From Diphasiastrum complanatum (Eukaryota > Streptophyta > Lycopodiopsida > Lycopodiales > Lycopodiaceae): DNA of 64,000 bases. The stretch lies in contig CM055094.1 of NCBI GenBank assembly GCA_029204225.1, forward strand, positions 5,262,063 through 5,326,062. Reading direction: 5' to 3'. Below, in pieces: positions 1 through 64,000 of the stretch. The position numbers were made by a program, and so were the translations under genes. Positions within the stretch are counted from its first letter, which is position 1, and the number at the start of each line of letters is the position of its first letter. A model generated the notes under the pieces. That model had not been told where the DNA came from. It did not search any database and was given only the letters and a program-made list of their open reading frames with translations.

Positions 1-292
1 CGCGTCGAACTGATATAAAAAAAAATAGTTTTTGAATATTGGATCAGCACGCACGTTATAAAAAAAAACCAAACAATAATTACAAGGGTGTGTCGGACCG
101 ATATTGATAAATTTTTATCTCTGCATCAACAATTTTAGCTTCGTATATGCTTTTGCATTTGGTATTGGAAAGAGTTCCAATATTTTCTACATATGGCTCC
201 TGGCAATTTTTTTTGTGTGTGTGTGTGTTAGAGTTCATCTTTAAACAAACTGGATTGCACACACCCTCATCATTGACGTATAAGGACAACAC

Positions 293-408
293 CTATAAGC
301 CCCAATGATCACTGCAATCAGAAAACAATAAATTAATGAGAATTAATGTGAAATCAAAATTCATATGAAAAATTCAACATAATAAAATCTGAAAAAAAGA
401 CACTTACT
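293..408 (-). other. Possible 3' intron and alternative end of the H3 variant
   Basis: The stop codon of the H3-variant ORF overlaps a perfect donor hexamer GTAAGT (402-407 on the minus strand). A T-rich stretch and an acceptor TGATTGCAG follow, with the AG at 312-313. Splicing 407-312 would replace the last Lys with six residues (N-D-H-W-G-L) and stop at 293-295. Either the unspliced end or this spliced end could be used. This is inferred from splice-site consensus only. Confidence 0.4.
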
Positions 409-1195
409 TTGTTATGTATGGCAGCACGAGAATTGGAGTCCCTAGTGTAACATATTGGGCAGGTGGAGGGAAACTAATATTTATGGGGGTAGGAGGAGAA
501 AATTTATTAGGAGAGGAAGATTTAGCAGGAGAAGTTAAAGATTGAGTTCTGAGAGGAGGAGAAAGAGACTTAGGAGGAGAATGCCTAGAAGAAAGAATCT
601 CATCCAAAGGAGATGGCTTGGAAAAATCCCTTACTTTATTTGGAGGGTCAAGAGACCTCCTCTTCTTTGAAACACTCCCGCTTTGTAGACGAATAACAAG
701 CCGAGATGGTTGAGATTGCTTTCGTTTTCTCCTCTCTAAATCTTGTTTTGGAGGAGAGGAGGGAGTAGGTCTAAAGTATTCTACAAATTTGTCATATGTG
801 TCCTGGAGCCTGAACACAATGTTGAGATCCTTGGGCATGATGGTCACCCTCTTGGCATGGACAGCTGCAACAACAATATCAAAAAAAAATTTCACCTGGA
901 AATCCTCATATGCAGTGTGCAACGTCTCAATTGCCGTTACCGTCCATCTCACATCTGCAGATAGACTTCTTGTAACCTGCCGGATGGATCTCTGTATGTG
1001 AGCTTTCGGAATCAAAAGATTATTTGTCTTGTGTAGCTTTCGAATATCCTTGAGCCAGGGTGGGTCTCTTCTTCTGCCCCTTGGCCTAGGAGGAGGTGGT
1101 GGTGGGCGAGGTGGTGGTTGTGGACTTCCCTGCCCCACTCCTGATATTGGTATTCCGCCAGGGTGGCCTCGTGCAGTTTGCTTGGTCCGCACCAT
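404..1195 (-). CDS. Divergent histone H3 variant with Pro-rich tail and long Ser/Pro C-terminal extension
   Basis: A 263-residue ORF starts at ATG 1195; an in-frame stop 48 bp upstream (TGA) supports this start. Residues 2-9 read V-RTKQTAR, the canonical H3 N-terminus with A1 changed to V. Residues 10-47 form a Gly/Pro/Arg tail (poly-Pro about 27-38) ending in RGRRRDPPW. Residues 48-131 are an H3 histone fold: LKDIRK, then LLIP (60-63), RW (83-84) and HAKRVTIMPKD (113-123), which is identical to H3. The spacing LLI to RW (20 residues) and RW to HAKRV equals that of H3, so loop 1 has no CENH3-type insertion, although 'NLLIP' and 'RWT' recall plant CENH3. Residues from about 136 to 263 are an extra basic Ser/Pro-rich tail with KRK and KKRR clusters and about seven SP sites, several with a nearby Lys. 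Canonical H3 ends near 136. Likely a nucleosomal or nucleosome-like DNA-binding protein in the nucleus; whether it is centromeric, sperm-specific or other cannot be told. Confidence 0.8.
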   Translation of the reverse strand: MVRTKQTARGHPGGIPISGVGQGSPQPPPRPPPPPPRPRGRRRDPPWLKDIRKLHKTNNLLIPKAHIQRSIRQVTRSLSADVRWTVTAIETLHTAYEDFQVKFFFDIVVAAVHAKRVTIMPKDLNIVFRLQDTYDKFVEYFRPTPSSPPKQDLERRKRKQSQPSRLVIRLQSGSVSKKRRSLDPPNKVRDFSKPSPLDEILSSRHSPPKSLSPPLRTQSLTSPAKSSSPNKFSPPTPINISFPPPAQYVTLGTPILVLPYITK

Positions 1196-1754
1196 TAATG
1201 ACCAATATCGGATCAGCGAGCAAAGAAGGTGAACCCAGGATCAAAAGTCAGGTCGAGCATGTTGAACCGATACCTGAGCTCTACAAAACCGATAGTTGGT
1301 AGCAAATGTGTGGCGCGAGAAATTGCGATTCATAAGAAGTTTGTCTCGAGCATGCTGTATCGCTATCGCATGGATGTAGAGAACTGTAAGGACTTTAAGC
1401 AAAAAAATTTCAGCGTCGTCTATCAATATATATAGACAAAATTTGAAATGATTGAAAACGTCGTGGGTTGGATGTCTGAGGTTCGAATTACGATGATGAT
1501 TTCTCCGAGGCTTGTCAATCAAATCAAACTAAATATCCATCTATTATCAAAATGATTAGTCGATATCTAATAAAACAGAATCAATTTCAACTAATGTATG
1601 GTCACATCTACAATCAAAGCTACAAAAGTATGGTCACATCTACAATTTATTGCTGAAATTGACAATGTTAAGCTATAAATATCTGACCTTTTTTTATATC
1701 CAATCATTATAATTTCATAAAATTCCAGCCGCAATTATTTCAATCAATAGCAAA

Positions 1755-2330
1755 TCGACACACATATACTGCATGTGAAAACCAGAGATTCTATTCCCGC
1801 GCGTTGAACCGATATTGGAAACTAATATGAATGATCAAAGCTTGATTCGATATATTCTCCTTAGCTTTGAACAGAATGAAGAGTCTACCGAATCAAGCTT
1901 TGATAATGCAAAATACACTCCAATAATTTTGAAAATTTTCGGAAAACTTGTTTTCCACCAATAGCATTTTAACGCATGCTTTTCAAGTGAAACATCATTG
2001 TTTTCTCCAAAGGCGCGCTCATCCAATATCCAGTACTTCACCCAATAGCTAATCCACGTGCATATACAGCATTTGAAAGCCAGTGGTGCTATTCTCGCGC
2101 GCTGAACGGAAAGCTTGACTCGATAAATTCTGCGTAATCTTGGACAGTATGAAGATTTTGCCAAATCAAGCTTTGAGTAGCATAATGGGGTCCAATTGTT
2201 TTCAAAATTCAAAAAACAATTGATTCCCGCAACAACGATTCGACGTGCGCAGTCCATATGGAGAATAACCATCTTCCGCCAGGCGCGCTGATCCGATATC
2301 TGATATGCAGAAGAATTATATTGGAGCACC
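1755..2330 (-). repeat. Two diverged tandem units of about 270 bp, partly open as a non-ATG ORF
   Basis: Blocks beginning at about 1762 and 2060 (catatac-gcat-tgaaa) and at 1839 and 2111 (agcttga-tcgat) recur in the same order about 270-300 bp apart, so the segment is an old direct duplication. Each unit carries copies of the short GCGCG-TGA-CCGATAT motif. On the minus strand 1835-2329 stays open for 164 codons from a GTG, and its two halves align as two repeats of about 65 residues, each ending in LRRIYR-KL. The next region to the right-hand side of the H3 gene (1241-1522, minus) ends in a related SVQ-AR string. I see no known domain. Open frame may be chance, or a trace of an old coding repeat. 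Confidence 0.4.
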
Positions 2331-2985
2331 TTATGAACAACTAATTAAAATATTCTGAATGAACATTATCTCAAAAGAAAAAATCTCGTCTTTACTCAGC
2401 TTAAATAGGGCGAGAGATTGTAATAATTCTCCTCGTACAGTTTTTTCAATGATATCCATTTATCATTTGTTTATTATTTGTTTAATAATTATTCGAGGAG
2501 GCTACTGATTGAATATTTAATGTATTCCGGCGCAGGTACTGATTCTAGGGTCAGGGCTAATGATGATTCGTTGAAACTAGTGATAGACTAGTTAATGTAT
2601 TTCGGCGTAGGTACAAATTTGTCTCACTCTGATTGGTGGATAAATATAGGCTGTGTTTCTCAATTCATTACTTGACAAATGTATAGCTGTGATCAACAGG
2701 AATTGGCTATAAATATGGGCACCACTTGCATATTTCGATTCCGTGATCTTTTATTCTGAACTCACTAGTCTTTTTGTTTTCTTTCTATCTCACGATATCG
2801 AATCAACGTGCGCCTTCCCAAATATTGCATGGTTTGATTTATTCAGGCACGCTGAATTGATATCACTCACTTCTAACGTGTTCTCGCGAAAAATTTTAAT
2901 CTCGCTTTAGCGATATTGGATCAACGCGCGCACTCTTGTTCATTCCTCTACCGATATCATTCTGTCGCGTTGAACTGATATCAAG
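2331..2985. other. Intergenic, AT-rich, with motif copies
   Basis: No gene is recognised. Phrases such as 'ttaatgtatt-cggcg-aggtac' occur twice (about 2517 and 2594), indicating a short diverged direct repeat. Four copies of the dispersed GATAT motif lie between 2793 and 2982, immediately before a small ATG-led frame at 2992. Confidence 0.35.
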
Positions 2986-2991
2986 TTCAAT

Positions 2992-3535
2992 ATGGCTAGT
3001 TCCTCCATGTCCTCAGATAACAAACTTTTGGATGTTTTTAATGCCAGTGACATTTCATCTAAGAAATTCGAGTATTTTGCTAGTAATTTCTTTTGCTCCC
3101 TTCGATATTGATAAGCTAGTTTATGAGAATTGTTATAATTTGATTTCTTATCTTGATATTTTTTTTTTCAGATTATTAGTACTCCTGTTCCGGAAATAGA
3201 CAATTTTTGTTTCGCTCATTTTCAAGACCTTGTGCATTCCCAACCATCCTCTAAGCATAAACACAATAGAAAGTACTCTAACCTGCATAAACATTTCAAA
3301 AGAAATATATATTGTAATATCCACAAAAGAATATGTCGCCTTCTTATCAAAGGAATGTCATTTGTCTTTTACATATATGCTGAAATTCCAGATGATGAGT
3401 CTGTCGAATCTTCAACTGTTCCATTGATCGAAGCATCTGCACCTGCTCCAGTTGATGTAGATGATGCAGATACTGATATAGGGGTCAAAGCTGAAGCATC
3501 TATGGCTTCAGATTATCAAAAAACTCTCCCTCGTT
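2992..3535 (+). pseudogene. Unrecognised broken coding stretch
   Basis: An ATG at 2992 opens about 40 codons (Ser-rich start MASSSMSSDNK). A neighbouring frame then carries a Tyr/Asp-rich stretch (FDIDKLVYENCYNLISYLDI). After a TTTTTTTTTTCAG tract at 3160-3171 a third open stretch runs to about 3535 with an acidic, Ala/Pro-rich part (about 3385-3510). The T-rich AG could be a splice acceptor, but I found no convincing phase-matched donor, so frameshifts are equally likely. No family is recognised. The 3' part overlaps a minus-strand copia integrase fragment, so the frame beyond 3535 is a shadow. Confidence 0.3.
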
Positions 3536-3735
3536 CTATAAGCCTCTCTGATTCTTTCTCAGCTTATCTGGTATGTGCATATACACTACGCATCCAAATG
3601 TTCGAACATGTTCAAGGTTTGGCTTCGACTTCCACCACATCTCATGAGGAGTTTTATTCGATATTTGAGATTTCTGGAAAATCAATAAATGCAGACAAGC
3701 CAATTGTTGATTTTGGCATTTCACCTCTTTGATTT
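3536..3735 (-). pseudogene. Copia integrase fragment
   Basis: Minus-strand translation gives the typical end of a Ty1/copia integrase core: NKTPHEMWW-KPNLEHVRTFGC-VYMHIPDKLRK. Only about 40 codons are recognisable. Upstream of NKTP the frame switches to unrelated sequence that belongs to the 'tail' repeat beginning at 3735, and downstream it hits a stop after KNQRGL. It is a truncated fossil; its antisense partner frame (+, 3232-3732) should not be called a gene here. Confidence 0.7.
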
Positions 3736-3960
3736 TAGGTCTATTATGAATTTGATTGAATTTAAGCTCAAGAATTTTTTTCAAATTGTTGGCAAATAAT
3801 TATGTAATTTTTTTATCTAATAAAAATGTAAACCAAAAATTTAATATAGCAGGTTCTAGTGGCTCTTGAAATCAAATTTATTAGATTAAGTCTACGCTGT
3901 ATTATGTTCCACAATGCAAGTTGCAACTTGACGTGAAATATATTCTAGATCTAGAAGCCT
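3735..3960 (+). repeat. 'Tail' repeat, copy 1
   Basis: A stretch of about 225 bp from 'taggtctattatgaatttg' to 'tctagatctagaagcc' recurs at 5687-5915 and 39958-40190 with roughly 90% identity by eye. Copies 2 and 3 directly follow a copia gag reading frame; this copy follows an integrase fragment and runs into the 86-bp minisatellite. It probably represents the 3' end of a non-autonomous copia derivative. Confidence 0.65.
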
Positions 3961-4425
3961 TGAAGGAATCTACTTAGCAAAATGTAAAAACTAATACTCC
4001 CAACTTTCGAGGAGTAAGGACTAGTCATGAGTCATGTATAGATGCCTTGAAAGAACCTACTTAGCAAATTGCAAAGAATAAGACTTCCAACTTTAAAAGT
4101 ACTTAGTAGTAATGAGTCAATTATAGAAGCCTTGAAAGAACCTACTTAGCAAATTGCAAAGAATAAGACTCCCAACTTTAAAAGTACTTAGTAGTAATGA
4201 GTCAATTATAGAAGCCTTGAAAGAAGCTACTTAGCAAATTGCCAACTTTCAAGGAGTAATGAGTAGTGGTAAGGAGTTAAATATAGAAGCCTTGAAAGAA
4301 CCTACTTAGCAAATTGCAAAGATTAACAATCCCAACTTTCAAGGAGTCCTTGAATAGAAAAGAGTCAAATATAGAAACCTTGAGAGAACCTACATAGCGA
4401 ATTGCAAAGACTAAGGGTGGTTTCA
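3953..4425 (+). repeat. Minisatellite, unit about 86 bp, about 5.5 copies
   Basis: Units start at 3953, 4040, 4125, 4210, 4285 and 4373, each opening with agaagccttgaaagaacc and continuing 'tacttagcaaattgcaaag'. Spacings are 87, 85, 85, 75 and 88 bp, with the fourth unit carrying an internal deletion. The first unit opens inside the end of the tail repeat, and the tail copies at 5687 and 39958 end within the first bases of a unit, so this array was expanded from the end of that element. Confidence 0.8.
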
Positions 4426-4690
4426 TAAGGAAGAGTCTAGGGTCATTTTAAAATATGCACTTCATCCTCCCTATATGGCCAAGTGCGGGCATTCCATGTA
4501 ATATTGTATTTCTTCTTCTAGTTTTAGGTTTATATTAATTTGAATCCATTACCAAAGTCCTTGTATACATTGTTTCTTTAAAGAAAAAAATTGCTGAATG
4601 GCATTTTATATCAGCTCAACAATTTATTTTAGCCTAATTTGAGACAATGCCTACTACAATAGAAGCTTGAAGGTTTTTTATAAAGTTGTG
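4426..4690. other. Intergenic, no gene seen
   Basis: AT-rich sequence between the minisatellite and the left inverted arm. It resembles degraded transposon flank, but no coding frame or repeat boundary is clear. Confidence 0.3.
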
Positions 4691-4846
4691 AAGAACATTT
4701 TTTATGAGCATAGGTGGATGGCCCAATGCTAGGGCTTAGAGACTTTTCACATGCTAACCCATTACCAATTTCTTAATGTCATGATCCCTTCCTTGCAAGA
4801 TTCACACAAATCCATTTTACATGTCACCATCCATGCATTTCATCCA

Positions 4847-5695
4847 TTCTTACTGATGACTTCCATATGTGGAAGTTCAAAATGAGGATGATCCTGTTGA
4901 AAAGGAGTTATGGGGATACGTTAACGGTTCTAAGGCCAGACCGGCAGGACCTGAACAGCTCCCAGCTTGGGAAGCCAAGGATGGCAAGGCTCTTGCCATT
5001 GTATCTCTAAACCTTAAAGACACTCAAATTACTCATGTGTCCAACTGCACTACTTCCAAAGAAGCATGTGATACACTCACCAGCATCTACGAGACCTCAG
5101 ATGTCTCGACTCGTCTCTTCTTGAGGAAGAAGGTACTGACACTCAGAATGAGTGAAAACATCTCGGTCAGCGACCATCTGAACGAGTTCAAACAACTGAT
5201 GAACCAACTGGCTGCAATAGGTTCCCCTATCTCAGAAGAAGACTCTACCATGTCTCTTCTTGCCAGTCTTCCATCCTCCTATGATAATTTAGTGTTGCTC
5301 CTCAGCAATACCCCTGTGCTGTCTTTCCAAAAACTGACATCAAGCTTGTTGCAGGAAGAAGTCAGGAGGAAAAGCTTGTTCACATCTACAGTTCCAAATC
5401 CATGGCACTCTATTCAAACAAGCAGCAATCCAAGAAGAAGAAAGGCTTCAAGGATAAGAAGACAAAGGCAGAACAGCCGGCGACATCACAACCACAACAA
5501 CAACAGTATAGTCACTCATCGTCAAGACCAAGCTATTTTGCAGATATTGCAAAAGAACCAACCACGACATCAAGAACTGTCGCATCCTCAAGCACAATGA
5601 AGCAAAGAAGAAGATGCAGCAACACCAAGAAGAGAACCCTGACACAGTCAAAGGATCTCAAGATGAAGAGAAGGCGCTAAATTAATAGGTCTATC
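4847..5695 (+). pseudogene. Copia gag (UBN2 type), broken
   Basis: The frame from about 4847 encodes a UBN2-type copia capsid region: WKFKMRMIL-like start, ELWGYVNGS, DGKALAIVSLNLKD, ETSDVSTRLFLRKK, SLLASLPSSYDNL. Compared with the copy at 39082 it lacks one base near 5388, so the frame shifts before the basic KKKKGFKDKK region (5402 onward). A CCHC knuckle (CX2CX4HX4C, CRYCKRTNHDIKNC) is readable near 5540-5582 in yet another frame, ending at a TAA at about 5682. The 5' end of gag (initiator Met) is missing. No protease, integrase or RT follows. Confidence 0.8.
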
Positions 5696-5915
5696 ATGAA
5701 TTGGATTGAATTTAAGCTCAAGAATTTTTTTTAAATTGTTGGCAAATATAATGTAATTTTTTTACCTAATAAAAATGTAAGCAAAAAATTTAATATAGGA
5801 GGTTCTAGTGGGTCTTGAAATAAATCAAATTTATTAAATTAAGTCTACACTCTATTATGTTGCACAATGCAAGTTGCAACTTGACGTGAAATATATTCTA
5901 GATCTAGAAGTGTTG
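5687..5915 (+). repeat. 'Tail' repeat, copy 2
   Basis: Same sequence as 3735-3960 and 39958-40190, directly after the gag stop. The gag-to-tail junction is the same as in the 39-kb copy, so the two share one ancestor. Confidence 0.65.
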
Positions 5916-6118
5916 AAGGATGGTGACATGTGAAATGGATTTGTGTGAATCTTGCAAGGAAGGGATCATGACATTAAGAAACTGGTAATGGGTTAACATG
6001 TGAAAAGTCTCTTAGCCCTTGCATTGGTGGGCCATCCACCTATGTTCATAAAAAATCCATTCTTAGTGTCCAATAAAGGCCATAATCCATGCATTTCATC
6101 CATTCTTAGTGATGAACT

Positions 6119-6548
6119 ACTAATCGCATAGATCAACCTGATCATGTAACAACCAAATACTAATTGTTTTGAAACACGCTATTACCTGCTGAACAGGTGA
6201 GGGCGCCTGACCCGATGGGGGCAAGTGGGGGCCGCAATTGTACACTTGTTGACATCGTGAATAATCGTGATTTTGTAAAGAAAGCAATGAAAAAAAAACT
6301 CACGTAACTCTATTACATAAAGGAAAGCTACTGAGGTGATCATCTCCTACAACAAAATGAGAATGAGAATGAGAATTCTCGAAATGAAGGAGATTATTTG
6401 ATTGCATGCATGATTCATTCATTGTCAGAAGAAGCTAATTAATATTTTTCCTGATCATCCATATCAGACAGACCTGTGCGGGTGGTGGAGACGACACTTT
6501 GTTTAGAATTAAGATTCTGTGCTAGTAATAAGCTAGACTTACACAATT
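6119..6548 (+). promoter_or_regulatory. Upstream region of the VLIG gene
   Basis: About 430 bp of unique-looking sequence between the inverted-repeat element and the VLIG ATG. It contains an A-rich tract at 6291-6299 and no ORF. I could not pin a TATA box or transcription start; the promoter role is inferred from position only. Confidence 0.3.
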
Positions 6549-9500
6549 ATGGAGGACGAAGTGGTGATCGCAAGAGCCAGCTCTGGGCTAGCTCTGCGTG
6601 GAACTCATGTCGGTATTAGCGATCAGGATGGATGGCGAGCCTTGACGCAGGTGCTTCGCCGCCCTGAGGAGTGTAAGCTGACGGCACCAGACCAGGCTTA
6701 CAGGATGGAGACAATCTCTTTCTCCAGCATCGATGCCAGCAAGAGATTCTGCGAGGCAGTGGAGAAATCCGGGTGGAGTTTTGCTGTGAGTGTTTCAGCG
6801 CAGCTGGCCATGTTTGGTGGGAAGATTTCTGCAGGAATGCGAAGAGACAAAAAAAAGGAGGAAAAAATGTTTTCGGATCAACTGTCCCTGGATGCATGCC
6901 AGATGCATTACTGGTATATCCCGAAAGCCTCGTTCAGTATTCCCCGCCATCAGATGCGGTTGAGTGAGGAGGCATTAGACGATGTGCGTCGTGTGCAAAC
7001 GCTCATCGATGCGGAGAAATTTTTGTGTAACTATAATTCTCACGTCTCAACTGGCCGATATCACATCGGTGGAGTGCTGTTCAAGGGTGTGACAATCAAG
7101 GCAAATTCATCCACGAAATTGAAATCAATGTTGAATACGGCTGCCAAAAACTTCCACTGTGGAATTGAAGGCAGCTACATGGGATTCAAGGCTGGTCCCA
7201 AGGTAGCGATCTTGAATGAGGATTCTCCTTCTTCCACCGAGAGGACGTCCAGTCAGGAGGGGATGATGGGAACTGTTGTCGTCGCACTGGGACCTCAGAC
7301 ATCAGACGAAGAGAAATTCAAGGCTGGCTTGGAGCTGGACAAGTCTACTTGGTACATCATTGATAGTGGTGAGGGAGGTGTACTTGTGCCAATCTGGGAG
7401 ATCGCATTGTTTGAAAATTCCAAGGATCTCCTAATCCGAAAGTCATGCGATCTGCTCTGTGATGCTTGGCAGAGATGTGTTTCTCCTGAAGCTCACAAAA
7501 ATGATAGACTCTTTGAACTGCTTCAGAGCTCTTATACCACCAAACCTTTTATGGCATCATCTTCATTACTTCTTAGTGAGGATGAAGCAACCGCAAGCTT
7601 GAAAACTAAGCTAAATAAAATCAGTGGTTTCGGAGACTTGAGGACATCGCCTCAATCTCCTCGAGAGCTAGAAGATATCCTCGTAGCTGTATGGATTGCT
7701 GCATCGGAGATGAATGATTCAAAAACTTTCGGATGGGATGCAAGGCATCTCTTATTCAAACTTCCTGAATTTGACAATCTCTTGCTTACTATAGCGCAGT
7801 CGACAGAAAGTGATATGAACGCAGGAAAGCAATTAATAAGATTCCTAATAAGCAGAGACATGGAAATTTTGTTGGACAAAGAGGGGCTCTCCTTGAAGGA
7901 ACCAGTCAAGGCTTTATTGCGAAATCCGGTCCAACAAGATCTAGAGCTCACACAGCGGTTGACTCCTGGGCAGCATTATTCACCTGGGCGTAATCCGGTC
8001 CGAGAAAAGCTCACGCCTCTTACTAAAGCATTGAAGCTACAAGGTGCTTGCTGCTTACATCAATTCTCCTTCATACCTGGCTTGGGTTTTGCGATTGTGT
8101 GACGGGTCTTGCATGTATCTCCTCTCTCTAATATTTTAGCGTGCAATGCCAGTGGTAGACAGATGGTCGTATGCAGTTGGAATATAAAACTTTAACAGCT
8201 TGAACCGTACGTGTCGAGAGAATCTTGACTTTTTCTGTTGTGTGATTATATGTTCTTGTCAGATGTTTCGACCAGTTTTAATTTCACAGTACCTCCATAT
8301 ACCATGCCTCCCGAGGACGCTTACACATACAATGGCGACATGCTGGTTGATCGACCCATGGAAAGCTGTGAGGATGCACATAAGAGGATGATGGAGTGTA
8401 TAAGGCACCGAATGGAGCCATTTGCATCAGTCTTGAGCAAGCAAAGTTCTAACAGCGCCGATGATTTCGATTGCTTTTTTGGAGTTGATGGCAGCGTCAA
8501 CAGCAGCACGTCCGATAATGAAACCACAAATGATGTTAACCCTAATTTTTCCCCATTTATGATTTTGGTGCAGCTGTTATTGCGTTCAGATTTGTTGGCC
8601 CAGATTGCACTATTCCAGCTACTACTTGAACAGCGATTTGCTGTGCCTCTTGTTGTTCTACACAGCTTCTGCATCCATACGGAAACTGGAAAAATCAATG
8701 GTTTCGTCCATCTAGCTGAAGCTCTTGACTTTGTGCAAGTGAAATTAGCAAGCCAGGAGATTCTGTCGATAGCTGAGGACACCAAATTGCCCCGCGTGGT
8801 ATTTATCTCGAACAGAAAGGTCGCATCTCGTCGTGAGACTGCAGACATGGCAAATGAAGTAATGAATTGTCAACTTCCGAGTAGGCACTTAAAGGGTGAC
8901 ACTGGAGATGGCCCCACAGTGGTAGAGTTTGGAATCGGTTTTCTGAGGACACCAGATAATCAGCTACAAGAGCATACGCCATGCTTCGTATTTTGTGTGT
9001 GGGGCGATCACAACCGGCTGGGGGAGTTTTTGGGTGAGGCTGCAGACATGATCGTCGTAGAAACGGAGCCAGATAAGAAAGCAAGCTTTCTTCCGTGGAC
9101 TGAAGGTCATCCCAATGTCGACATACTCTACTGGAATATCAATTCAGAAAAGAAGGGTCTCAGCATTGACAAAGACTTCAAACGTATGTGGGGATCCTTT
9201 AAACAGTTGACTGAGGATATCCGGAAATACTTGGTGAGAGCCATTAATCTGGGGAGATTCAAAGGCCGGAATGGTCAAGCTGCAACTTTGAAAGAATGTC
9301 TGAGTGGAATTCCTCCATTGAACAAGGAAACCCCCATTTCCAATATTGCGAATCTTGATGACATAGAGAGGGCGAGGGATTCTCTTCGGTTGCAGAAAAC
9401 CTTTGCCGAGGAAGCACATCTTTACTTTGAGTCACTGCGGCAGAAACAAGATAAGGAGAAACTTGAGCACAAGATGAGGGGAATTCAAAGAGAACGTGCA

Positions 9501-12500
9501 AGTGCTGCTCATGAAGTGCAGAAATTGCCAATTCTTCGATTCTTTCTGCAACTGCTTTCGGAGAAGCATCACGTGAAACGGAAGATTGGCATCGTGCACT
9601 TCCAGCTGTCAATAGACAAGAAGCTGCAATCGACTCTTGAAAAGACTGCCAAAACTGTGGACGAGGCTTTCGATGCGTCTCGGAAGAAACCAGAAAGTTC
9701 TGAGTTGAAGCACAAGTACAGAGAAGCTAAAAAAGATCATATGAACCAGATGTTAGGTTTGGAGCACCTATGGAGAGAGTTGAGCCACATATTTGTCGCA
9801 GAACCAAGCAAGAGGGAGCTCCCGAGGCTGGCAGCGCACCACTTGCTGGATGGCTTCCCATTGGAAATCCTAGATGGAGATGCAGCCATGTTTCACAAAC
9901 TGTGGGTGGAGACAGTCTTGGTTGAGCTGGAAACAGTGCTGCTTGCTACGTTAAAACATAAGCCCAAGGTGTTCGTGCTGAGTATAGTAGGACTCCAAAG
10001 CAGCGGTAAATCCACTCTTCTCAACCTCATGTTTGGCACACAGCTCAAGACAAGTGCGGGCCAGTGCACCCGTGGGGTATATCTTCAGCTTGTGAAGTCA
10101 GAGTGGCGAGAATTTGACTACGTGCTGCTGCTAGATACGGAGGGGATAAGGGCCTCGGAATATTATGGCCTTCAGGATGCCGAGTCAAAAGACAACCGCC
10201 TGGCAACTTTTGCTATTCTTCCCGCAGATGCTTGTATTATAATGGTCGCCAACGAAGAAGACAACGGGCTCAAAGATGTACTCCCCATGGTGGTGTTAGC
10301 ATTCAAAGGATCTGCCATGGCTGATAAGTATGCTGGTCGGCTGCAGGCAAAGTTGTTTTTTGTTTATAGGAGTGTTGACACAAATGACGTGAAAAAGCTA
10401 AAGAAAAACCAGCAAAAGCTTCTAGAAGACTTGCAAGATGCTTCCTTGAAGATTGCAGGAACAGGTCAGCCAAGCTCACAAGCTTCTATCAGCCTACTCA
10501 ATATCCAGGTCGATGCGCAAGACGATCAGAGGAGCGATGTAAAATACCTTGGTAGTTTGAAGAAAGGTAATATACCACCGCTAGATATTCCTGATTGGGA
10601 TTACGGCAGAAAGGTGGTCGAGTTGCGGAAGTACATCCACAAACGTGTTTTGGATGGACGGCGTTGGGAGGGTCATAAGCTAGTGGACTGGATAGACTGT
10701 CTGAGAATGGTCTGGCAATGTATAGCCGATGCAAATTTCGAACTGAGGTTCTTGAATAGTATGGAACTTGAATACTATCACCAACTTCAAGACAAACTGG
10801 GGAGCTGCCGAGGAAATGTGGGAAAAAAATGTGTGAAAGAGATTGAACGACTAGAAGGAGAACTTCAAGTGGACAAAGGCACCGACCATTCCTCGAATAG
10901 CTTCTGGAACATTTTCAAAAGCAGGGTGGAAGAGACCGTGAGGGAGGAAGGAGAAGAAGTGAACAGGATTCTTGAGCAGAACAAATGGCAAAGATGGAAG
11001 GTCGAAGAAAGTGCACGCTGGACTGACTTCTGCTTGGACCAGGACAGACAATGGAAGGCCCGACTTGAAGATTGTACTGCTGGCGTCCTCAAGTTTGACA
11101 ATGTCGTGGAAGAGTATTGTAAAAAGATACAGAAGGAAATCCAATCAGACGCTGATCAGCTGTATGTGCTCAATAATCCTTCACCTGATCAGGAAGACAG
11201 AATGAAGTCACATTTTGAAGAACTTTTTGGGCGCATCTTGCAAGAAGTTGAAGAAAAACATCCGCCGTTGGCAAAAAAGGTATGTGGGTATGTTGACGAG
11301 TTATATGTGAACAGTCGAGTTGTTGGCGAGAAGTTCGAATTCAGGAGAAAATTTGGTTTGGAAACAATTAAAAATAAGTTAAAGCTAAACATTGTTAAGA
11401 AGACCATCTCGGAAGGGCCTGTTAAAGAACAGCTGGATTCAAAGATGGAGAGATTGCTAAAAGACGCTAATCAATATGCTCATCACCTAGTGGAAGAGAT
11501 GTTCAGATTCACAGACAAGTTAGTAGCAGGGGAATCGAAAGACTATCAAAAGTCTACACATACTTATGTTAAGGATGTGCTTACCGAGAGACTGACAACC
11601 ATTCAGCATAAATGGGATATGCAGCACAATGTGTCTCAAAGGTTGACGGCAGAAAAACCGCGACTTTGGCTGTTCTATAAAAATTGCGCAAACGGTGTGG
11701 GAAGAACGAAGATGTTATCCATGGAGGTCGGGCAAATTTTGCAGACCAAAATGGTGGATTCTTTTAAGGTTCATTTATCTAGAAGTGTTTCGGACAAACT
11801 ACAAGCTGAGGCGTGGGTACGCAACTGGAAGGTAATGAGGGCCCATCTTGACCTCCACCTGGTCGAGCTCATCGAGACCAAGCAGACGGATGATCTTCTT
11901 TACTGTGTGTCTTTTGGGAGCTCACATTACAGCAGGATTGTGGACAAACTGCTAGAGAAGGAAATTAACGATCAGTTGCGGAAAGATAATCCTCTCTGGA
12001 CCTGGTTTGTAAACTCAATCCAGGGAGCCGTGAAGCTTGCAGCTGTTTCAGCAGTGCGTTCGAAATCTTTATCAAAATCTTCAATATTCCTTGGCGAATT
12101 GAAAGAGCAGCTTCTCAAAAAAACGGAGTCCTCAGAACTTTCTAAAAGCATCTCCCTTGTGAACGAGGAAGTGTATTCGAAGCATGGCGATGGTATCGAT
12201 TTCATAAAATTCGGGGAGGACGTGAGTGAAAGAGTAGCCTGTGTCGAACTCAATCTGACGTCTAGATCTTCAATCAAAGAGTTGATAGAGCTCGTGAAAA
12301 CAAGGATGATTGCGTCGGCATCAGAGAGTGCTCGACCACGATGTGAAGAACAGTGTCCTCATTGTCGACTCACATGCCTTTTTCCCGCCAGGCACACTGG
12401 ACGCCATGATACATTGCACCAGCCCCAAGGACTGTGTGCAGCCCATAACACGAGTACCGGTGAGTTGCTTCCATATTCATGCTCCAAGTATGTCACTCTG

Positions 12501-12779
12501 GGATGGACCATGAGAGATCCAAGGCGAGGAATAATAAAATCCGTGCCTTTCAAGGATTATGAAAAATACTATCCATGGACCCTTCCTTCCGAAGGTTTTG
12601 GAACACCTAAAGTGAGAGAGTATATCTTTGCCCATTACCAGGAAGATCTCGCGCAAAGGCATTTACTCCTCAATCCAGGTGTTAGGATGTGCACCAACAT
12701 CCCTTCCGAGTATCGGCATGACCTGAAAGGCCTACGTTGTGAACTTGAGAATGTCATTCAAAGCCACACTTCTCTTTAA
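6549..12779 (+). CDS. Very large inducible GTPase (VLIG / GVIN1-like), two exons
   Basis: Exon 1 is 6549-8043 and exon 2 is 8263-12779. Joined at donor CAAG|GTGCTT and acceptor TTGTCAG|AT (phase 1) they encode about 2003 residues, near the 2400 usual for vertebrate VLIGs. Residues about 158-176 contain NSHVSTGRYHIGG, matching the 'GSHVN-GP-H-GG' motif I recall from VLIG N-termini. Residues 1075-1083 are the P-loop GLQSSGKST and 1123-1126 the G3 DTEG. The usual N/TKxD G4 is absent; FVYRSVD stands there, as in VLIGs, which use a variant G4. A long charged, helical region follows. A Cys/His cluster (about 1859-1905: CEEQCPHCRLTC, then H-rich, 'HQPQ') is the VLIG C-terminal signature. Predicted to be a cytosolic GTPase, possibly self-assembling like dynamin or GBP proteins. 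No lesion is seen, so it looks functional. Its role in plants is not known to me. Confidence 0.9.
8044..8262 (+). other. Intron of the VLIG gene
   Basis: A 219-bp GT-AG intron with donor AAG|GTGCTT and acceptor preceded by tgttcttgtcag. Both sides are phase 1 (CAA G / AT GTT). Without splicing the first frame would read on about 19 codons and stop at 8100-8102. Confidence 0.75.
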
Positions 12780-13670
12780 ACAGCTAGATGGCCTAATTGT
12801 TATCTAGTTATCTTCAAGAGATCCTTGACACTTCACAAGTCCTTAGTAGTGTTAGTTAACTTCTCAAGTGATTTACTTAACATTAGCTAGTAGCTAATCA
12901 ACTTTACGAGTGATTTACTTAAAGGTAGCTAATCACGCATCGTCCATTTCTTAGATGTGGTTATGATATGCACTTCTACTATAATCAATGTTAGAAAACC
13001 CATGGACAATAAAACCTTTCCTAAAAATTGCTTTCCTCAAAGCTCAGATTTTTACTATGTTGTGGAATTTCAGACCTTGCGTTTAAAAAAAAGTTCACAA
13101 AAAACATTTGTATTTCCAAACATACCTTCTAAACACCCACTACTATACTTAATTGGCATTACTTGATACCAATAAATGAAATGATTTTGAAGATTTCATA
13201 ACATGTTAAGCTCCTTCTTTGCGATATTCCTTCTTTGCTCGTTTGCTCAGTCCAGAATGTTGACAATGTAACTCATCACAATCAAGTATGCACAATCATG
13301 CAAACTATATATTCACATCATTATCTTACTAATATCATGAAAAGAGCTCACTTAGATCATGAGAATTTACGACTCTAACTATGTCAAACGACAAATATGA
13401 AACAAAAACTAATATATTTGTACTCAACCATGCTTACTAAAATTTTTAAATAAACCAATAGATTCTGAATATATCAATGAAGGGCAATTACAAATTATCT
13501 TAACCAGTAAGAATGACTCAGTACACATTGATAATCACTTCAAAATATTCTAGATGATAAAATGATAACCATTCGTGACATATGACAGTACTATTTGATA
13601 TCTAACTTAGCGCACTATTAATTAATCTTAAAAAAACCACGTATAGTAAACATTTTTTAAATCACAGGTC
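12780..13670. other. Intergenic, AT-rich, no gene seen
   Basis: Region 3' of the VLIG gene. Short imperfect direct repeats ('caagtgatttacttaa', 'gagtgatttacttaaa') occur at about 12855-12925. No ORF with recognisable content. Confidence 0.4.
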
Positions 13671-13675
13671 AATTG

Positions 13676-14010
13676 TTTGCCACTTGTGGCAAATCCAAAA
13701 AGAATTCGATAAATTTTGCCACGCGTGGCAAATCTCCAAATTACATGTCACATGAAAAAGTTGTTATTTAACCACTTTTCAAGGCTTTGCCACGCGTGGT
13801 TGTGCCACGCCAATTTAGAAAACCCAATATCTAAACAAAATTGGATTTTAAATATTTTTGCATGGCACAGCCACGCATGGCTGTGCCACGCCAAAAATTT
13901 GAAAGTGTTTTTCCTTCTCCCGCACCCAAAGTCAACTCATTTTTGACCGGCGGGGTTGCTTGAAAGTTTTTGGCGTAGATGTGCCAAGCGTGGATGAGCC
14001 ACGCTAAAAA
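13676..14010. repeat. Cluster of palindromes around GCCACGCGTGGC
   Basis: Near-perfect palindromes: TTTGCCACTTGTGGCAAA (13676-13693), TTTGCCACGCGTGGCAAA (13715-13732), a half-altered copy at 13786-13812, a 24-bp near-palindrome at 13864-13887 (ggcacagcca to tggctgtgcc), and diverged copies to about 14010. The same motif recurs at 62684-62775. They could form hairpins; likely ends or subrepeats of a small element family. Confidence 0.7.
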
Positions 14011-14176
14011 AATGGCAAAAGTTTGGGTAAGTCCCCCGTTCGCATTGCAGGTTTGTGTGGCAAAACACCTCCGTATGTAGTTGTGAATTGATATCTCTTC
14101 CTCTTCGTGTTTTTGTTTTCTTTTTTCTTTTTCCACACCTGAAAATAAAATACAACAATATTATACACTATATAAG

Positions 14177-15625
14177 TTAAGACATTCGCCCTTCTCGAAC
14201 ATAGCAGGGTTTGATTTTAACAATGTTGGTTCGGTGCGTAAATACCTCACCCTGTAAATTCACCAACTTCACGGTATTGTTCTCATAAAGTTTCTCCACA
14301 ATATAGGGCCCACTCCATCTAAAAGCCAAATTTTGGGGCATAACGTCATGACGAGGATCTCGGAATAACACTAGCTGATTAAGAACGGAGGAATATCCTT
14401 TTATCTTTCGATCATGGGACAATTTCATTCCTCTCTTAAATGTCTTTTGATGGACAAGAGAAGCTAGTCGTTGTTCATCTAACTCTTGCAATGTCTCAAT
14501 ACGTTGTTGCATAGACTCCTCCATCCCTAAATCATGTGTCATGGCGAATCTTAACGTAGGCAATTCTATTCTATGGCCAGCACACACTCTTGTCCACACT
14601 CTTGGCATATGGTTTGTGCTAGTCTTATAAGATGTGTTATAGGACCACAATGCTAAGTACAATTTCTTATCCCAATCTCTTTTAGTTTAAGACACAGTTT
14701 TCTTGATGATTGTTATCAATTGTTTGTTAGTAGTCTCAACTTATCCATTGGCTGAAGGATGAAAGGGAGTGCTCTTATGTGCTTGACACTCAATTGTTCT
14801 GTCAGATCATCTTGTTCAAGAAATGGGTTCCTCGATCTGACACTAACTCTTTAGGAACTCCAAATCTCCCTATAACCTGTTCTAAAAGAAACCATGTTGT
14901 TTCTTTAGTGTTGTCCTTGGTTACAGCCCTCGCCTCGGCCCATTTGGTAAAATAATCTGTAGCTACTATGATGTAGCTCTTACGTGAGGAGGAAGCTAGG
15001 CGGATAGGTCCCACAAAGTCTATTCCACACTTCTCAAATGGTAGACAAGCCTGTAGAGGAATTAGAGACCGCGCTCTATCTTCTTGGGGGTTTGTCCTTT
15101 GACAAATATCATGTTCAATGCTTGTAATTTGAGTTTTCGTCTCTCTTGTGAGGTATAGGTAGAGGGTATTTATAACGTAGTATCGAGCTAAGTCTCTATA
15201 CCATCTAGGAATAAGTTTTGTATCTATTTTGAAAATTTCTTTCATCTGTTCATCCTCTATGCACTCCTCTTTTAGGTTTTCTAACTTGCAAATGCAGTCA
15301 TTCAAACCTTGAAGCCTGGGTGGTTTACTCTTCAAAGTATAATCATATTCTTCAAGAGAGTTTATCCACTTGGATAATCTATTTGGAGATTCTAGTTTAT
15401 TCATCATCATGGTCACTGCCTCATTCATGGTGAAGAAAGTTACTTTTTGATGTGGAACATAGTGTCGATACTTCGCAGCTGCATACGCTATGCAGAGACA
15501 CACTTTCTCAGCTTTCGTGTAATTCAACTTAGAATCGTTGAGCTTCCTCCCAGCAAATATTATTGGATGATATTTTTTATCCCAAATTTGGGCTAAAGAA
15601 CAATTTATAGATGTAAATGTCTTCT
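14177..15625 (-). pseudogene. Ty3/gypsy pol remnant (RNase H and integrase)
   Basis: Reading right to left: an RNase H end (FAGRKLN, then LNYTKAEKVCLCIAYA, about 15570-15400), a Ty3-type linker, an integrase core (CGIDFVGPI, TDYFTKWAEARAV, ELVSDRGTHF, to about 14802), then after stops the integrase C-terminal part (14177-14662) with RWSGPYIV. RT, gag and LTRs are missing, and the core is broken at about 14662-14802 by stops and frameshifts. The C-terminal style without a chromodomain fits the Tat/Athila side of plant gypsy elements. Confidence 0.8.
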
Positions 15626-15639
15626 TGGATGTACCTGTT

Positions 15640-18411
15640 TAGAAATGTTATCTGAACATCCATCTGATGAACGTCCAGACCTTTGGCAGCTGCGATAGGA
15701 AGAAGGGTTCAAATAGACTGATGTTTTACTACTGGACTAAATGTCTCAGTGTAGTCTATCCCATATTTTTGTTCGTATCCTTTGATGATGAGTCGAGTTT
15801 TCCACCTGGGTATCGAGCTATCTGGGTCAAGCTTCAACTTGAAGATCGACTTGGTGTCAATGATCGTTGCATTCAAAGAGATTCCACAAGACTCTAGGTC
15901 TTCTTCTTCAGCAAGGAGTTGTATTTGACATTCATGGTTGAACGCTAGTTGACTGCATCTATATTCAACAATGCTTCTGCAACAGAGGCATGATCTTTGT
16001 GGTTGATGAATGCTTGAGGGGTGTAACAATCAAGCTTTTGTTGGATTTGATCAGACCTTCGAACTACCATTGGTTGTTGAGTTGGTGCCTCTCCTTGTGT
16101 GACCGGGGTATCTTCAATAGTTGCTGGAACATTACAGGTCGAGGCCTATCGATGGTGATAGGAGTCATTGGAAAGAACTCTTGTATTGGCTACTTCTACT
16201 TGAAGTCATGGAATTTGTCTATGAGGAAGACGACATCTCGATTGACTGAGATTCGACCTGATTCGATATCATACACTCGATAGGCTTTATGTGAGGTCGA
16301 ATAGCTGACAAATATGTTCATGCAACTGACAAGATTGAATTCTTTCTCAAGTCAGAGGGAATTTGCACATAGCAAAGACAACCGAACACTCGAAGGTTTT
16401 TTAGAACCAGTTTTAGCCATGGTAGGCTTTGAAAGGAGTTTTCAAGTCGACTACCATTGTGCTTGAGTAATTATGCAGATAGCAAGTTGTAGAAATTACT
16501 TCAGCCCAAAAGTAGTTGAGCATTTGATAGCATTGTTTGTGCTACTTTTAGCAATGTTTGGTTCTTCCTTTCAACTATCCCATTCTGTTGTGGTGTGTAG
16601 TGTGTGATGAACTAATGATAAATGCCATACAATAAAAGATAATCTTACATTTTGTCAGACATGTATTATCTCCCACAATCTAAACGTAGGGTCTTGAGTT
16701 TTCGACCAGTATGTGTCTCAGCAAACTGCTTGAATTCTTTGAAGCAGTTGAATGCCTCCGACTTGTTCGTGATGAACATAGTCTTGGTGAACCTTGAACA
16801 ATCTTCCATAAAGGTGATGAAATATACCACTGATCCTAGAGATGAGAGACTCATAGGACCACAAATCACTGTTTATTAACTCTAAAGTAGACTTAGCTTA
16901 GTGGCTTGTCCTTTGAAAAATCTTGATCTAGGTTGTTTGTCTAGTAAGCAATTTTCACAAACATTTTGAATGTCTGTGGAGACAACATTGATGTCTAAGT
17001 CCTTAGCCAATCTGTTGTGATGCATGTACAAGATTGCTCTGATGCTTACATGTCCTAATCTGTAATGTCATAATTGATCATTTGAAACTTACTTACACTA
17101 CTAGAAAGTGCATAATCATGACTTAGGATATAATACCTTCTTTGTTGGCAGAGATGATTTTATAACAATCATTATCCAGAATAGTACACTGATTCGAGAG
17201 CTCTATAGCCTTGATCCGTAATCTTGCTCATAGACAATAAATTCTTTGTAATTTGGGTACAAAAACAATGTTGATTTACCGTCCGGAAGTTGAAGGTGGA
17301 TTGTTCCTTGGCCTTCAATTTGATGTGTACTTGAGTCACCGAAGTTGATATACCTTGAATCTGCTTGTGTAAGGCTTTTGAATAGGGACTTTCATGGAGA
17401 CATGTGCAAGGAAGCACCTGAATCAAGATACCATTGATGGATATCTCTATTGTATTGATCTTGTACCATCAGCAACATCGGATCCTCGTGAGAGGTTTTG
17501 GAAAAATCAGAACTTCCATTCTATTGTAGCATCTTCTTCTTTACTTCGTTGTGCTTGAGAACTCGACAATCCTTGAGGTCATGGTTGGTTCTTTTAAAAT
17601 ACTTGTAAAAGAGTTTGGTCTTCGGCTTCAGTTGTTGTCGATCGTGTTGTTGTTGTTGCGGGGTCAAATTAGCTTGCTCAGCTTTAGTCTTCTTGTCCTT
17701 TGAGTTCTTTTTCTTGGACTATTTCTTATTTGAATAGAGGAGTACTACCTTCATATTCGACGACAATAAGCTTTTCCTTCTTACTTCCTCTTGCAAAAAA
17801 CTTGTCATAAGCTTCTGGAGCGATAGCACAAGAGTATTGCTCAAGAGCAACACTAGATTGTCGTAAGAGAGAAGAAGACTGGACAATAACGACATGTTGG
17901 GGTCTTCATCCTATACTGGCAAACCTACTATAGCTAGTTGGTTGAGTAGCTATTTGAATCATTTAGATGATCAGTGACTGAAGTTCCTTCACTCATCTTG
18001 AGTGATAAAGACTTATTTCTCAAGAAGAGACAAGTCAACACATCTATAGTTTTGTAAAGACTAGCCAAAATGTCCCATTCTTCTTTGGAGGTGGAACAGT
18101 TTGCTACATGAGCTATTTGTGAATCTTTAAGATTTAGAAACAAAATGGCAAGGGCTTTGTCATCCTTTGCTTCCCATGCGGGTTGTGATTCAGGTTTTGT
18201 CGATTTGGCTATTGAACTGTTTGTGTATCCTCATAGCTATTTTTTGATGAGTATCCTCTTCATCTTGAACTTCCACATGTAGAAATCATCACCGATGAAC
18301 TTGTTGATCAAGCGGATTCCTGAAGTTGAACCTTACATGATTAAAGAATGATCTAATAATGGTAATTAGTCATGAATTCTATTGATAATTTTAAACAGAA
18401 GTCTAATACCA
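15640..18411 (-). pseudogene. Degraded Ty1/copia element (G): gag to start of RT
   Basis: Right to left: primer-site-like TGGTATTAGA (18402-18411); gag UBN2 pieces (18320-17934; SLYKTIDVLTCLFLRNK); a decayed zinc knuckle near 17600 (two Cys replaced); protease DSGAS-like string near 17430; GAG-pre-integrase (17172-17426); integrase core (16666-16869; FMEDCSRFTKTMF); RT start (15709-16029; RLIIKGYEQKYGIDYTETFSPV). Stops and frameshifts occur throughout. It breaks off early in RT, where it meets the gypsy remnant. Gag is related to the copies at 4847 and 39082. Confidence 0.8.
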
Positions 18412-18414
18412 CCT

Positions 18415-19135
18415 TGTTGGAAGCATATCCGTACAGTTTATCAACTCTGATGTCACTCTTGTTGGTGTGAAGATGTAATGAAACAATTTAGTCTCTCCAA
18501 TTGGGTGGTCTTTGATCATGACACCAAACAAAAAAAAACAATTGGATGATGAATTTGTAGGTCCAGGATCTTGACAAATTATCAGAAAGAGACTGTTACT
18601 TAGATCATTTGTTTGACACTTCAAATATATGTGTAGGTGTCTATGATAGCCATGAAGAGTGCGAAGGGTTTAGGCATGCAGTACTTCGAATCAGATATTC
18701 GAATGGTCAGTGGAGCAAGTATCAATAATAAAAGAGTAATTATCAGAAATCATTCAATAGCACTTGCACATATTAAGGAAATACTAAAATTTGTATTCTA
18801 CTTTTGTGAGTACAACAATCACATCGCAATCCTATGCCCGAGTATTGGTCATAGTACTAATGCGCTATGTGCTGCAATCCTACTATGCTTGCTTATAGAT
18901 TGAATTATATGTCTATCTTTGAAATAGCTTTCACTCTTTCAAGGTCTCCGATTATGAGAAATTAGATATTTCAGATACAATGGAGTTCTCATAGGAAATC
19001 TCTTAATCACTCATGCTACTCAACCTCTTACTCTAGTAGCTGAATTCATGTGAGTAGGAATAAAATTAAACTCCAACATGATCTTCAACAGAATAAGATT
19101 CTATTAGATAATGATTGTCAACAGCGGAATGTAGT
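18415..19135 (-). repeat. Probable 5' LTR of copia element G (end uncertain)
   Basis: The primer-site-like sequence at 18402-18411 (minus strand) is followed by TGTTGGAAGC on the plus strand, the expected inverted end (..CCAACA) of an LTR. The far end is unclear; no second copy is in the window. No gene is seen in this stretch. Confidence 0.35.
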
Positions 19136-19279
19136 GCCTTAATCCATTTTTTAAATGCATTATAGTAAGCATTCTTTTAATTATACAGCTACCATGTATA
19201 TATATTAGCATATACATAAGATAATCGACTAATCGACCATTGAATCAAGAACAAATGCAAATAGAGTGCTATATTTGAT

Positions 19280-19306
19280 TTGTGTGTGTGTGTGTGTGTG
19301 TGTGTG
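19280..19306. repeat. (TG)n microsatellite
   Basis: About 13 uninterrupted TG dinucleotides in AT-rich DNA. Confidence 0.9.
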
Positions 19307-19423
19307 AAGAACACTATTTTCATTGTTCTTCCGACTTGAATGTCTTCTTTACATGAATTCTTTACATGAAGCAGTTGCGGTCTTTGTCAGTTTTGACCAG
19401 TGTATATGTGTAGATGTTTTGAC

Positions 19424-19425
<2 letters not shown>

Positions 19426-19489
<64 letters not shown>
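19426..19489. repeat. (GA)n microsatellite
   Basis: About 32 GA units, directly left of the GCCACATGGC minisatellite. Apparent ORFs across it are artefacts of the repeat. Confidence 0.95.
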
Positions 19490-19491
<2 letters not shown>

Positions 19492-19493
19492 TG

Positions 19494-20586
19494 GGGCTTG
19501 AAAGTTGTCACATGGCAAGCCACATAGGCTTGCCACGTGTAAAATCATGTAGGTTTGGGACTTGCCAAGTAGGACTATCGTAGGCTTGTGTAGTAGACCA
19601 ATAAGCATGTCATAGGTCTGTTATTTACCAAGCCTGTCGTAGGCTGCCATGTAGGCCTACCCCAAGGCAACCCCATGGCAAGTCATGCAAGCTTGGGGTT
19701 TTCCATGTGGCAAACCACGTAGTTCTAACATAGGCTTGCCTGGCAAGCCAACCATTCTCTGCCACATAGGCCTAAGTGAACATAGAGAGAGAGAGAGATA
19801 GAGAGAGAATTGAAGCCCAAAGTTGTCACATGGCAAGCCACGTAGGCCTGCCACGTGGAAAAACCATCTAGGCTTGGGACTGGCCATGTGGCAAGCCATG
19901 TAGGCCTACCATAGGCTTGTGTGGCTTGCCACATGGACTACCGTAGGCCTATGTAGTAGGCCACAAAGTCCTACTATCTACCAAGGCTATCATGGTAGGC
20001 CTGCCACATGGCAAATCTTGCAAGCTTGGGGTTTGCCACATGGCAAGCCATGTAGGCCCTACCATAGGCTACTATCTGTCAATATTATCATAGGCCGCCA
20101 TGTGGAAAGTCACGTAGGTCTACAGTCGTGGCAAGTCTTGCAAGCTTAGGGTTTGCTACGTGGCAAACCATCATAGGTCTAACATAGGCTTGTGTTGCAA
20201 GCCAATCAAGCTTTGCCACGTAGGCTTGAGTGGACCTAGTGAGAGAAAGAGGTGGAGCTCAAAATCTGCCACATGGCAAGCCGCATAGGCCTACCATAGG
20301 CTTGTGTAGCAGGCCACATAGAACTGCTATCTACCAAGCCTGTCATAGGTTGCCACATGGCAAGTCATCTATGCCTTCCACATGGCAAACCATGTAGGCT
20401 TGGGGTGTGGCAAGCCACGTATGCCTATCATAGGTTGGCAAGCCAACCAAGCCTACGTGGTCTACTATTTGCCAAGCCTATCGTACACTGCCACATGGCA
20501 AACCACGTAGGTCTACCACATGTCAAATCATGCAGGCTTGAGGTTTGCCAAGTGGCAAGCCATGTAGGTCTGCCATAGGCTTGTAT
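19494..20586. repeat. Minisatellite-like array rich in TTGCCACATGGCAAG
   Basis: About 1.1 kb made of recombined short phrases: GCCACATGGCAAGCCA, GTAGGCCTACCATAGGC, 'ttgtgtggc', 'aagcttggggtttgcca'. Several phrases are palindromic (TTGCCACATGGCAA, TAGGCCTA). Copies are irregular in order and length. The array resumes at 26751 after the copia insertion. No coding content is supported. Confidence 0.8.
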
Positions 20587-21268
20587 TGTAAAAATTACAG
20601 CAAATAAGGATCCTAAAACACTTGAAATGATGAGGGAAACAATAGATTATGATTTCATAAGATTAGCACAAGTTGAACCATCAAAATCCATCAAAAATCT
20701 ATGCTTGAACCTCACTAAATGGCCCAAATCCTTGAAGAAGGCTTCACACGTGTGAAAGTACGGCCTCCCACAGTCTGAGTACTGTACACCAGACCTACAT
20801 TCAATCCTATAATCATTAGTAATCACAAGTACTCAAACAATTATGAACATAGAGAGCAATTGCACCATTATGAGAGAAAAAACATGAAATTGCTTGATTG
20901 ATTTTGGTGAGATATCATCACCTATATATACATGATCCATCACGGTTTTGGGCAGGTATGAGTAGCCCTAAACCTATCCCTAATGCTAATTTTGGTGGAT
21001 CTTTCATCCCTACCAAGTTAGGGTTGGAATCTTGGAGATCCCTCAACAATGCAAAAACTACCAAAAATAGCTCCTATTTTTTCTCCCTTGTATCTAAGCA
21101 TAATTTGGACTCGTTCCAAAGGTTCTAACACTTAGGTCTACTTGAGAACATCCTTATGAATGGAATCCTATGCTATTTGGCACGTGTGACAAGCCACATC
21201 ATGACCATCTAACTATTTACAAGTCATATGACCAAAACTAGTCAAGCTAGAATTGTGAATTTTTAACA
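20587..21268 (-). repeat. 3' LTR of copia E
   Basis: Starts TGTAAAAATT and ends TTTTTAACA on the plus strand. Matches 26069-26750 almost completely. An ORF-like stretch inside (20898-21128, plus) is present in both LTRs and is not a gene. Confidence 0.93.
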
Positions 21269-21282
21269 CTCCTCCTCACTAT

Positions 21283-23370
21283 CTAGCTTGGTTCAATCAT
21301 TGCTTTACTAATCACTCCAAGTGATGATCTGAACTTCATAAAAGGTGTCTTTTGAAGTGGTTTAGTAAGTAGATCAGCTACACATTCATTGCTTGGAACA
21401 TGCTCCAAAGCAATCTCCTTGGCTTGCACCATTTCTCTCACAAAGTGATGGCATATCTCAATGTGCTTAGATCTTGCATGGAAGATTGGGTTAGATGCAA
21501 GGTGTTGGGCTGATATATTGTCATTGTAGATGATTGGTGCCTCCTCTGAATCCATGATCTTTAGTTCCACCAATAATCTCTTGATCCAAAGTACCTCCTT
21601 TGTAGTGGTTGTCAAAGCTTTGTACTCGGCCTCGGTTGAAGATAGAGATATAGTTTCTTGCTTTTTTGAAAGCCATGAAACCACACCTTCTCCTATGAAA
21701 GTTGAATAGGAACTTGTTGATTTCCTATCCCTCTTGTCCCCTGCAAAATCTGAATCACTAAATGCATGAAGGTTAATCACATCTCCTCTATATAGAATCC
21801 CAAAATCCAATGTACCCGAGATGTATCTTAGAATCCTCTTAGCCTTTTTCCAATGGATATTCAATGGCTTTTGCATGGATTGGCTCAACCTACATACACT
21901 AAAGCTAAGATCTGGTCTAGTTATAGTGATCCACATTAAGGAACCTATAAGTTGCCTAAACAAAGTGATGTCCATGAAGGATCTTTCATCATCTTCATTT
22001 GGCACTTTTACATCTTGCTCCATTGGTGTGTCAACACTTTTGCATACTTCCATCTTAAACTTCTTCAAAAGACTTTGAGCATAGTTTACTTGACTTATAA
22101 AGATAAAATCAGACCCTCTAAGTACTTCTATGCCTAAGATGAAGTGAAGACACCCTAGATCTACCATCTTGAACTCTAAGGATAGATCTATCTTGATTTT
22201 TTCAATACCATCAACACTATTTCCACTAATGATGATGTCATCTACATAAATGAGTAAAAGTACAATACCAACATCATCAAACTTAATGTAAAGAGTGGGA
22301 TCATATTCACTTTGAACAAAAGAAAGTGAAATAAGATAGCAATGTAGTCTTGAATTCCAAGATCTCGAGGCTTGCTTCAAGCCATAGATGCTTCTTTGGA
22401 GATGGCATACTTTGTTCTCCATTCCATGCTTGATTAACCCTTGTGGCTGCTCCATATAGATATCCTCTTCCAAAAAACCATTCAAGAAAGCATTAGAGAC
22501 ATCCATTTGACATAGAATCCATCCAAAATGTGATGCAAGTGCAATGATTATCCTTATTGTGACCATCTTGGCCACGAGTGCAAAAGTTTCCTCATAGTCT
22601 ATCCCTCTCTCTTGAGCATAACCTTTTGCAACTAATCTTGCTTTATGTTTGTTAACACTCCCATTTGCATTCAACTTAAGCTTGAAGACCCACTTGCATC
22701 CTATTACATTCCTTTGAGGTCTCTCAACAAGCAACCAAGTTTCATTCTCAATCAAGGCATCATACTCATCCAACATAGCTTTATACCATTCTTTGGAGTT
22801 CAATGCATCTTCAACATTAGATGGTTCTTCAAAAATAGATAAAGCATAAGAAGTGGATGAGATACCCTCAACTTGCTGTCCTTTGCCTTGATATGTGAGC
22901 CTTGATGGCTCCACTTTTGCCCTTGAAGATCTCCTTGGTGTGATAGGTGGGTTTGGTGCTTGCTCCTCCATGAGCTCCTCCTCAAAACCAAGATCTTGCT
23001 CCTCGGCCATCTTCTTCTTGATTGTTGGAGCACTTGAGCCTTCTTCAAGCATATGCATATGATGTTCATCAAAGATGACATCCCTTGAAACAACAAATTT
23101 GTTCAAGGATGGGAGATAGACTTTGTAGCCCTTGCTTGAGCTTGCACATCCAAGCATGATCCCTCTTGTGGAAGATGGATCCTCCTTGGTTCTTGTTTCC
23201 AATGGCACATGCACATAACATATACACCCAAAAACTTTCAAGTGATTAAGATTGGGTTTCTTTCCATACAACATCTCATAAGGAGTTTTGCCTTCAATTG
23301 CTTTGCAAGACACCCTATTCATCAAGTAGTTTGCACATACAAGAGACTCACACCAAAAGGATTTGGGCAA
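21283..23370 (-). CDS. Copia E pol, downstream part: integrase end, RT, RNase H
   Basis: 695 codons. In order: integrase C-terminal segment (NRVSCKAIEGKTPYEMLYGK, residues about 14-33), a variable linker, the copia RVT_2 reverse transcriptase (WVFKLKLN, ARLVAKGYAQERGIDYEETF, active site YVDD near residue 375, TPMEQD), then RNase H (DSDFAGDKRDRKSTSSY, SSTEAEYKAL, HVPSNECVADLLTKPL). The stop lies just inside the 3' LTR boundary. The frame is continuous with the upstream ORF except for the TAA at 23380, so the listed start is only the first Met after that stop. Confidence 0.9.
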   Translation of the reverse strand: MPKSFWCESLVCANYLMNRVSCKAIEGKTPYEMLYGKKPNLNHLKVFGCICYVHVPLETRTKEDPSSTRGIMLGCASSSKGYKVYLPSLNKFVVSRDVIFDEHHMHMLEEGSSAPTIKKKMAEEQDLGFEEELMEEQAPNPPITPRRSSRAKVEPSRLTYQGKGQQVEGISSTSYALSIFEEPSNVEDALNSKEWYKAMLDEYDALIENETWLLVERPQRNVIGCKWVFKLKLNANGSVNKHKARLVAKGYAQERGIDYEETFALVAKMVTIRIIIALASHFGWILCQMDVSNAFLNGFLEEDIYMEQPQGLIKHGMENKVCHLQRSIYGLKQASRSWNSRLHCYLISLSFVQSEYDPTLYIKFDDVGIVLLLIYVDDIIISGNSVDGIEKIKIDLSLEFKMVDLGCLHFILGIEVLRGSDFIFISQVNYAQSLLKKFKMEVCKSVDTPMEQDVKVPNEDDERSFMDITLFRQLIGSLMWITITRPDLSFSVCRLSQSMQKPLNIHWKKAKRILRYISGTLDFGILYRGDVINLHAFSDSDFAGDKRDRKSTSSYSTFIGEGVVSWLSKKQETISLSSTEAEYKALTTTTKEVLWIKRLLVELKIMDSEEAPIIYNDNISAQHLASNPIFHARSKHIEICHHFVREMVQAKEIALEHVPSNECVADLLTKPLQKTPFMKFRSSLGVISKAMIEPS

Positions 23371-23379
23371 ACAAGCATC

Positions 23380-25257
23380 TTAGAACATTCTTAAAGCCTT
23401 AGAACATTCACATAATGTTCTATTCCTTCTTTCAGCAACTCCATTTTGTTGAGGAGTGTAAGGACAAGAAGTCTCTTTCTTGATCCCTTCCTCCTCACAA
23501 AAGGCCTTGAACTTATTGGAGATGAATTCTCCACCATTGTCACTTCTAAGAATCTTGATGCTATGATTATGATGCTTTTCCACAAACAACTTGAACTTTA
23601 CAAAAGTATCAAATACTTGAGACTTGAAGGAAAGTAAGAACACCCAACAATATCTTGAGTAGTCATCAATGAAGGTTAAAAACATGGATGAACCTCCATT
23701 AGATTTGGTGCTAGCAATGTGCACATCCGAGTGTATGAGTTCAAGAGGATGAGATGACTTTGTGATGGAGTTAGGAAACACCTTCTTATGTGCCTTGGAT
23801 AAGGCACAAGCTTCACAAACTTTGTCTTCCTTCCCAATAGACCTTGGTAGGCCTAAAGCATACTCCTCCTTGATCATAGCCTCCATGGAACCCGAGTTGA
23901 CATGTCCAAGTCTTTTGTGCCATAAAGTAAAGGTAGATATCTTGTTCTTCTCGGCCAACATGACAACATTAGTATCCAAAAATGCATCCAACTTATAAAG
24001 TTTGCCAAGTCTAGTGCCCTTAGCCACTATCTTACCCTTCTTCTTGATGAAACATTCATTTGAAGCAAAGTCAACATTGAAACCATTGTCTACCATTTGG
24101 CCAACACTTAGTAGATTCTCTGTTATTGTAGGAATGTACAAAACACCTTCTATGTTGATCTTTTTGGAAGATCCTAAGCAAAGGGGAATGCTACCAACTC
24201 CTTCAATCTTACAAGCTTCATAATTTGCTGTATAGATAGACTTTATAGGTCCATCATAAGATAAGAGAGAAGAGAAAAACTCCCTTTTACTAGTCATGTG
24301 TGAACTAGCACCCGAGTCAATCCACCAAGGATCTTCCCCTTTGAAGCTTGTTGAAGAAAATATGGACATCATGAGAGAGTCCTCATGTGAACTCTCCTCC
24401 TCCTCCTCTTTGCTCATGTTGGCTTGGATTTGATCTTGCTTCCTCTTGAAGCATTCCGAGGCATAATGCCCCATCTTGCTACAATAGTAGCACTTCACCT
24501 TTGATTTGTCCTTCTTGACTTTGGTGGTTGATGGAGATGCCTTTGAGGGTCCTTCTTGATCCTCAAGATTTGTAGACTTCTTGAATGTTGATACTTTGCC
24601 TTTGGACTTGCCTTTGCCTTTGGTGAAGAGAGCTTGGTCATCTCCACCTTGGATGGAAAGCCTATCCATCCTCTCTTGCATTTGGCTCCTTCTTGATTCC
24701 TCGGCCATGAGTGTGCCTTGGAGTTCTTCAAGTATAGGTAGCTTACCCATAATTGCATATCCCTGAACCAAATTGTCAAACTCAAAGCTTAGTCCATTCA
24801 ATATGAGTTGAACAAGCTCTTCATCCTTGATAGGGTCACCTATAAAGGCTAGCTCTTTGTTCAATTCCTTTACTCTTAGGACAAAAGTATGTGCACTCTC
24901 TCCTTTCTTTTGATAGCTTCTATAGATTTGATTCTTCAAAGCTAACATTCTAGTTTGGTTCTTGGATTCATAGACCTTTTGCAAAGTCTGCCAAGCATCT
25001 TGAGCTGAAGTGCAATCTCCTACCTCTCTTAAGAGTTCATTTGCAACATTCATTTTTATGCAATGTAGTGCAACATTGCACCTCTTGATGTATTTGGCTT
25101 TTTCTTGAGGATGAATAGGTTCACCCTCCTTACCATTTACAATTTCCATCAGATCTTGCATGATCATGATAGATTCCATTCTAACTTTCCATATGGAATA
25201 GTTAGTTTTGTTGAGCCTTTCATTAGTATCCAAAAGATATGCATTTATAGATGCCAT
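23380..25257 (-). CDS. Copia E gag, protease and integrase core
   Basis: 625 codons from ATG 25257. UBN2 gag (NYSIWKVRMESIM, residues 19-31), CCHC knuckle CYYCSKMGHYASEC (about 255-268), protease motif DSGASSHMTS (about 315), GAG-pre-integrase LWHKRLGHVN (about 447), integrase acidic residues in HSDVH, IDDYSR and SDNGGEF, and NGVAERRNRTL near the end. It stops at a single in-frame TAA after KALRMF; the same frame continues into the RT ORF 3 codons later. That nonsense change is the only coding lesion I see. Confidence 0.9.
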   Translation of the reverse strand: MASINAYLLDTNERLNKTNYSIWKVRMESIMIMQDLMEIVNGKEGEPIHPQEKAKYIKRCNVALHCIKMNVANELLREVGDCTSAQDAWQTLQKVYESKNQTRMLALKNQIYRSYQKKGESAHTFVLRVKELNKELAFIGDPIKDEELVQLILNGLSFEFDNLVQGYAIMGKLPILEELQGTLMAEESRRSQMQERMDRLSIQGGDDQALFTKGKGKSKGKVSTFKKSTNLEDQEGPSKASPSTTKVKKDKSKVKCYYCSKMGHYASECFKRKQDQIQANMSKEEEEESSHEDSLMMSIFSSTSFKGEDPWWIDSGASSHMTSKREFFSSLLSYDGPIKSIYTANYEACKIEGVGSIPLCLGSSKKINIEGVLYIPTITENLLSVGQMVDNGFNVDFASNECFIKKKGKIVAKGTRLGKLYKLDAFLDTNVVMLAEKNKISTFTLWHKRLGHVNSGSMEAMIKEEYALGLPRSIGKEDKVCEACALSKAHKKVFPNSITKSSHPLELIHSDVHIASTKSNGGSSMFLTFIDDYSRYCWVFLLSFKSQVFDTFVKFKLFVEKHHNHSIKILRSDNGGEFISNKFKAFCEEEGIKKETSCPYTPQQNGVAERRNRTLCECSKALRMF

Positions 25258-26057
25258 CTAGTCTCCTAATCAAGGACTTGACACAAATGAAGGTTACTTC
25301 TATTGATTTGATTGAAGGTCTACCTTATCCCACTTCTTAGGGACCTGAAAAGATCAGTAATAGACTTCCTATAAATATCTAAGAATGATCTCTAACAAAA
25401 TCAAATCATAGAATACTAGAAACAATGCACTTGCTTGATTGAAGTAGACAATACTAGTAGAATTGCTCCTCTTTCTATAAAGAACATTAAAGCTTCCAAA
25501 TGATCTGATCAAGAGTGAATTTCAGCAACCTAATATACTTCCAAAATCACTTGTAAAAGAGCTAAATGGAACTTAATGAGGATGCAACACAATCTACTAT
25601 CCAATCACAAGCAAAAAATGATCAAAATTGATGAAAAATTGATCTAATTTGGTGCATAAGTCAAGCAATGGTTGGACTGAACCTAAATCACTTTAGGAGG
25701 TGCCTACTACACCTTAGAACAGCCTTGAAGAGTCCCCAAAACTCTGATATTCCCTCTCCTTGAATGCTAGAAAGCCTCCTCTATGAAATCACCTCCAAAA
25801 CTCGCTTAGAAATCAATGCTTGGAGCAAGCAAAACTTGCTATCTTGGTAATGTGAATTGAATTCAACTTTGCCTCTGGTTTTAGACACCTAAACACCTGC
25901 AAATGAAGTCACACAACACCAATCTCCAATGTATTTGACTCACTTTGAGTTCTAGAATCAATACTAGATGCTAAGATCCAATCTACACAAGATTTAGATA
26001 AAAAATTGTGATCAAATTGAATGAAAACCAAGGATTTAGCTCATTTCAACCTTTAGG
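25258..26057 (-). other. Untranslated leader of copia E
   Basis: About 800 bp between gag ATG and the primer site, without an ORF. Unusually long but ordinary for some plant copia lineages. Confidence 0.6.
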
Positions 26058-26068
26058 CTCTGATACCA

Positions 26069-26750
26069 TGTAAAAATTACAGCAAATAAGGATCCTAAAA
26101 CACTTGAAATGATGAGGGAAACAATAGATTATGATTTCATAAGATTAGCACAAGTTGAACCATCAAAATCCATCAAAAATCTATGCTTGAACCTCACTAA
26201 ATGGCCCAAATCCTTGAAGAAGGCTTCACACATGTGAAAGTACGGCCTCCCACAGTCTGAGTACTGTACACCAGACCTACATTCAATCCTATAATCATTA
26301 GTAATCACAAGTACTCAAACAATTATGAACATAGAGAGCAATTGCACCATTATGAGAGAAAAAACATGAAATTGCTTGATTGATTTTGGTGAGATATCAT
26401 CACCTATATATACATGATCCATCACGGTTTTGGGCAGGTATGAGTAGCCCTAAACCTATCCCTAATGCTAATTTTGGTGGATCTTTCATCCCTACCAAGT
26501 TAGGGTTGGAATCTTGGAGATCTCTCAACAATGCAAAAATTACCAAAAATAGCTCCTATTTTTTCTCCCTTGTATCTAAGCATAATTTGGACTCATTCCA
26601 AAGGTTCTAACACTTAGGTCTACTTGAGAACATCCTTATGAATGGAATCCTATGCTATTTGGCACGTGTGACAAGCCACATCATGACCATCTAACTATTT
26701 ACAAGTCATATGACCAAAACTAGTCAAGCTAGAATTGTGAATTTTTAACA
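26069..26750 (-). repeat. 5' LTR of copia E
   Basis: 682 bp, TG...CA ends, next to the primer site at 26058-26068. Confidence 0.93.
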
Positions 26751-26849
26751 TGTATGGCAAGCCAACAGAAGTTTGCCATGTAGGCTTGAGTGGACCTAGA
26801 GAGAGAGATATATAGGTGGGCTAGAGAGAGAGAGATGGCCCACCAACTG

Positions 26850-26851
<2 letters not shown>
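26751..26851. repeat. Right part of the GCCACATGGC array
   Basis: Continues after the TSD with 'ggcaagccaacagaagtttgc' phrases and short GA runs, the other half of the array split by copia E. Confidence 0.75.

Positions 26852-26938
<87 letters not shown>
26852..26938. repeat. (GA)n microsatellite
   Basis: About 43 GA units. ORFs drawn across it on either strand are repeat artefacts. Confidence 0.95.
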
Positions 26939-27305
26939 CCCGCCAGGCCTACGTTTCGAAGCCTTCACAGTCGATTTTTTCCTCCATAGAAATGCATTTT
27001 TATTTCAGGCTTTCTCATGGAAAGTCTGATAATTTAAAAAGTCGTTAGAGCACCCTTCAAGTGTAATGAAATCCTTGATAATTAAAGTCCCTTTTGTTTA
27101 ACACCTTTCACCTTAAAAGTATGCACCTGCACTTCAAAACACTATGTGTGTGGGTCAAGGGTAATTTGAATTTGGAGTGGGCCCCGTAGATGAATGCATG
27201 GGGAGGAAGGCCATGCATCATTTTTCCCATACATTCATCCTCCTCCCCAAGTTTTTTAGTTCAAAAAATGTGCATGCATGGGTGAGGGGAGGAGCATGCA
27301 TGGGT
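26939..27305. other. Intergenic, no gene seen
   Basis: Unique-looking sequence with repeated 'gcatgcatggg' phrases (27180-27305), directly left of the outer copia element. Confidence 0.35.
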
Positions 27306-27310
27306 CCCCT

Positions 27311-27957
27311 TGTGAGAGATTTCAACTAGTTTATAAGTCATATTTTGGTAAATTGTCAATATGAGGCCAAAACTCATTTTAGACTTAGAGATTATCTTTT
27401 TGAAGTTATATTAGTTTAAAACACATTCAATAAACACTTTTTGAAAGTGCGGGAAAGTTGGTAGTCGAGTTTGAGAGAGATTCAAATTTGAACTTTCGGT
27501 ACATTGAATCTAGACCCAAACATAGTAGGGTTTACATTTTGGAGGGAAAGCCAAGTGGCCAAATAGGATCTGGACACTCTATAAAAGGCTGTAACTCGTG
27601 GAGAGACACGTCTTCTCTCTTCTCTCTCTCATTTCATCATTGTACATGGTTCTCTTTGGGTTCTACTACTCATTGGTGCACTATCTTGGTGATATCTTGC
27701 AATCTTGTGTGTAGAATGCTCATATTTTGTTATTTTCGGTTCCACACGTGTGAAATATAGTAGGGTACGGTAATTGTACGGACAAAAACTATATTTTATG
27801 TTTTGGTTCATGTTTGATCAAGTTCTATTAGAGTTTGCATCTCATTTTGTGTGTAGATGCTAATTTTTCTACATTGGCAAGATTGTTGGTTTGCTCCTTA
27901 TTGTAACCAAAGATCAGGGACATGGATTGGATCTTGAATGATCTGAAATATTTTACA
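27311..27957 (+). repeat. 5' LTR of copia C
   Basis: 647 bp with TG...CA ends, a TATA-like ctctataaaagg at 27578-27589 and the primer site immediately after. Confidence 0.85.
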
Positions 27958-28526
27958 TGGTATCAGAATTATTGTTTTTCAGGTTATGAAAGGATCAGCC
28001 ACATTTAGCAAGGATTTGGAGGAGTTACCAATGCTAGAGCATGCTAGATTGATTTCTACACAAAAATTAGCATTTTTGCATGTGTATAATTGATCTTTTG
28101 TAGGTTATATACTTGATCAATTCCAATTTCAAACTTGGCTTACTGGATTTAGATGTTTTTTGGTGCATTAGGAAGGTCTCATTGGAGGCTACAAGATGAT
28201 ATATCAAGTTTCTGGAAATTGCATGTAAAATTTGAGATATTCAATTTTTTGTGATTTCTCAAAACCCTAATTTTGATTGGATCTCTAGTGAACTTCATTT
28301 GAGTGTGTTTCAATCTTATTAAGTGGCAATAATCATTAGATTGAGGACAAATCATAGTTGATCAAGATTTCACTATTCTATGTGTTGATTTTCTAGTTAG
28401 AAGTGCTAGAAGAGATTTGAGAGGTTCCATATCTTTATGATTTCTTCTTGAGTTCATTTGTTGACATTCAAGAGAGTGCTTTGTGCATTGAAACAGGTTG
28501 AAAGAAGAAGATCCGGTCATTGCAAC

Positions 28527-29640
28527 ATGGCTACAAGTGGTGGATTCATGCTGGAAGACAATGATAGGCTTACCTCAATCAACTATTCTACTTGGAAGGT
28601 GAGGATGAAGTCCTTATTGGAGATGAATGAGTTGATGGAGATTGTTGCAGGTGTGGAGGAGAGACCTCAAAAACCTCAAGATCAAGTGAGGTATGACAAG
28701 AGAGCTAAAAGAGCTCTACACATGATTAAGATGAATGTTACCAATGAACTTCTCAAGGAAGTTGGTAAGTGAACATCATCTTTGGAGGCTTGGGAAGCTT
28801 TGAAGAAGCCTTATGAATCCAAGTCTACATCAAGAGTGCTTACTCTTAGGAGGAAAATCTTTCAAAGTTTGCAAAAGAAGGAAGAGAGTACTCATGATTT
28901 TGTTTTGAGGGTTAAAGCATTCAATGATGAGTTAGCATGTATTGATGAGAGCATTAAAGAGATAGAACTTGTTCGAGTTATACTTAATGGCTTGTTGGAT
29001 GATCATGCTAATCTTGTTCAAAGTTTTGCTATTCAAAAGACTTTGCCAAGTATTGTGGATTTGCAAGAGATCTTGGTGAATGAGGAGTATAGGCTTCAAT
29101 CAAGAGGAGGCAGATCTACATCAACATCTCATTATGAAGAGGACGCTATGTTCATCAAAGGCAAGTTCAAGGGCAAAGGCAAAGGCAAGTGATCTAAAGG
29201 GCAAGATCAAGGTGAGACTTCATCTTTTGGCAAAAAGAAAGATAAGTCTAAGTTGATATGATTTTATTGTGAAATCAAAGGGCATTTTGCTAATGAATGT
29301 TTGAAGAAACAAAGAGATGAAGGTAGCAAGCAAATCAACTTTACTACTAATGATGAGGATCTAGGTGGTTCACACATGACTAGTCACTAGGAGTTCTTTA
29401 CTTCTCTGATCGCTTATGATGGAGCCAAGAAAGCAATTCACATGGCCAATGGTGGTGAGTGTGTGATTGAAGGTATTGGTTCAATTTCTATTTGTCTCTC
29501 TACTAATAGGAACACAAGAATTGATGGTGTTCTTTACATCCCTTCACTTTCAAAGAATTTGCTAAGTGTTGGTCAAATGATAGAGAAAGGATACATGGTA
29601 AAGTTTGGTAGTGTTTCATTACAAAGGAAGAAATCTTGAT
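28527..29640 (+). pseudogene. Copia C gag and protease region, broken by stops
   Basis: The frame from ATG 28527 encodes UBN2 gag (INYSTWKVRMKSLLEMNEL), broken by a TGA at about 28770. It reopens (28782-29190) through VILNGLLDDH to a basic KGKFKGKGKGK, with further stops before a decayed knuckle (FYCEIKGHFANEC, first Cys lost) near 29270 and a protease-like GGSHMTS near 29370. A stop interrupts GAG-pre-integrase at 29638. Gag is a relative of copia E gag. Confidence 0.85.
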
Positions 29641-30653
29641 TGCTAGGGGCAATAGAAAAGGTAGACTTTTCAAGCTTGATGCTTTTGTTATGGCTAACAA
29701 AAAGGAAAAGATTGTTGTTAATGATTTCTTTGATCATATGTCAAAAGATGTTGGCTAGGTGCATTCATGAAGGAGGTGGTTCTTCTACATTCGTGATGAG
29801 TCCAAGAAAGTCATTTTTGCAGCAAGTGGAGTCACATGTCTTCATAAGGAGAGTAGATCAAATGGTTCTATCAAGAGACTTGGTGGGGGAGATAGTCACA
29901 AGTCAAGAAGAAGAGAAGTATGTGAAGAGCCCAAAGTAGGATGTACTTTGAATGATGTCATTGTGAATAATAGTGAGTCATTATCATATGAGTCATTACC
30001 TAAATCATTGAATAGAAGTTTTTGTTTGAAAAAAGAGGGTACTTCAATCATCCTTATGTTACTAATCATTTCTTTCATGGCTTCTAATGTTTTTGAGATT
30101 TCTACTTCTTATGATGCAATCATTGAGAGGGAGTCTTATGAAGGAAAGAGCAATGGAAGATTGGTTTTTGGGAAGATCCAAGGCATGGATCTCACATCTC
30201 TTCATCAACTCAAAGGATTCTATGATTATGAATTGATCACTCATGATCAAGATGGCAAAAGGTTGGTTGGAGAAGACTACATGGAGCAAATCGAGAGGCA
30301 ACATTGGTGAGCTTATTGAGGTTTGTTATGGACTCAAGAGGGCTGGATTTATTAGTTTGAAACTCATCTTCACCTATTCTACTTCATGTTGGATGGAAAT
30401 TTGGGATCTATCTTTTGATTTATGATGGTGACATTGGTGACATTGTTTTCACTAACATTTGTGAAAATTCGAGATCAAGCATTGATGAGATCTTGTTGGG
30501 ATCATATGTTTGAGAGGGAGTATTTCCAGAGGTTCAGGTCTGAAGATATTCATATCTTTTTGTAAGAGAAATAGTAATTATTCTTCCAAAGAGAACATGA
30601 TGCAAGTTTGAATAAATCAAACTAATATTAGTGTCTTCAATCGCAATTTTATC
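29641..30653 (+). pseudogene. Decayed copia C interior
   Basis: Short fragments of copia-like sequence, with no frame over about 120 codons and no intact integrase or RT motif. The element is interrupted at 30654 by the LTR of copia D1. Confidence 0.45.
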
Positions 30654-31347
30654 TGATCTATGTACTAATAGAACAATATTTATTCTGATTGAATATGCGT
30701 GCGAAAATTATATGCGGAAGTATGAGACAACTTAAGACAATTTAGACAATAAAACACTATTGATCAAAAACGAATTTTTATAACTCTGAATCTGATTCAT
30801 CAATATACAGTTCTTGCTGTCTTATCTCGTTGTTGTGTCTCTGATTGAGTTTTTTTTTCATCGACTAGTGCATATGTATTTATATTGCTACAGGACAGGT
30901 CTTTTGGCCTTTTAATAATGTAACAGTAGAAATCTAACCATTTATGACGGTTGATATTCAAGTAAACGCTCAGTTTCCAGGCTCGAATAAATTCTGTTCG
31001 CAAATATTTTCGCGACAATTTGTCTCTTTTATCTCAGCTTCGTGTTTCGCAAAATATTCATAGCACTTGTCTCTTCAGGACATTTTCGTCTTTCACGAAT
31101 TGTTCGCGACAGATGACAATTCTTAAGCTTGAAGAAGGAAGATAGAATATTTCGCGAACTATTCAAGATAGTTTCATGACATCTGAGGCTTGAACAAGAC
31201 ACTATTTTGCGAATCTTTCATGAATCTTTTGAGTTGGTCATGAATAGAAAAGTTTTGAGTTCGCGTCCTGTTTCTTTCTCATCCTTTGTCAAGTAAACTA
31301 CACGCTTTGTTGGCAGAATTAAGATCTATTTGATCAATTGTTCTACA
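30654..31347 (-). repeat. LTR of copia D1
   Basis: 694 bp, matching 61156-61918 in order but well diverged, with several 'ttcgcga' phrases. TG...CA ends are seen in both copies. Confidence 0.75.
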
Positions 31348-31390
31348 GCTCCTCTCAAAATGGAAGTTGGATTAACCCCAATCTTCTTCG

Positions 31391-31795
31391 CTACTTATCG
31401 AACAAGGCTTTACTTAGTGGCGTTGTAAAGATATCAGCCATCATTTCCTCTGTGGGTATGAAGATTGTCTTCAGTATCTTCTTCTTGACTAAGTCCCGAA
31501 TCACATGATACTTGATAGCTATGTGTTTTGTTTTCGAGTGAAACACATGATCTTTCGTAAGATAGATTGTTGAAGTATTATCCATTAATAAGACATAAGG
31601 TTCAGAACTAGATTCATCAAATCCTTCCAATATCTGCTTAATCCAGATCAGCTCGTTTGCCATCTTGGTTGCTGCTACATATTCCACTTCACAGGAAGAT
31701 TGAGCTACTGCTGCTTGCTTCTTGCTAATCCAGTGTATGGTTGTGCCAGATGCTAGAGTACAACCTCCTGAAATACTTTTGCTATCATCCTTCAT
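31391..31795 (-). pseudogene. Copia D1 RNase H
   Basis: 134 codons of copia RNase H: SISGGCTLASGTTIHW, SKKQAAVAQSS-EVEYVAAT, MDNTSTIYLTKDHVFHSKTKHI, EEMMADIFTTPLSKALF. A frameshift separates it from the RT frame at about 31800-31866. Confidence 0.85.
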
Positions 31796-31865
31796 GGATG
31801 CCCAGCTTGCATCAATGATTCAATGTGAAGTCCATCTTTCTTTGAATAACACAGTCCATAGTCTT

Positions 31866-32708
31866 TCATTTCTTGGGTACTCTCTTTGCCAACTTCCAAT
31901 GTAACGAGTCTGGGTTCTGATTATATTGGCTCAGCTTGTATACTACAAACGCTATATCAGGTCTGGTGTTGTCTACTAGATATAACGATGATCCAATTAT
32001 CCTACGATAGGGTGTTTTGGCCATTCGTTCTTCTTCCTCGAGAGTCTGCGGACAATCTGCCTTGTTCAATATTGTTTCAGGTATCATGGGAGTATGCACA
32101 CCTTTGCATTCGAGCATGTTGAAGTCTTCAATAATCTTTTGAGTGTACTTTTGTTGGTGAAGATACAACTTACCACCTTCAAAGTCTCTTACGATCTGCA
32201 AGCCTAGATAGATTTTAACTTCTCCTAGGTCAGCAATCTCAAATATTTCAGAAATGTCTCTTTTGACATCTGAAATTAACTTATCTCTTCTTGAGAAGAT
32301 AAGCGTGTCATCAACATAAACAACTAAAACGATTATTTCTTTTTGGACATATTTGATATAGACATTTGATTCAACAAATAGAGGTTTGAAACCTATGGAA
32401 CATAGTGCCTTTTGTTGTTTTTCAGATTGTTGTTCGTTAGTCTTAGACTTATTCCTTTTAGACGACTCCCTCTTAAACTTAGACTTCCTAGAAGATTTAT
32501 TCTTCTGAGTAAATAGAGCATTTTCCGAATCACCATTTTTGTCATAGCATTCACAAGCTTCTACTTCTTCCTTTCCTCTGTCTATTGCCTTTTGAAGTGT
32601 CATTGTCGCATCTTTCACCAATAAGGTTCGAGTTGTATGGAATGACCTTGGTAGGTAATTTTCCAGAGAGTTCAAAGTTTGAAACATGGCGAAATCATTT
32701 TCATTCAC
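31866..32708 (-). pseudogene. Copia D1 gag-RT fusion by internal deletion
   Basis: 280 codons in one frame. Residues 1-105 are the C-terminal part of gag (SLENYLPRSF, ACECYDKNGD knuckle remnant, KSKFKRESSKRNKSK). At about residue 105 the frame passes directly into RT (LCSIGFKPLFVESNVYIK, YVDD at about 130, ADLGEVKIYLGLQI, IIGSSLYLVDNTRPDIAF). Protease, integrase and the first part of RT are deleted, yet the reading frame is kept. Confidence 0.8.
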
Positions 32709-32922
32709 ATTCTATTTAGTTCCTCATGTTCTAGGTATATCTCGATGTGTAAAATTGATGTAAGAAATAGTGAAGCATCCAATTTGGACACTATTCTCTA
32801 TATCAATTATGAAAGATACTTTAGAACCTTAGAAAGGAGATCTATACTTAGGATGAAGATCATTCTAAAGTTGGATCAAAGTAGTATGGTTAAAACTATG
32901 CCAAAACTAGTTGAAGAGGGAG

Positions 32923-33212
32923 TGTGAGATATTTCAACTAATTTAGTCTAGTTTAGTCATATTTTGGTAAATTGTCAATATGAGGCCAAAACTCATTTTA
33001 GACTTAGAGATAAACTTTTTGAAATTATATTAGTTTAAAATACATTCAATAAACACTTTTTGAAAGTCTGGAAAAGTTGGTAGTCGAGTTTGAGAGAGAT
33101 TCAAATTTGAACTTTGGATGCATTGAATCTAGATCCAAAAATAGTAGGGTTTACATTTTGGAGGGAAAGCCAAATGGCCAAATAGGGTTTGGACACTCTA
33201 TAAAAGGATGTA
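32923..33212 (+). repeat. 3' LTR of copia C, left piece
   Basis: Matches the first 280 bp of 27311-27957, stops just after the TATA-like ctctataaaagg, and is followed at once by the gypsy A LTR (TGTAGGCTGATATTC). Confidence 0.85.
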
Positions 33213-33920
33213 TGTAGGCTGATATTCTAAGGAATATTCGAGCCATCTTGAAAAGGATACAGACTTAAGCCTAGAGCTGGATCAGTCAAGTTTAGGCCTT
33301 TGCGCCATGTTGTAACGACTTGAAGTTGTTTAGTTCTAAGCCTAAGTTTAGAAGATTGGAACTTAAACTAGTTCAACTTAAATTATTTCAGTTGTTTATG
33401 GTCCATTGGGGGGTTTGTACATGGTACCAATTTAATTAAGTTAAGCCTATGTGGTCTATTTGTCCCATAGTGCCTTTTTGTAAGTGACCACCAGTCCAAG
33501 TGTATATAGGAGTAGAAGAGTCCATTTTGGAAGAAGAACCTCATTTGCAATACATGGCTATCTTTCTCTTTGAGTGTTCTCCCTTGTGTGGTTTCATGTA
33601 TCACATTGTGTATGTTATTTATCTGGCAACAGGTTAAGTTAATCTTGGCCCTCCATTCTCTAGTAGGGTTAGCCTTAGAGGATGAGATTTTAAGTTAAGC
33701 TGTCATTGAATTAGGTTAAGCCGTCATTTGAGTCCGTTCCTAAAGTAGAGAAACGAGAGAAGAGCGGGATCTTACCCTCATAATACTCATCCTATGCTTG
33801 TACTGTCTTCTTAGTATCTATATCTAAGCTAGCTAGGGAAGCCTTAGTGGGAATTAGTTGGGAGAAGCCATAACTCGATCTAGTTGGAGCCATACCCGAT
33901 GTGGATGCAAAAGAGCTAAC
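33213..33920 (+). repeat. 5' LTR of gypsy A
   Basis: 708 bp from TGTAGGCTGATATTC to GCTAACA; its first 333 bp match 58172-58509 closely. Confidence 0.8.
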
Positions 33921-33936
33921 ATTGGCGTTGTTGCCA
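33921..33936 (+). other. Primer-binding site of gypsy A
   Basis: TTGGCGTTGTTGCCAC directly after the LTR end, resembling the Tat/Athila site with two changes from the form I remember. Confidence 0.65.
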
Positions 33937-35855
33937 CTCTATTTTTCGCTTTCTCTACTACTCTTTCTAATTTTCAAGCTATTTCTTGCTTGGTGCTTTT
34001 TGCTTGTTGCTATCCTTTTCTTGCTTTTTGTTGTCTTTGTGTTTGCTTACTGCTTTTGCTTTTTGCTTTCTGTTTAGCATCATTCCTTGCTTGTTTTGTC
34101 CTTCAAAAAGTCTCACATCGGGTTTATGCATATAGTGGGTTTCAAGGGTTTATGTTCATATAGGGTTTATGGACACTCAATTTTCTTAAGAGAAGCATCC
34201 ATTTGATGATGAGGAGCGGCCCACCATCTGCTGTTACGTTTTGCCTCCCGCTTACTATAGCACGTTTTTGAAGGCAAAGAGAGCACGTTCTTATCTGTTT
34301 TTTCAAAGCAGGGGGCGTATCTATCCATCAGTTTCTGGCGCATCAGAGGTGAGGAGCTTTCATCTGTAGGAAGCGTGCATCTATAGAGGTTTTTTTTTGA
34401 GCATCCTTCCAGCCACACCATCAGCAACCCCTGCAGGACGTCTTGGAGGCACGCCATCAGCGAGGCCTTCAACTACATCAACACATGCTCTCAAGCGCCT
34501 TCAACCGCACCATCACCACACGCAGGAGGCATCCTTCCAACGCACAGTCAAGTGTTTTTCAGCAGTAGCAGTCAGGTGTTTTGCAGCGTAGTCAGGTGTT
34601 TTCAGTCGCACCATCATCACGCCATACTTCCAGCCCTCAAATGCCCATCAGTATCTTTGTGAAGGTGGTCAACTGCGTTTTTGAGGAGTAAAGGGAGCAC
34701 ACCATCTGCTCGTTACCTTTACAAACATTTGGCTACTGTTTTTTTTTTGTTGTTCCTGAATTTGGTATTCGATGCTTCGTTTAACATGGTAGCGGCTCTT
34801 TCCAAACTTCCATCAGTTGTTAGATGCTTCATGCATGCCTGCATCTATAGGGCTTATTGTAGTCTTTTGACAGTGTTTTCGTGTTTGCATTCACCCTCAG
34901 CCCTGTGCGATTAAGCAGCGTTTTAGATATTTTCCATATAGTTTTTTTCCCGACTTTAGCAGATTTTCAGACCTGTTCACGGTTTTTCTACTGTTTTCTA
35001 GGTTTTAGAGGTGTTTGTCATCTATATTTTAGCGGTTTCTAACCATTTTTCGGTCATTTTCAACAGTTTTCCAACTGCTTTTTACTACTTTAGTGGTGTT
35101 TTTGCTATTGTTTTTTATTCTTCCCTATTGGAAGCACTGATTTTTTTAGCAGTATTCACTCGTTTCTCATTGGCGTTCATAGCCAGTCATTCCACGGATT
35201 CTAGCTCCACGAGTACAGGTTTGTGCGAGTCCTATCCCGTTGGCGAGTCATCTTTTGTACGAGTAATATGCGAGTAGTAAGTTACCCTTCCACAAGTCAT
35301 TTTTTTTGCAAGTCATCTTCTGTACGAGTCATATGCGAGTAGTAAGTTACCCGTCCACGAGTCATTTTTTTGCACTCTCCACGCCTTATCGAGTAGTAAG
35401 TTACCCTTTCACGGGTCATTTTTGTTGCGAGTCATCTTTTGTACGAGTCATATGCGAGTAGTAAGTTACCCGTCCACAAGTCATTTTTTTGCACTCTCCA
35501 CGCCTCCTGCGTGTAGTACGTTTCTGTCCACAAGTCATTTTTGTGCGAGTCCCTAGCAATTTTCTTGCTTTGTGGTCCTTTTGAGTGGACTCTCCGAGTC
35601 ATCCTCTGCTTTTCACAAAGACTCTTGTCAGCTACAAGAGTCCTATAGGAGGTTAAAAAAAAATTAAAAAAAAAAAAACCTCAACCATCCGGCAAAAATT
35701 CATACTGCCACGTCTAGTTTGGAATACGCCATAGGCATATCTAGTAGGATACCGGCCTTAGACATAACCTAGATGGAAGCCATACGACTAGGGGGAGTAC
35801 CTTTGCCCTCATATATTCACTCAAACCATTTGTCCTTGGTCCTTGTGATATATCA
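33937..35855 (+). other. Leader of gypsy A with internal repeats
   Basis: About 1.9 kb without a convincing gene. It has low-complexity T-rich stretches (33940-34110), 'accatcagc' and 'tcaggtgtttt' phrases (34420-34620), a tandem repeat at 35225-35560 and A-tracts at 35656-35680. Confidence 0.5.
35225..35560 (+). repeat. Tandem repeat in gypsy A leader
   Basis: Phrases 'gcgagtcatcttttgtacga', 'gcgagtagtaagttaccc' and 'ccacaagtcatttttt' recur three to four times with unit lengths of about 65-140 bp. Confidence 0.75.
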
Positions 35856-36830
35856 GTGACAGATCAACATGGCAGGGCCATCTCATCCACCGCCCAAGTT
35901 AGAAAAAAGACTAATTTCTCGGATTTGACGCACCTAAATATGATGGCAAATCAGATCCGACACAATTTCTCCAAGATTTCAACAATGCTTGTAAATTCTA
36001 TGGGACGAATCCGCAACCGAAAAGGTACATTTATTCTCCATGATTTTACAAGGCGATGCAAAAGAGTGGTATTTAAACTTGAAGGCCCAGACAACACGTC
36101 TTGGGAGACCATCACCGCAACACTGATCAAATGGTTCAAACCCGCCAAACTGACGCAAAGTCCTTCATCCAATTGACGCATATCAAGATGCGAAGTAAAG
36201 AATCAGTGCACACCTACATCGAGCGTTTCAAGCGTCTTAAAGTAGAGTGTGTCGATGATCACATAACTGAGAAAATTGCCATCAAGCTTTTTTTTAGTTG
36301 GTTTACCCAAGGCCATTAGGAGAGAATTGAAACCCGCAGACTCGTACGAGCGATTGAAAGACGCGATGGATGATGCCATCCATGAAGAAGATGAAGGGCC
36401 TGACGAGGACATGACTTTCGCGACAAGAGGGCAAAGAGGCTAGTTAAGTAGGAGACTTCTCACGTGGAAGGATCGTCCTCATCTAGTGAGGTTGATATCC
36501 TTCAATACCTTGAGGGTTGGCAAAAAGTACAACAAGTTCAGATGGAGAAGCTAACCTTTGAATTCCAAAAGGTATTGAAGGATGTCGCTGAAATTTTTTT
36601 TTCAGTCCGTGAGAATGTGTGGTGTCCTATTTGTTCTCAAAACCACACCGCCAATGAGTGCCCGCACGTGAACATTGCGAACTCAATATACATCACACCG
36701 ATAGCGATGAATCTACCGTTGAACCAACTGATTTGGGTACTCCTATCTTCAAAGTCAATTATGTTAAGATTCAGCCCCACAACGAGGACTTGCTTCACAT
36801 CGCCTGGCTACCTTATGACGAATCAATAAC
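35856..36830 (+). pseudogene. Gypsy A gag, frameshifted
   Basis: Pieces in several frames: a gag start near 35925 (PKYDGKSDPTQFLQDFNNA), a retrotrans_gag core (36101-36319: SFIQLTHIKMRSKESVHTYI, RFKRLKVECVDDHITEK), an acidic linker, and from 36464 a Ser/Glu-rich stretch ending in a knuckle CPICSQNHTANEC (CX2CX3HX4C, one residue shorter than usual) at about 36630. At least three frame changes, so no full gag can be made. Confidence 0.75.
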
Positions 36831-36888
36831 CTTGTATATCGACGATGAGAGTGTTTTATGCTCTCAAGAGTTTGATATTGACTCCGAC

Positions 36889-37501
36889 ATGGCCGATATT
36901 ACAGATGTAGTTATTCTGCACTTCACGGATGTCATTCCCCCACGGCTACTCCCTGAGAAGGTCTGAGAGATAGGCCTAAGGCTAATATTGCTGCAGCCAA
37001 ACTGGACCAAAGTAAACTATATCGTGTCAAATGACTGGTATATGAATGGGAGATACATGATACTGAATCTATCTATGTGATAGATGACGCAATTTTAACC
37101 AAAGTCTCTCAAGCGTCCAAGCCACACAAAAACACCGTTCACAAGGTGCATGCGAAACCAACTAGGAAGGAATCTATCCACGAGAAAATGACAAAGATTA
37201 TAGAGATGGAGCCTCCTCGCGATCTCACGATAGCTTGAGGAACCCAGGGCGAAGCACAATCCTCTAGGTCCACAAGCCACATAGCTAGAAACCATAAAAT
37301 TAAATCTTCAAGAGCCTAATGAGACAGAGAAAATGTTTGTCTATATTGGAACACACCTCAACACTACACAATGTCTGGCCTTAGAGAAACTCCTTAGAAA
37401 ATATTGTCATAACTTCGCATGGAACTACAAGGACATGAAGGGGGTAGATTCTTCGGTTGCCATGCATAGAATCCCATTAAAGAAGGATGCTTAACCCCAT
37501 G
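36889..37501 (+). repeat. Gypsy A pol leader, duplicated copy 1 (with internal deletion)
   Basis: Same sequence as 40196-40977 but missing about 140 bp at 37283, where 'catagctagaaa' joins 'ccataaaattaaatc'. It ends where a truncated chromovirus LTR starts (37502), the same position as in copy 2, so both copies stem from duplication after the B insertion. Confidence 0.75.
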
Positions 37502-37741
37502 TGTTGCGCCGGCGCCTCAAAGGGGCGATGGGACTTGAGAGGTTTCCCCAACATGCGCTTAAGTCTAACATTCATCCATCATGCACTTACGTAAAAGCCA
37601 ACTCAGAAACGTAACAAGCTTAACCATTCAGACTTAACTAGAATCCCAACCAACTCGAAAGCCAACTCAGAATCCGTCCGCAAAAGGTAACCAAAGGCAA
37701 AGACAAGCCACACATGAAACTCGAGGCATACTGGTCGCCAA
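37502..37741 (-). repeat. Truncated LTR of chromovirus B (L1)
   Basis: First 240 bp of the B LTR as read on the plus strand (TGTTGCGCCGGCGCC...), broken at 'ggtcgccaa'. Confidence 0.75.
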
Positions 37742-38276
37742 GTCATGAACATATTACGGTCTGACCGAAGGAAACCGTTAAAACATTGTTTACGGAAAAG
37801 CATGACTCAAAACTACAAGAAACCGCAAATCGCAAGGGAGATGTTAAAACCCGTAAGTTACCATCTACGAGCAGTTGCGGAATCCCATCGACCACCGCAA
37901 GTGACCTTCTTATGACCTCCTACGAATGACTTGAGTCAACTCTCCTCAACCGTTTTTAAACGTAAGCTACCTACTTATGGTTATCAACGAAGTTGACCAG
38001 CGATGACGACTTACGAGTTCCTACGAAGTCAACTAACACCGGTTGACCTATCTCATCGTTTAGCTCCGTAAGTTATCACTTACGATTATCAAAGAAGAAA
38101 GCAAATGATCAACAACTTATCGAACGACTTGCGGCTGTTCAAACGATTGCGGACAGACTACGGCCATCACGGCCTACATCTTTGCACTACGACGCATATG
38201 GAGGATACATTACTCTGTACTTCTCCTCCTTCATGATGCTCTACATAACGGATCTACGGATCGTGTTTAAGCAGCT
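37742..38276. other. Unassigned stretch rich in CGTAAGT / ACTTACG
   Basis: No gene is seen. The words 'cgtaagtta', 'cttacga' and 'cttatg' occur many times in both directions and could form hairpins. It may be an LTR or leader piece of copia derivative F. Confidence 0.35.
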
Positions 38277-38443
38277 GTTAATCATCTTGTAAACTATAAT
38301 TACAATAAATTAAAAGACTTTGACAGCTATAAATATGTATCTGAGAAGGGGTGATAGGTGTTGTTGAATTGAACAATCTGTATGCACAAAGTGATGAAAC
38401 GACCAAAAGGTCTTAAGTAACTAGCTCCTTAGAGTTAGTGAAT

Positions 38444-38445
<2 letters not shown>

Positions 38446-38522
<77 letters not shown>
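38446..38522. repeat. (GA)n microsatellite
   Basis: About 38 GA units inside the LTR-like part of copia derivative F. Confidence 0.95.
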
Positions 38523-38527
<5 letters not shown>

Positions 38528-39081
38528 GAACTGTAGCTATTGTTTTGAGTCTATAATTAGAAGCACGCGCTTGTCAGTGCTATCGTATTGTGTTTCGATT
38601 CTCTTATATATATATATAGATTCGCTACTGTTCAATCCTTACGTTCTTGATTAAATGCAATTGTCTCTCTCACTCTCTTGCACACAAACATGGTTATCAG
38701 AGATAGAGGATTGCATGGCTGTCCAAGACGTCTAATGCTTTGTAATCCTTCTGTTACGACAATCACAGACTCCTACTCTGATAACCCAAAAGGATAACAA
38801 GCTTTTGATTCCATTCCCTAGTCAATCCACGTTCCTAAAATCGCAGTTACTACCGTGTTCATTATTTTTCTTACAGCTGGTAGAGGCATAGTTTTACATC
38901 GTAATCGCCTCTCGTGTTCTGCTTCTGTCACGTCTGCTGCAATCGTAATCAATCGTAGACCAAGCATTTCACATCATACACCAACAGAAGTGGTATCAGA
39001 GCATTGGTTCAGTGGATTACTAGAGTCCATGATCTTTTTCCAAAAGCTATTCTAAATTGTTTGTGTATAATTTCGATCACC

Positions 39082-39957
39082 ATGGAAGCCAGCTCAGAGA
39101 TCCGCTTGATCAATAAGTTCAACAAAGATGACTTCCATATGTGGAAGTTCAAAATGAGGATGATCCTGATTGAAAAGGAGTTATGGGGATACGTTAACGG
39201 TTCTATAGCCAGACCAGCAGAACCCGAACAACTCCCAGCTTGGGAAGCCAAGGATGGCAAGGCTCTTGCCATTGTATCTCTAAACCTTAAAGACACTCAA
39301 ATTACTCATGTGTCCAACTGCACTACTTCCAAAGAAGCATGGGATACACCCACCAACATCTATGAGACCTCAGATGTCTCGACTCGTCTCTTCTTGAGGA
39401 AGAAGGTACTGACACTCAAAATGAGTGAAAACATCTCAGTCAGTGACCATTTGAACAAGTTCAAACTACCGATGAACCAACTAGCTGCAATAGGTTTCCC
39501 TATCTCAAAAGAAGACTCTACCATGTCTCTTCTTGCCAACCTTCCATCCTCCTATGATAATTTAGTGTTGCTCCTCAGCAATACCCCTGCGTTGTCTTTT
39601 CAAAAACTGACAATAAGCTTGTTACATGAAGAAGTCAGGAGGAAAAGCTTGTCCACATCTACGAGTTCCAAATCCATGGCACTCTATTCAAACAAGCAGC
39701 AATCCAAGAAGAAGAAAGGCTTTAAGGATAAGAAGACAAAGGCAGAACAGCCAGCGGCATCACAACCACAATATCAACCATATAGTCACTCATCGTCAAG
39801 ACCAAGCTATTTTGCAGATATTGGAAAAGAACCAACAATGACATCAAGGACTGTCGCATCCTCAAGCACAATGAAGCAAAGAAGAAGATGCAGCAACACC
39901 AAGAAGGGAACTCTGACACAGTGAAAGGATCTCAAGATGAAGAGAAGGCGCTAAATT
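39082..39957 (+). pseudogene. Copia F gag
   Basis: Starts at ATG 39082 (MEASSEIRLINKFN) and runs 281 codons to 39924 through the UBN2 region (WKFKMRMILIEKELWGYVNG, FLRKKVLTLKMSENISVSDH) and a basic KKKKGFKDKK stretch. The zinc knuckle is readable only in the next frame at about 39805-39850 (CRYWKRTNNDIKDC, one Cys replaced by Trp) and ends at a TAA near 39954. The copy at 4847 has the same frame offset before the knuckle. Confidence 0.8.
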
Positions 39958-40190
39958 AATAGGTCTATTATGAATTTGATTGAATTTAAGCTCAAGAATG
40001 TTTTTTAAATTGTTTGCAAACATTATGTAATTTTTTTACCTGATAAAAATGTAAACCAAAAATTTAATATAGCAGGTTCTAGTGGGTCCTGAAATAAATC
40101 AAATTTATTAAATTAAGTCTACACTCTATTATTTTGCACAATGCAAGTTGCAACTTGACATGAAATATATTCTAGATCTAGAAGCCTTGA
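39958..40190 (+). repeat. 'Tail' repeat, copy 3
   Basis: Third copy of the 225-bp tail, following gag exactly as in copy 2 and ending in the first bases of the 86-bp minisatellite unit. Confidence 0.65.
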
Positions 40191-40195
40191 TGGAA

Positions 40196-40977
40196 CCGAC
40201 ATGGCCGATATTACAGATGTAGTTATTTTGCACTTCATGGACGTCATTCCACCACGGCTACTCCCTGAGAAGGTCTGAGAGATAGGCCTAAGGCTAATAT
40301 TGCTGCAGCCAAACTGGACCAAAGTAAACTATATCGTGTCAAATGACTGGTATATGAATGGGAGATACATGATACTGAATCTATCTATGTGATAGATGAC
40401 GCAATCTTAATCGAAGTCTTTCAAGTGTCCAAGCCACACAAAAACACCGTTCACAAGGTGCATGCGAAACCAACTAGGAAGGAATCTATCCACGAGAAAA
40501 TGAAAAAGATTATAGAGATGGAGCCTCCTCGCGATCTCACGATAGCTCGAGAAACCTCGGGCGAAGCACAATCCTCTAGGTCCACAAGCCACATAGCTAG
40601 AACCCCTAAAGATCCACCTAAGGCCAGGACTAAGAAGCCCTACACCCCTGATAAAATTGATGTGCCCAACCATTTCAAGGACTTCACCATTGAAGATGTA
40701 ACAATCCACCTGCCTCAAGTTCATCAGGAGCCAAAGGGGAATGAGCCATATGATGGCCCCGCTCAAACCATAAAATTAAATCTTCAAGAGCCTAATGAGA
40801 CAGAGGAAAAGTTTGTCCATATTGGAACACACCTCAACACTACACAACGTCTGGCCTTAGAGAAACTCCTTAGAAAATATCGTCATAACTTCACATGGAA
40901 CTACAAGGACATGAAGGGGGTAGATTCTTCGATTGCCATGCATAGAATCCCATTAAAGAAGGATGCTTAACCCCATG
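40196..40977 (+). pseudogene. Gypsy A pol leader, duplicated copy 2
   Basis: From 40389 an open frame of 193 codons contains a linker rich in Lys/Pro and the region just before RT: LNTTQRLALEKLLRKYRHNF, WNYKDMKGVDSSIAMHRIPL. This is the standard gypsy pre-RT segment. It stops at TAA 40968-40970, ten bases before the chromovirus LTR. The protease is not recognisable in either copy. Confidence 0.75.
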
Positions 40978-41895
40978 TGTTGCGCCGGCGCCTCAAAGGG
41001 GCGCTGGGACTTGAGAGGTTTCCCCAACACGCGCTTAAGTCTAACATTCATCCATCATGCACTTACGTAAAAGCCAACTCCAAAACGTAACAAGCTTAAC
41101 CATTCAGACTTAAGAAAACTAGAATCCCAACCAACCCGAAAGCCAACTCAGAATCTGTCCCCAAAAGGTAACCAAAGGCAAAGACAAGCCACAGATGAAA
41201 CCCGAGGCATAGTGGTCGCCAAACTGACCAATTGGCATAGCGGCAAGCCACACGTCGATGATGAGGACCCTTAGGCGCCGGCGACGCAAAAAGGTTGTAG
41301 TAAGGGTCCTTCCACTTGGACCAGTCCCGGAGGCGAAACCGAAATGGTAATCATCCCCAAGGATCAACTTTATTAGATTTGGAAGAGATTACATTCATAC
41401 ATAGACTGACCGGTCTCGGGGCCACCAACACGTGCTGGGCATTGTGCCTGGCTGGTGCTGGTAGAGGGAGCTGAGACCTGGCGACTAGATTCCTGGCACT
41501 GGTTGAACTGCCCAAGTTTCTGTCTGCCGGACTCCCCCTATAGTTCTGCTGTGATTCGGCGCACCCCCTCTGTTCTGAAACATAGTGCTTTCTAGTAAAG
41601 CACGTTTTGAGGACTTAGTTTTTAATTTGCTGATTAAGCCTGGCAAGCCTTGCAGAATCAGTCTGGCTCCCGGACATGGGTCCCGGGAGCTGTCCCGACG
41701 GCAGAATCAACTTAGTTCATGACTAGGCCATGACTCGAGCTCCAAAGGTAGCTCACGACTTGTGACTACTTGACTGGCTCACCACAGGTTGGAGGCTCAA
41801 TCCTCGACGTTCTAACTTGCTCTGGGACCTTAGGGAGCGTCACCCCTTAGAGTCTTACAGGGCACGCTGGGTGCACCTGAGTCAGCTTTACAACA
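40978..41895 (-). repeat. LTR of chromovirus B (L2)
   Basis: 918 bp, TGTTGCG...TTTACAACA on the plus strand; complete. Confidence 0.85.
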
Positions 41896-42119
41896 TCGTC
41901 CCCTCGATTGAAAAAGCTGATGTCCTCATCAGGGCTAAACTAGACCTAGGACGTATGGCACAAGCTTAATTCACTGGCCTTAGCAACTTTGAATTAAAAA
42001 TACATTGGCAGTAGCACATGGAAAGTGTAGATGAAGTTCACTTACGTAAAACCTGTGTAAAGCTGCAAGTCATTTATTGAAAAACTTAAGAAAGATACCT
42101 GGAAGTTCCTTGAACTTCA

Positions 42120-42614
42120 GAATGGCCATGAGTGTTTATGTAGGAGGCATGCCGCCAGGTAGTGCTTTGTGTGCCAATTTGGGAAAACGGCTATTGCGTT
42201 GATTCTTCTGCAGATAATCTGCCAGTACTTCAGGGGCTCCCTCCTTAAGTTTGTCTTTGTACTCCCAAGAAGCCTCAATGAGTGGAGCCCGTAGCCACTT
42301 CACTAGATATTCACGTTGAATGCCAGTTCGCTTTCTATGTGTCAACATTTGTTCTGGTACAAGCTGCCTTCTCGTATCATCAAGTGTCATTGGTGGGTAC
42401 GGAGTTCGTGTTGCCGATCGAATTGCTCATCTGGTTTGTACCGTTTGAGTAATGAGATATGAAACACATTGTGTATATCCAAGCTGGATGGCAGCGCCAA
42501 TCGGTAAGCCACTGGGTTGATTTTCTTGGTGACATAATATGGCCCTGCATAAGGTCGAACGAACTTATGAGAGAAACCTTTTGGTAATGCAATGTTCTTT
42601 GTGTTCAGCCACAC
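42120..42614 (-). pseudogene. Chromovirus B integrase C-terminus and chromodomain
   Basis: GPY/F module (RPYAGPYYVTKKINPVAYRL, HISLLKRYKPD) in 42380-42614, then after a frame change a chromodomain (QREYLVKWLRAPLIEASWEY) in 42136-42390. The chromodomain places B among the chromoviruses, whose integrase tail binds modified nucleosomes. Broken by one frameshift near 42385. Confidence 0.85.
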
Positions 42615-42655
42615 TTGATCACCTTCCTCAAATTCCAGTTCTCGTCGATGTGGGT

Positions 42656-42890
42656 TTACGTAGCTATCACTGAACTTTTAGTTGGTACCAGATGAACTTG
42701 CTTTGAAAAGCGGTCAACCACCATATAAATTGAGTCGAAGCCTTGGCACCGTGGTAGTTGAACAATAAAATCCATGCTCACCGAATCCCATGGGTATGCT
42801 GGTACCGGTAATGGTTGGAGTAGTCTTGCTGGAGCTAGCGGTTCCACCTTCACTTGTTGACATGTCGAGCATGTTTGCACATAGGATTCA
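42656..42890 (-). pseudogene. Chromovirus B integrase N-terminal part, core deleted
   Basis: CSTCQQVK, then PWDSVSMDFIVQLP and VVDRFSKQVHLVPTK: the end of the zinc-binding domain and the first core Asp. Most of the core, including the later acidic residues, is deleted before 42656. The copy at 49392 has the same deletion. Confidence 0.8.
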
Positions 42891-42894
42891 ACGT

Positions 42895-43215
42895 CTGCCC
42901 ACCTTTTTGCGTCGCCGGCGCCTAAGGGTCCACGTCACCGACATATGGCTTGCCGCTATGCCAATTGGTCAATTTGGCGACCACTATGCGTTGGGTTTCA
43001 TGTGTGGCTTGTCTTTGCCTTTGGTTACCTTTTGGGGACAGATTCTGAGTTGGCTTTTGGGTTGGTTGGGATTCCAGTTTTCTTAAGTCTGAATGGTTAA
43101 GCTTGTTACGTTTCTGAGTTGGCTTTTACGTAAGTGCATGATGGATGAATGTTAGACTTAAGCGTGTGTTGGGGAAACCGCTCAAGTCAGCGCCCTTTGA
43201 GGCACCAGCGCAACA
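42895..43215 (+). repeat. Inverted LTR fragment in chromovirus B insertion 1
   Basis: Reverse complement of about the first 317 bp of the B LTR, from 'tttttgcgtcgccggcgcc' to 'gcgcaaca'. The same inverted piece with the same left breakpoint occurs at 49639-49953. Confidence 0.8.
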
Positions 43216-43325
43216 TTATCCCTTATCCCTTAGCCCTCGGTCCCTAACCCTTGGCTCTCAATGCTAGAGTTAGAGGAGTTTCTTTTGCGGTTAAGGACCT
43301 CGTGATTGATGTGAAGAATAAAAAG

Positions 43326-44619
43326 TCATTCAACTTGACTATAGGGGTTGATGATGATTTTCATCACACATGTACATTTACAAGTTGTAAATATCTTTTT
43401 TATTCTTGTTGGCCATCGTCGTTCTACATCACTTAATTTCTTTGAAAAATATGCAACTGGTTTTCCCTCTTGCATCAACACGGCCCCAATAGCAAAGTTT
43501 GACGCATCTGTATGTATTTCGAACGGTTTGCTAAAGTCCAGTAGGAAAAGAATGGGTTCTTGAGTGATCCGTCGCTTTAGTTCTTGGAACGCTGCTTCAC
43601 ATTTCGGTGTCCATGTCATTTTGAGATAAGTCTTTGTCTGCTCCAACAACGGTGCCACAATTTTGCTAAATGCCTCAATGAATCTCCTGTAAAAATTACA
43701 TAGCCCCACAAAGGATTTGTGCGTCCGTGGCCTATAACATGTCCAAGGAAATCAACTTCCTCCAGCACAAACTCACATTTCTCTCTTTTCACGAACAAGC
43801 AGTTCCTCCTCAGTCGTTGGAGAACTGTCCTTAAATGTTTAATGTGATCTTTAAGGCTCCGGCTAAATACTAATATGTCATCGATGTACACAATGACAAA
43901 TTCATCCAGACAGTCTTGAAAAATATTGTTCATCAATGTGCAAAAAGTGGCTGGTGCGTTTGTTAGACCGAATGACATCACTAGGAACTCGTGACTCCCG
44001 TACTGTGTTCGAAACGCCGTTTTGTGCTCATCACCTTTAGCTATTCGAATTTGATGATATCCAGATCTGAGATCTATTCGGCTAAAGTATTTGGCATGTT
44101 TGAGCTGGTCGAACAAGCCATCAATTCTAGGCATGGGGTACTTGTTCTTGATGGTACTCTTGTTAAGCATGCGATAATCCACACACATTCGAAGAGTTTT
44201 GTCCGCCTTTTCCACGAACAACACTGGGGCTCCAAAAGGTGAAGCGCTAGGTCTAATAAAACCTTTGTCTATCAATTCACCAAGTTGTCGTTTCAGTTCC
44301 GCCAACTCCTCTTGTGACATTCTGTAGGGTGCTCGTGAAGTTGGCTCCGTTCCTGGTACCAACTCAATTTTATGGTCCACTGGTCTTTGAGGAGGTAGCT
44401 TAGCTAGGAGTTCCTCCGGAAACACATCGCTAAATTCTTCTAGCAGATCTGCCACTTCTTTTGGCAAGTTTTCTTGTCGCACGCTTTTCCCTTCTGGGAC
44501 TTCTCGGCAAATGCAAAGAAAGCACTTTGACCTTTTTCCTTCCGCCATTCTTTTCATCGCTAATGCTGCAATCAGATTTTGTTCAATATCGGTATCCTTA
44601 GCATTTCCTCCGGGCAGGG
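43326..44619 (-). pseudogene. Chromovirus B RT and truncated RNase H
   Basis: RT from 44619: [49 protein letters not shown], active site YIDD at about 43878, [19 protein letters not shown] frame change near 43720 precedes the connection and RNase H start (43326-43709; IHTDASNFAIGAVLMQ, ERRWPT), which breaks off. A start at the top of the frame is not real: upstream sequence has been replaced. Confidence 0.9.
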
Positions 44620-44633
44620 CCCAAAGAAGAATG

Positions 44634-45551
44634 TGTTGCGTCGGTGCCTCAAAGGGCGCTGGAACTTGAGCGGTTTCCACAACACGCGCTTAAGTCTAAC
44701 ATTCATCCATCATGCACTTATGTAAAAGCCAACTTAGAAACGTAACAAGCTTAACCATTCAGACTTAAGAAAACTTGAATCCCAACCAACCCCAAAGCCA
44801 ACTCAGAATCCGTCTTCAAAAGATAACCAAAGGCATAGACAAGCCACACATGAAACCCAAGGCATACTGGTCGCCAAACTGACCAATTGGCATAGCGACA
44901 AGCCACACGTCGATGATGAGGACCCTTAGGCGCCGGCGACGCAAAAAGGTTGTAGTAAGGGTCCTTCCACTTGGACCAGTCCCGGAGGCGAAACCGAAAT
45001 GGTAATCATCCCCAAGGATCAACTTTATTAGATTTGGAAGAGATTACATTCATACATAGACTGACCGGTCTCGGGGCCACCAACACGTGCTGGGCATTGT
45101 GCCTGGCTGGTGCTGGTAGACGGAGCTGAGACCTGGCGACTGGATTCCTGGCGCTGGTTGAGCTACCCAAGTTTCTGTCTACCAGACTCCCCCTATAGTT
45201 CTGTTGTGATTCGGCGCACCCCCTCTGTTCTGAAACATAGCGCTTTCTGGTAAAGCACGCTTTTTAGGACTTAGTTTTTATTTTGCTGATTAAGCCTGAC
45301 AAGCTTGGCAGAATCAGTCTAGCTCCCGGACATGGGTCCTGGGAGCCGTCCCGGTGGCAGAATCAACTTGCTTCCTAACTAGGCCATGACTCGAGCTCCA
45401 GAGCTAGCTCATGACTTGTGACTACTTGACTGGCTCACCACAGGTCGGAGGCTCGGTCCTTGACGTTATAACTTGCTCTGGGACCTTAGGGAGCGTCACC
45501 CCTTAGAGTCTTACAGGGCGCACTAGGTGCACCTGAGTCAGCTTTACAACA
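44634..45551 (-). repeat. LTR of chromovirus B (L3)
   Basis: 918 bp, same ends as L2; followed by TSD CCATG and gypsy A pol sequence. Confidence 0.85.
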
Positions 45552-45697
45552 CCATGCTGGTAGACCTTATTGTTGTAATTCGATCTACAGAGCATGCATC
45601 AAAGAAGAACTTCAAAAGCTCGTGGAGGCAGATTTCATCTATGAGGTGGAACATAAAGATTGGGTATCACCTATCGCTGTGGTCCCAAAGAAGAATG
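45552..45697 (+). pseudogene. Gypsy A pol piece between the two B insertions (copy 1)
   Basis: 146 bp, open throughout: CIKEELQKLVEADFIYEVE and DWVSPIAVVPKKN, the segment that leads into RT. It continues logically from 40977 and into 53443. Confidence 0.85.
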
Positions 45698-46312
45698 TGT
45701 TGCGTCGGCGCCTCAAAGGGCGCTGGGACTTGAGCGGTTTCCACAACACGCGCTTAAGTCTAACATTCATCCATCATGCACTTACGTAAAAGCCAACTTA
45801 GAAACGTAACAAGCTTAACCATTCAGACTTAAGAAAACTGGAATCTCAACCAACCCCAAAGCCAACTCAGAATCCGTCTTCAAAAGGTAACCAAAGGCAT
45901 AGACAAGCCACACATGAAACCCAAGGCATACTGGTCGCCAAACTGACCAATTGGCATAGCGACAAGCCACACGTCGATGATGAGGACCCTTAGGCGCCGG
46001 CGACGCAAAAAGGTTGTAGTAAGGGTCCTTCCACTTGGACCAGTCCCGGAGGCGAAACCGAAATGGTAATCATCTCCAAGGATCAACTTTATTAGATTTG
46101 GAAGAGATTACATTCATACATAGACTGACCGGTCTCGGGGCCACCAACACGTGCTGGGCATTGTGCCTGGCTGGTGCTGGTAGAGGGAGCTGAGACCTGG
46201 CGACTAGATTCCTGGCACTGGTTGAGCTGCCCAAGTTTCTGTCTACCGGACTCCCCCTATAGTTCTGCTGTGATTCGGCGCACCCCCTCTGTTCTAAAAC
46301 ATAGTGCTTTCT
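45698..46312 (-). repeat. Truncated LTR of chromovirus B (L4)
   Basis: First 615 bp of the B LTR (plus orientation), ending at 'catagtgctttct'. Confidence 0.8.
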
Positions 46313-46647
46313 CTATATCAATGGTTAACCCGTACAGTTCGAATATGTCACACCGCACCCCACAAGGCACGGACCGTGCTTTCACCTACCTAGACAGCAC
46401 TTTGCCTCATCTAACCTACGTGTAGACGGTGCCAGGCCCGAACCGCGAGAACTGACCGTGCTTACACCTCAAGGGCAACACATTGACTCATCAAGTCCCC
46501 CGTTCTGCCGACCACCCGACCGTGGACGCACCCGTGCTTACACTGTGGGCAGCACCTTGCACAACGGCTGTCCTGACAAATCCCAAAAAAAGTGGTCCTC
46601 TCTGTGAGACTTGCGTAGCTGACCGACTAGTCGGCTCTGATACCACA
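46313..46647 (-). other. Chromovirus B leader with primer site
   Basis: Primer site TGGTATCAGAGC on the minus strand at 46634-46645, two bases from LTR L5. The leader is the reverse complement of 49956-50280. Confidence 0.75.
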
Positions 46648-47566
46648 TGTTGCGTCGGCGCCTCAGAGGGGCGCTGGGACTTGAGCGGTTTTCCCAACAC
46701 GCGCTTAAGTCTAACATTCATCCATCATGCACTTACGTAAAAGCCAACTCAGAAACATAACAAGCTTAACCATTCAGACCTAAGAAAATTGGAATCCCAA
46801 CCAACCCGAAAGCCAACTCAGAATCCGTCACCAAAAGGTAACCAAAGGCAAAGACAAGCCACACATGAAACTTGAGGCATAGTGGTCACCAAACTGACCA
46901 ATTGGCATAGCGGCAAGCCACATGTCGATGACGAGGACCCTTAGGTACCGGCGACGCAAAAAGGTTGTAGTAAGGGTCCTTCCACTTGGACCAGTCCCGG
47001 AGGCGAAACCGAAATGGTAATCATCCCCAAGGATCAACTTTATTAGATTTGGAAGAGATTACATTCATACATAGACTGACCGGTCTCGGGGCCACCAACA
47101 CGTGCTGGGCATTGTGCCTGGCTGGTGATGGTAGAGGGAGCTGAGACCTGGCGACTGGATTCCTGGCGCTGGTTGAGCTACCCAAGTTTCTGTCTACCAG
47201 ACTCCCCCTATAGTTCTGTTGTGATTCGGCGCACTTCCTCTGTTCTAAAACATAGCGCTTTCTGGTAAAGCACACTTTTTAGGACTTAGTTTTTATTTTG
47301 CTGATTAAGCCTGACAAGCTTGGCAGAATCAGTCTGGCTCCCGGACATGGGTCCTGGGAGCCGTCCCGGCGGCAGAATCAACTTGCTTCCTGACTAGGCC
47401 ATGACTCGAGCTCCAGAGCTAGCTCATGACTTGTGACTACTTGACTGGCTCACCACAGGTCGGAGGCTCGGTCCTTGACGTTATAACTTGCTCTGGGACC
47501 TTAGGGAGCTTCACCCTTTAGAGTCTTACAGGGCGCACTAGGTGCACCTGAGTCAGCTTTACAACA
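46648..47566 (-). repeat. LTR of chromovirus B (L5)
   Basis: 919 bp, complete, followed by CCATG and the second 146-bp gypsy piece. Confidence 0.85.
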
Positions 47567-47712
47567 CCATGCTGGTAGACCTTATTGTTGTAATTCGATC
47601 TACAGAGCATGCATCAAAGAAGAACTTCAAAAGCTCGTGGAGGCAGATTTCATCTATGAGGTAGAACATACAGATTGGGTATCACCTATCGCTGTGGTCC
47701 CAAAGAAGAATG
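47567..47712 (+). repeat. Gypsy A pol piece, copy 2 of the 146-bp segment
   Basis: Nearly identical to 45552-45697 (for example gtggaacataaag against gtagaacatacag). Flanked by complete B LTRs on both sides, which marks it as a product of LTR-LTR unequal crossing over. Confidence 0.85.
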
Positions 47713-48630
47713 TGTTGCGTCGGCGCCTCAAAGGGCGCTGGGACTTGAGCGGTTTCCACAACACGCGCTTAAGTCTAACATTCATCCATCATGCACTTAC
47801 GTAAAAGCCAACTTAGAAACGTAACAAGCTTAACCATTCAGACTTAAGAAAACTGGAATCCCAACCAACCCCAAAGCCAACTCAAAATCCGTCTTCAAAA
47901 GATAACCAAAGGCATAGACAAGCCACACATGAAACCCAAGGCATACTGGTCGCCAAACTGACCAATTGGCATAGCGACAAGCCACACGTCGATGATGAGG
48001 ACCCTTAGGCGCTGGCGACGCAAAAAGGTTGTAGTAAGGGTCCTTCCACTTGGACCAGTCCCGGAGGCGAAACCGAAATGGTAATCATCCCCAAGGATCA
48101 ACTTTATTAGATTTGGAAGAGATTACATTCATACATAGACTGACCGGTCTCGGGGCCACCAACACGTGCTGGGCATTGTGCCTGGCTGGTGCTGGTAGAG
48201 GGAGCTGAGACCTGGCGACTAGATTCCTGGCACTGGTTGAGCTGCCCAAGTTTCTGTCTGCCGGACTCCCCCTATAGTTCTGCTGTGATTCGGCGCACCC
48301 CCTCTGTTCTGAGACATAGTGCTTTCTGGTAAAACATGCTTTTTCAGACTTGGTTTTTATTTTGCTGATTAAGATTGGCAAGCCTGGCAGAATCAGTCTG
48401 GCTCTCGGACATGGGTCCCGGGAGCCGTCCCTGCGGCAAAATCAACTTGCTTCATGACAAGGCCGTGACTCGAGCTCCAAAGGTAGCTCATGACTTGTGA
48501 CTACTTGACTGGCTCACCAAAGGTCGGAGGCTCAATCCTCGACGTTCTAACTTGCTCTGGGACCTTAGGGAGCGTCACCCCTTAGGGTCTTACAGGGCAC
48601 GTTGGGTGCACCTGAGTCAGCTTTACAACA
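47713..48630 (-). repeat. LTR of chromovirus B (L6)
   Basis: 918 bp, complete; followed by the same internal sequence ('tcgtcccctcgattgaaaaa') as L2. Confidence 0.85.
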
Positions 48631-48869
48631 TCGTCCCCTCGATTGAAAAAGCTGATGTCCTCATCAGGGCTAAACTAGACCTAGGACGTATGGCACGGGC
48701 TTAATTCACCGGCCTTAACAACTTTGAATTAAAAATACATTGGCAGTAGCACATGAAAAGTGTAGATAAAGTTCACTTATGTAAAACCTGTGTAAACCTG
48801 CAAGTGATTTATTGACAAACTTAAGAAAGATACCTGGAAGTTCCTTGAACTTCAGAATGGCCATGAGTG

Positions 48870-49638
48870 TTTATGTAGGAGGCATGCCGCCAGGTAGTGC
48901 TTTGTGTGCCAATTTGGGAAAACGGCTATTGCGTTGATTCTTCTGCAGATAATCTGCCAGTACATCAGGGGCTCCCTCCTTAAGTTTGTCTTCGTACTCC
49001 CAAGAAGCCTCAATGAGTGGAGCCCGTAGCCACTTCACTAGATATTCACGTTGAATGCCAGTTCACTTTCTATGTGTCAATATTTGTTCTGGTACAAGCT
49101 GCCTCTTCGTATCATCAAGTGTCGTTGGTGGGTACGGAGTTCGTGTTTCCGATCGAAATCGCTCATCTGGTTTGTACCGTTTGAGTAATGAGATATGAAA
49201 CACATTGTGTATATCCAAGCTGGATGGCAGCGCCAATCGGTAAGCCACTGGGTTGATTTTCTTGGTGACATAATATGGCCCTGCATAAGGTCGAACGAAC
49301 TTATGAGAGAAACCTTTTGGTAATGCAATGTTCTTTGTGTTCAGCCGCACTTGATCACCTTCCTCAAATTCCAGTTCTCGTCGATGTGGGTTTACGTAGC
49401 TATCACTGAACTTTTAGTTGGTACCAGATGAACTTGCTTTGAAAAGAGGTCAACCACCATATAAATTGAGTCGAAGCCTTGGCACCGTGGTAGTTGAACA
49501 ATAAAATCCATGCTCACCGAATCCCATGGGTATGCTGGTACCGGTAATGGTTGGAGTAGTCTTGCTGGAGCTAGCGGTTCCACCTTCACTTGTTGACATG
49601 TCGAGCATGTTTGCACATAGGATTCAACGTCTGCCCAC
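48870..49638 (-). pseudogene. Chromovirus B integrase and chromodomain, second copy
   Basis: Near-duplicate of 42120-42890: integrase start (49392-49616), the same core deletion, GPY/F module (49063-49350) and a chromodomain piece (about 48880-49062) broken by a stop at about 49063. Together with the LTR and inverted fragment, 47713-49953 parallels 40978-43215. Confidence 0.85.
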
Positions 49639-49953
49639 CTTTTTGCGTCGCCGGCGCCTAAGGGTCCACGTCACCGACGTATGGCTTGCCGCTATGCCAA
49701 TTGGTCAATTTGGCGACCACTATGCCTTGGGTTTCATGTGTGGCTTGTCTTTGCCTTTGGTTACCTTTTGGGGACGGATTCTAAGTTGGCTTTTGGGTTG
49801 GTTGGGATTCTTGTTTTCTTAAGTTTGAATGGTTAAGCTTGTTACGTTTCTGAGTTGGCTTTTACGTAAGTGCATGATGGATGAATGTTAGACTTAAGCG
49901 CGTGTTGGGAAAGTCGCTCAAGTCCCAGCGCCCTTTGGGGCGCCGGTGCAACA
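49639..49953 (+). repeat. Inverted LTR fragment, second copy
   Basis: Plus-orientation end of the B LTR finishing in GGTGCAACA, directly followed by the primer site TGGTATCAGAGC at 49956-49967. Confidence 0.85.
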
Positions 49954-50661
49954 TGTGGTATCAGAGCCGACTAGCCGGCAGCTACGCAAGTCTGACAGGG
50001 ATGGCCACATTTTGGGATTTGTCAAGACAACTGTTGTGCAAGGTGTTGCCCATAGTGTAAGCACGGGTGCATCCACGGTCGTGGTGGTCGGTAGAACGAG
50101 GGACTTGATGAGGCAAGGTGCTGCTCTTGAGGTGTAAGCACAGTCAGTTCTCGCGGTTCGGGCCTGGCACCGTCTGTACGTAGGACAGATGAGGCAATGT
50201 GCTGCCATTAGGTTGGTGAAAGCACGGTCTGTGCCTTGTGGGGTGCGGGGTGATATATTCGAACTGTACGGGTTAACCATTAATACATAGATGCTGCTCA
50301 AATTTGGGTGTAAAGCACGGGTGGTTAGTTGCTGGTGTGGGATAGCTACTGATCATTTAGCTATAAGGGCTATCGACCAAAAAGTGGTGGGACGTGACTG
50401 AGGCAATGTGCTGCTTAATGGTGAAAGCACGGATGGTTGGATGGATGTTTCCTCGTGGGCTAATCCTGTGATAGATTTGAGTGGGCGCGGCTAGGCAAAG
50501 GTCGTACGTCCGGTCTCAAGGGGAATGTGGCTTGAGAGGGATCCTCTGTGTTTGCTTTGGTTGGTATGTTCGTTTGTGGTGTGCTTGTTTGGACCTGAAT
50601 AACCCCTGGTTGCTTAAATTCTTCCAGGTGATCTGATCTAGTTGGGAGTTGAAGGAGGAGT
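49954..50661 (+). other. Chromovirus B leader, gag not found
   Basis: Primer site at 49956-49967, then 700 bp with repeated 'aggtgctgc', 'aagcacgg' phrases and no gag frame. Gag seems to be deleted from every B copy in the window. Confidence 0.55.
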
Positions 50662-52896
50662 TTGCATTTGTGGGTGGACGACATACAAAGTATGGAAAGG
50701 AGCTTCCATGGGGCAACCCCCAAGATTGGTTCAAGATTATTATTTCTATCCGGAAAGATCGCGGGGAGGAAGTCAAATTTCATGATCGACTCCGGAGCTT
50801 CACATAACTATATTTCAAGGAGCGTAGTGGAACAGTTCAGCTTGCCGACCAGAAATGTAACATCAACGCCCAAGGTAGAAACAACAAAGGGAGCACTGGA
50901 CGTAGACAAAGCAACATTGAACATCCCGGTGCAAGTTGGGAGATGGAAGGCTAAACTTAGCTTTTTGATTTTAGAGATGGATGCCTTCGATGTAATTTTG
51001 GGCCTTCCCTGGCTAAATGAACATTGTATTGCAGTTTTGGGTAGGAGCTCAAACTTGGTTCTCTTGGATTACAAGGGACGAATATGTATGACAAAAGCTC
51101 TGCCTGGAGGGAACGCTAAGGGCACCGATATTGAACAAAATCTGGTTGCTGCATCTGTAATTAAAAGCATGGCGAAAGGGAAAAGGTCAAAGTGCTTTCT
51201 TTGTATCTGTAGAGAGGTTCCAGAAGGGAAAAACGCACAACAAAAAACCTTGCCAAAGGAGGTGGCAGATTTGCTAGAGGAATTTAGTGATGTGTTTCCA
51301 GAAGAACTCCCAGCTAAGTTACCTCCTCGAAGACCCTATAGAATGTCCCAAGAAGAGTTGGTGGAACTGAAAAGACAGCTTGGTGAATTGATAGACAAAG
51401 CATTCATTAGACCCAGTGCTTCGCCTTTTGGAGCCCCAGTGTTATTCGTGGAAAAGGCGGACAAGACACTGCTGATGTGTGTGGATTACCGCATGCTCAA
51501 CAAAGGTACCATCAAGAACAAGTATCCCATGCCTAGAATTGATGACCTGTTTGACCAGCTCAAACATGCCAGATATTTTAGCCGAATAGATCTCAGATTT
51601 GGATATCACCAAATTCGAATAGCTAAAGGCGATGAGCACAAAACGGCTTTTCGAACACGGTATGGGAGCCACGAATTCAGGGTGATGTCGTTCGGTCTAA
51701 CAAACACACCAGCCACTTTTTGTACGTTGATGAACAACATTTTTCAAGACTGCTTAGATGAATTTGTCATCGTGTACATCGAGACATCTTGGTGTTTAGT
51801 TGTAGCCTCAAAGATCACATTAAACATTTAAGGACGGTCCTCCAACGACTGAGGAAGAACAGCTTGTTCGAGAAAAGAGAAAAATGTGAATTTGTGGTAG
51901 AGGAAGTTGATTTCCTTGGACATGTTATAGGCTACGGACGAATTCGGATTGATCCTAAGAAGATCAAGATTATCTTGGATTGGCTGGCTTCTAAAACTGT
52001 TCACGACATCAAATCCTTTGTGGGCTTATGTAACTAATAGGAGATTCATTGAGGCATTTAGCAAAATTGTGGCACCACTGTTGGAGCAGACCAAGACTCA
52101 TTTGAAGATGACATGGACACCAGAATGTGAAGCAACATTCCAAGAACTAAAACGACGGATCACTCAAGAACCTATCCTTGCCTTACCGGACTTTAGCAAA
52201 CCTTTCGAAATACATACAGACGCGTCGAACTTTGCTATTGGGGCCGTGTTGATGCAAGACGGAAAACTTGTTGCATATTTTTCAAAGAAATTGAGTGACG
52301 TAGAGCGACGATGGCCAACTCATGAAAAAGAAATGGTCGCAGTAGTTCAAGCAGTGGAGCATTGGAAACATTATGTGGCAGGAAAACCCTTTAAGGTGTT
52401 CACTGATAATGTATCACTCAAGTACTTCTCATCCCAAGGTATGCTCATGCCAAAGCAAATGCAATGGCAAAACTTTCTCTCAAAATTCAATATAGACATT
52501 GTACACACGGCGGGAAAGAACAATGTGGTGGCGGACGCACTAAGTAGACAGGAACACTTGATGGCAACGGTGACAACTCAGGTGACTGGCCTACTCCAAG
52601 AAATCAGGAAGAATTATGGTGCAGATGCGTTGGCAAAGGACTAAATGATCGAATTCCAGCTAGGAAAGCCTCATAAACATTTCGCTTGGAAAGATCAAAT
52701 GGTTGTTTATAAACAACGCAGAGCATATGTCCCAGACAACATCAACCTGAGGAAGAAAGTCTTGCGAGAACATCATGACGTACTAGCCGTCGGACATCCA
52801 GGGGCGAATCGCATGTATGAACTTCTCAAAAGAGGCTTCTATTGGCCAAGGGTCCTTCCACTTGGACCAGTCCCGGAGGCGAAACCAAAATGGTAA
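50662..52896 (+). pseudogene. Chromovirus B protease, RT, RNase H and integrase start (inverted segment)
   Basis: Frame 1 (50662-51831): protease [24 protein letters not shown], then RT ([35 protein letters not shown]). A one-base loss at the active site (after YI, about 51780) shifts the frame to 51789-52037; a stop and another shift follow at about 52036. RNase H runs to 52644 (IHTDASNFAIGAVLMQDG, NNVVADALSRQ), TAA, then the integrase zinc region (HPGANRMYELLKRGFYWPR) to about 52848, where it fuses to LTR L7. Most complete B coding copy here; inactive. Confidence 0.9.
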
Positions 52897-53442
52897 TCAT
52901 CCCCAAGGATCAACTTTATTAGATTTGAAAGAGGTTACATTCATACATAGACTGACCGGTCTCGGGGCCACCAACACGTGCTGGGCATTGTGCCTGGCTG
53001 GTGCTGGTAGAGGGAGCTGAAACCTGGCGACTGGATTCCTGGCGCTGGTTGAGCTGCCCAAGTTTCTGTCTGCCAGACTCCCCCTATAGTTCTGTTGTGA
53101 TTCGGCGCACCCCCTCTGTTCTGAAACATAGTGCTTTCTAGTAAAACACACTTTTTAGGACTTAGTTTTTATTTTGCTGATTAAGCATGGCAAGCTTGGC
53201 AGAATCAGTCTGGCTCCCGAACATGGGTCTCGGGAGCTGTCCAGGTGGCATAATCAACTTGCTTCCTGACTAGGCCATGACTCGAGCTCCAGAGCTAGCT
53301 CATGATTTGTGACTACTTGACTGGCTCACCACAGGTCGGAGGCTCAGTCCTTGACGTTCTAACTTGCTCTGGGACCTTAGGGAGCGTCACCCCTTAGAAT
53401 CTTACAGGGCACGCTGGGTGCACCTGAGTCAGCTTTACAACA
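52851..53442 (-). repeat. Truncated LTR of chromovirus B (L7)
   Basis: LTR positions about 327-918 (plus orientation); the missing first part is the inverted fragment at 49639-49953. Ends TTTACAACA before gypsy A sequence. Confidence 0.8.
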
Positions 53443-54463
53443 AAATGGGAAGCTTTGTATTTGTGTTGACTATCGCAAATTAAACGCTTCCACAGAAAGA
53501 GATCATTTTCCGCTCTTGTATGGCGAATCCATATTGGAAAACCTAGTTGAGAATGGAGTTTATTCCTTCCTAGATGGCTTCAGTGGATACAACTTAGTTG
53601 TTATCTCTGAAGAAGACCAACCCAAAACGGCTTTTGCTACAGAATGGGGTATCTTCTGCTGGTGCATTATGCCATTTGCATTGTGTAATGCGCCATGTAC
53701 CTTCCAACATGTCATGCAAGCAGCATTTTATGATCTTATTAGTGTTGCCATTGGTGCAGTGCTAACTCAACCAGGAGAGTACAAGAAGGACTATCCAATT
53801 CATTTCCTTAGTAGGCAATTAACATCTACGGAGATGAACTACACCACAACCAAGAGGGAAGCATTAGCGATGATTTATGCCATCGAGAAGTTTCAACATT
53901 ATCTTCTAGGTAAACCCTTTGTATTTTTCACAGATCAGCAAGCGTTACTTTACCTCGTGAACAAAACTTGCACAATAGGTAGAATCACATGTTTTTTGCT
54001 ATTACTACAAGCATTTGAATTTCGTATTGTTGTGCGCAAAGGATCGCAACATTTTGTCGCTGATCATCTATCCAGAATACCGGGTGATGAGAAACCAATG
54101 GAGGACATCAATGATGACCTACCCGATGCAATACTTTTTCAAGTTGACTGTACTCCCATGTGGGCCAAAGGCATCATAGAGTTTTTAACGACAGGGGTGC
54201 TAGATCCGACGTTGTTGAAACCTGCCCAACGCGCACTTATCTACAAGGTGGCACCCTATACACTTATAGCGGGACAACTTTATAGAAAGGGTGTAGACAA
54301 TGTGATTAGACGATGTTTGACTGAGGGCGAGATTATTTTCATCATATCCTTGCTACACGAAGGAGTTGGTAGTGGACACTTTGCCTCAGAAAACATAGCT
54401 AGGAAGATTTTACTAGCTGGGTATTGGTGGCCTTCGCTATTTAAGGACACTCATAACTTGTAA
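53443..54463 (+). pseudogene. Gypsy A RT and RNase H, internally deleted
   Basis: RT resumes with CVDYRKLNASTERDHFPL (frame before 53516), then YSFLDGFSGYNLVVISEEDQ, KTAFATEWGIFCW, APCTFQHVMQAAFYDL. At about 53745 it jumps straight to RNase H (VAIGAVLTQPGEYKKDYPIH, NYTTTKREALAMIYAIEKF, FTDQQALLYLV), so the YxDD active site and connection are deleted. The frame goes on to the integrase zinc domain (HEGVGSGHFASENIARKIL) and stops at 54463. Confidence 0.85.
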
Positions 54464-55265
54464 AGGCTTGTGATGTGTGCCAAAGAGCCAAAAGGCCACA
54501 ATTTTTAGATTATATGCCTTTAACCCCCATCTTATCTGAACAAGCATTTTTCAAATGGGGTATTGATTATGTAGGACCAATCAGTCCCACCGTGCGTTTC
54601 ACACAGGCAAGATATATTATCGTGGCGACAAATTATTGCACGAAGTGGACAGAGGCTCGGGCGGTAAAAAACGCCGATGCCAAAACCACTGCTCGGTTCC
54701 TTTATGAGCAGATCATTGTACGATTTGGTGCGCACTCGAAATCGTCAGCGACAGGGGTACGCACTTTTTGAACACAGTAATTGAACACTTGCTGTCGACC
54801 TTCCTAGTTGTTCATCGCAAAAGTGCCCCACATTACCCAAGATGTAACGGGCAGGCTGAGTCTACAAATAAGGTTCTATGCGAAATCCTTACGAAGACGG
54901 TGGAAGCCAGTCAATCGGATTGAGAGTTCAAGTTACATGCCACTTTATGGGCGTATCGCACAACACCCAAAAAGGCCACTGGCATGACACCATTCCTCAT
55001 GTATGGACAAGAGGCTGTGCTGCCTGTAGAATTCTATGTCCCATCTTTATGGGTAGCCTACGATTTGAAACTAGACGAAAGTCAGATCCTTGCCCATAGG
55101 CTATTCCACCTCCATAAGCTTTGCGATACAAGAGTCATTAGTGTGCATGCACAACAAGTGCACAAAAGACGTCAACAAGATTGGTATGACCGCCATATTA
55201 AGTTGAAAGAATTTAAAGAAGGAGATAGAGTCCTTCTCTATCAAGCGAAAGTACCATTAGGGCCG
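54464..55265 (+). pseudogene. Gypsy A integrase core, broken
   Basis: CQRAKRPQF, FKWGIDYVGPI, TNYCTKWTEARAVKNADAKT, then a shift near 54735 just before the second acidic site (readable as SDRG-like in another frame), PHYPR-type region 54825-54870, and from 54984 [17 protein letters not shown] to [13 protein letters not shown]. Interrupted at about 55266 by a fold-back element; the C-terminus resumes at 56290. Confidence 0.85.
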
Positions 55266-55626
55266 TTTTTGAACTCAAAAAGGGCCTCTTCCTTGCCTAA
55301 ACATGTTTGCTAATTAGGATTAATTGACTCATTAATCATCCTATGTGGCAGTTCACCCTGGGTTTATCATGGGTTAAGTTCTATTTTAGTAGGCTTCACT
55401 TAGGCCTAACATAATATAGCAAGGACACCTAATTTTTAATGTAGCCAAAAAATTTAAATCCAGTATAACATCTATTTTTTCAAGCCCTTCAAAATTCATT
55501 TTTTTAAGCTTAGAATGAGTGAAGAGGGGGCCCGATATTTCCTTGGACCCCCATTTTGAAAAAAAAATTTGAAAACAAAGGGGGAGGGGGATGGGAGTAC
55601 ATCTCCACCCCCCCCTTGTACCCTTG

Positions 55627-55708
<82 letters not shown>

Positions 55709-56302
55709 GGCCAGTTGGCCTGTCGCGCCCCACCCACCCCTCCGGGCCGCTGGCCCTCGTTGATTCGCGTGGCCCGGAGGGCCACACCTAACACCCCCCC
55801 TCCCTCGCTGTCCTGTCAAAGAGGGAGGGGGGTGACCTGGGAGCGCGCGCTCATCGCGCTCCCACCCGGCTCAGCGGCTCCAAGTGGGCAAGACTCCAGC
55901 TGAGCGAGAGAGGGGGGTGGGATGTACTCCCATCTTCCTCCCCCTTTTTTTTCAATTTTTTTTTTCAAAATGGGGGCCCAAGGAAATATCGGGCCCCCTT
56001 TTCACTCATTCTAAGCTTAAAAAGATGAATTTTGAAGGGCTTGAAAAATGGTTATATTGGTATTTAAAATTTAAATTTGAGCCTTCTCAAATCATCATTA
56101 CTATGGGTTGAGCAAGTAGAGTTAGAGGAGGGTTACTAGGAGGGTTAGAATTTGGAGATCTATTTTACACCATTGGATGTGCCATGTCATATGGACCATT
56201 CCATCTCAATTGTCACTCTCTTATTGGTACACATGTCATCATTAACACTAATTATAATTAGTGAAGAGGCCCTTTTTGAGTCCAAAAAGGGCCCTAATGA
56301 TA
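55262..56302. mobile_element. Fold-back / MITE-like DNA element in gypsy A integrase
   Basis: Left end ATTAGGGCCGTTTTTG followed by aactcaaaaagggcctcttc is mirrored at 56263-56302. Inner arms 55478-55625 and 55905-56050 (including 'aagcttagaatgagtgaa' and 'aaggaaatatcgggcc') are also inverted copies. The centre holds a (CT)n run and a GC-rich loop. No transposase. Target duplication not resolved; hAT- or Harbinger-type ends are both possible. Confidence 0.65.
55632..55706. repeat. (CT)n microsatellite
   Basis: About 37 CT units within the fold-back element. Long Arg-Glu or Leu-Ser ORFs across it are artefacts. Confidence 0.95.
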
Positions 56303-56433
56303 AGGGCAAACTTAAGCTTATTGGCCAAGGTTCCTATATCATTGATCATATCTTTGCCTCGGGCTACGCTAAACTTAAAACCCTCGAAAGCATCTCTCTG
56401 GACACGGTATTGAACGGGAGTAGATTACGGTGA
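56290..56433 (+). pseudogene. Gypsy A integrase C-terminus
   Basis: KGKLKLIGQGSYIIDHIFAS and KLKTLE, ending at TGA 56431-56433. This is the GPY-like end of the integrase, without a chromodomain. Confidence 0.7.
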
Positions 56434-56815
56434 TATCATGAGCCCTGCTATTCCTTAAACATGCATTGATTGATTGTGTGTCACGTGTGTGTATGCATGT
56501 CTGTAATTTCTGTCGTTTTGTGATAATGTTCTTTTTTTTTAAATTCATTTTTTACACCCTTTTCCGTTGAATTGCCTGCATGTTTAACAATCAATACTTC
56601 TTAGGTTTGAATTCTCGCAAATCTACCTCACTTCTATCACTATTGTATAGGTTCCAGGTAACAACGTGCATGACCAGTAATAATCATGTCCCAAAACAGT
56701 AATTATCTTACGGTTTGAAGCTAGCATCACTTATTCTTGCAATCGATTGCAAGGAATTAATCTTCTTTCAAAAAAAAAAAAAGAGGACCACTCGCCTAAG
56801 CTACCAGGTAGCGTA
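56434..56815. other. Spacer in gypsy A, no gene seen
   Basis: AT-rich, with an A-run at 56770-56781; separates pol from the 3' ORF region. Confidence 0.4.
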
Positions 56816-56817
56816 CT

Positions 56818-57829
56818 GATGGCAAACCAGGCGCAAGCACAACAATTGCAGCAGGCCACTCTAGAAAATCAAACTACGCTCACAGATTGAGGAGCTAGAA
56901 GGACAGCTAAAAACATTACGCTAGCAGCTACCAACATTACACACAAAGCATGAAGAAACACATGTCAAGCACCATAGACAACATGATGCAGGAACTGATA
57001 ATCCTGGACCTTCACGCTACACAGGACAACAACGGGATAATCCAGGGTATCACTCGACAATGGTGGAACCTCAAAGCACACAAGGGGGTACTAACACTTA
57101 CCACGAACGAGGCATCTTGGTTGAAGAGCCTAACCACTACCACTCAACTTGACACCACCTATCAAGCCTCATCACCTTCACTTGATGACACACTCCTCTC
57201 TCCACCACATGAACAATTACCTCACCACCTCAACACTCAACCTTATTCACCATCCACTACTTATCTACTCCGCAAATACCCAACCCTCCCCCGTGATCTT
57301 TTCACAACCATACCTAATCCTCCACCACCCACACTTACCACAACTACAGAGGTACGACACAGAATCACGTCGAAGAATCCTAGACGTCAGATGTTAATGT
57401 CAGAGGAGTTTATTAAGGCATATCCAAACTGGGAGGACTGAGGTGGATACACTCTTCCTGATTTCATGATATGTAAATCTCACAAGCAAAAAGTGTTAGC
57501 ATTGGAGCCGCAACCTCAGTGGCGATGTGCTATGATGTTGGAAAATGCACAAGCTTTTGAGAGATATCGCGGCACCAACTTACATGCGTGTCAATCCAAC
57601 ATATTATCCCATAAGGCGCAGAGAACTATTCACAGCCAAAAGGGTTCCTAATAATATATATTGGCCAATTCTACCTAAAGAAGTTGAGACCGATGATCCA
57701 ACGGTCGATTATGTAGCCAATTGCAACGATTTCTACCAGAGACATCATACAAATCCGGACCGCCATTATAGGTACTTTGTAGATCATTGCGGCCTAATAT
57801 CATTCCTTTCTACCTTAAATTGTTTCTAG
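56818..57829 (+). pseudogene. Gypsy A 3' ORF region of unknown function
   Basis: Open pieces after pol: a Gln-rich start at ATG 56818 (MANQAQAQQLQQ), a 163-codon ORF 56950-57441 rich in Thr/Pro/His with a basic end (RHRITSKNPRRQ), and a 94-codon piece 57545-57829 (YPIRRRELFTAKRVPNNIYW). Tat/Athila elements often carry an extra ORF here, sometimes called env-like; I see no signal peptide or membrane segment, so that label is not supported. Frames are broken. Confidence 0.5.
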
Positions 57830-58156
57830 GTGAGAGATTTGCCACCAACGGTTTTGGATCTAAATAAGCCCCTAAGCATACCCATGGATCACATCAATGT
57901 GACAAGGCTTTACTATCGGACGGCGATCACCAATGAACTTCACGTTGACATGGTTGAATCTTGGTACGTGTACGGATTTCTATAGAACATGCTTGATTAC
58001 TATTGGCCGCAACCATTTTTGGGCAAAATTCGATTCGAGAGAATGGAACAGATTGGCAGAGAAGTCCATAAAATTTAGGTCGCCATCAATGCAAAGCTGC
58101 GGGAAGTCCAAACAAGACAACATGTAGTGGCAATTGGCGTGGGACTGCCAATCTTT
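57830..58156 (+). other. Gypsy A 3' untranslated part
   Basis: No gene is seen. Leads to the polypurine tract. Confidence 0.4.
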
Positions 58157-58160
58157 TGAC

Positions 58161-58509
58161 AGAGGGGATAATGTAGGCCGATATTCTAAGAAATATTTGA
58201 GCCATCTTGAAAAGGATACAGACTTAAGCCTAGAACTGGATCAGTCAAGTTTAGGCCTTTGCGCCATGTTGTAACGACTTAAAGTTGTTTAGTTCTAAGT
58301 CTAAGTCTAGAAGATTGGAACTTAAACTAGTTTGAATAAGTTCAATTTAAGTGATTTCAGTTGTTTATGGTCCATTGTGGGGTTTGTCCCATGGTACCAA
58401 TTTAATTAAGTTAAGCTTATGTGGCCTATTTGTCCCATAGTGCCTTTTTGTAAGTGACCACCAGTTTAAGTATATATAGGAGTGGAAGAGTCCATTTTGG
58501 AAAAAGAAC
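58161..58509 (+). repeat. Polypurine tract and partial 3' LTR of gypsy A
   Basis: agaggggataa (58161-58171), then TGTAGGCCGATATTC at 58172. The LTR matches 33213-33545 and stops at 'ggaaaaagaacc', where copia C LTR sequence (tatattttatgttttgg) takes over. Confidence 0.85.
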
Positions 58510-58673
58510 CTATATTTTATGTTTTGGTTCATGTTTAATCGAATTTTATTAGAGTTTGCATCTCATTTTGTGTGTAGATGCTGATTTTTCTACATTGGCA
58601 GGATTGTTAGTCTGCTCCTTATTGTAACCAAAGATCAAGGACATGGATTGGATCTGATCTGAAATCCTTCACA
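58510..58673 (+). repeat. 3' LTR of copia C, right piece
   Basis: Matches 27786-27957 and ends TTCACA before the TSD CCCCT. Confidence 0.85.
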
Positions 58674-58702
58674 CCCCTCACCCATGCATAAGAGTGGAAC
58701 AA

Positions 58703-58705
<3 letters not shown>

Positions 58706-58755
<50 letters not shown>
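58706..58755. repeat. (TA)n microsatellite
   Basis: About 25 TA units just outside the outer copia element. Confidence 0.95.
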
Positions 58756-58758
<3 letters not shown>

Positions 58759-58767
58759 TCGAAATTT

Positions 58768-58870
58768 CTAATGGACTATCAATTGAAGTCTTGTCTAATG
58801 GTAGACAAGCTCGATGGATCGAATTACCATCTATGGAAATTCAAGCTCTCAAAGATGGTAAGGCTTTCAC
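58768..58870 (+). pseudogene. Short copia gag start fragment
   Basis: VDKLDGSNYHLWKFKLSKMV, the usual first conserved block of copia UBN2 gag; nothing else follows. Confidence 0.6.
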
Positions 58871-59960
58871 CTTAATAACCTTACTATATCTAATCCAAAA
58901 TTGTCATTTGCCAACCTTAGCATTAAAAGATTTGATTCTTAAACATCACATTATAATGAAAATGCAAGAAATCAAGAAAACTAGTCAAAACTCAAGAAGA
59001 TAGATAAAGATAGCAAACCTTCACCAAAATAGGCAAAGTAAGCATTCTTTATTCATCATTAATGATCATTCATAAGATAGGGCTTGTAGCTAGAGCATGA
59101 TCTAAGCTCTCGTGTGACTGTAGCCACATGAACCACCATTCCATTCAAGAAAGCTCTCAAAGAGAAGCTTCAAGAACACATAAAAACACTTAAGAGTTAA
59201 AAATATCAAAATAAAGAATAGCATCCAAATTTCGCATGACCTTAGCTATTTACAGTGGTCAGTTGTGTTGGAATTCAATGCTCAGCTTCAACTCCATTTA
59301 TCAATGAGCATCTTGAAGATGTATAAAACCTATAAACAAAAGGCTCGAATTTTGAGCAACAGAGATTTTCCGACCCTGGATCAGATCAGATCGAGGTGGA
59401 AATTATCTGGGCGCCTTCGACCTTGGATCGGGCCAAATTGGGTCTGATTTATCTACCTCTAAAAAATTTGACCCTATACATATTCTTTGACCCAGTATAC
59501 ATTTTTTGATCCTTTGTTTAAATTCGATACACTGTAAAATTTCAATATTGTCGGTCGGACAGTCCGCCTATTTTGTACATGTATTTACAATTACAAGGCG
59601 GTTGTAATTAATATAGTAGATAACATTCAGTGCGAGTTAGTTATATATATTGTCAGTATAGCTAATCCTAAAATATTCATCAGAAAACTTCTTCTGATAT
59701 ATAGTTACTACTAAAATTGAAATCAATGAGATATTTACATTGCTAGTGTTATCACACACAACAATCAGCTAAAATAATTACTTCAAGCATTGTACTCATT
59801 GTTGATATCAATCAGAGTGCAACTATTTGTCTCACTATTGTTATAGTTCACTTGCATTTTTTGAATCGATTTAGTTTGAACATTCTGCTGCTAACTGTGG
59901 CGCTTCCGATCCATGCACCAAGCTCGCTCCCACCAGCTTCCGTGCATTCCCACGGATTTA
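58871..59960. other. No gene seen
   Basis: AT-rich sequence that may include an LTR for the copia remnant starting near 59966, but no second copy is present to define it. Confidence 0.35.
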
Positions 59961-59965
59961 TGACA

Positions 59966-60960
59966 TGGTCAGAGCGGACATTCTAGTAATTTGCTTCTAT
60001 CATGGATTATTAGTCTTGTTTCTATCAAGACGTTGTACTTGCAAGTTTGTAGCCAACAGTATCGTTGCTTCTACTAACGCCTTTGCTCAACCAGAATGGA
60101 TCCAAATTCTCTATTCGAGAGATTCAATGGAGAGAACTATCATCTTTGGAAGTTCAAAATGAAGGTGATGTTATTAACCAATGAACTGTGGGACATTGTT
60201 GACGACACATAAACTTTTATCACCAAATGGAGACTAAGAGATGGCAAGGCATTTGCCATGTCTCCATATCAAAGATATACAGATAATTCACATATGCAAT
60301 GTTCAGACAACCAAGGATGCATGGGACATCCTAGCAACCCTCCATGATATCAGAGATGTTACTTCTTAAATTACATTTTAGAAAGAAATTCTTCAACCTG
60401 AAGATGTCTGAAGTTGAAAGTGCTACAAATCATATCAACACTTTCAAAAATCTTATGGAGCAAATGGTTGCAATTGACTCATTCATTGAAGATTCTAATG
60501 CTACTATGACTCTATTAGAGAGTCTTCTTGAAGCCTATGAAAATTGGATCATGATAATTTCAACCCAGGAGCAAATTACTCTATCAAGGGCAATCTCAAT
60601 GCTTCTAAAAGAGGAAATAAAAAAACCTACATCCTCCTTAGGCTTAGAATCAGACCCTGAAGCTCTATATTCAAAAATACATAAGTTCAGATCCAAAAAG
60701 AAGAGCAATATGCAGCTAGTCGAATTCTAACTCTAGGTCGAATTCAGGCTTTGGGTCGAATTCGAACCCTTCATCTTTCCAACCAAAGCAGAAATTATTC
60801 TGCAGATACTGCAAGAAAATTGGACATGAAATTAAGGACTACAGACCTTTGAAATATAACAATGAGAAGAAGAAGCGGTACCAACAACAAGCACATAGTG
60901 CTTCAACCAGTTTTTCGACCCAGCAACAATAGGAAGATGAAGCAACTTTTATGACCAAGG
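59966..60960 (+). pseudogene. Copia gag remnant
   Basis: A degenerate primer-site-like string (tggtcagagc, 59966) precedes ATG 60096: NGENYHLWKFKMKVMLL, then a stop (60210), pieces of UBN2 gag, and an open part 60344-60730 (MSEVESATNHINTFKNLMEQ, LLESLLEAYENW). A knuckle CRYCKKIGHEIKDY (last Cys lost) lies near 60800, followed by a Gln-rich end and a stop at about 60930. It runs into D2 at 61156. Confidence 0.75.
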
Positions 60961-61155
60961 TCGAAAAACAACATGATATCGATTCTAGAGCAACACAACA
61001 TACGACTCACCACCAAGACTGGTTCAAAGATTACAAATCTTTCACCCACTCTTGAGTTGTGCAACTAGGAGACAACTCATCACATTCGATCCATGGTGAA
61101 GGAACAGTAAGGGTTGAATTTCAGAAGAGTGATGTCAAGTTGCTATCCAACGTTC

Positions 61156-62680
61156 TGATCTATGTACTAATAGAACAATATTTACCTTGATTGAATTAGC
61201 GTGCGAAAATAATATGTGGAATTAAGAGACAACTTAAGAGAATTTTAGACAAACAAAAACTATTGATCAAAAATGAATTTATAATTTTTAATCTGAATCA
61301 GTATATATCTGTTGTTGTCTTATCTCATTGTTGTGTCTTTGATTGAATGAGTCTGAGAGTTCCTTCCGTGTGTGTTACAACGAGTACTACACATGTATTT
61401 ATATTGCTACAAGATAGGTCTTTTGGCCTTTTAATTTTGTAACAGTAGATCTAACCATTTACGACGGTTGATATTCAAATAGATGATCTATTTTCAGCGT
61501 CGAACAGTTTCTGTTCATGAATATTTTGTGACAGTCCGTCTCTTCGTCTAATTATTCGCGACACTTGTCTCTTTGCAAAATTTTTGTCTTTCGCTAATTG
61601 TTTGTGACAGATGACAACTTTGAGCTTGAAGAAGAATTCAAAATATTTTGTGAATTTTTCACAACAAAGTTTTGAACAAGAAACATAATATTTTGCGATA
61701 AGATTTTGTTTGCGAATCTTTTGAGCTTTAACATAAAACCACGAGCTTCTACAAGAAATTGTTTCGCGAATACTTTGCGAATCTTTCGAGTTTTAAGCAA
61801 GTTAAAATTTCGCGTATAGAAATGTTTCGATTTCGTGTTTGTTTCTTTTTCATCCTTTGTCAAGTCAACTACGCACTTTGTTAGTAGAATCAAGATCTGT
61901 TTGATCAAGTGTTCTACAGCTCTCTCTCAAAGTGGGCAGTTGGATTAACCCCAGTCTTCTTCGCTGTTTCTCAAACAAAGTTTTACTGAGTGGCTTTGTA
62001 AAGATATCAGCTGTCATTTCCTCTATAAGTATGAAGACTGTCTTCATTATTTTCTTTTCGACTAAGTCTCGAATAACATGATACTTGATAGCTATGTGCT
62101 TCGGTTTTGAATGAAATACAAGATCTTTCGTAAGATAGATTGCTAAAGTGTTATCCATTAACAAGACATAAGGTTTAGAAATAGATTCATCAAATCCTTC
62201 CAACATATGTTTGATCTAGATCAGCTCGTTTGCCATCTTGGCTGCTGCTACATATTTCGCTTCACAGAAGATTGAGCTACTACTGTTTGCTTTTTGCTTA
62301 TCCAGAGTATGGCTGTGCCAGATACTAGAGTACAACCTCCTGAAATACTTTTGCTATCATCCTTCATGGATGCCCAGCTTGCGTCACTATAAGATTCGAT
62401 GTGAAATTCAGCTTCCTTCGAATAACACAGTCCAAAGTCTTTCGTTTCTTGGAGATATTGTAGTACTATTTTTGCTAACTTCCAATGCAATGATATTGGG
62501 TTTTGATTATATTGGCTCAGCCTGTATACTACAAATGCTATATCAAGTCTGGTGTTGTCTACAAGATATAACAAATCAGCCTACGATAGAGTGTTTTGGC
62601 CATTTGCTTCTCTTCCTCGAGAGTCTGCGGACAATCTGCCTTGCTCAGTATTGTTCCAGGTATCATGGGAGTATGCACAC
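61156..62680 (-). mobile_element. Truncated copia element D2
   Basis: Relative of D1: LTR 61156-61918 (TGATCTATGT...TTCTACA), then RNase H and the end of RT (61931-62574; MDNTLAIYLTKDLVFHSKP, DARWAS-like SYSDASWASMKDDSKSISGG, VDNTRLDIAFVVYRLSQYNQ). Stops and frameshifts. It is cut at about 62680, where it meets the palindromic GCCACGCATGGC repeats. Confidence 0.75.
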
Positions 62681-62683
62681 CCA

Positions 62684-62775
62684 AAATTTGCCACGCATGG
62701 CAATATTAAAACACAATACTTAGAAAAATTTTGCTTTGAAAATTTGCCATGTGTGGCAGTGCCACGCATGGCAAA
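62684..62775. repeat. Palindromes around GCCACGCATGGC, second cluster
   Basis: TTTGCCACGCATGGCAA (62687), TTTGCCATGTGTGGCA and GTGCCACGCATGGCAAA (62742-62775). Same family as 13676-14010. Confidence 0.7.
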
Positions 62776-63500
62776 ATTAGTTTGTTGTAATTTGTTTTTT
62801 ATCTATTATGAATAATTTGTTAATAAACAACAACTTTATGATTAATTTAAAAGCAAATAAGATTTTTTTTAATACTTTGAATAAGTGTATACTTATAATA
62901 AAATGTGGACTAAAAATTAAATGATCATTATCTCAAATTATTATGCTCTGACAAATTAAAGTTATTATCAATTGAATATTACATGCTATCTTATGTATTT
63001 ATGGACATTATGATGTGTTTCTATATTGAGAAAATTTTATAATCAAAATTTGACATTAATTTCAATATGGTATTAATGGATAAAATATAAGCGTGAGTTT
63101 AATATGCATTTGAAAGCATGCTAAGTACCTTACATTTGAGAGCCGTGTGGTAGCTTGTTAAGCTAATTTGTTGATAAAAAAATTGCAATGTTATACACCT
63201 TTGTGTGTTTGCAAAGATCAATGAATAGTCGAACAATATTGTGGCAAAGTGTATTATTATCTCAAAGATGATGTTTTTTTAATTATAATATATAAATAAT
63301 CCACACATATATCTTTTAATGAGTTCACACATCTATTAATATTGATAAATTTTTCTTATTCTAAGTGATTGCGAGATGCGTTTGAAATGAAACTTTAGAA
63401 ATGCAACATCGTAGAAAAATATAATAATTTCTATTTGAAAACAATATATATTGACCACGATGGATCATTTTATGACAAAATTATTTGTGACATGTACAAA
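62776..63500. other. Intergenic, strongly AT-rich, no gene seen
   Basis: No ORF, repeat or transposon end that I can support. Confidence 0.4.
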
Positions 63501-63502
63501 CT

Positions 63503-63929
63503 TTATTTATCATCACAAGATTCAAATTCATCAGCCAATACATCTTGCAACTCATCTCCGCTACGATGATTTTCATCATCACTATCGAAATCAAAACCTC
63601 TCATAATATTGGTTTCAATGCCATGAATCATTGTCGTCCTCTTCATCATCTGAGTCGTCGGAATCATGAGAATCAATTCTCGGGTTTTCAATATTCATAA
63701 AACTCGAAGATATATATACATCTTCATCAGATATATTTGTGTTGTCCAAATTTAGATCTTCCTTTTCAATAACAACCCCATTTTGCTTCACCTCTATTTG
63801 CATTTGCTCATGATGGTTCACTGTAAAGTCTTGATCTAATGCCTTCCATTCATTATTAACTCTAATCCATCTTCTGTAATAAAACATAAAAGAAAGCATT
63901 TGTTTTTCTATATGATATTGAAATATCAT
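63503..63929 (-). CDS. Small acidic ORF of unknown function, possibly one broken exon
   Basis: A 104-codon frame (63615-63929) starts MIFQYHIEKQ, has a WIRVNNEWKALDQDF block and ends in a very acidic run (DSDDSDDEEDDNDSWH). A second frame (63503-63691) continues with another acidic, Asp/Glu-rich end (FDFDSDDENHRSGDELQDVL), so a single frameshift near 63640 may separate two parts of one protein. A T-rich acceptor-like TTTTATTACAG at about 63880 hints that it may be an exon whose upstream part is elsewhere. No family recognised. Confidence 0.35.
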
Positions 63930-64000
63930 GGATGATTGCTAGCTCTATATTGAATGTTGCCATCAGGTTTCACATCTCAATGATCATCAAGGAGTTTTGA
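63930..64000. other. Window edge, no feature seen
   Basis: Seventy bases without recognisable content; the preceding ORF may extend here through an intron. Confidence 0.3.

Follow-up and report, generated by a model that had tools for sequence, protein, structure and literature searches.

Transposons that carry histone H3 sequences have been described in fungi. According to the sections of PMC6710886 that deal with them, the Pseudocercospora clade has a hAT element of about 9.5 kb that picked up an H3 transcript and multiplied to hundreds of copies, which were inactivated by RIP, with 784 H3-like copies in P. fijiensis, while a hAT element of Pyrenophora tritici-repentis carries potentially functional H3 copies; the captured H3 in these fungi is mostly regarded there as passive cargo. 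A histone-bearing transposon is thus not new in itself. In Arabidopsis, the VANC proteins are described as binding short motifs that accumulate, upstream and within introns, in the transposon that encodes them (PMC5735166), with motif binding treated likewise in PMC10398659, and the passages on KIU genes in PMC13317346 present these as VANC genes with an Ulp1 domain. The word 'histone' is absent from the main text of the last of these, a review of plant gene capture, and earlier work on capture of the centromeric H3, CENH3, may be missed here.

The window analysed in this work, the whole stretch of 64,000 nucleotides of Diphasiastrum complanatum DNA, contains near its left edge an open reading frame for an H3-like histone. 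This frame belongs to a DNA transposon of ~10.5 kb with CATTAGG...CCTAATG inverted ends, and below we describe the element, its histone gene and the transposase linked to it.

Results

The histone frame is the first exon of a dead gene copy

The frame lies at 404..1195 on the minus strand, with its ATG at 1195, and encodes 263 amino acids. It matches the Pfam Histone family (E 9.6e-19), its residues 1-131 match H3 chains in the PDB (E about 1e-17), and weak matches to CENP-T_C and CENP-S lie below the Pfam cut-offs. A preliminary description of this DNA had reported a canonical H3 start and HAKRVTIMPKD block together with CENH3-like NLLIP and RWT motifs, and a loop 1 of H3 length that lacks the CENH3 insertion. 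All of these features, with the start reading MVRTKQTAR, are present in the frame; the length of loop 1 was borne out by alignment with the genome's own H3, and the fold groups with CENH3 in the tree described below. LLIPKA, RWT, EDF and KD...RL are common to this frame and CENH3, the window copy having KDL where most element copies have KDF. The claim that the protein aligns with H3 free of gaps holds within the fold, as judged against the genome's own H3, but not in the tail, where the PDB H3 chains require a one-residue gap. Helix 2 is indeed altered, although two of its changes, S105F (5 of 20 other copies) and T107I (4 of 20), are only minority variants in the family. An AlphaFold2 model of the window histone is of low confidence (pLDDT 61) and places helices at the positions of H3 aN, a1, a2 and a3. 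The features of the element copy within the window are as follows.

408..1195, minus strand: exon 1 of the transposon histone gene (from the open frame, Pfam, PDB and copy alignment), laid out as an H3-like tail (residues 1-14), a Pro-rich stretch, the histone fold (residues 46-133) and a basic Pro/Ser linker; in this copy ~140 residues of the C-terminal part are lost in frame before QYVTLGTPILVLPYIT
312..407, minus strand: intron 1, GTAAGT...CAG; among 12 aligned copies, read by eye, the donor GT is kept in 12 and the acceptor AG in 10
119..311, minus strand: exon 2 remnant, starting NDHWGL, with a premature TAG after DHWGL, a (CA)n stretch and the donor GT changed to AT in the window copy
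1..118, minus strand: a portion of intron 2 that carries a single inverted pair of motifs (36-, 88+); the window ends before exons 3 and 4
1196..2991: divergent promoter region that separates the histone gene from gene X and in which the 17-bp motif GCGCGYTGAWCCGATAT occurs 10 times
1205-, 1257+, 1799+, 2013+, 2097+, 2283+, 2795-, 2847+, 2913-, 2965+: these promoter motifs, each given by first base and strand
2992..3555, plus strand: 5' fragment of gene X, MASSSM..., in derived coordinates; homology with other copies stops near 3555
1..3555: part of the transposon copy within the window; the remainder is left of the window (locus L029) and rearranged

The stop codon of the frame overlaps the splice donor AA/GTAAGT (donor at 407), so that the frame runs out into an intron and the protein does not end there. 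The frame of the preliminary description is exon 1 of a decayed copy with an internal deletion. Given the in-frame deletion in the C-terminal part and the stop in exon 2, the window copy of the histone gene is dead, and it is truncated and rearranged as well. The right arm of this element copy, which falls outside the window on its left side, is inverted and matches A18 13252-14294 in reverse. No transposase match was found within the window.

The gene belongs to a dispersed family of DNA transposons

A search of the same genome (1,744,706,496 bases in 5,176 contigs) with the window protein gave at least 145 scored matches from 9,381 first-look candidates. The window copy aside, these show 75-87% amino-acid identity, mostly over residues 1-246, and they are found on all of the contigs C1 to C24 as well as on numerous small, unplaced ones; as the unplaced contigs contribute some duplicates, the number of independent insertions cannot be read off from the 145. 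Twenty further copies were taken with about 9.9 kb each, which makes 21 with that of the window. Homology among the 21 reaches up to about 4.5 kb on either side of the gene start, the upstream bound being the limit of the compared stretch and the downstream one the point where homology itself ends; two copies examined over longer stretches have about 9.4-9.9 kb in common. The right end, ...CCTAATG or a near variant, is in place at the same point in nine of the 21 copies, and a tenth, at the L025 locus, is present as an inverted fragment separated from the rest. The left end, CATTAGG or CATCAGG, was found in four of the seven copies with left flank. Together the ends form imperfect inverted repeats of about 32-35 bp, and the copy on contig 18 has a length of about 10.45 kb. 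No target-site duplication was seen in either of the two copies with both ends, a sample of two only. Decay is visible in the element copies examined.

The mixture of H3, CENH3-like and new parts claimed in the preliminary description is thus real and fits no H3 class known to us, but it is borne by the first exon of a transposon gene, for which the genome gave 145 scored matches. The reading as a host H3 variant was rejected in view of the multi-copy matches, the limits of homology and the common element ends. In a Pfam scan of eight element frames, Histone was the only family above cut-off, with no transposase, PHD or kelch domain; an NCBIfam scan covered the window frame and three transposase homologs.

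A four-exon gene with signs of past selection

In other copies, exon 1 encodes 402 residues in an open frame that ends inside the GTAAGT donor. Three introns are seen in 12 aligned copies, with GT or AG kept in 9 to 12 of the 12 at each junction (by eye), and the later exons have the sequences NDHWSLYVLSLYVNDEG..., SSQQVDSVSCGWYTVCNAKHFF... and ...LEIIDS-stop. In-frame stops aside, a single frame runs across the four exons to the common stop in L020 (545 codons) and in L021, which puts the gene at about 550 codons. Exon 2 contains a coding (CA)n microsatellite of very variable length, which shifts the frame between copies (L009-L028).

Neutral drift (dN/dS near 1) had been named in the preliminary description as a pattern that would refute its reading; the variants shared among copies point to purifying selection in the family. 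Over the 21 copies, mean dN/dS is 0.43 in the tail, 0.46 in the fold, 0.87 in the linker and 0.40 in the C-terminal domain. When variants were split by the number of copies sharing them and nonsynonymous and synonymous changes (N/S) were taken relative to opportunity, those in at least four copies gave 0.18 in the tail (4 N, 9 S), 0.31 in the fold (11, 11), 0.74 in the linker (26, 12) and 0.23 in the C-terminal domain (12, 16), all from small counts. Variants in two or three copies are not uniformly low (tail 1.53, fold 0.76, linker 1.41, C-terminal domain 0.56), the singletons give 0.96, 0.63, 0.88 and 0.72 in the same order, and one stop codon in the fold is common to four copies. The low N/S of widely shared variants and the higher one of singletons suggest a working gene in the active lineage, followed by decay after insertion. 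On balance, these small counts argue for purifying selection on the tail, the fold and the C-terminal domain, and for little on the linker. Among the other frames of the element, shared variants gave N/S of 0.22 for the C part of the transposase (6 N, 8 S), 0.52 for its N part (8, 4), 0.51 for X1, 0.56 for X2 and 0.53 for Y; stretch Y2, at 1.34, would thus be non-coding or unconstrained there. It is very probable that the element carries a CENH3-derived histone gene that was formerly under selection.

The histone fold is related to CENH3

All 21 copies retain the T3 and K4 residues of the H3 tail, and in all 21 K9 is replaced by G and S10 by H. R2 is kept in 9 of 17 copies and R8 in 15 of 21, and the element histone has no recognisable K27 region. 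The K9/S10 tail and near-invariant core that mark canonical and replacement H3 are both lacking. In eight copies the fold shows 41-45% identity to three CENH3s, whereas its identity to the H3 of the same genome is 36-41%. In a tree of these 8 of the 21 copies, built from a small sequence set and with the element copies on a long branch, the fold groups with CENH3 with a support of 96 for the whole group and 81 inside it; leaving out two of the three CENH3s, the support is 99. Since the fold groups with CENH3 but its loop 1 is without the CENH3 insertion, the element histone is here called CENH3-derived, and not CENH3, as a class suggested by these alignments.

A possible protease domain at the C terminus

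The C-terminal domain contains DHW followed by Q-x5-CG and in this resembles Ulp1/SENP proteases. A five-copy profile found SENP8 as its only PDB match (E 0.15), aligned at the DHW/Q-x5-CG site with His, Gln and Cys in register and with the Asp of the triad apparently Asn; the spacing from Q to C is the same as that of SENP8 in this alignment. Peptidase C48 of Pfam gave no match at E<=10, hhalign against a yeast Ulp1 sequence was not significant (P 0.16), and a search of 5.8 billion database proteins returned no match for the domain. These similarities hint at a possible Ulp1-like protease behind the basic Pro/Ser linker.

A 17-bp motif occurs in pairs in the promoter and in intron 2

With up to 3 mismatches allowed, the contig-18 element contains 13 instances of GCGCGYTGAWCCGATAT, where 30 shuffles gave 0.03, and the 9.4 kb of sequence flanking that element contains none. 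The motif sites fall in the stretch that separates the histone gene from the start of gene X, and also in intron 2; in the window, 12 of 13 sites are inside the element. When up to 4 mismatches were allowed, the 21 copies together gave 278 motifs, with 115 neighbouring -/+ pairs among them: 88 are spaced at 52 bp, 12 at 51, 6 at 50 and 2 at 53. Although the 21 copies are related, the six separate motif pairs within one element have much the same spacing. The outer span of a pair is 69 bp, and ~69 bp is about the length of DNA held by an H3-H4 tetramer.

A transposase family linked to H3-like genes

The transposase lies upstream of the histone gene on the same strand. Its family is predicted to be RAG1/Transib-like in fold, an assignment that rests on a model (mean pLDDT 71) of the homolog P0008, which is 41% identical to the element transposase, and not on the element's own spliced protein; the structural comparison listed RAG1, RAG-like, Transib, P element, Hermes and ISCth4, and CACTA, KDZ and similar transposases may be closer. 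Among 16 transposase homologs, D182 is present in 15 of 15 (one gap), D282 and E381 in all 16, C302 in 16, C305 in 15, and H342 and H347 in 16, and we take these to be the equivalents of the DDE triad and the C2H2 zinc residues of RAG1. By sequence, no RAG1 or Transib chain was found in the PDB at E<=10, and a Pfam scan of 10 transposase homologs gave no transposase family and nothing above cut-off. A viral origin was considered and rejected: when viral contigs were scanned with an alignment of the transposase, eight pattern matches and no confirmed relative came up. Three relatives of the transposase (C17:15122336, C8:2455176 and C1:20726978) have 603-aa open frames, with no stop in the best-matching stretch and, in two of the three, one TAA within a slightly wider match. 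The transposase family may hold young copies.

When 129 transposase loci were set against the 145 histone matches, the two were no more than 8 kb apart in 10 cases, as against 0.17 expected; in every case the histone shares the strand of the transposase and lies 1.8-3.4 kb downstream of it. Three of these 10 pairs probably represent duplicated loci on unplaced contigs, and the pair at L022 involves one of the 21 copies described above. A search of the genome with a CENH3 query gave 150 scored matches, namely 13 at the top, of which the seven listed are all canonical H3, and 137 other H3-like frames. The first 59 of these 137 do not overlap with the 145 matches and form four pairs with the 129 loci (0.07 expected), again all on one strand with the histone downstream. 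The total is 14 transposase-H3 pairs (0.24 expected) in a single order and strand, four of them from the second H3-like group. The full 137 set against 81 transposase loci gave four same-strand pairs within 5 kb (0.06 expected), one of which is in both sets; two further pairs, 18-23 kb apart and in the opposite direction, were taken as chance. More CENH3-like histone frames, known from listed positions alone, thus also adjoin transposases of this family, and the element family apparently has more than one lineage that carries such a histone.

The 137 frames of the second set are dispersed and closer to CENH3 (for example C11:29718891, C8:46820843 and C13:31266219). Many have long open frames, with a length around 340 aa recurring, and seven lie 1.8-2.9 kb downstream of a same-family transposase on the same strand, some of these being perhaps duplicates.

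Other features of the window

A 1,516-aa frame at 8229-12779 (plus strand) encodes a giant GTPase of the URGCP/VLIG type (Pfam URGCP_GTPase, E 2.1e-55), and the 521-aa frame just upstream of it (6537-8102) has no Pfam match. A Copia-type retroelement occupies 21283-25257 (minus strand) as two long adjacent frames, with RVT_2 (E 1.8e-70) in 21283-23379. Reverse transcriptase fragments (RVT_1) at 43616-44689 (minus strand) and 53381-54463 (plus strand) are presumably of the Gypsy type. Two regions, 4697-4832 and 5918-6056, contain inverted repeats of ~110 and 29 nt that are 95-97% complementary and ~1.1 kb apart, and the frame between them (4860-5600) is, we assume, gag-like.

Discussion

We incline, with some reserve, to the view that the element family took up a CENH3 gene, probably from its plant host, and kept it as a working accessory gene, probably as an anti-silencing chromatin factor. 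The anti-silencing mechanism itself is offered tentatively, as a suggestion with somewhat less than an even chance of being right. It would work as follows. The histone protein or its partners would bind the paired 17-bp motifs in the promoter and the intron of the element, and the H3 placed there, if loaded into nucleosomes, would keep T3 and K4 but be without K9, S10 and a recognisable K27 region. Lacking K9, such a histone could not, we propose, receive silencing marks of the H3K9 type, and the candidate Ulp1-like domain might remove SUMO or cut a silencing protein. In its most specific form this amounts to a transposon that builds private nucleosomes, with its CENH3-derived histone loaded at the paired promoter sites, keeping K4 and unmethylable at H3K9, and with the fused domain stripping SUMO from silencing factors. 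In this full form the proposal is decidedly improbable; if true, it would be a case of self-made chromatin immunity.

Several other readings of the same data have to be weighed. As with the histone folds of CENP-T or NF-Y, the fold might serve for sequence-specific DNA binding or for dimerisation, acting on the element's own promoter or in transposition and having given up its role as a histone of the nucleosome. In favour of this are the inverted motif pairs, with their constant distance of 52 bp, in the divergent promoter and in intron 2, as well as the altered helix 2, the long basic linker and the weak CENP-T_C and CENP-S matches below cut-off; however, plain DNA binding does not need the HAKRVTIMPKD block and the H3 tail, which are kept, and we consider this reading rather unlikely, though worth bearing in mind. 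It is also unlikely that the histone is a targeting factor, directing integration or retention in centromeric or H3K4-marked chromatin, maybe as bait for the transposase complex. The kinship of the fold with CENH3 and the presence of T3 and K4 in 21 of 21 copies would suit that role, as would the RAG1-like fold of the transposase, RAG2, the partner of RAG1, being described in the relevant part of PMC8355894 as reading H3K4me3 through a PHD finger. Yet the matches are dispersed over contigs C1-C24 (by contig position), and Pfam finds no PHD or kelch domain in the eight element frames scanned.

Two readings remain, passive capture and a host gene family. Plant transposons commonly capture genes, as the review PMC13317346 describes in its account of capture, and the H3 sequences of the Pseudocercospora clade, amplified to hundreds of copies and all inactivated according to the sections of PMC6710886 on that clade, provide a precedent for host coding sequence carried as functionless cargo; the decay in the copies examined also speaks for this reading. 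Passive capture is nevertheless very unlikely here, as the shared variants point to purifying selection on tail, fold and C-terminal domain with little on the linker, the gene has several exons and a conserved frame, and the same order and strand recur with other H3-like frames. Amplification of a host multigene family of H3 variants by other means could account for dispersed H3-like frames with long open reading, but the copies have nothing in common beyond the aligned stretch, and the common ends and the transposase linkage speak against such a family for the copies with ends, leaving it extremely improbable.

What appears to be new is a CENH3-type histone under purifying selection within a larger gene, next to a transposase of RAG1-like predicted fold and an ordered motif array. 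Should the histone work in chromatin, it would make testable both the evasion of histone-based silencing by a genomic parasite and the question of which parts of CENH3 give centromere identity.

The element can be compared with several known systems. In the case of the RAG1, ProtoRAG and Transib transposases, no RAG1 or Transib chain of the PDB matches the transposase family by sequence, and no target-site duplication was seen in two copies. The element ends start with CATTAGG, which we take to be unlike the RAG heptamer. With plant CENH3, the element histone shares the fold (41-45% identity) and the LLIPKA, RWT, EDF and KDF...RL motifs, and it differs in the H3-length loop 1, the long C-terminal extension, the ARTKQTAR start and in being multi-copy and transposon-borne. 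The fungal H3-carrying hAT elements of Pseudocercospora, Cercospora, Sphaerulina and Pyrenophora, as far as PMC6710886 describes them in the sections concerned, are likewise multi-copy DNA transposons with inverted ends and an H3 sequence; they have a hAT transposase and an intronless canonical H3, whereas the present element has a CENH3-type fold in a four-exon gene with a long extension, a RAG1-fold transposase family, signs of purifying selection and a motif array. The VANDAL elements of Arabidopsis resemble it, on the accounts of VANC and KIU in PMC5735166 and PMC13317346, in a short motif repeated in upstream and intronic non-coding parts, and, in the latter account, in an accessory gene with an Ulp1 domain, which here is only a possible one. 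Yet VANDALs have a Mutator-like transposase, no terminal inverted repeats and motif arrays in the same orientation, while the element described here has inverted ends, a transposase family of RAG1-like predicted fold, inverted motif pairs 52 bp apart and an accessory protein set apart from VANC and KIU by its histone fold.
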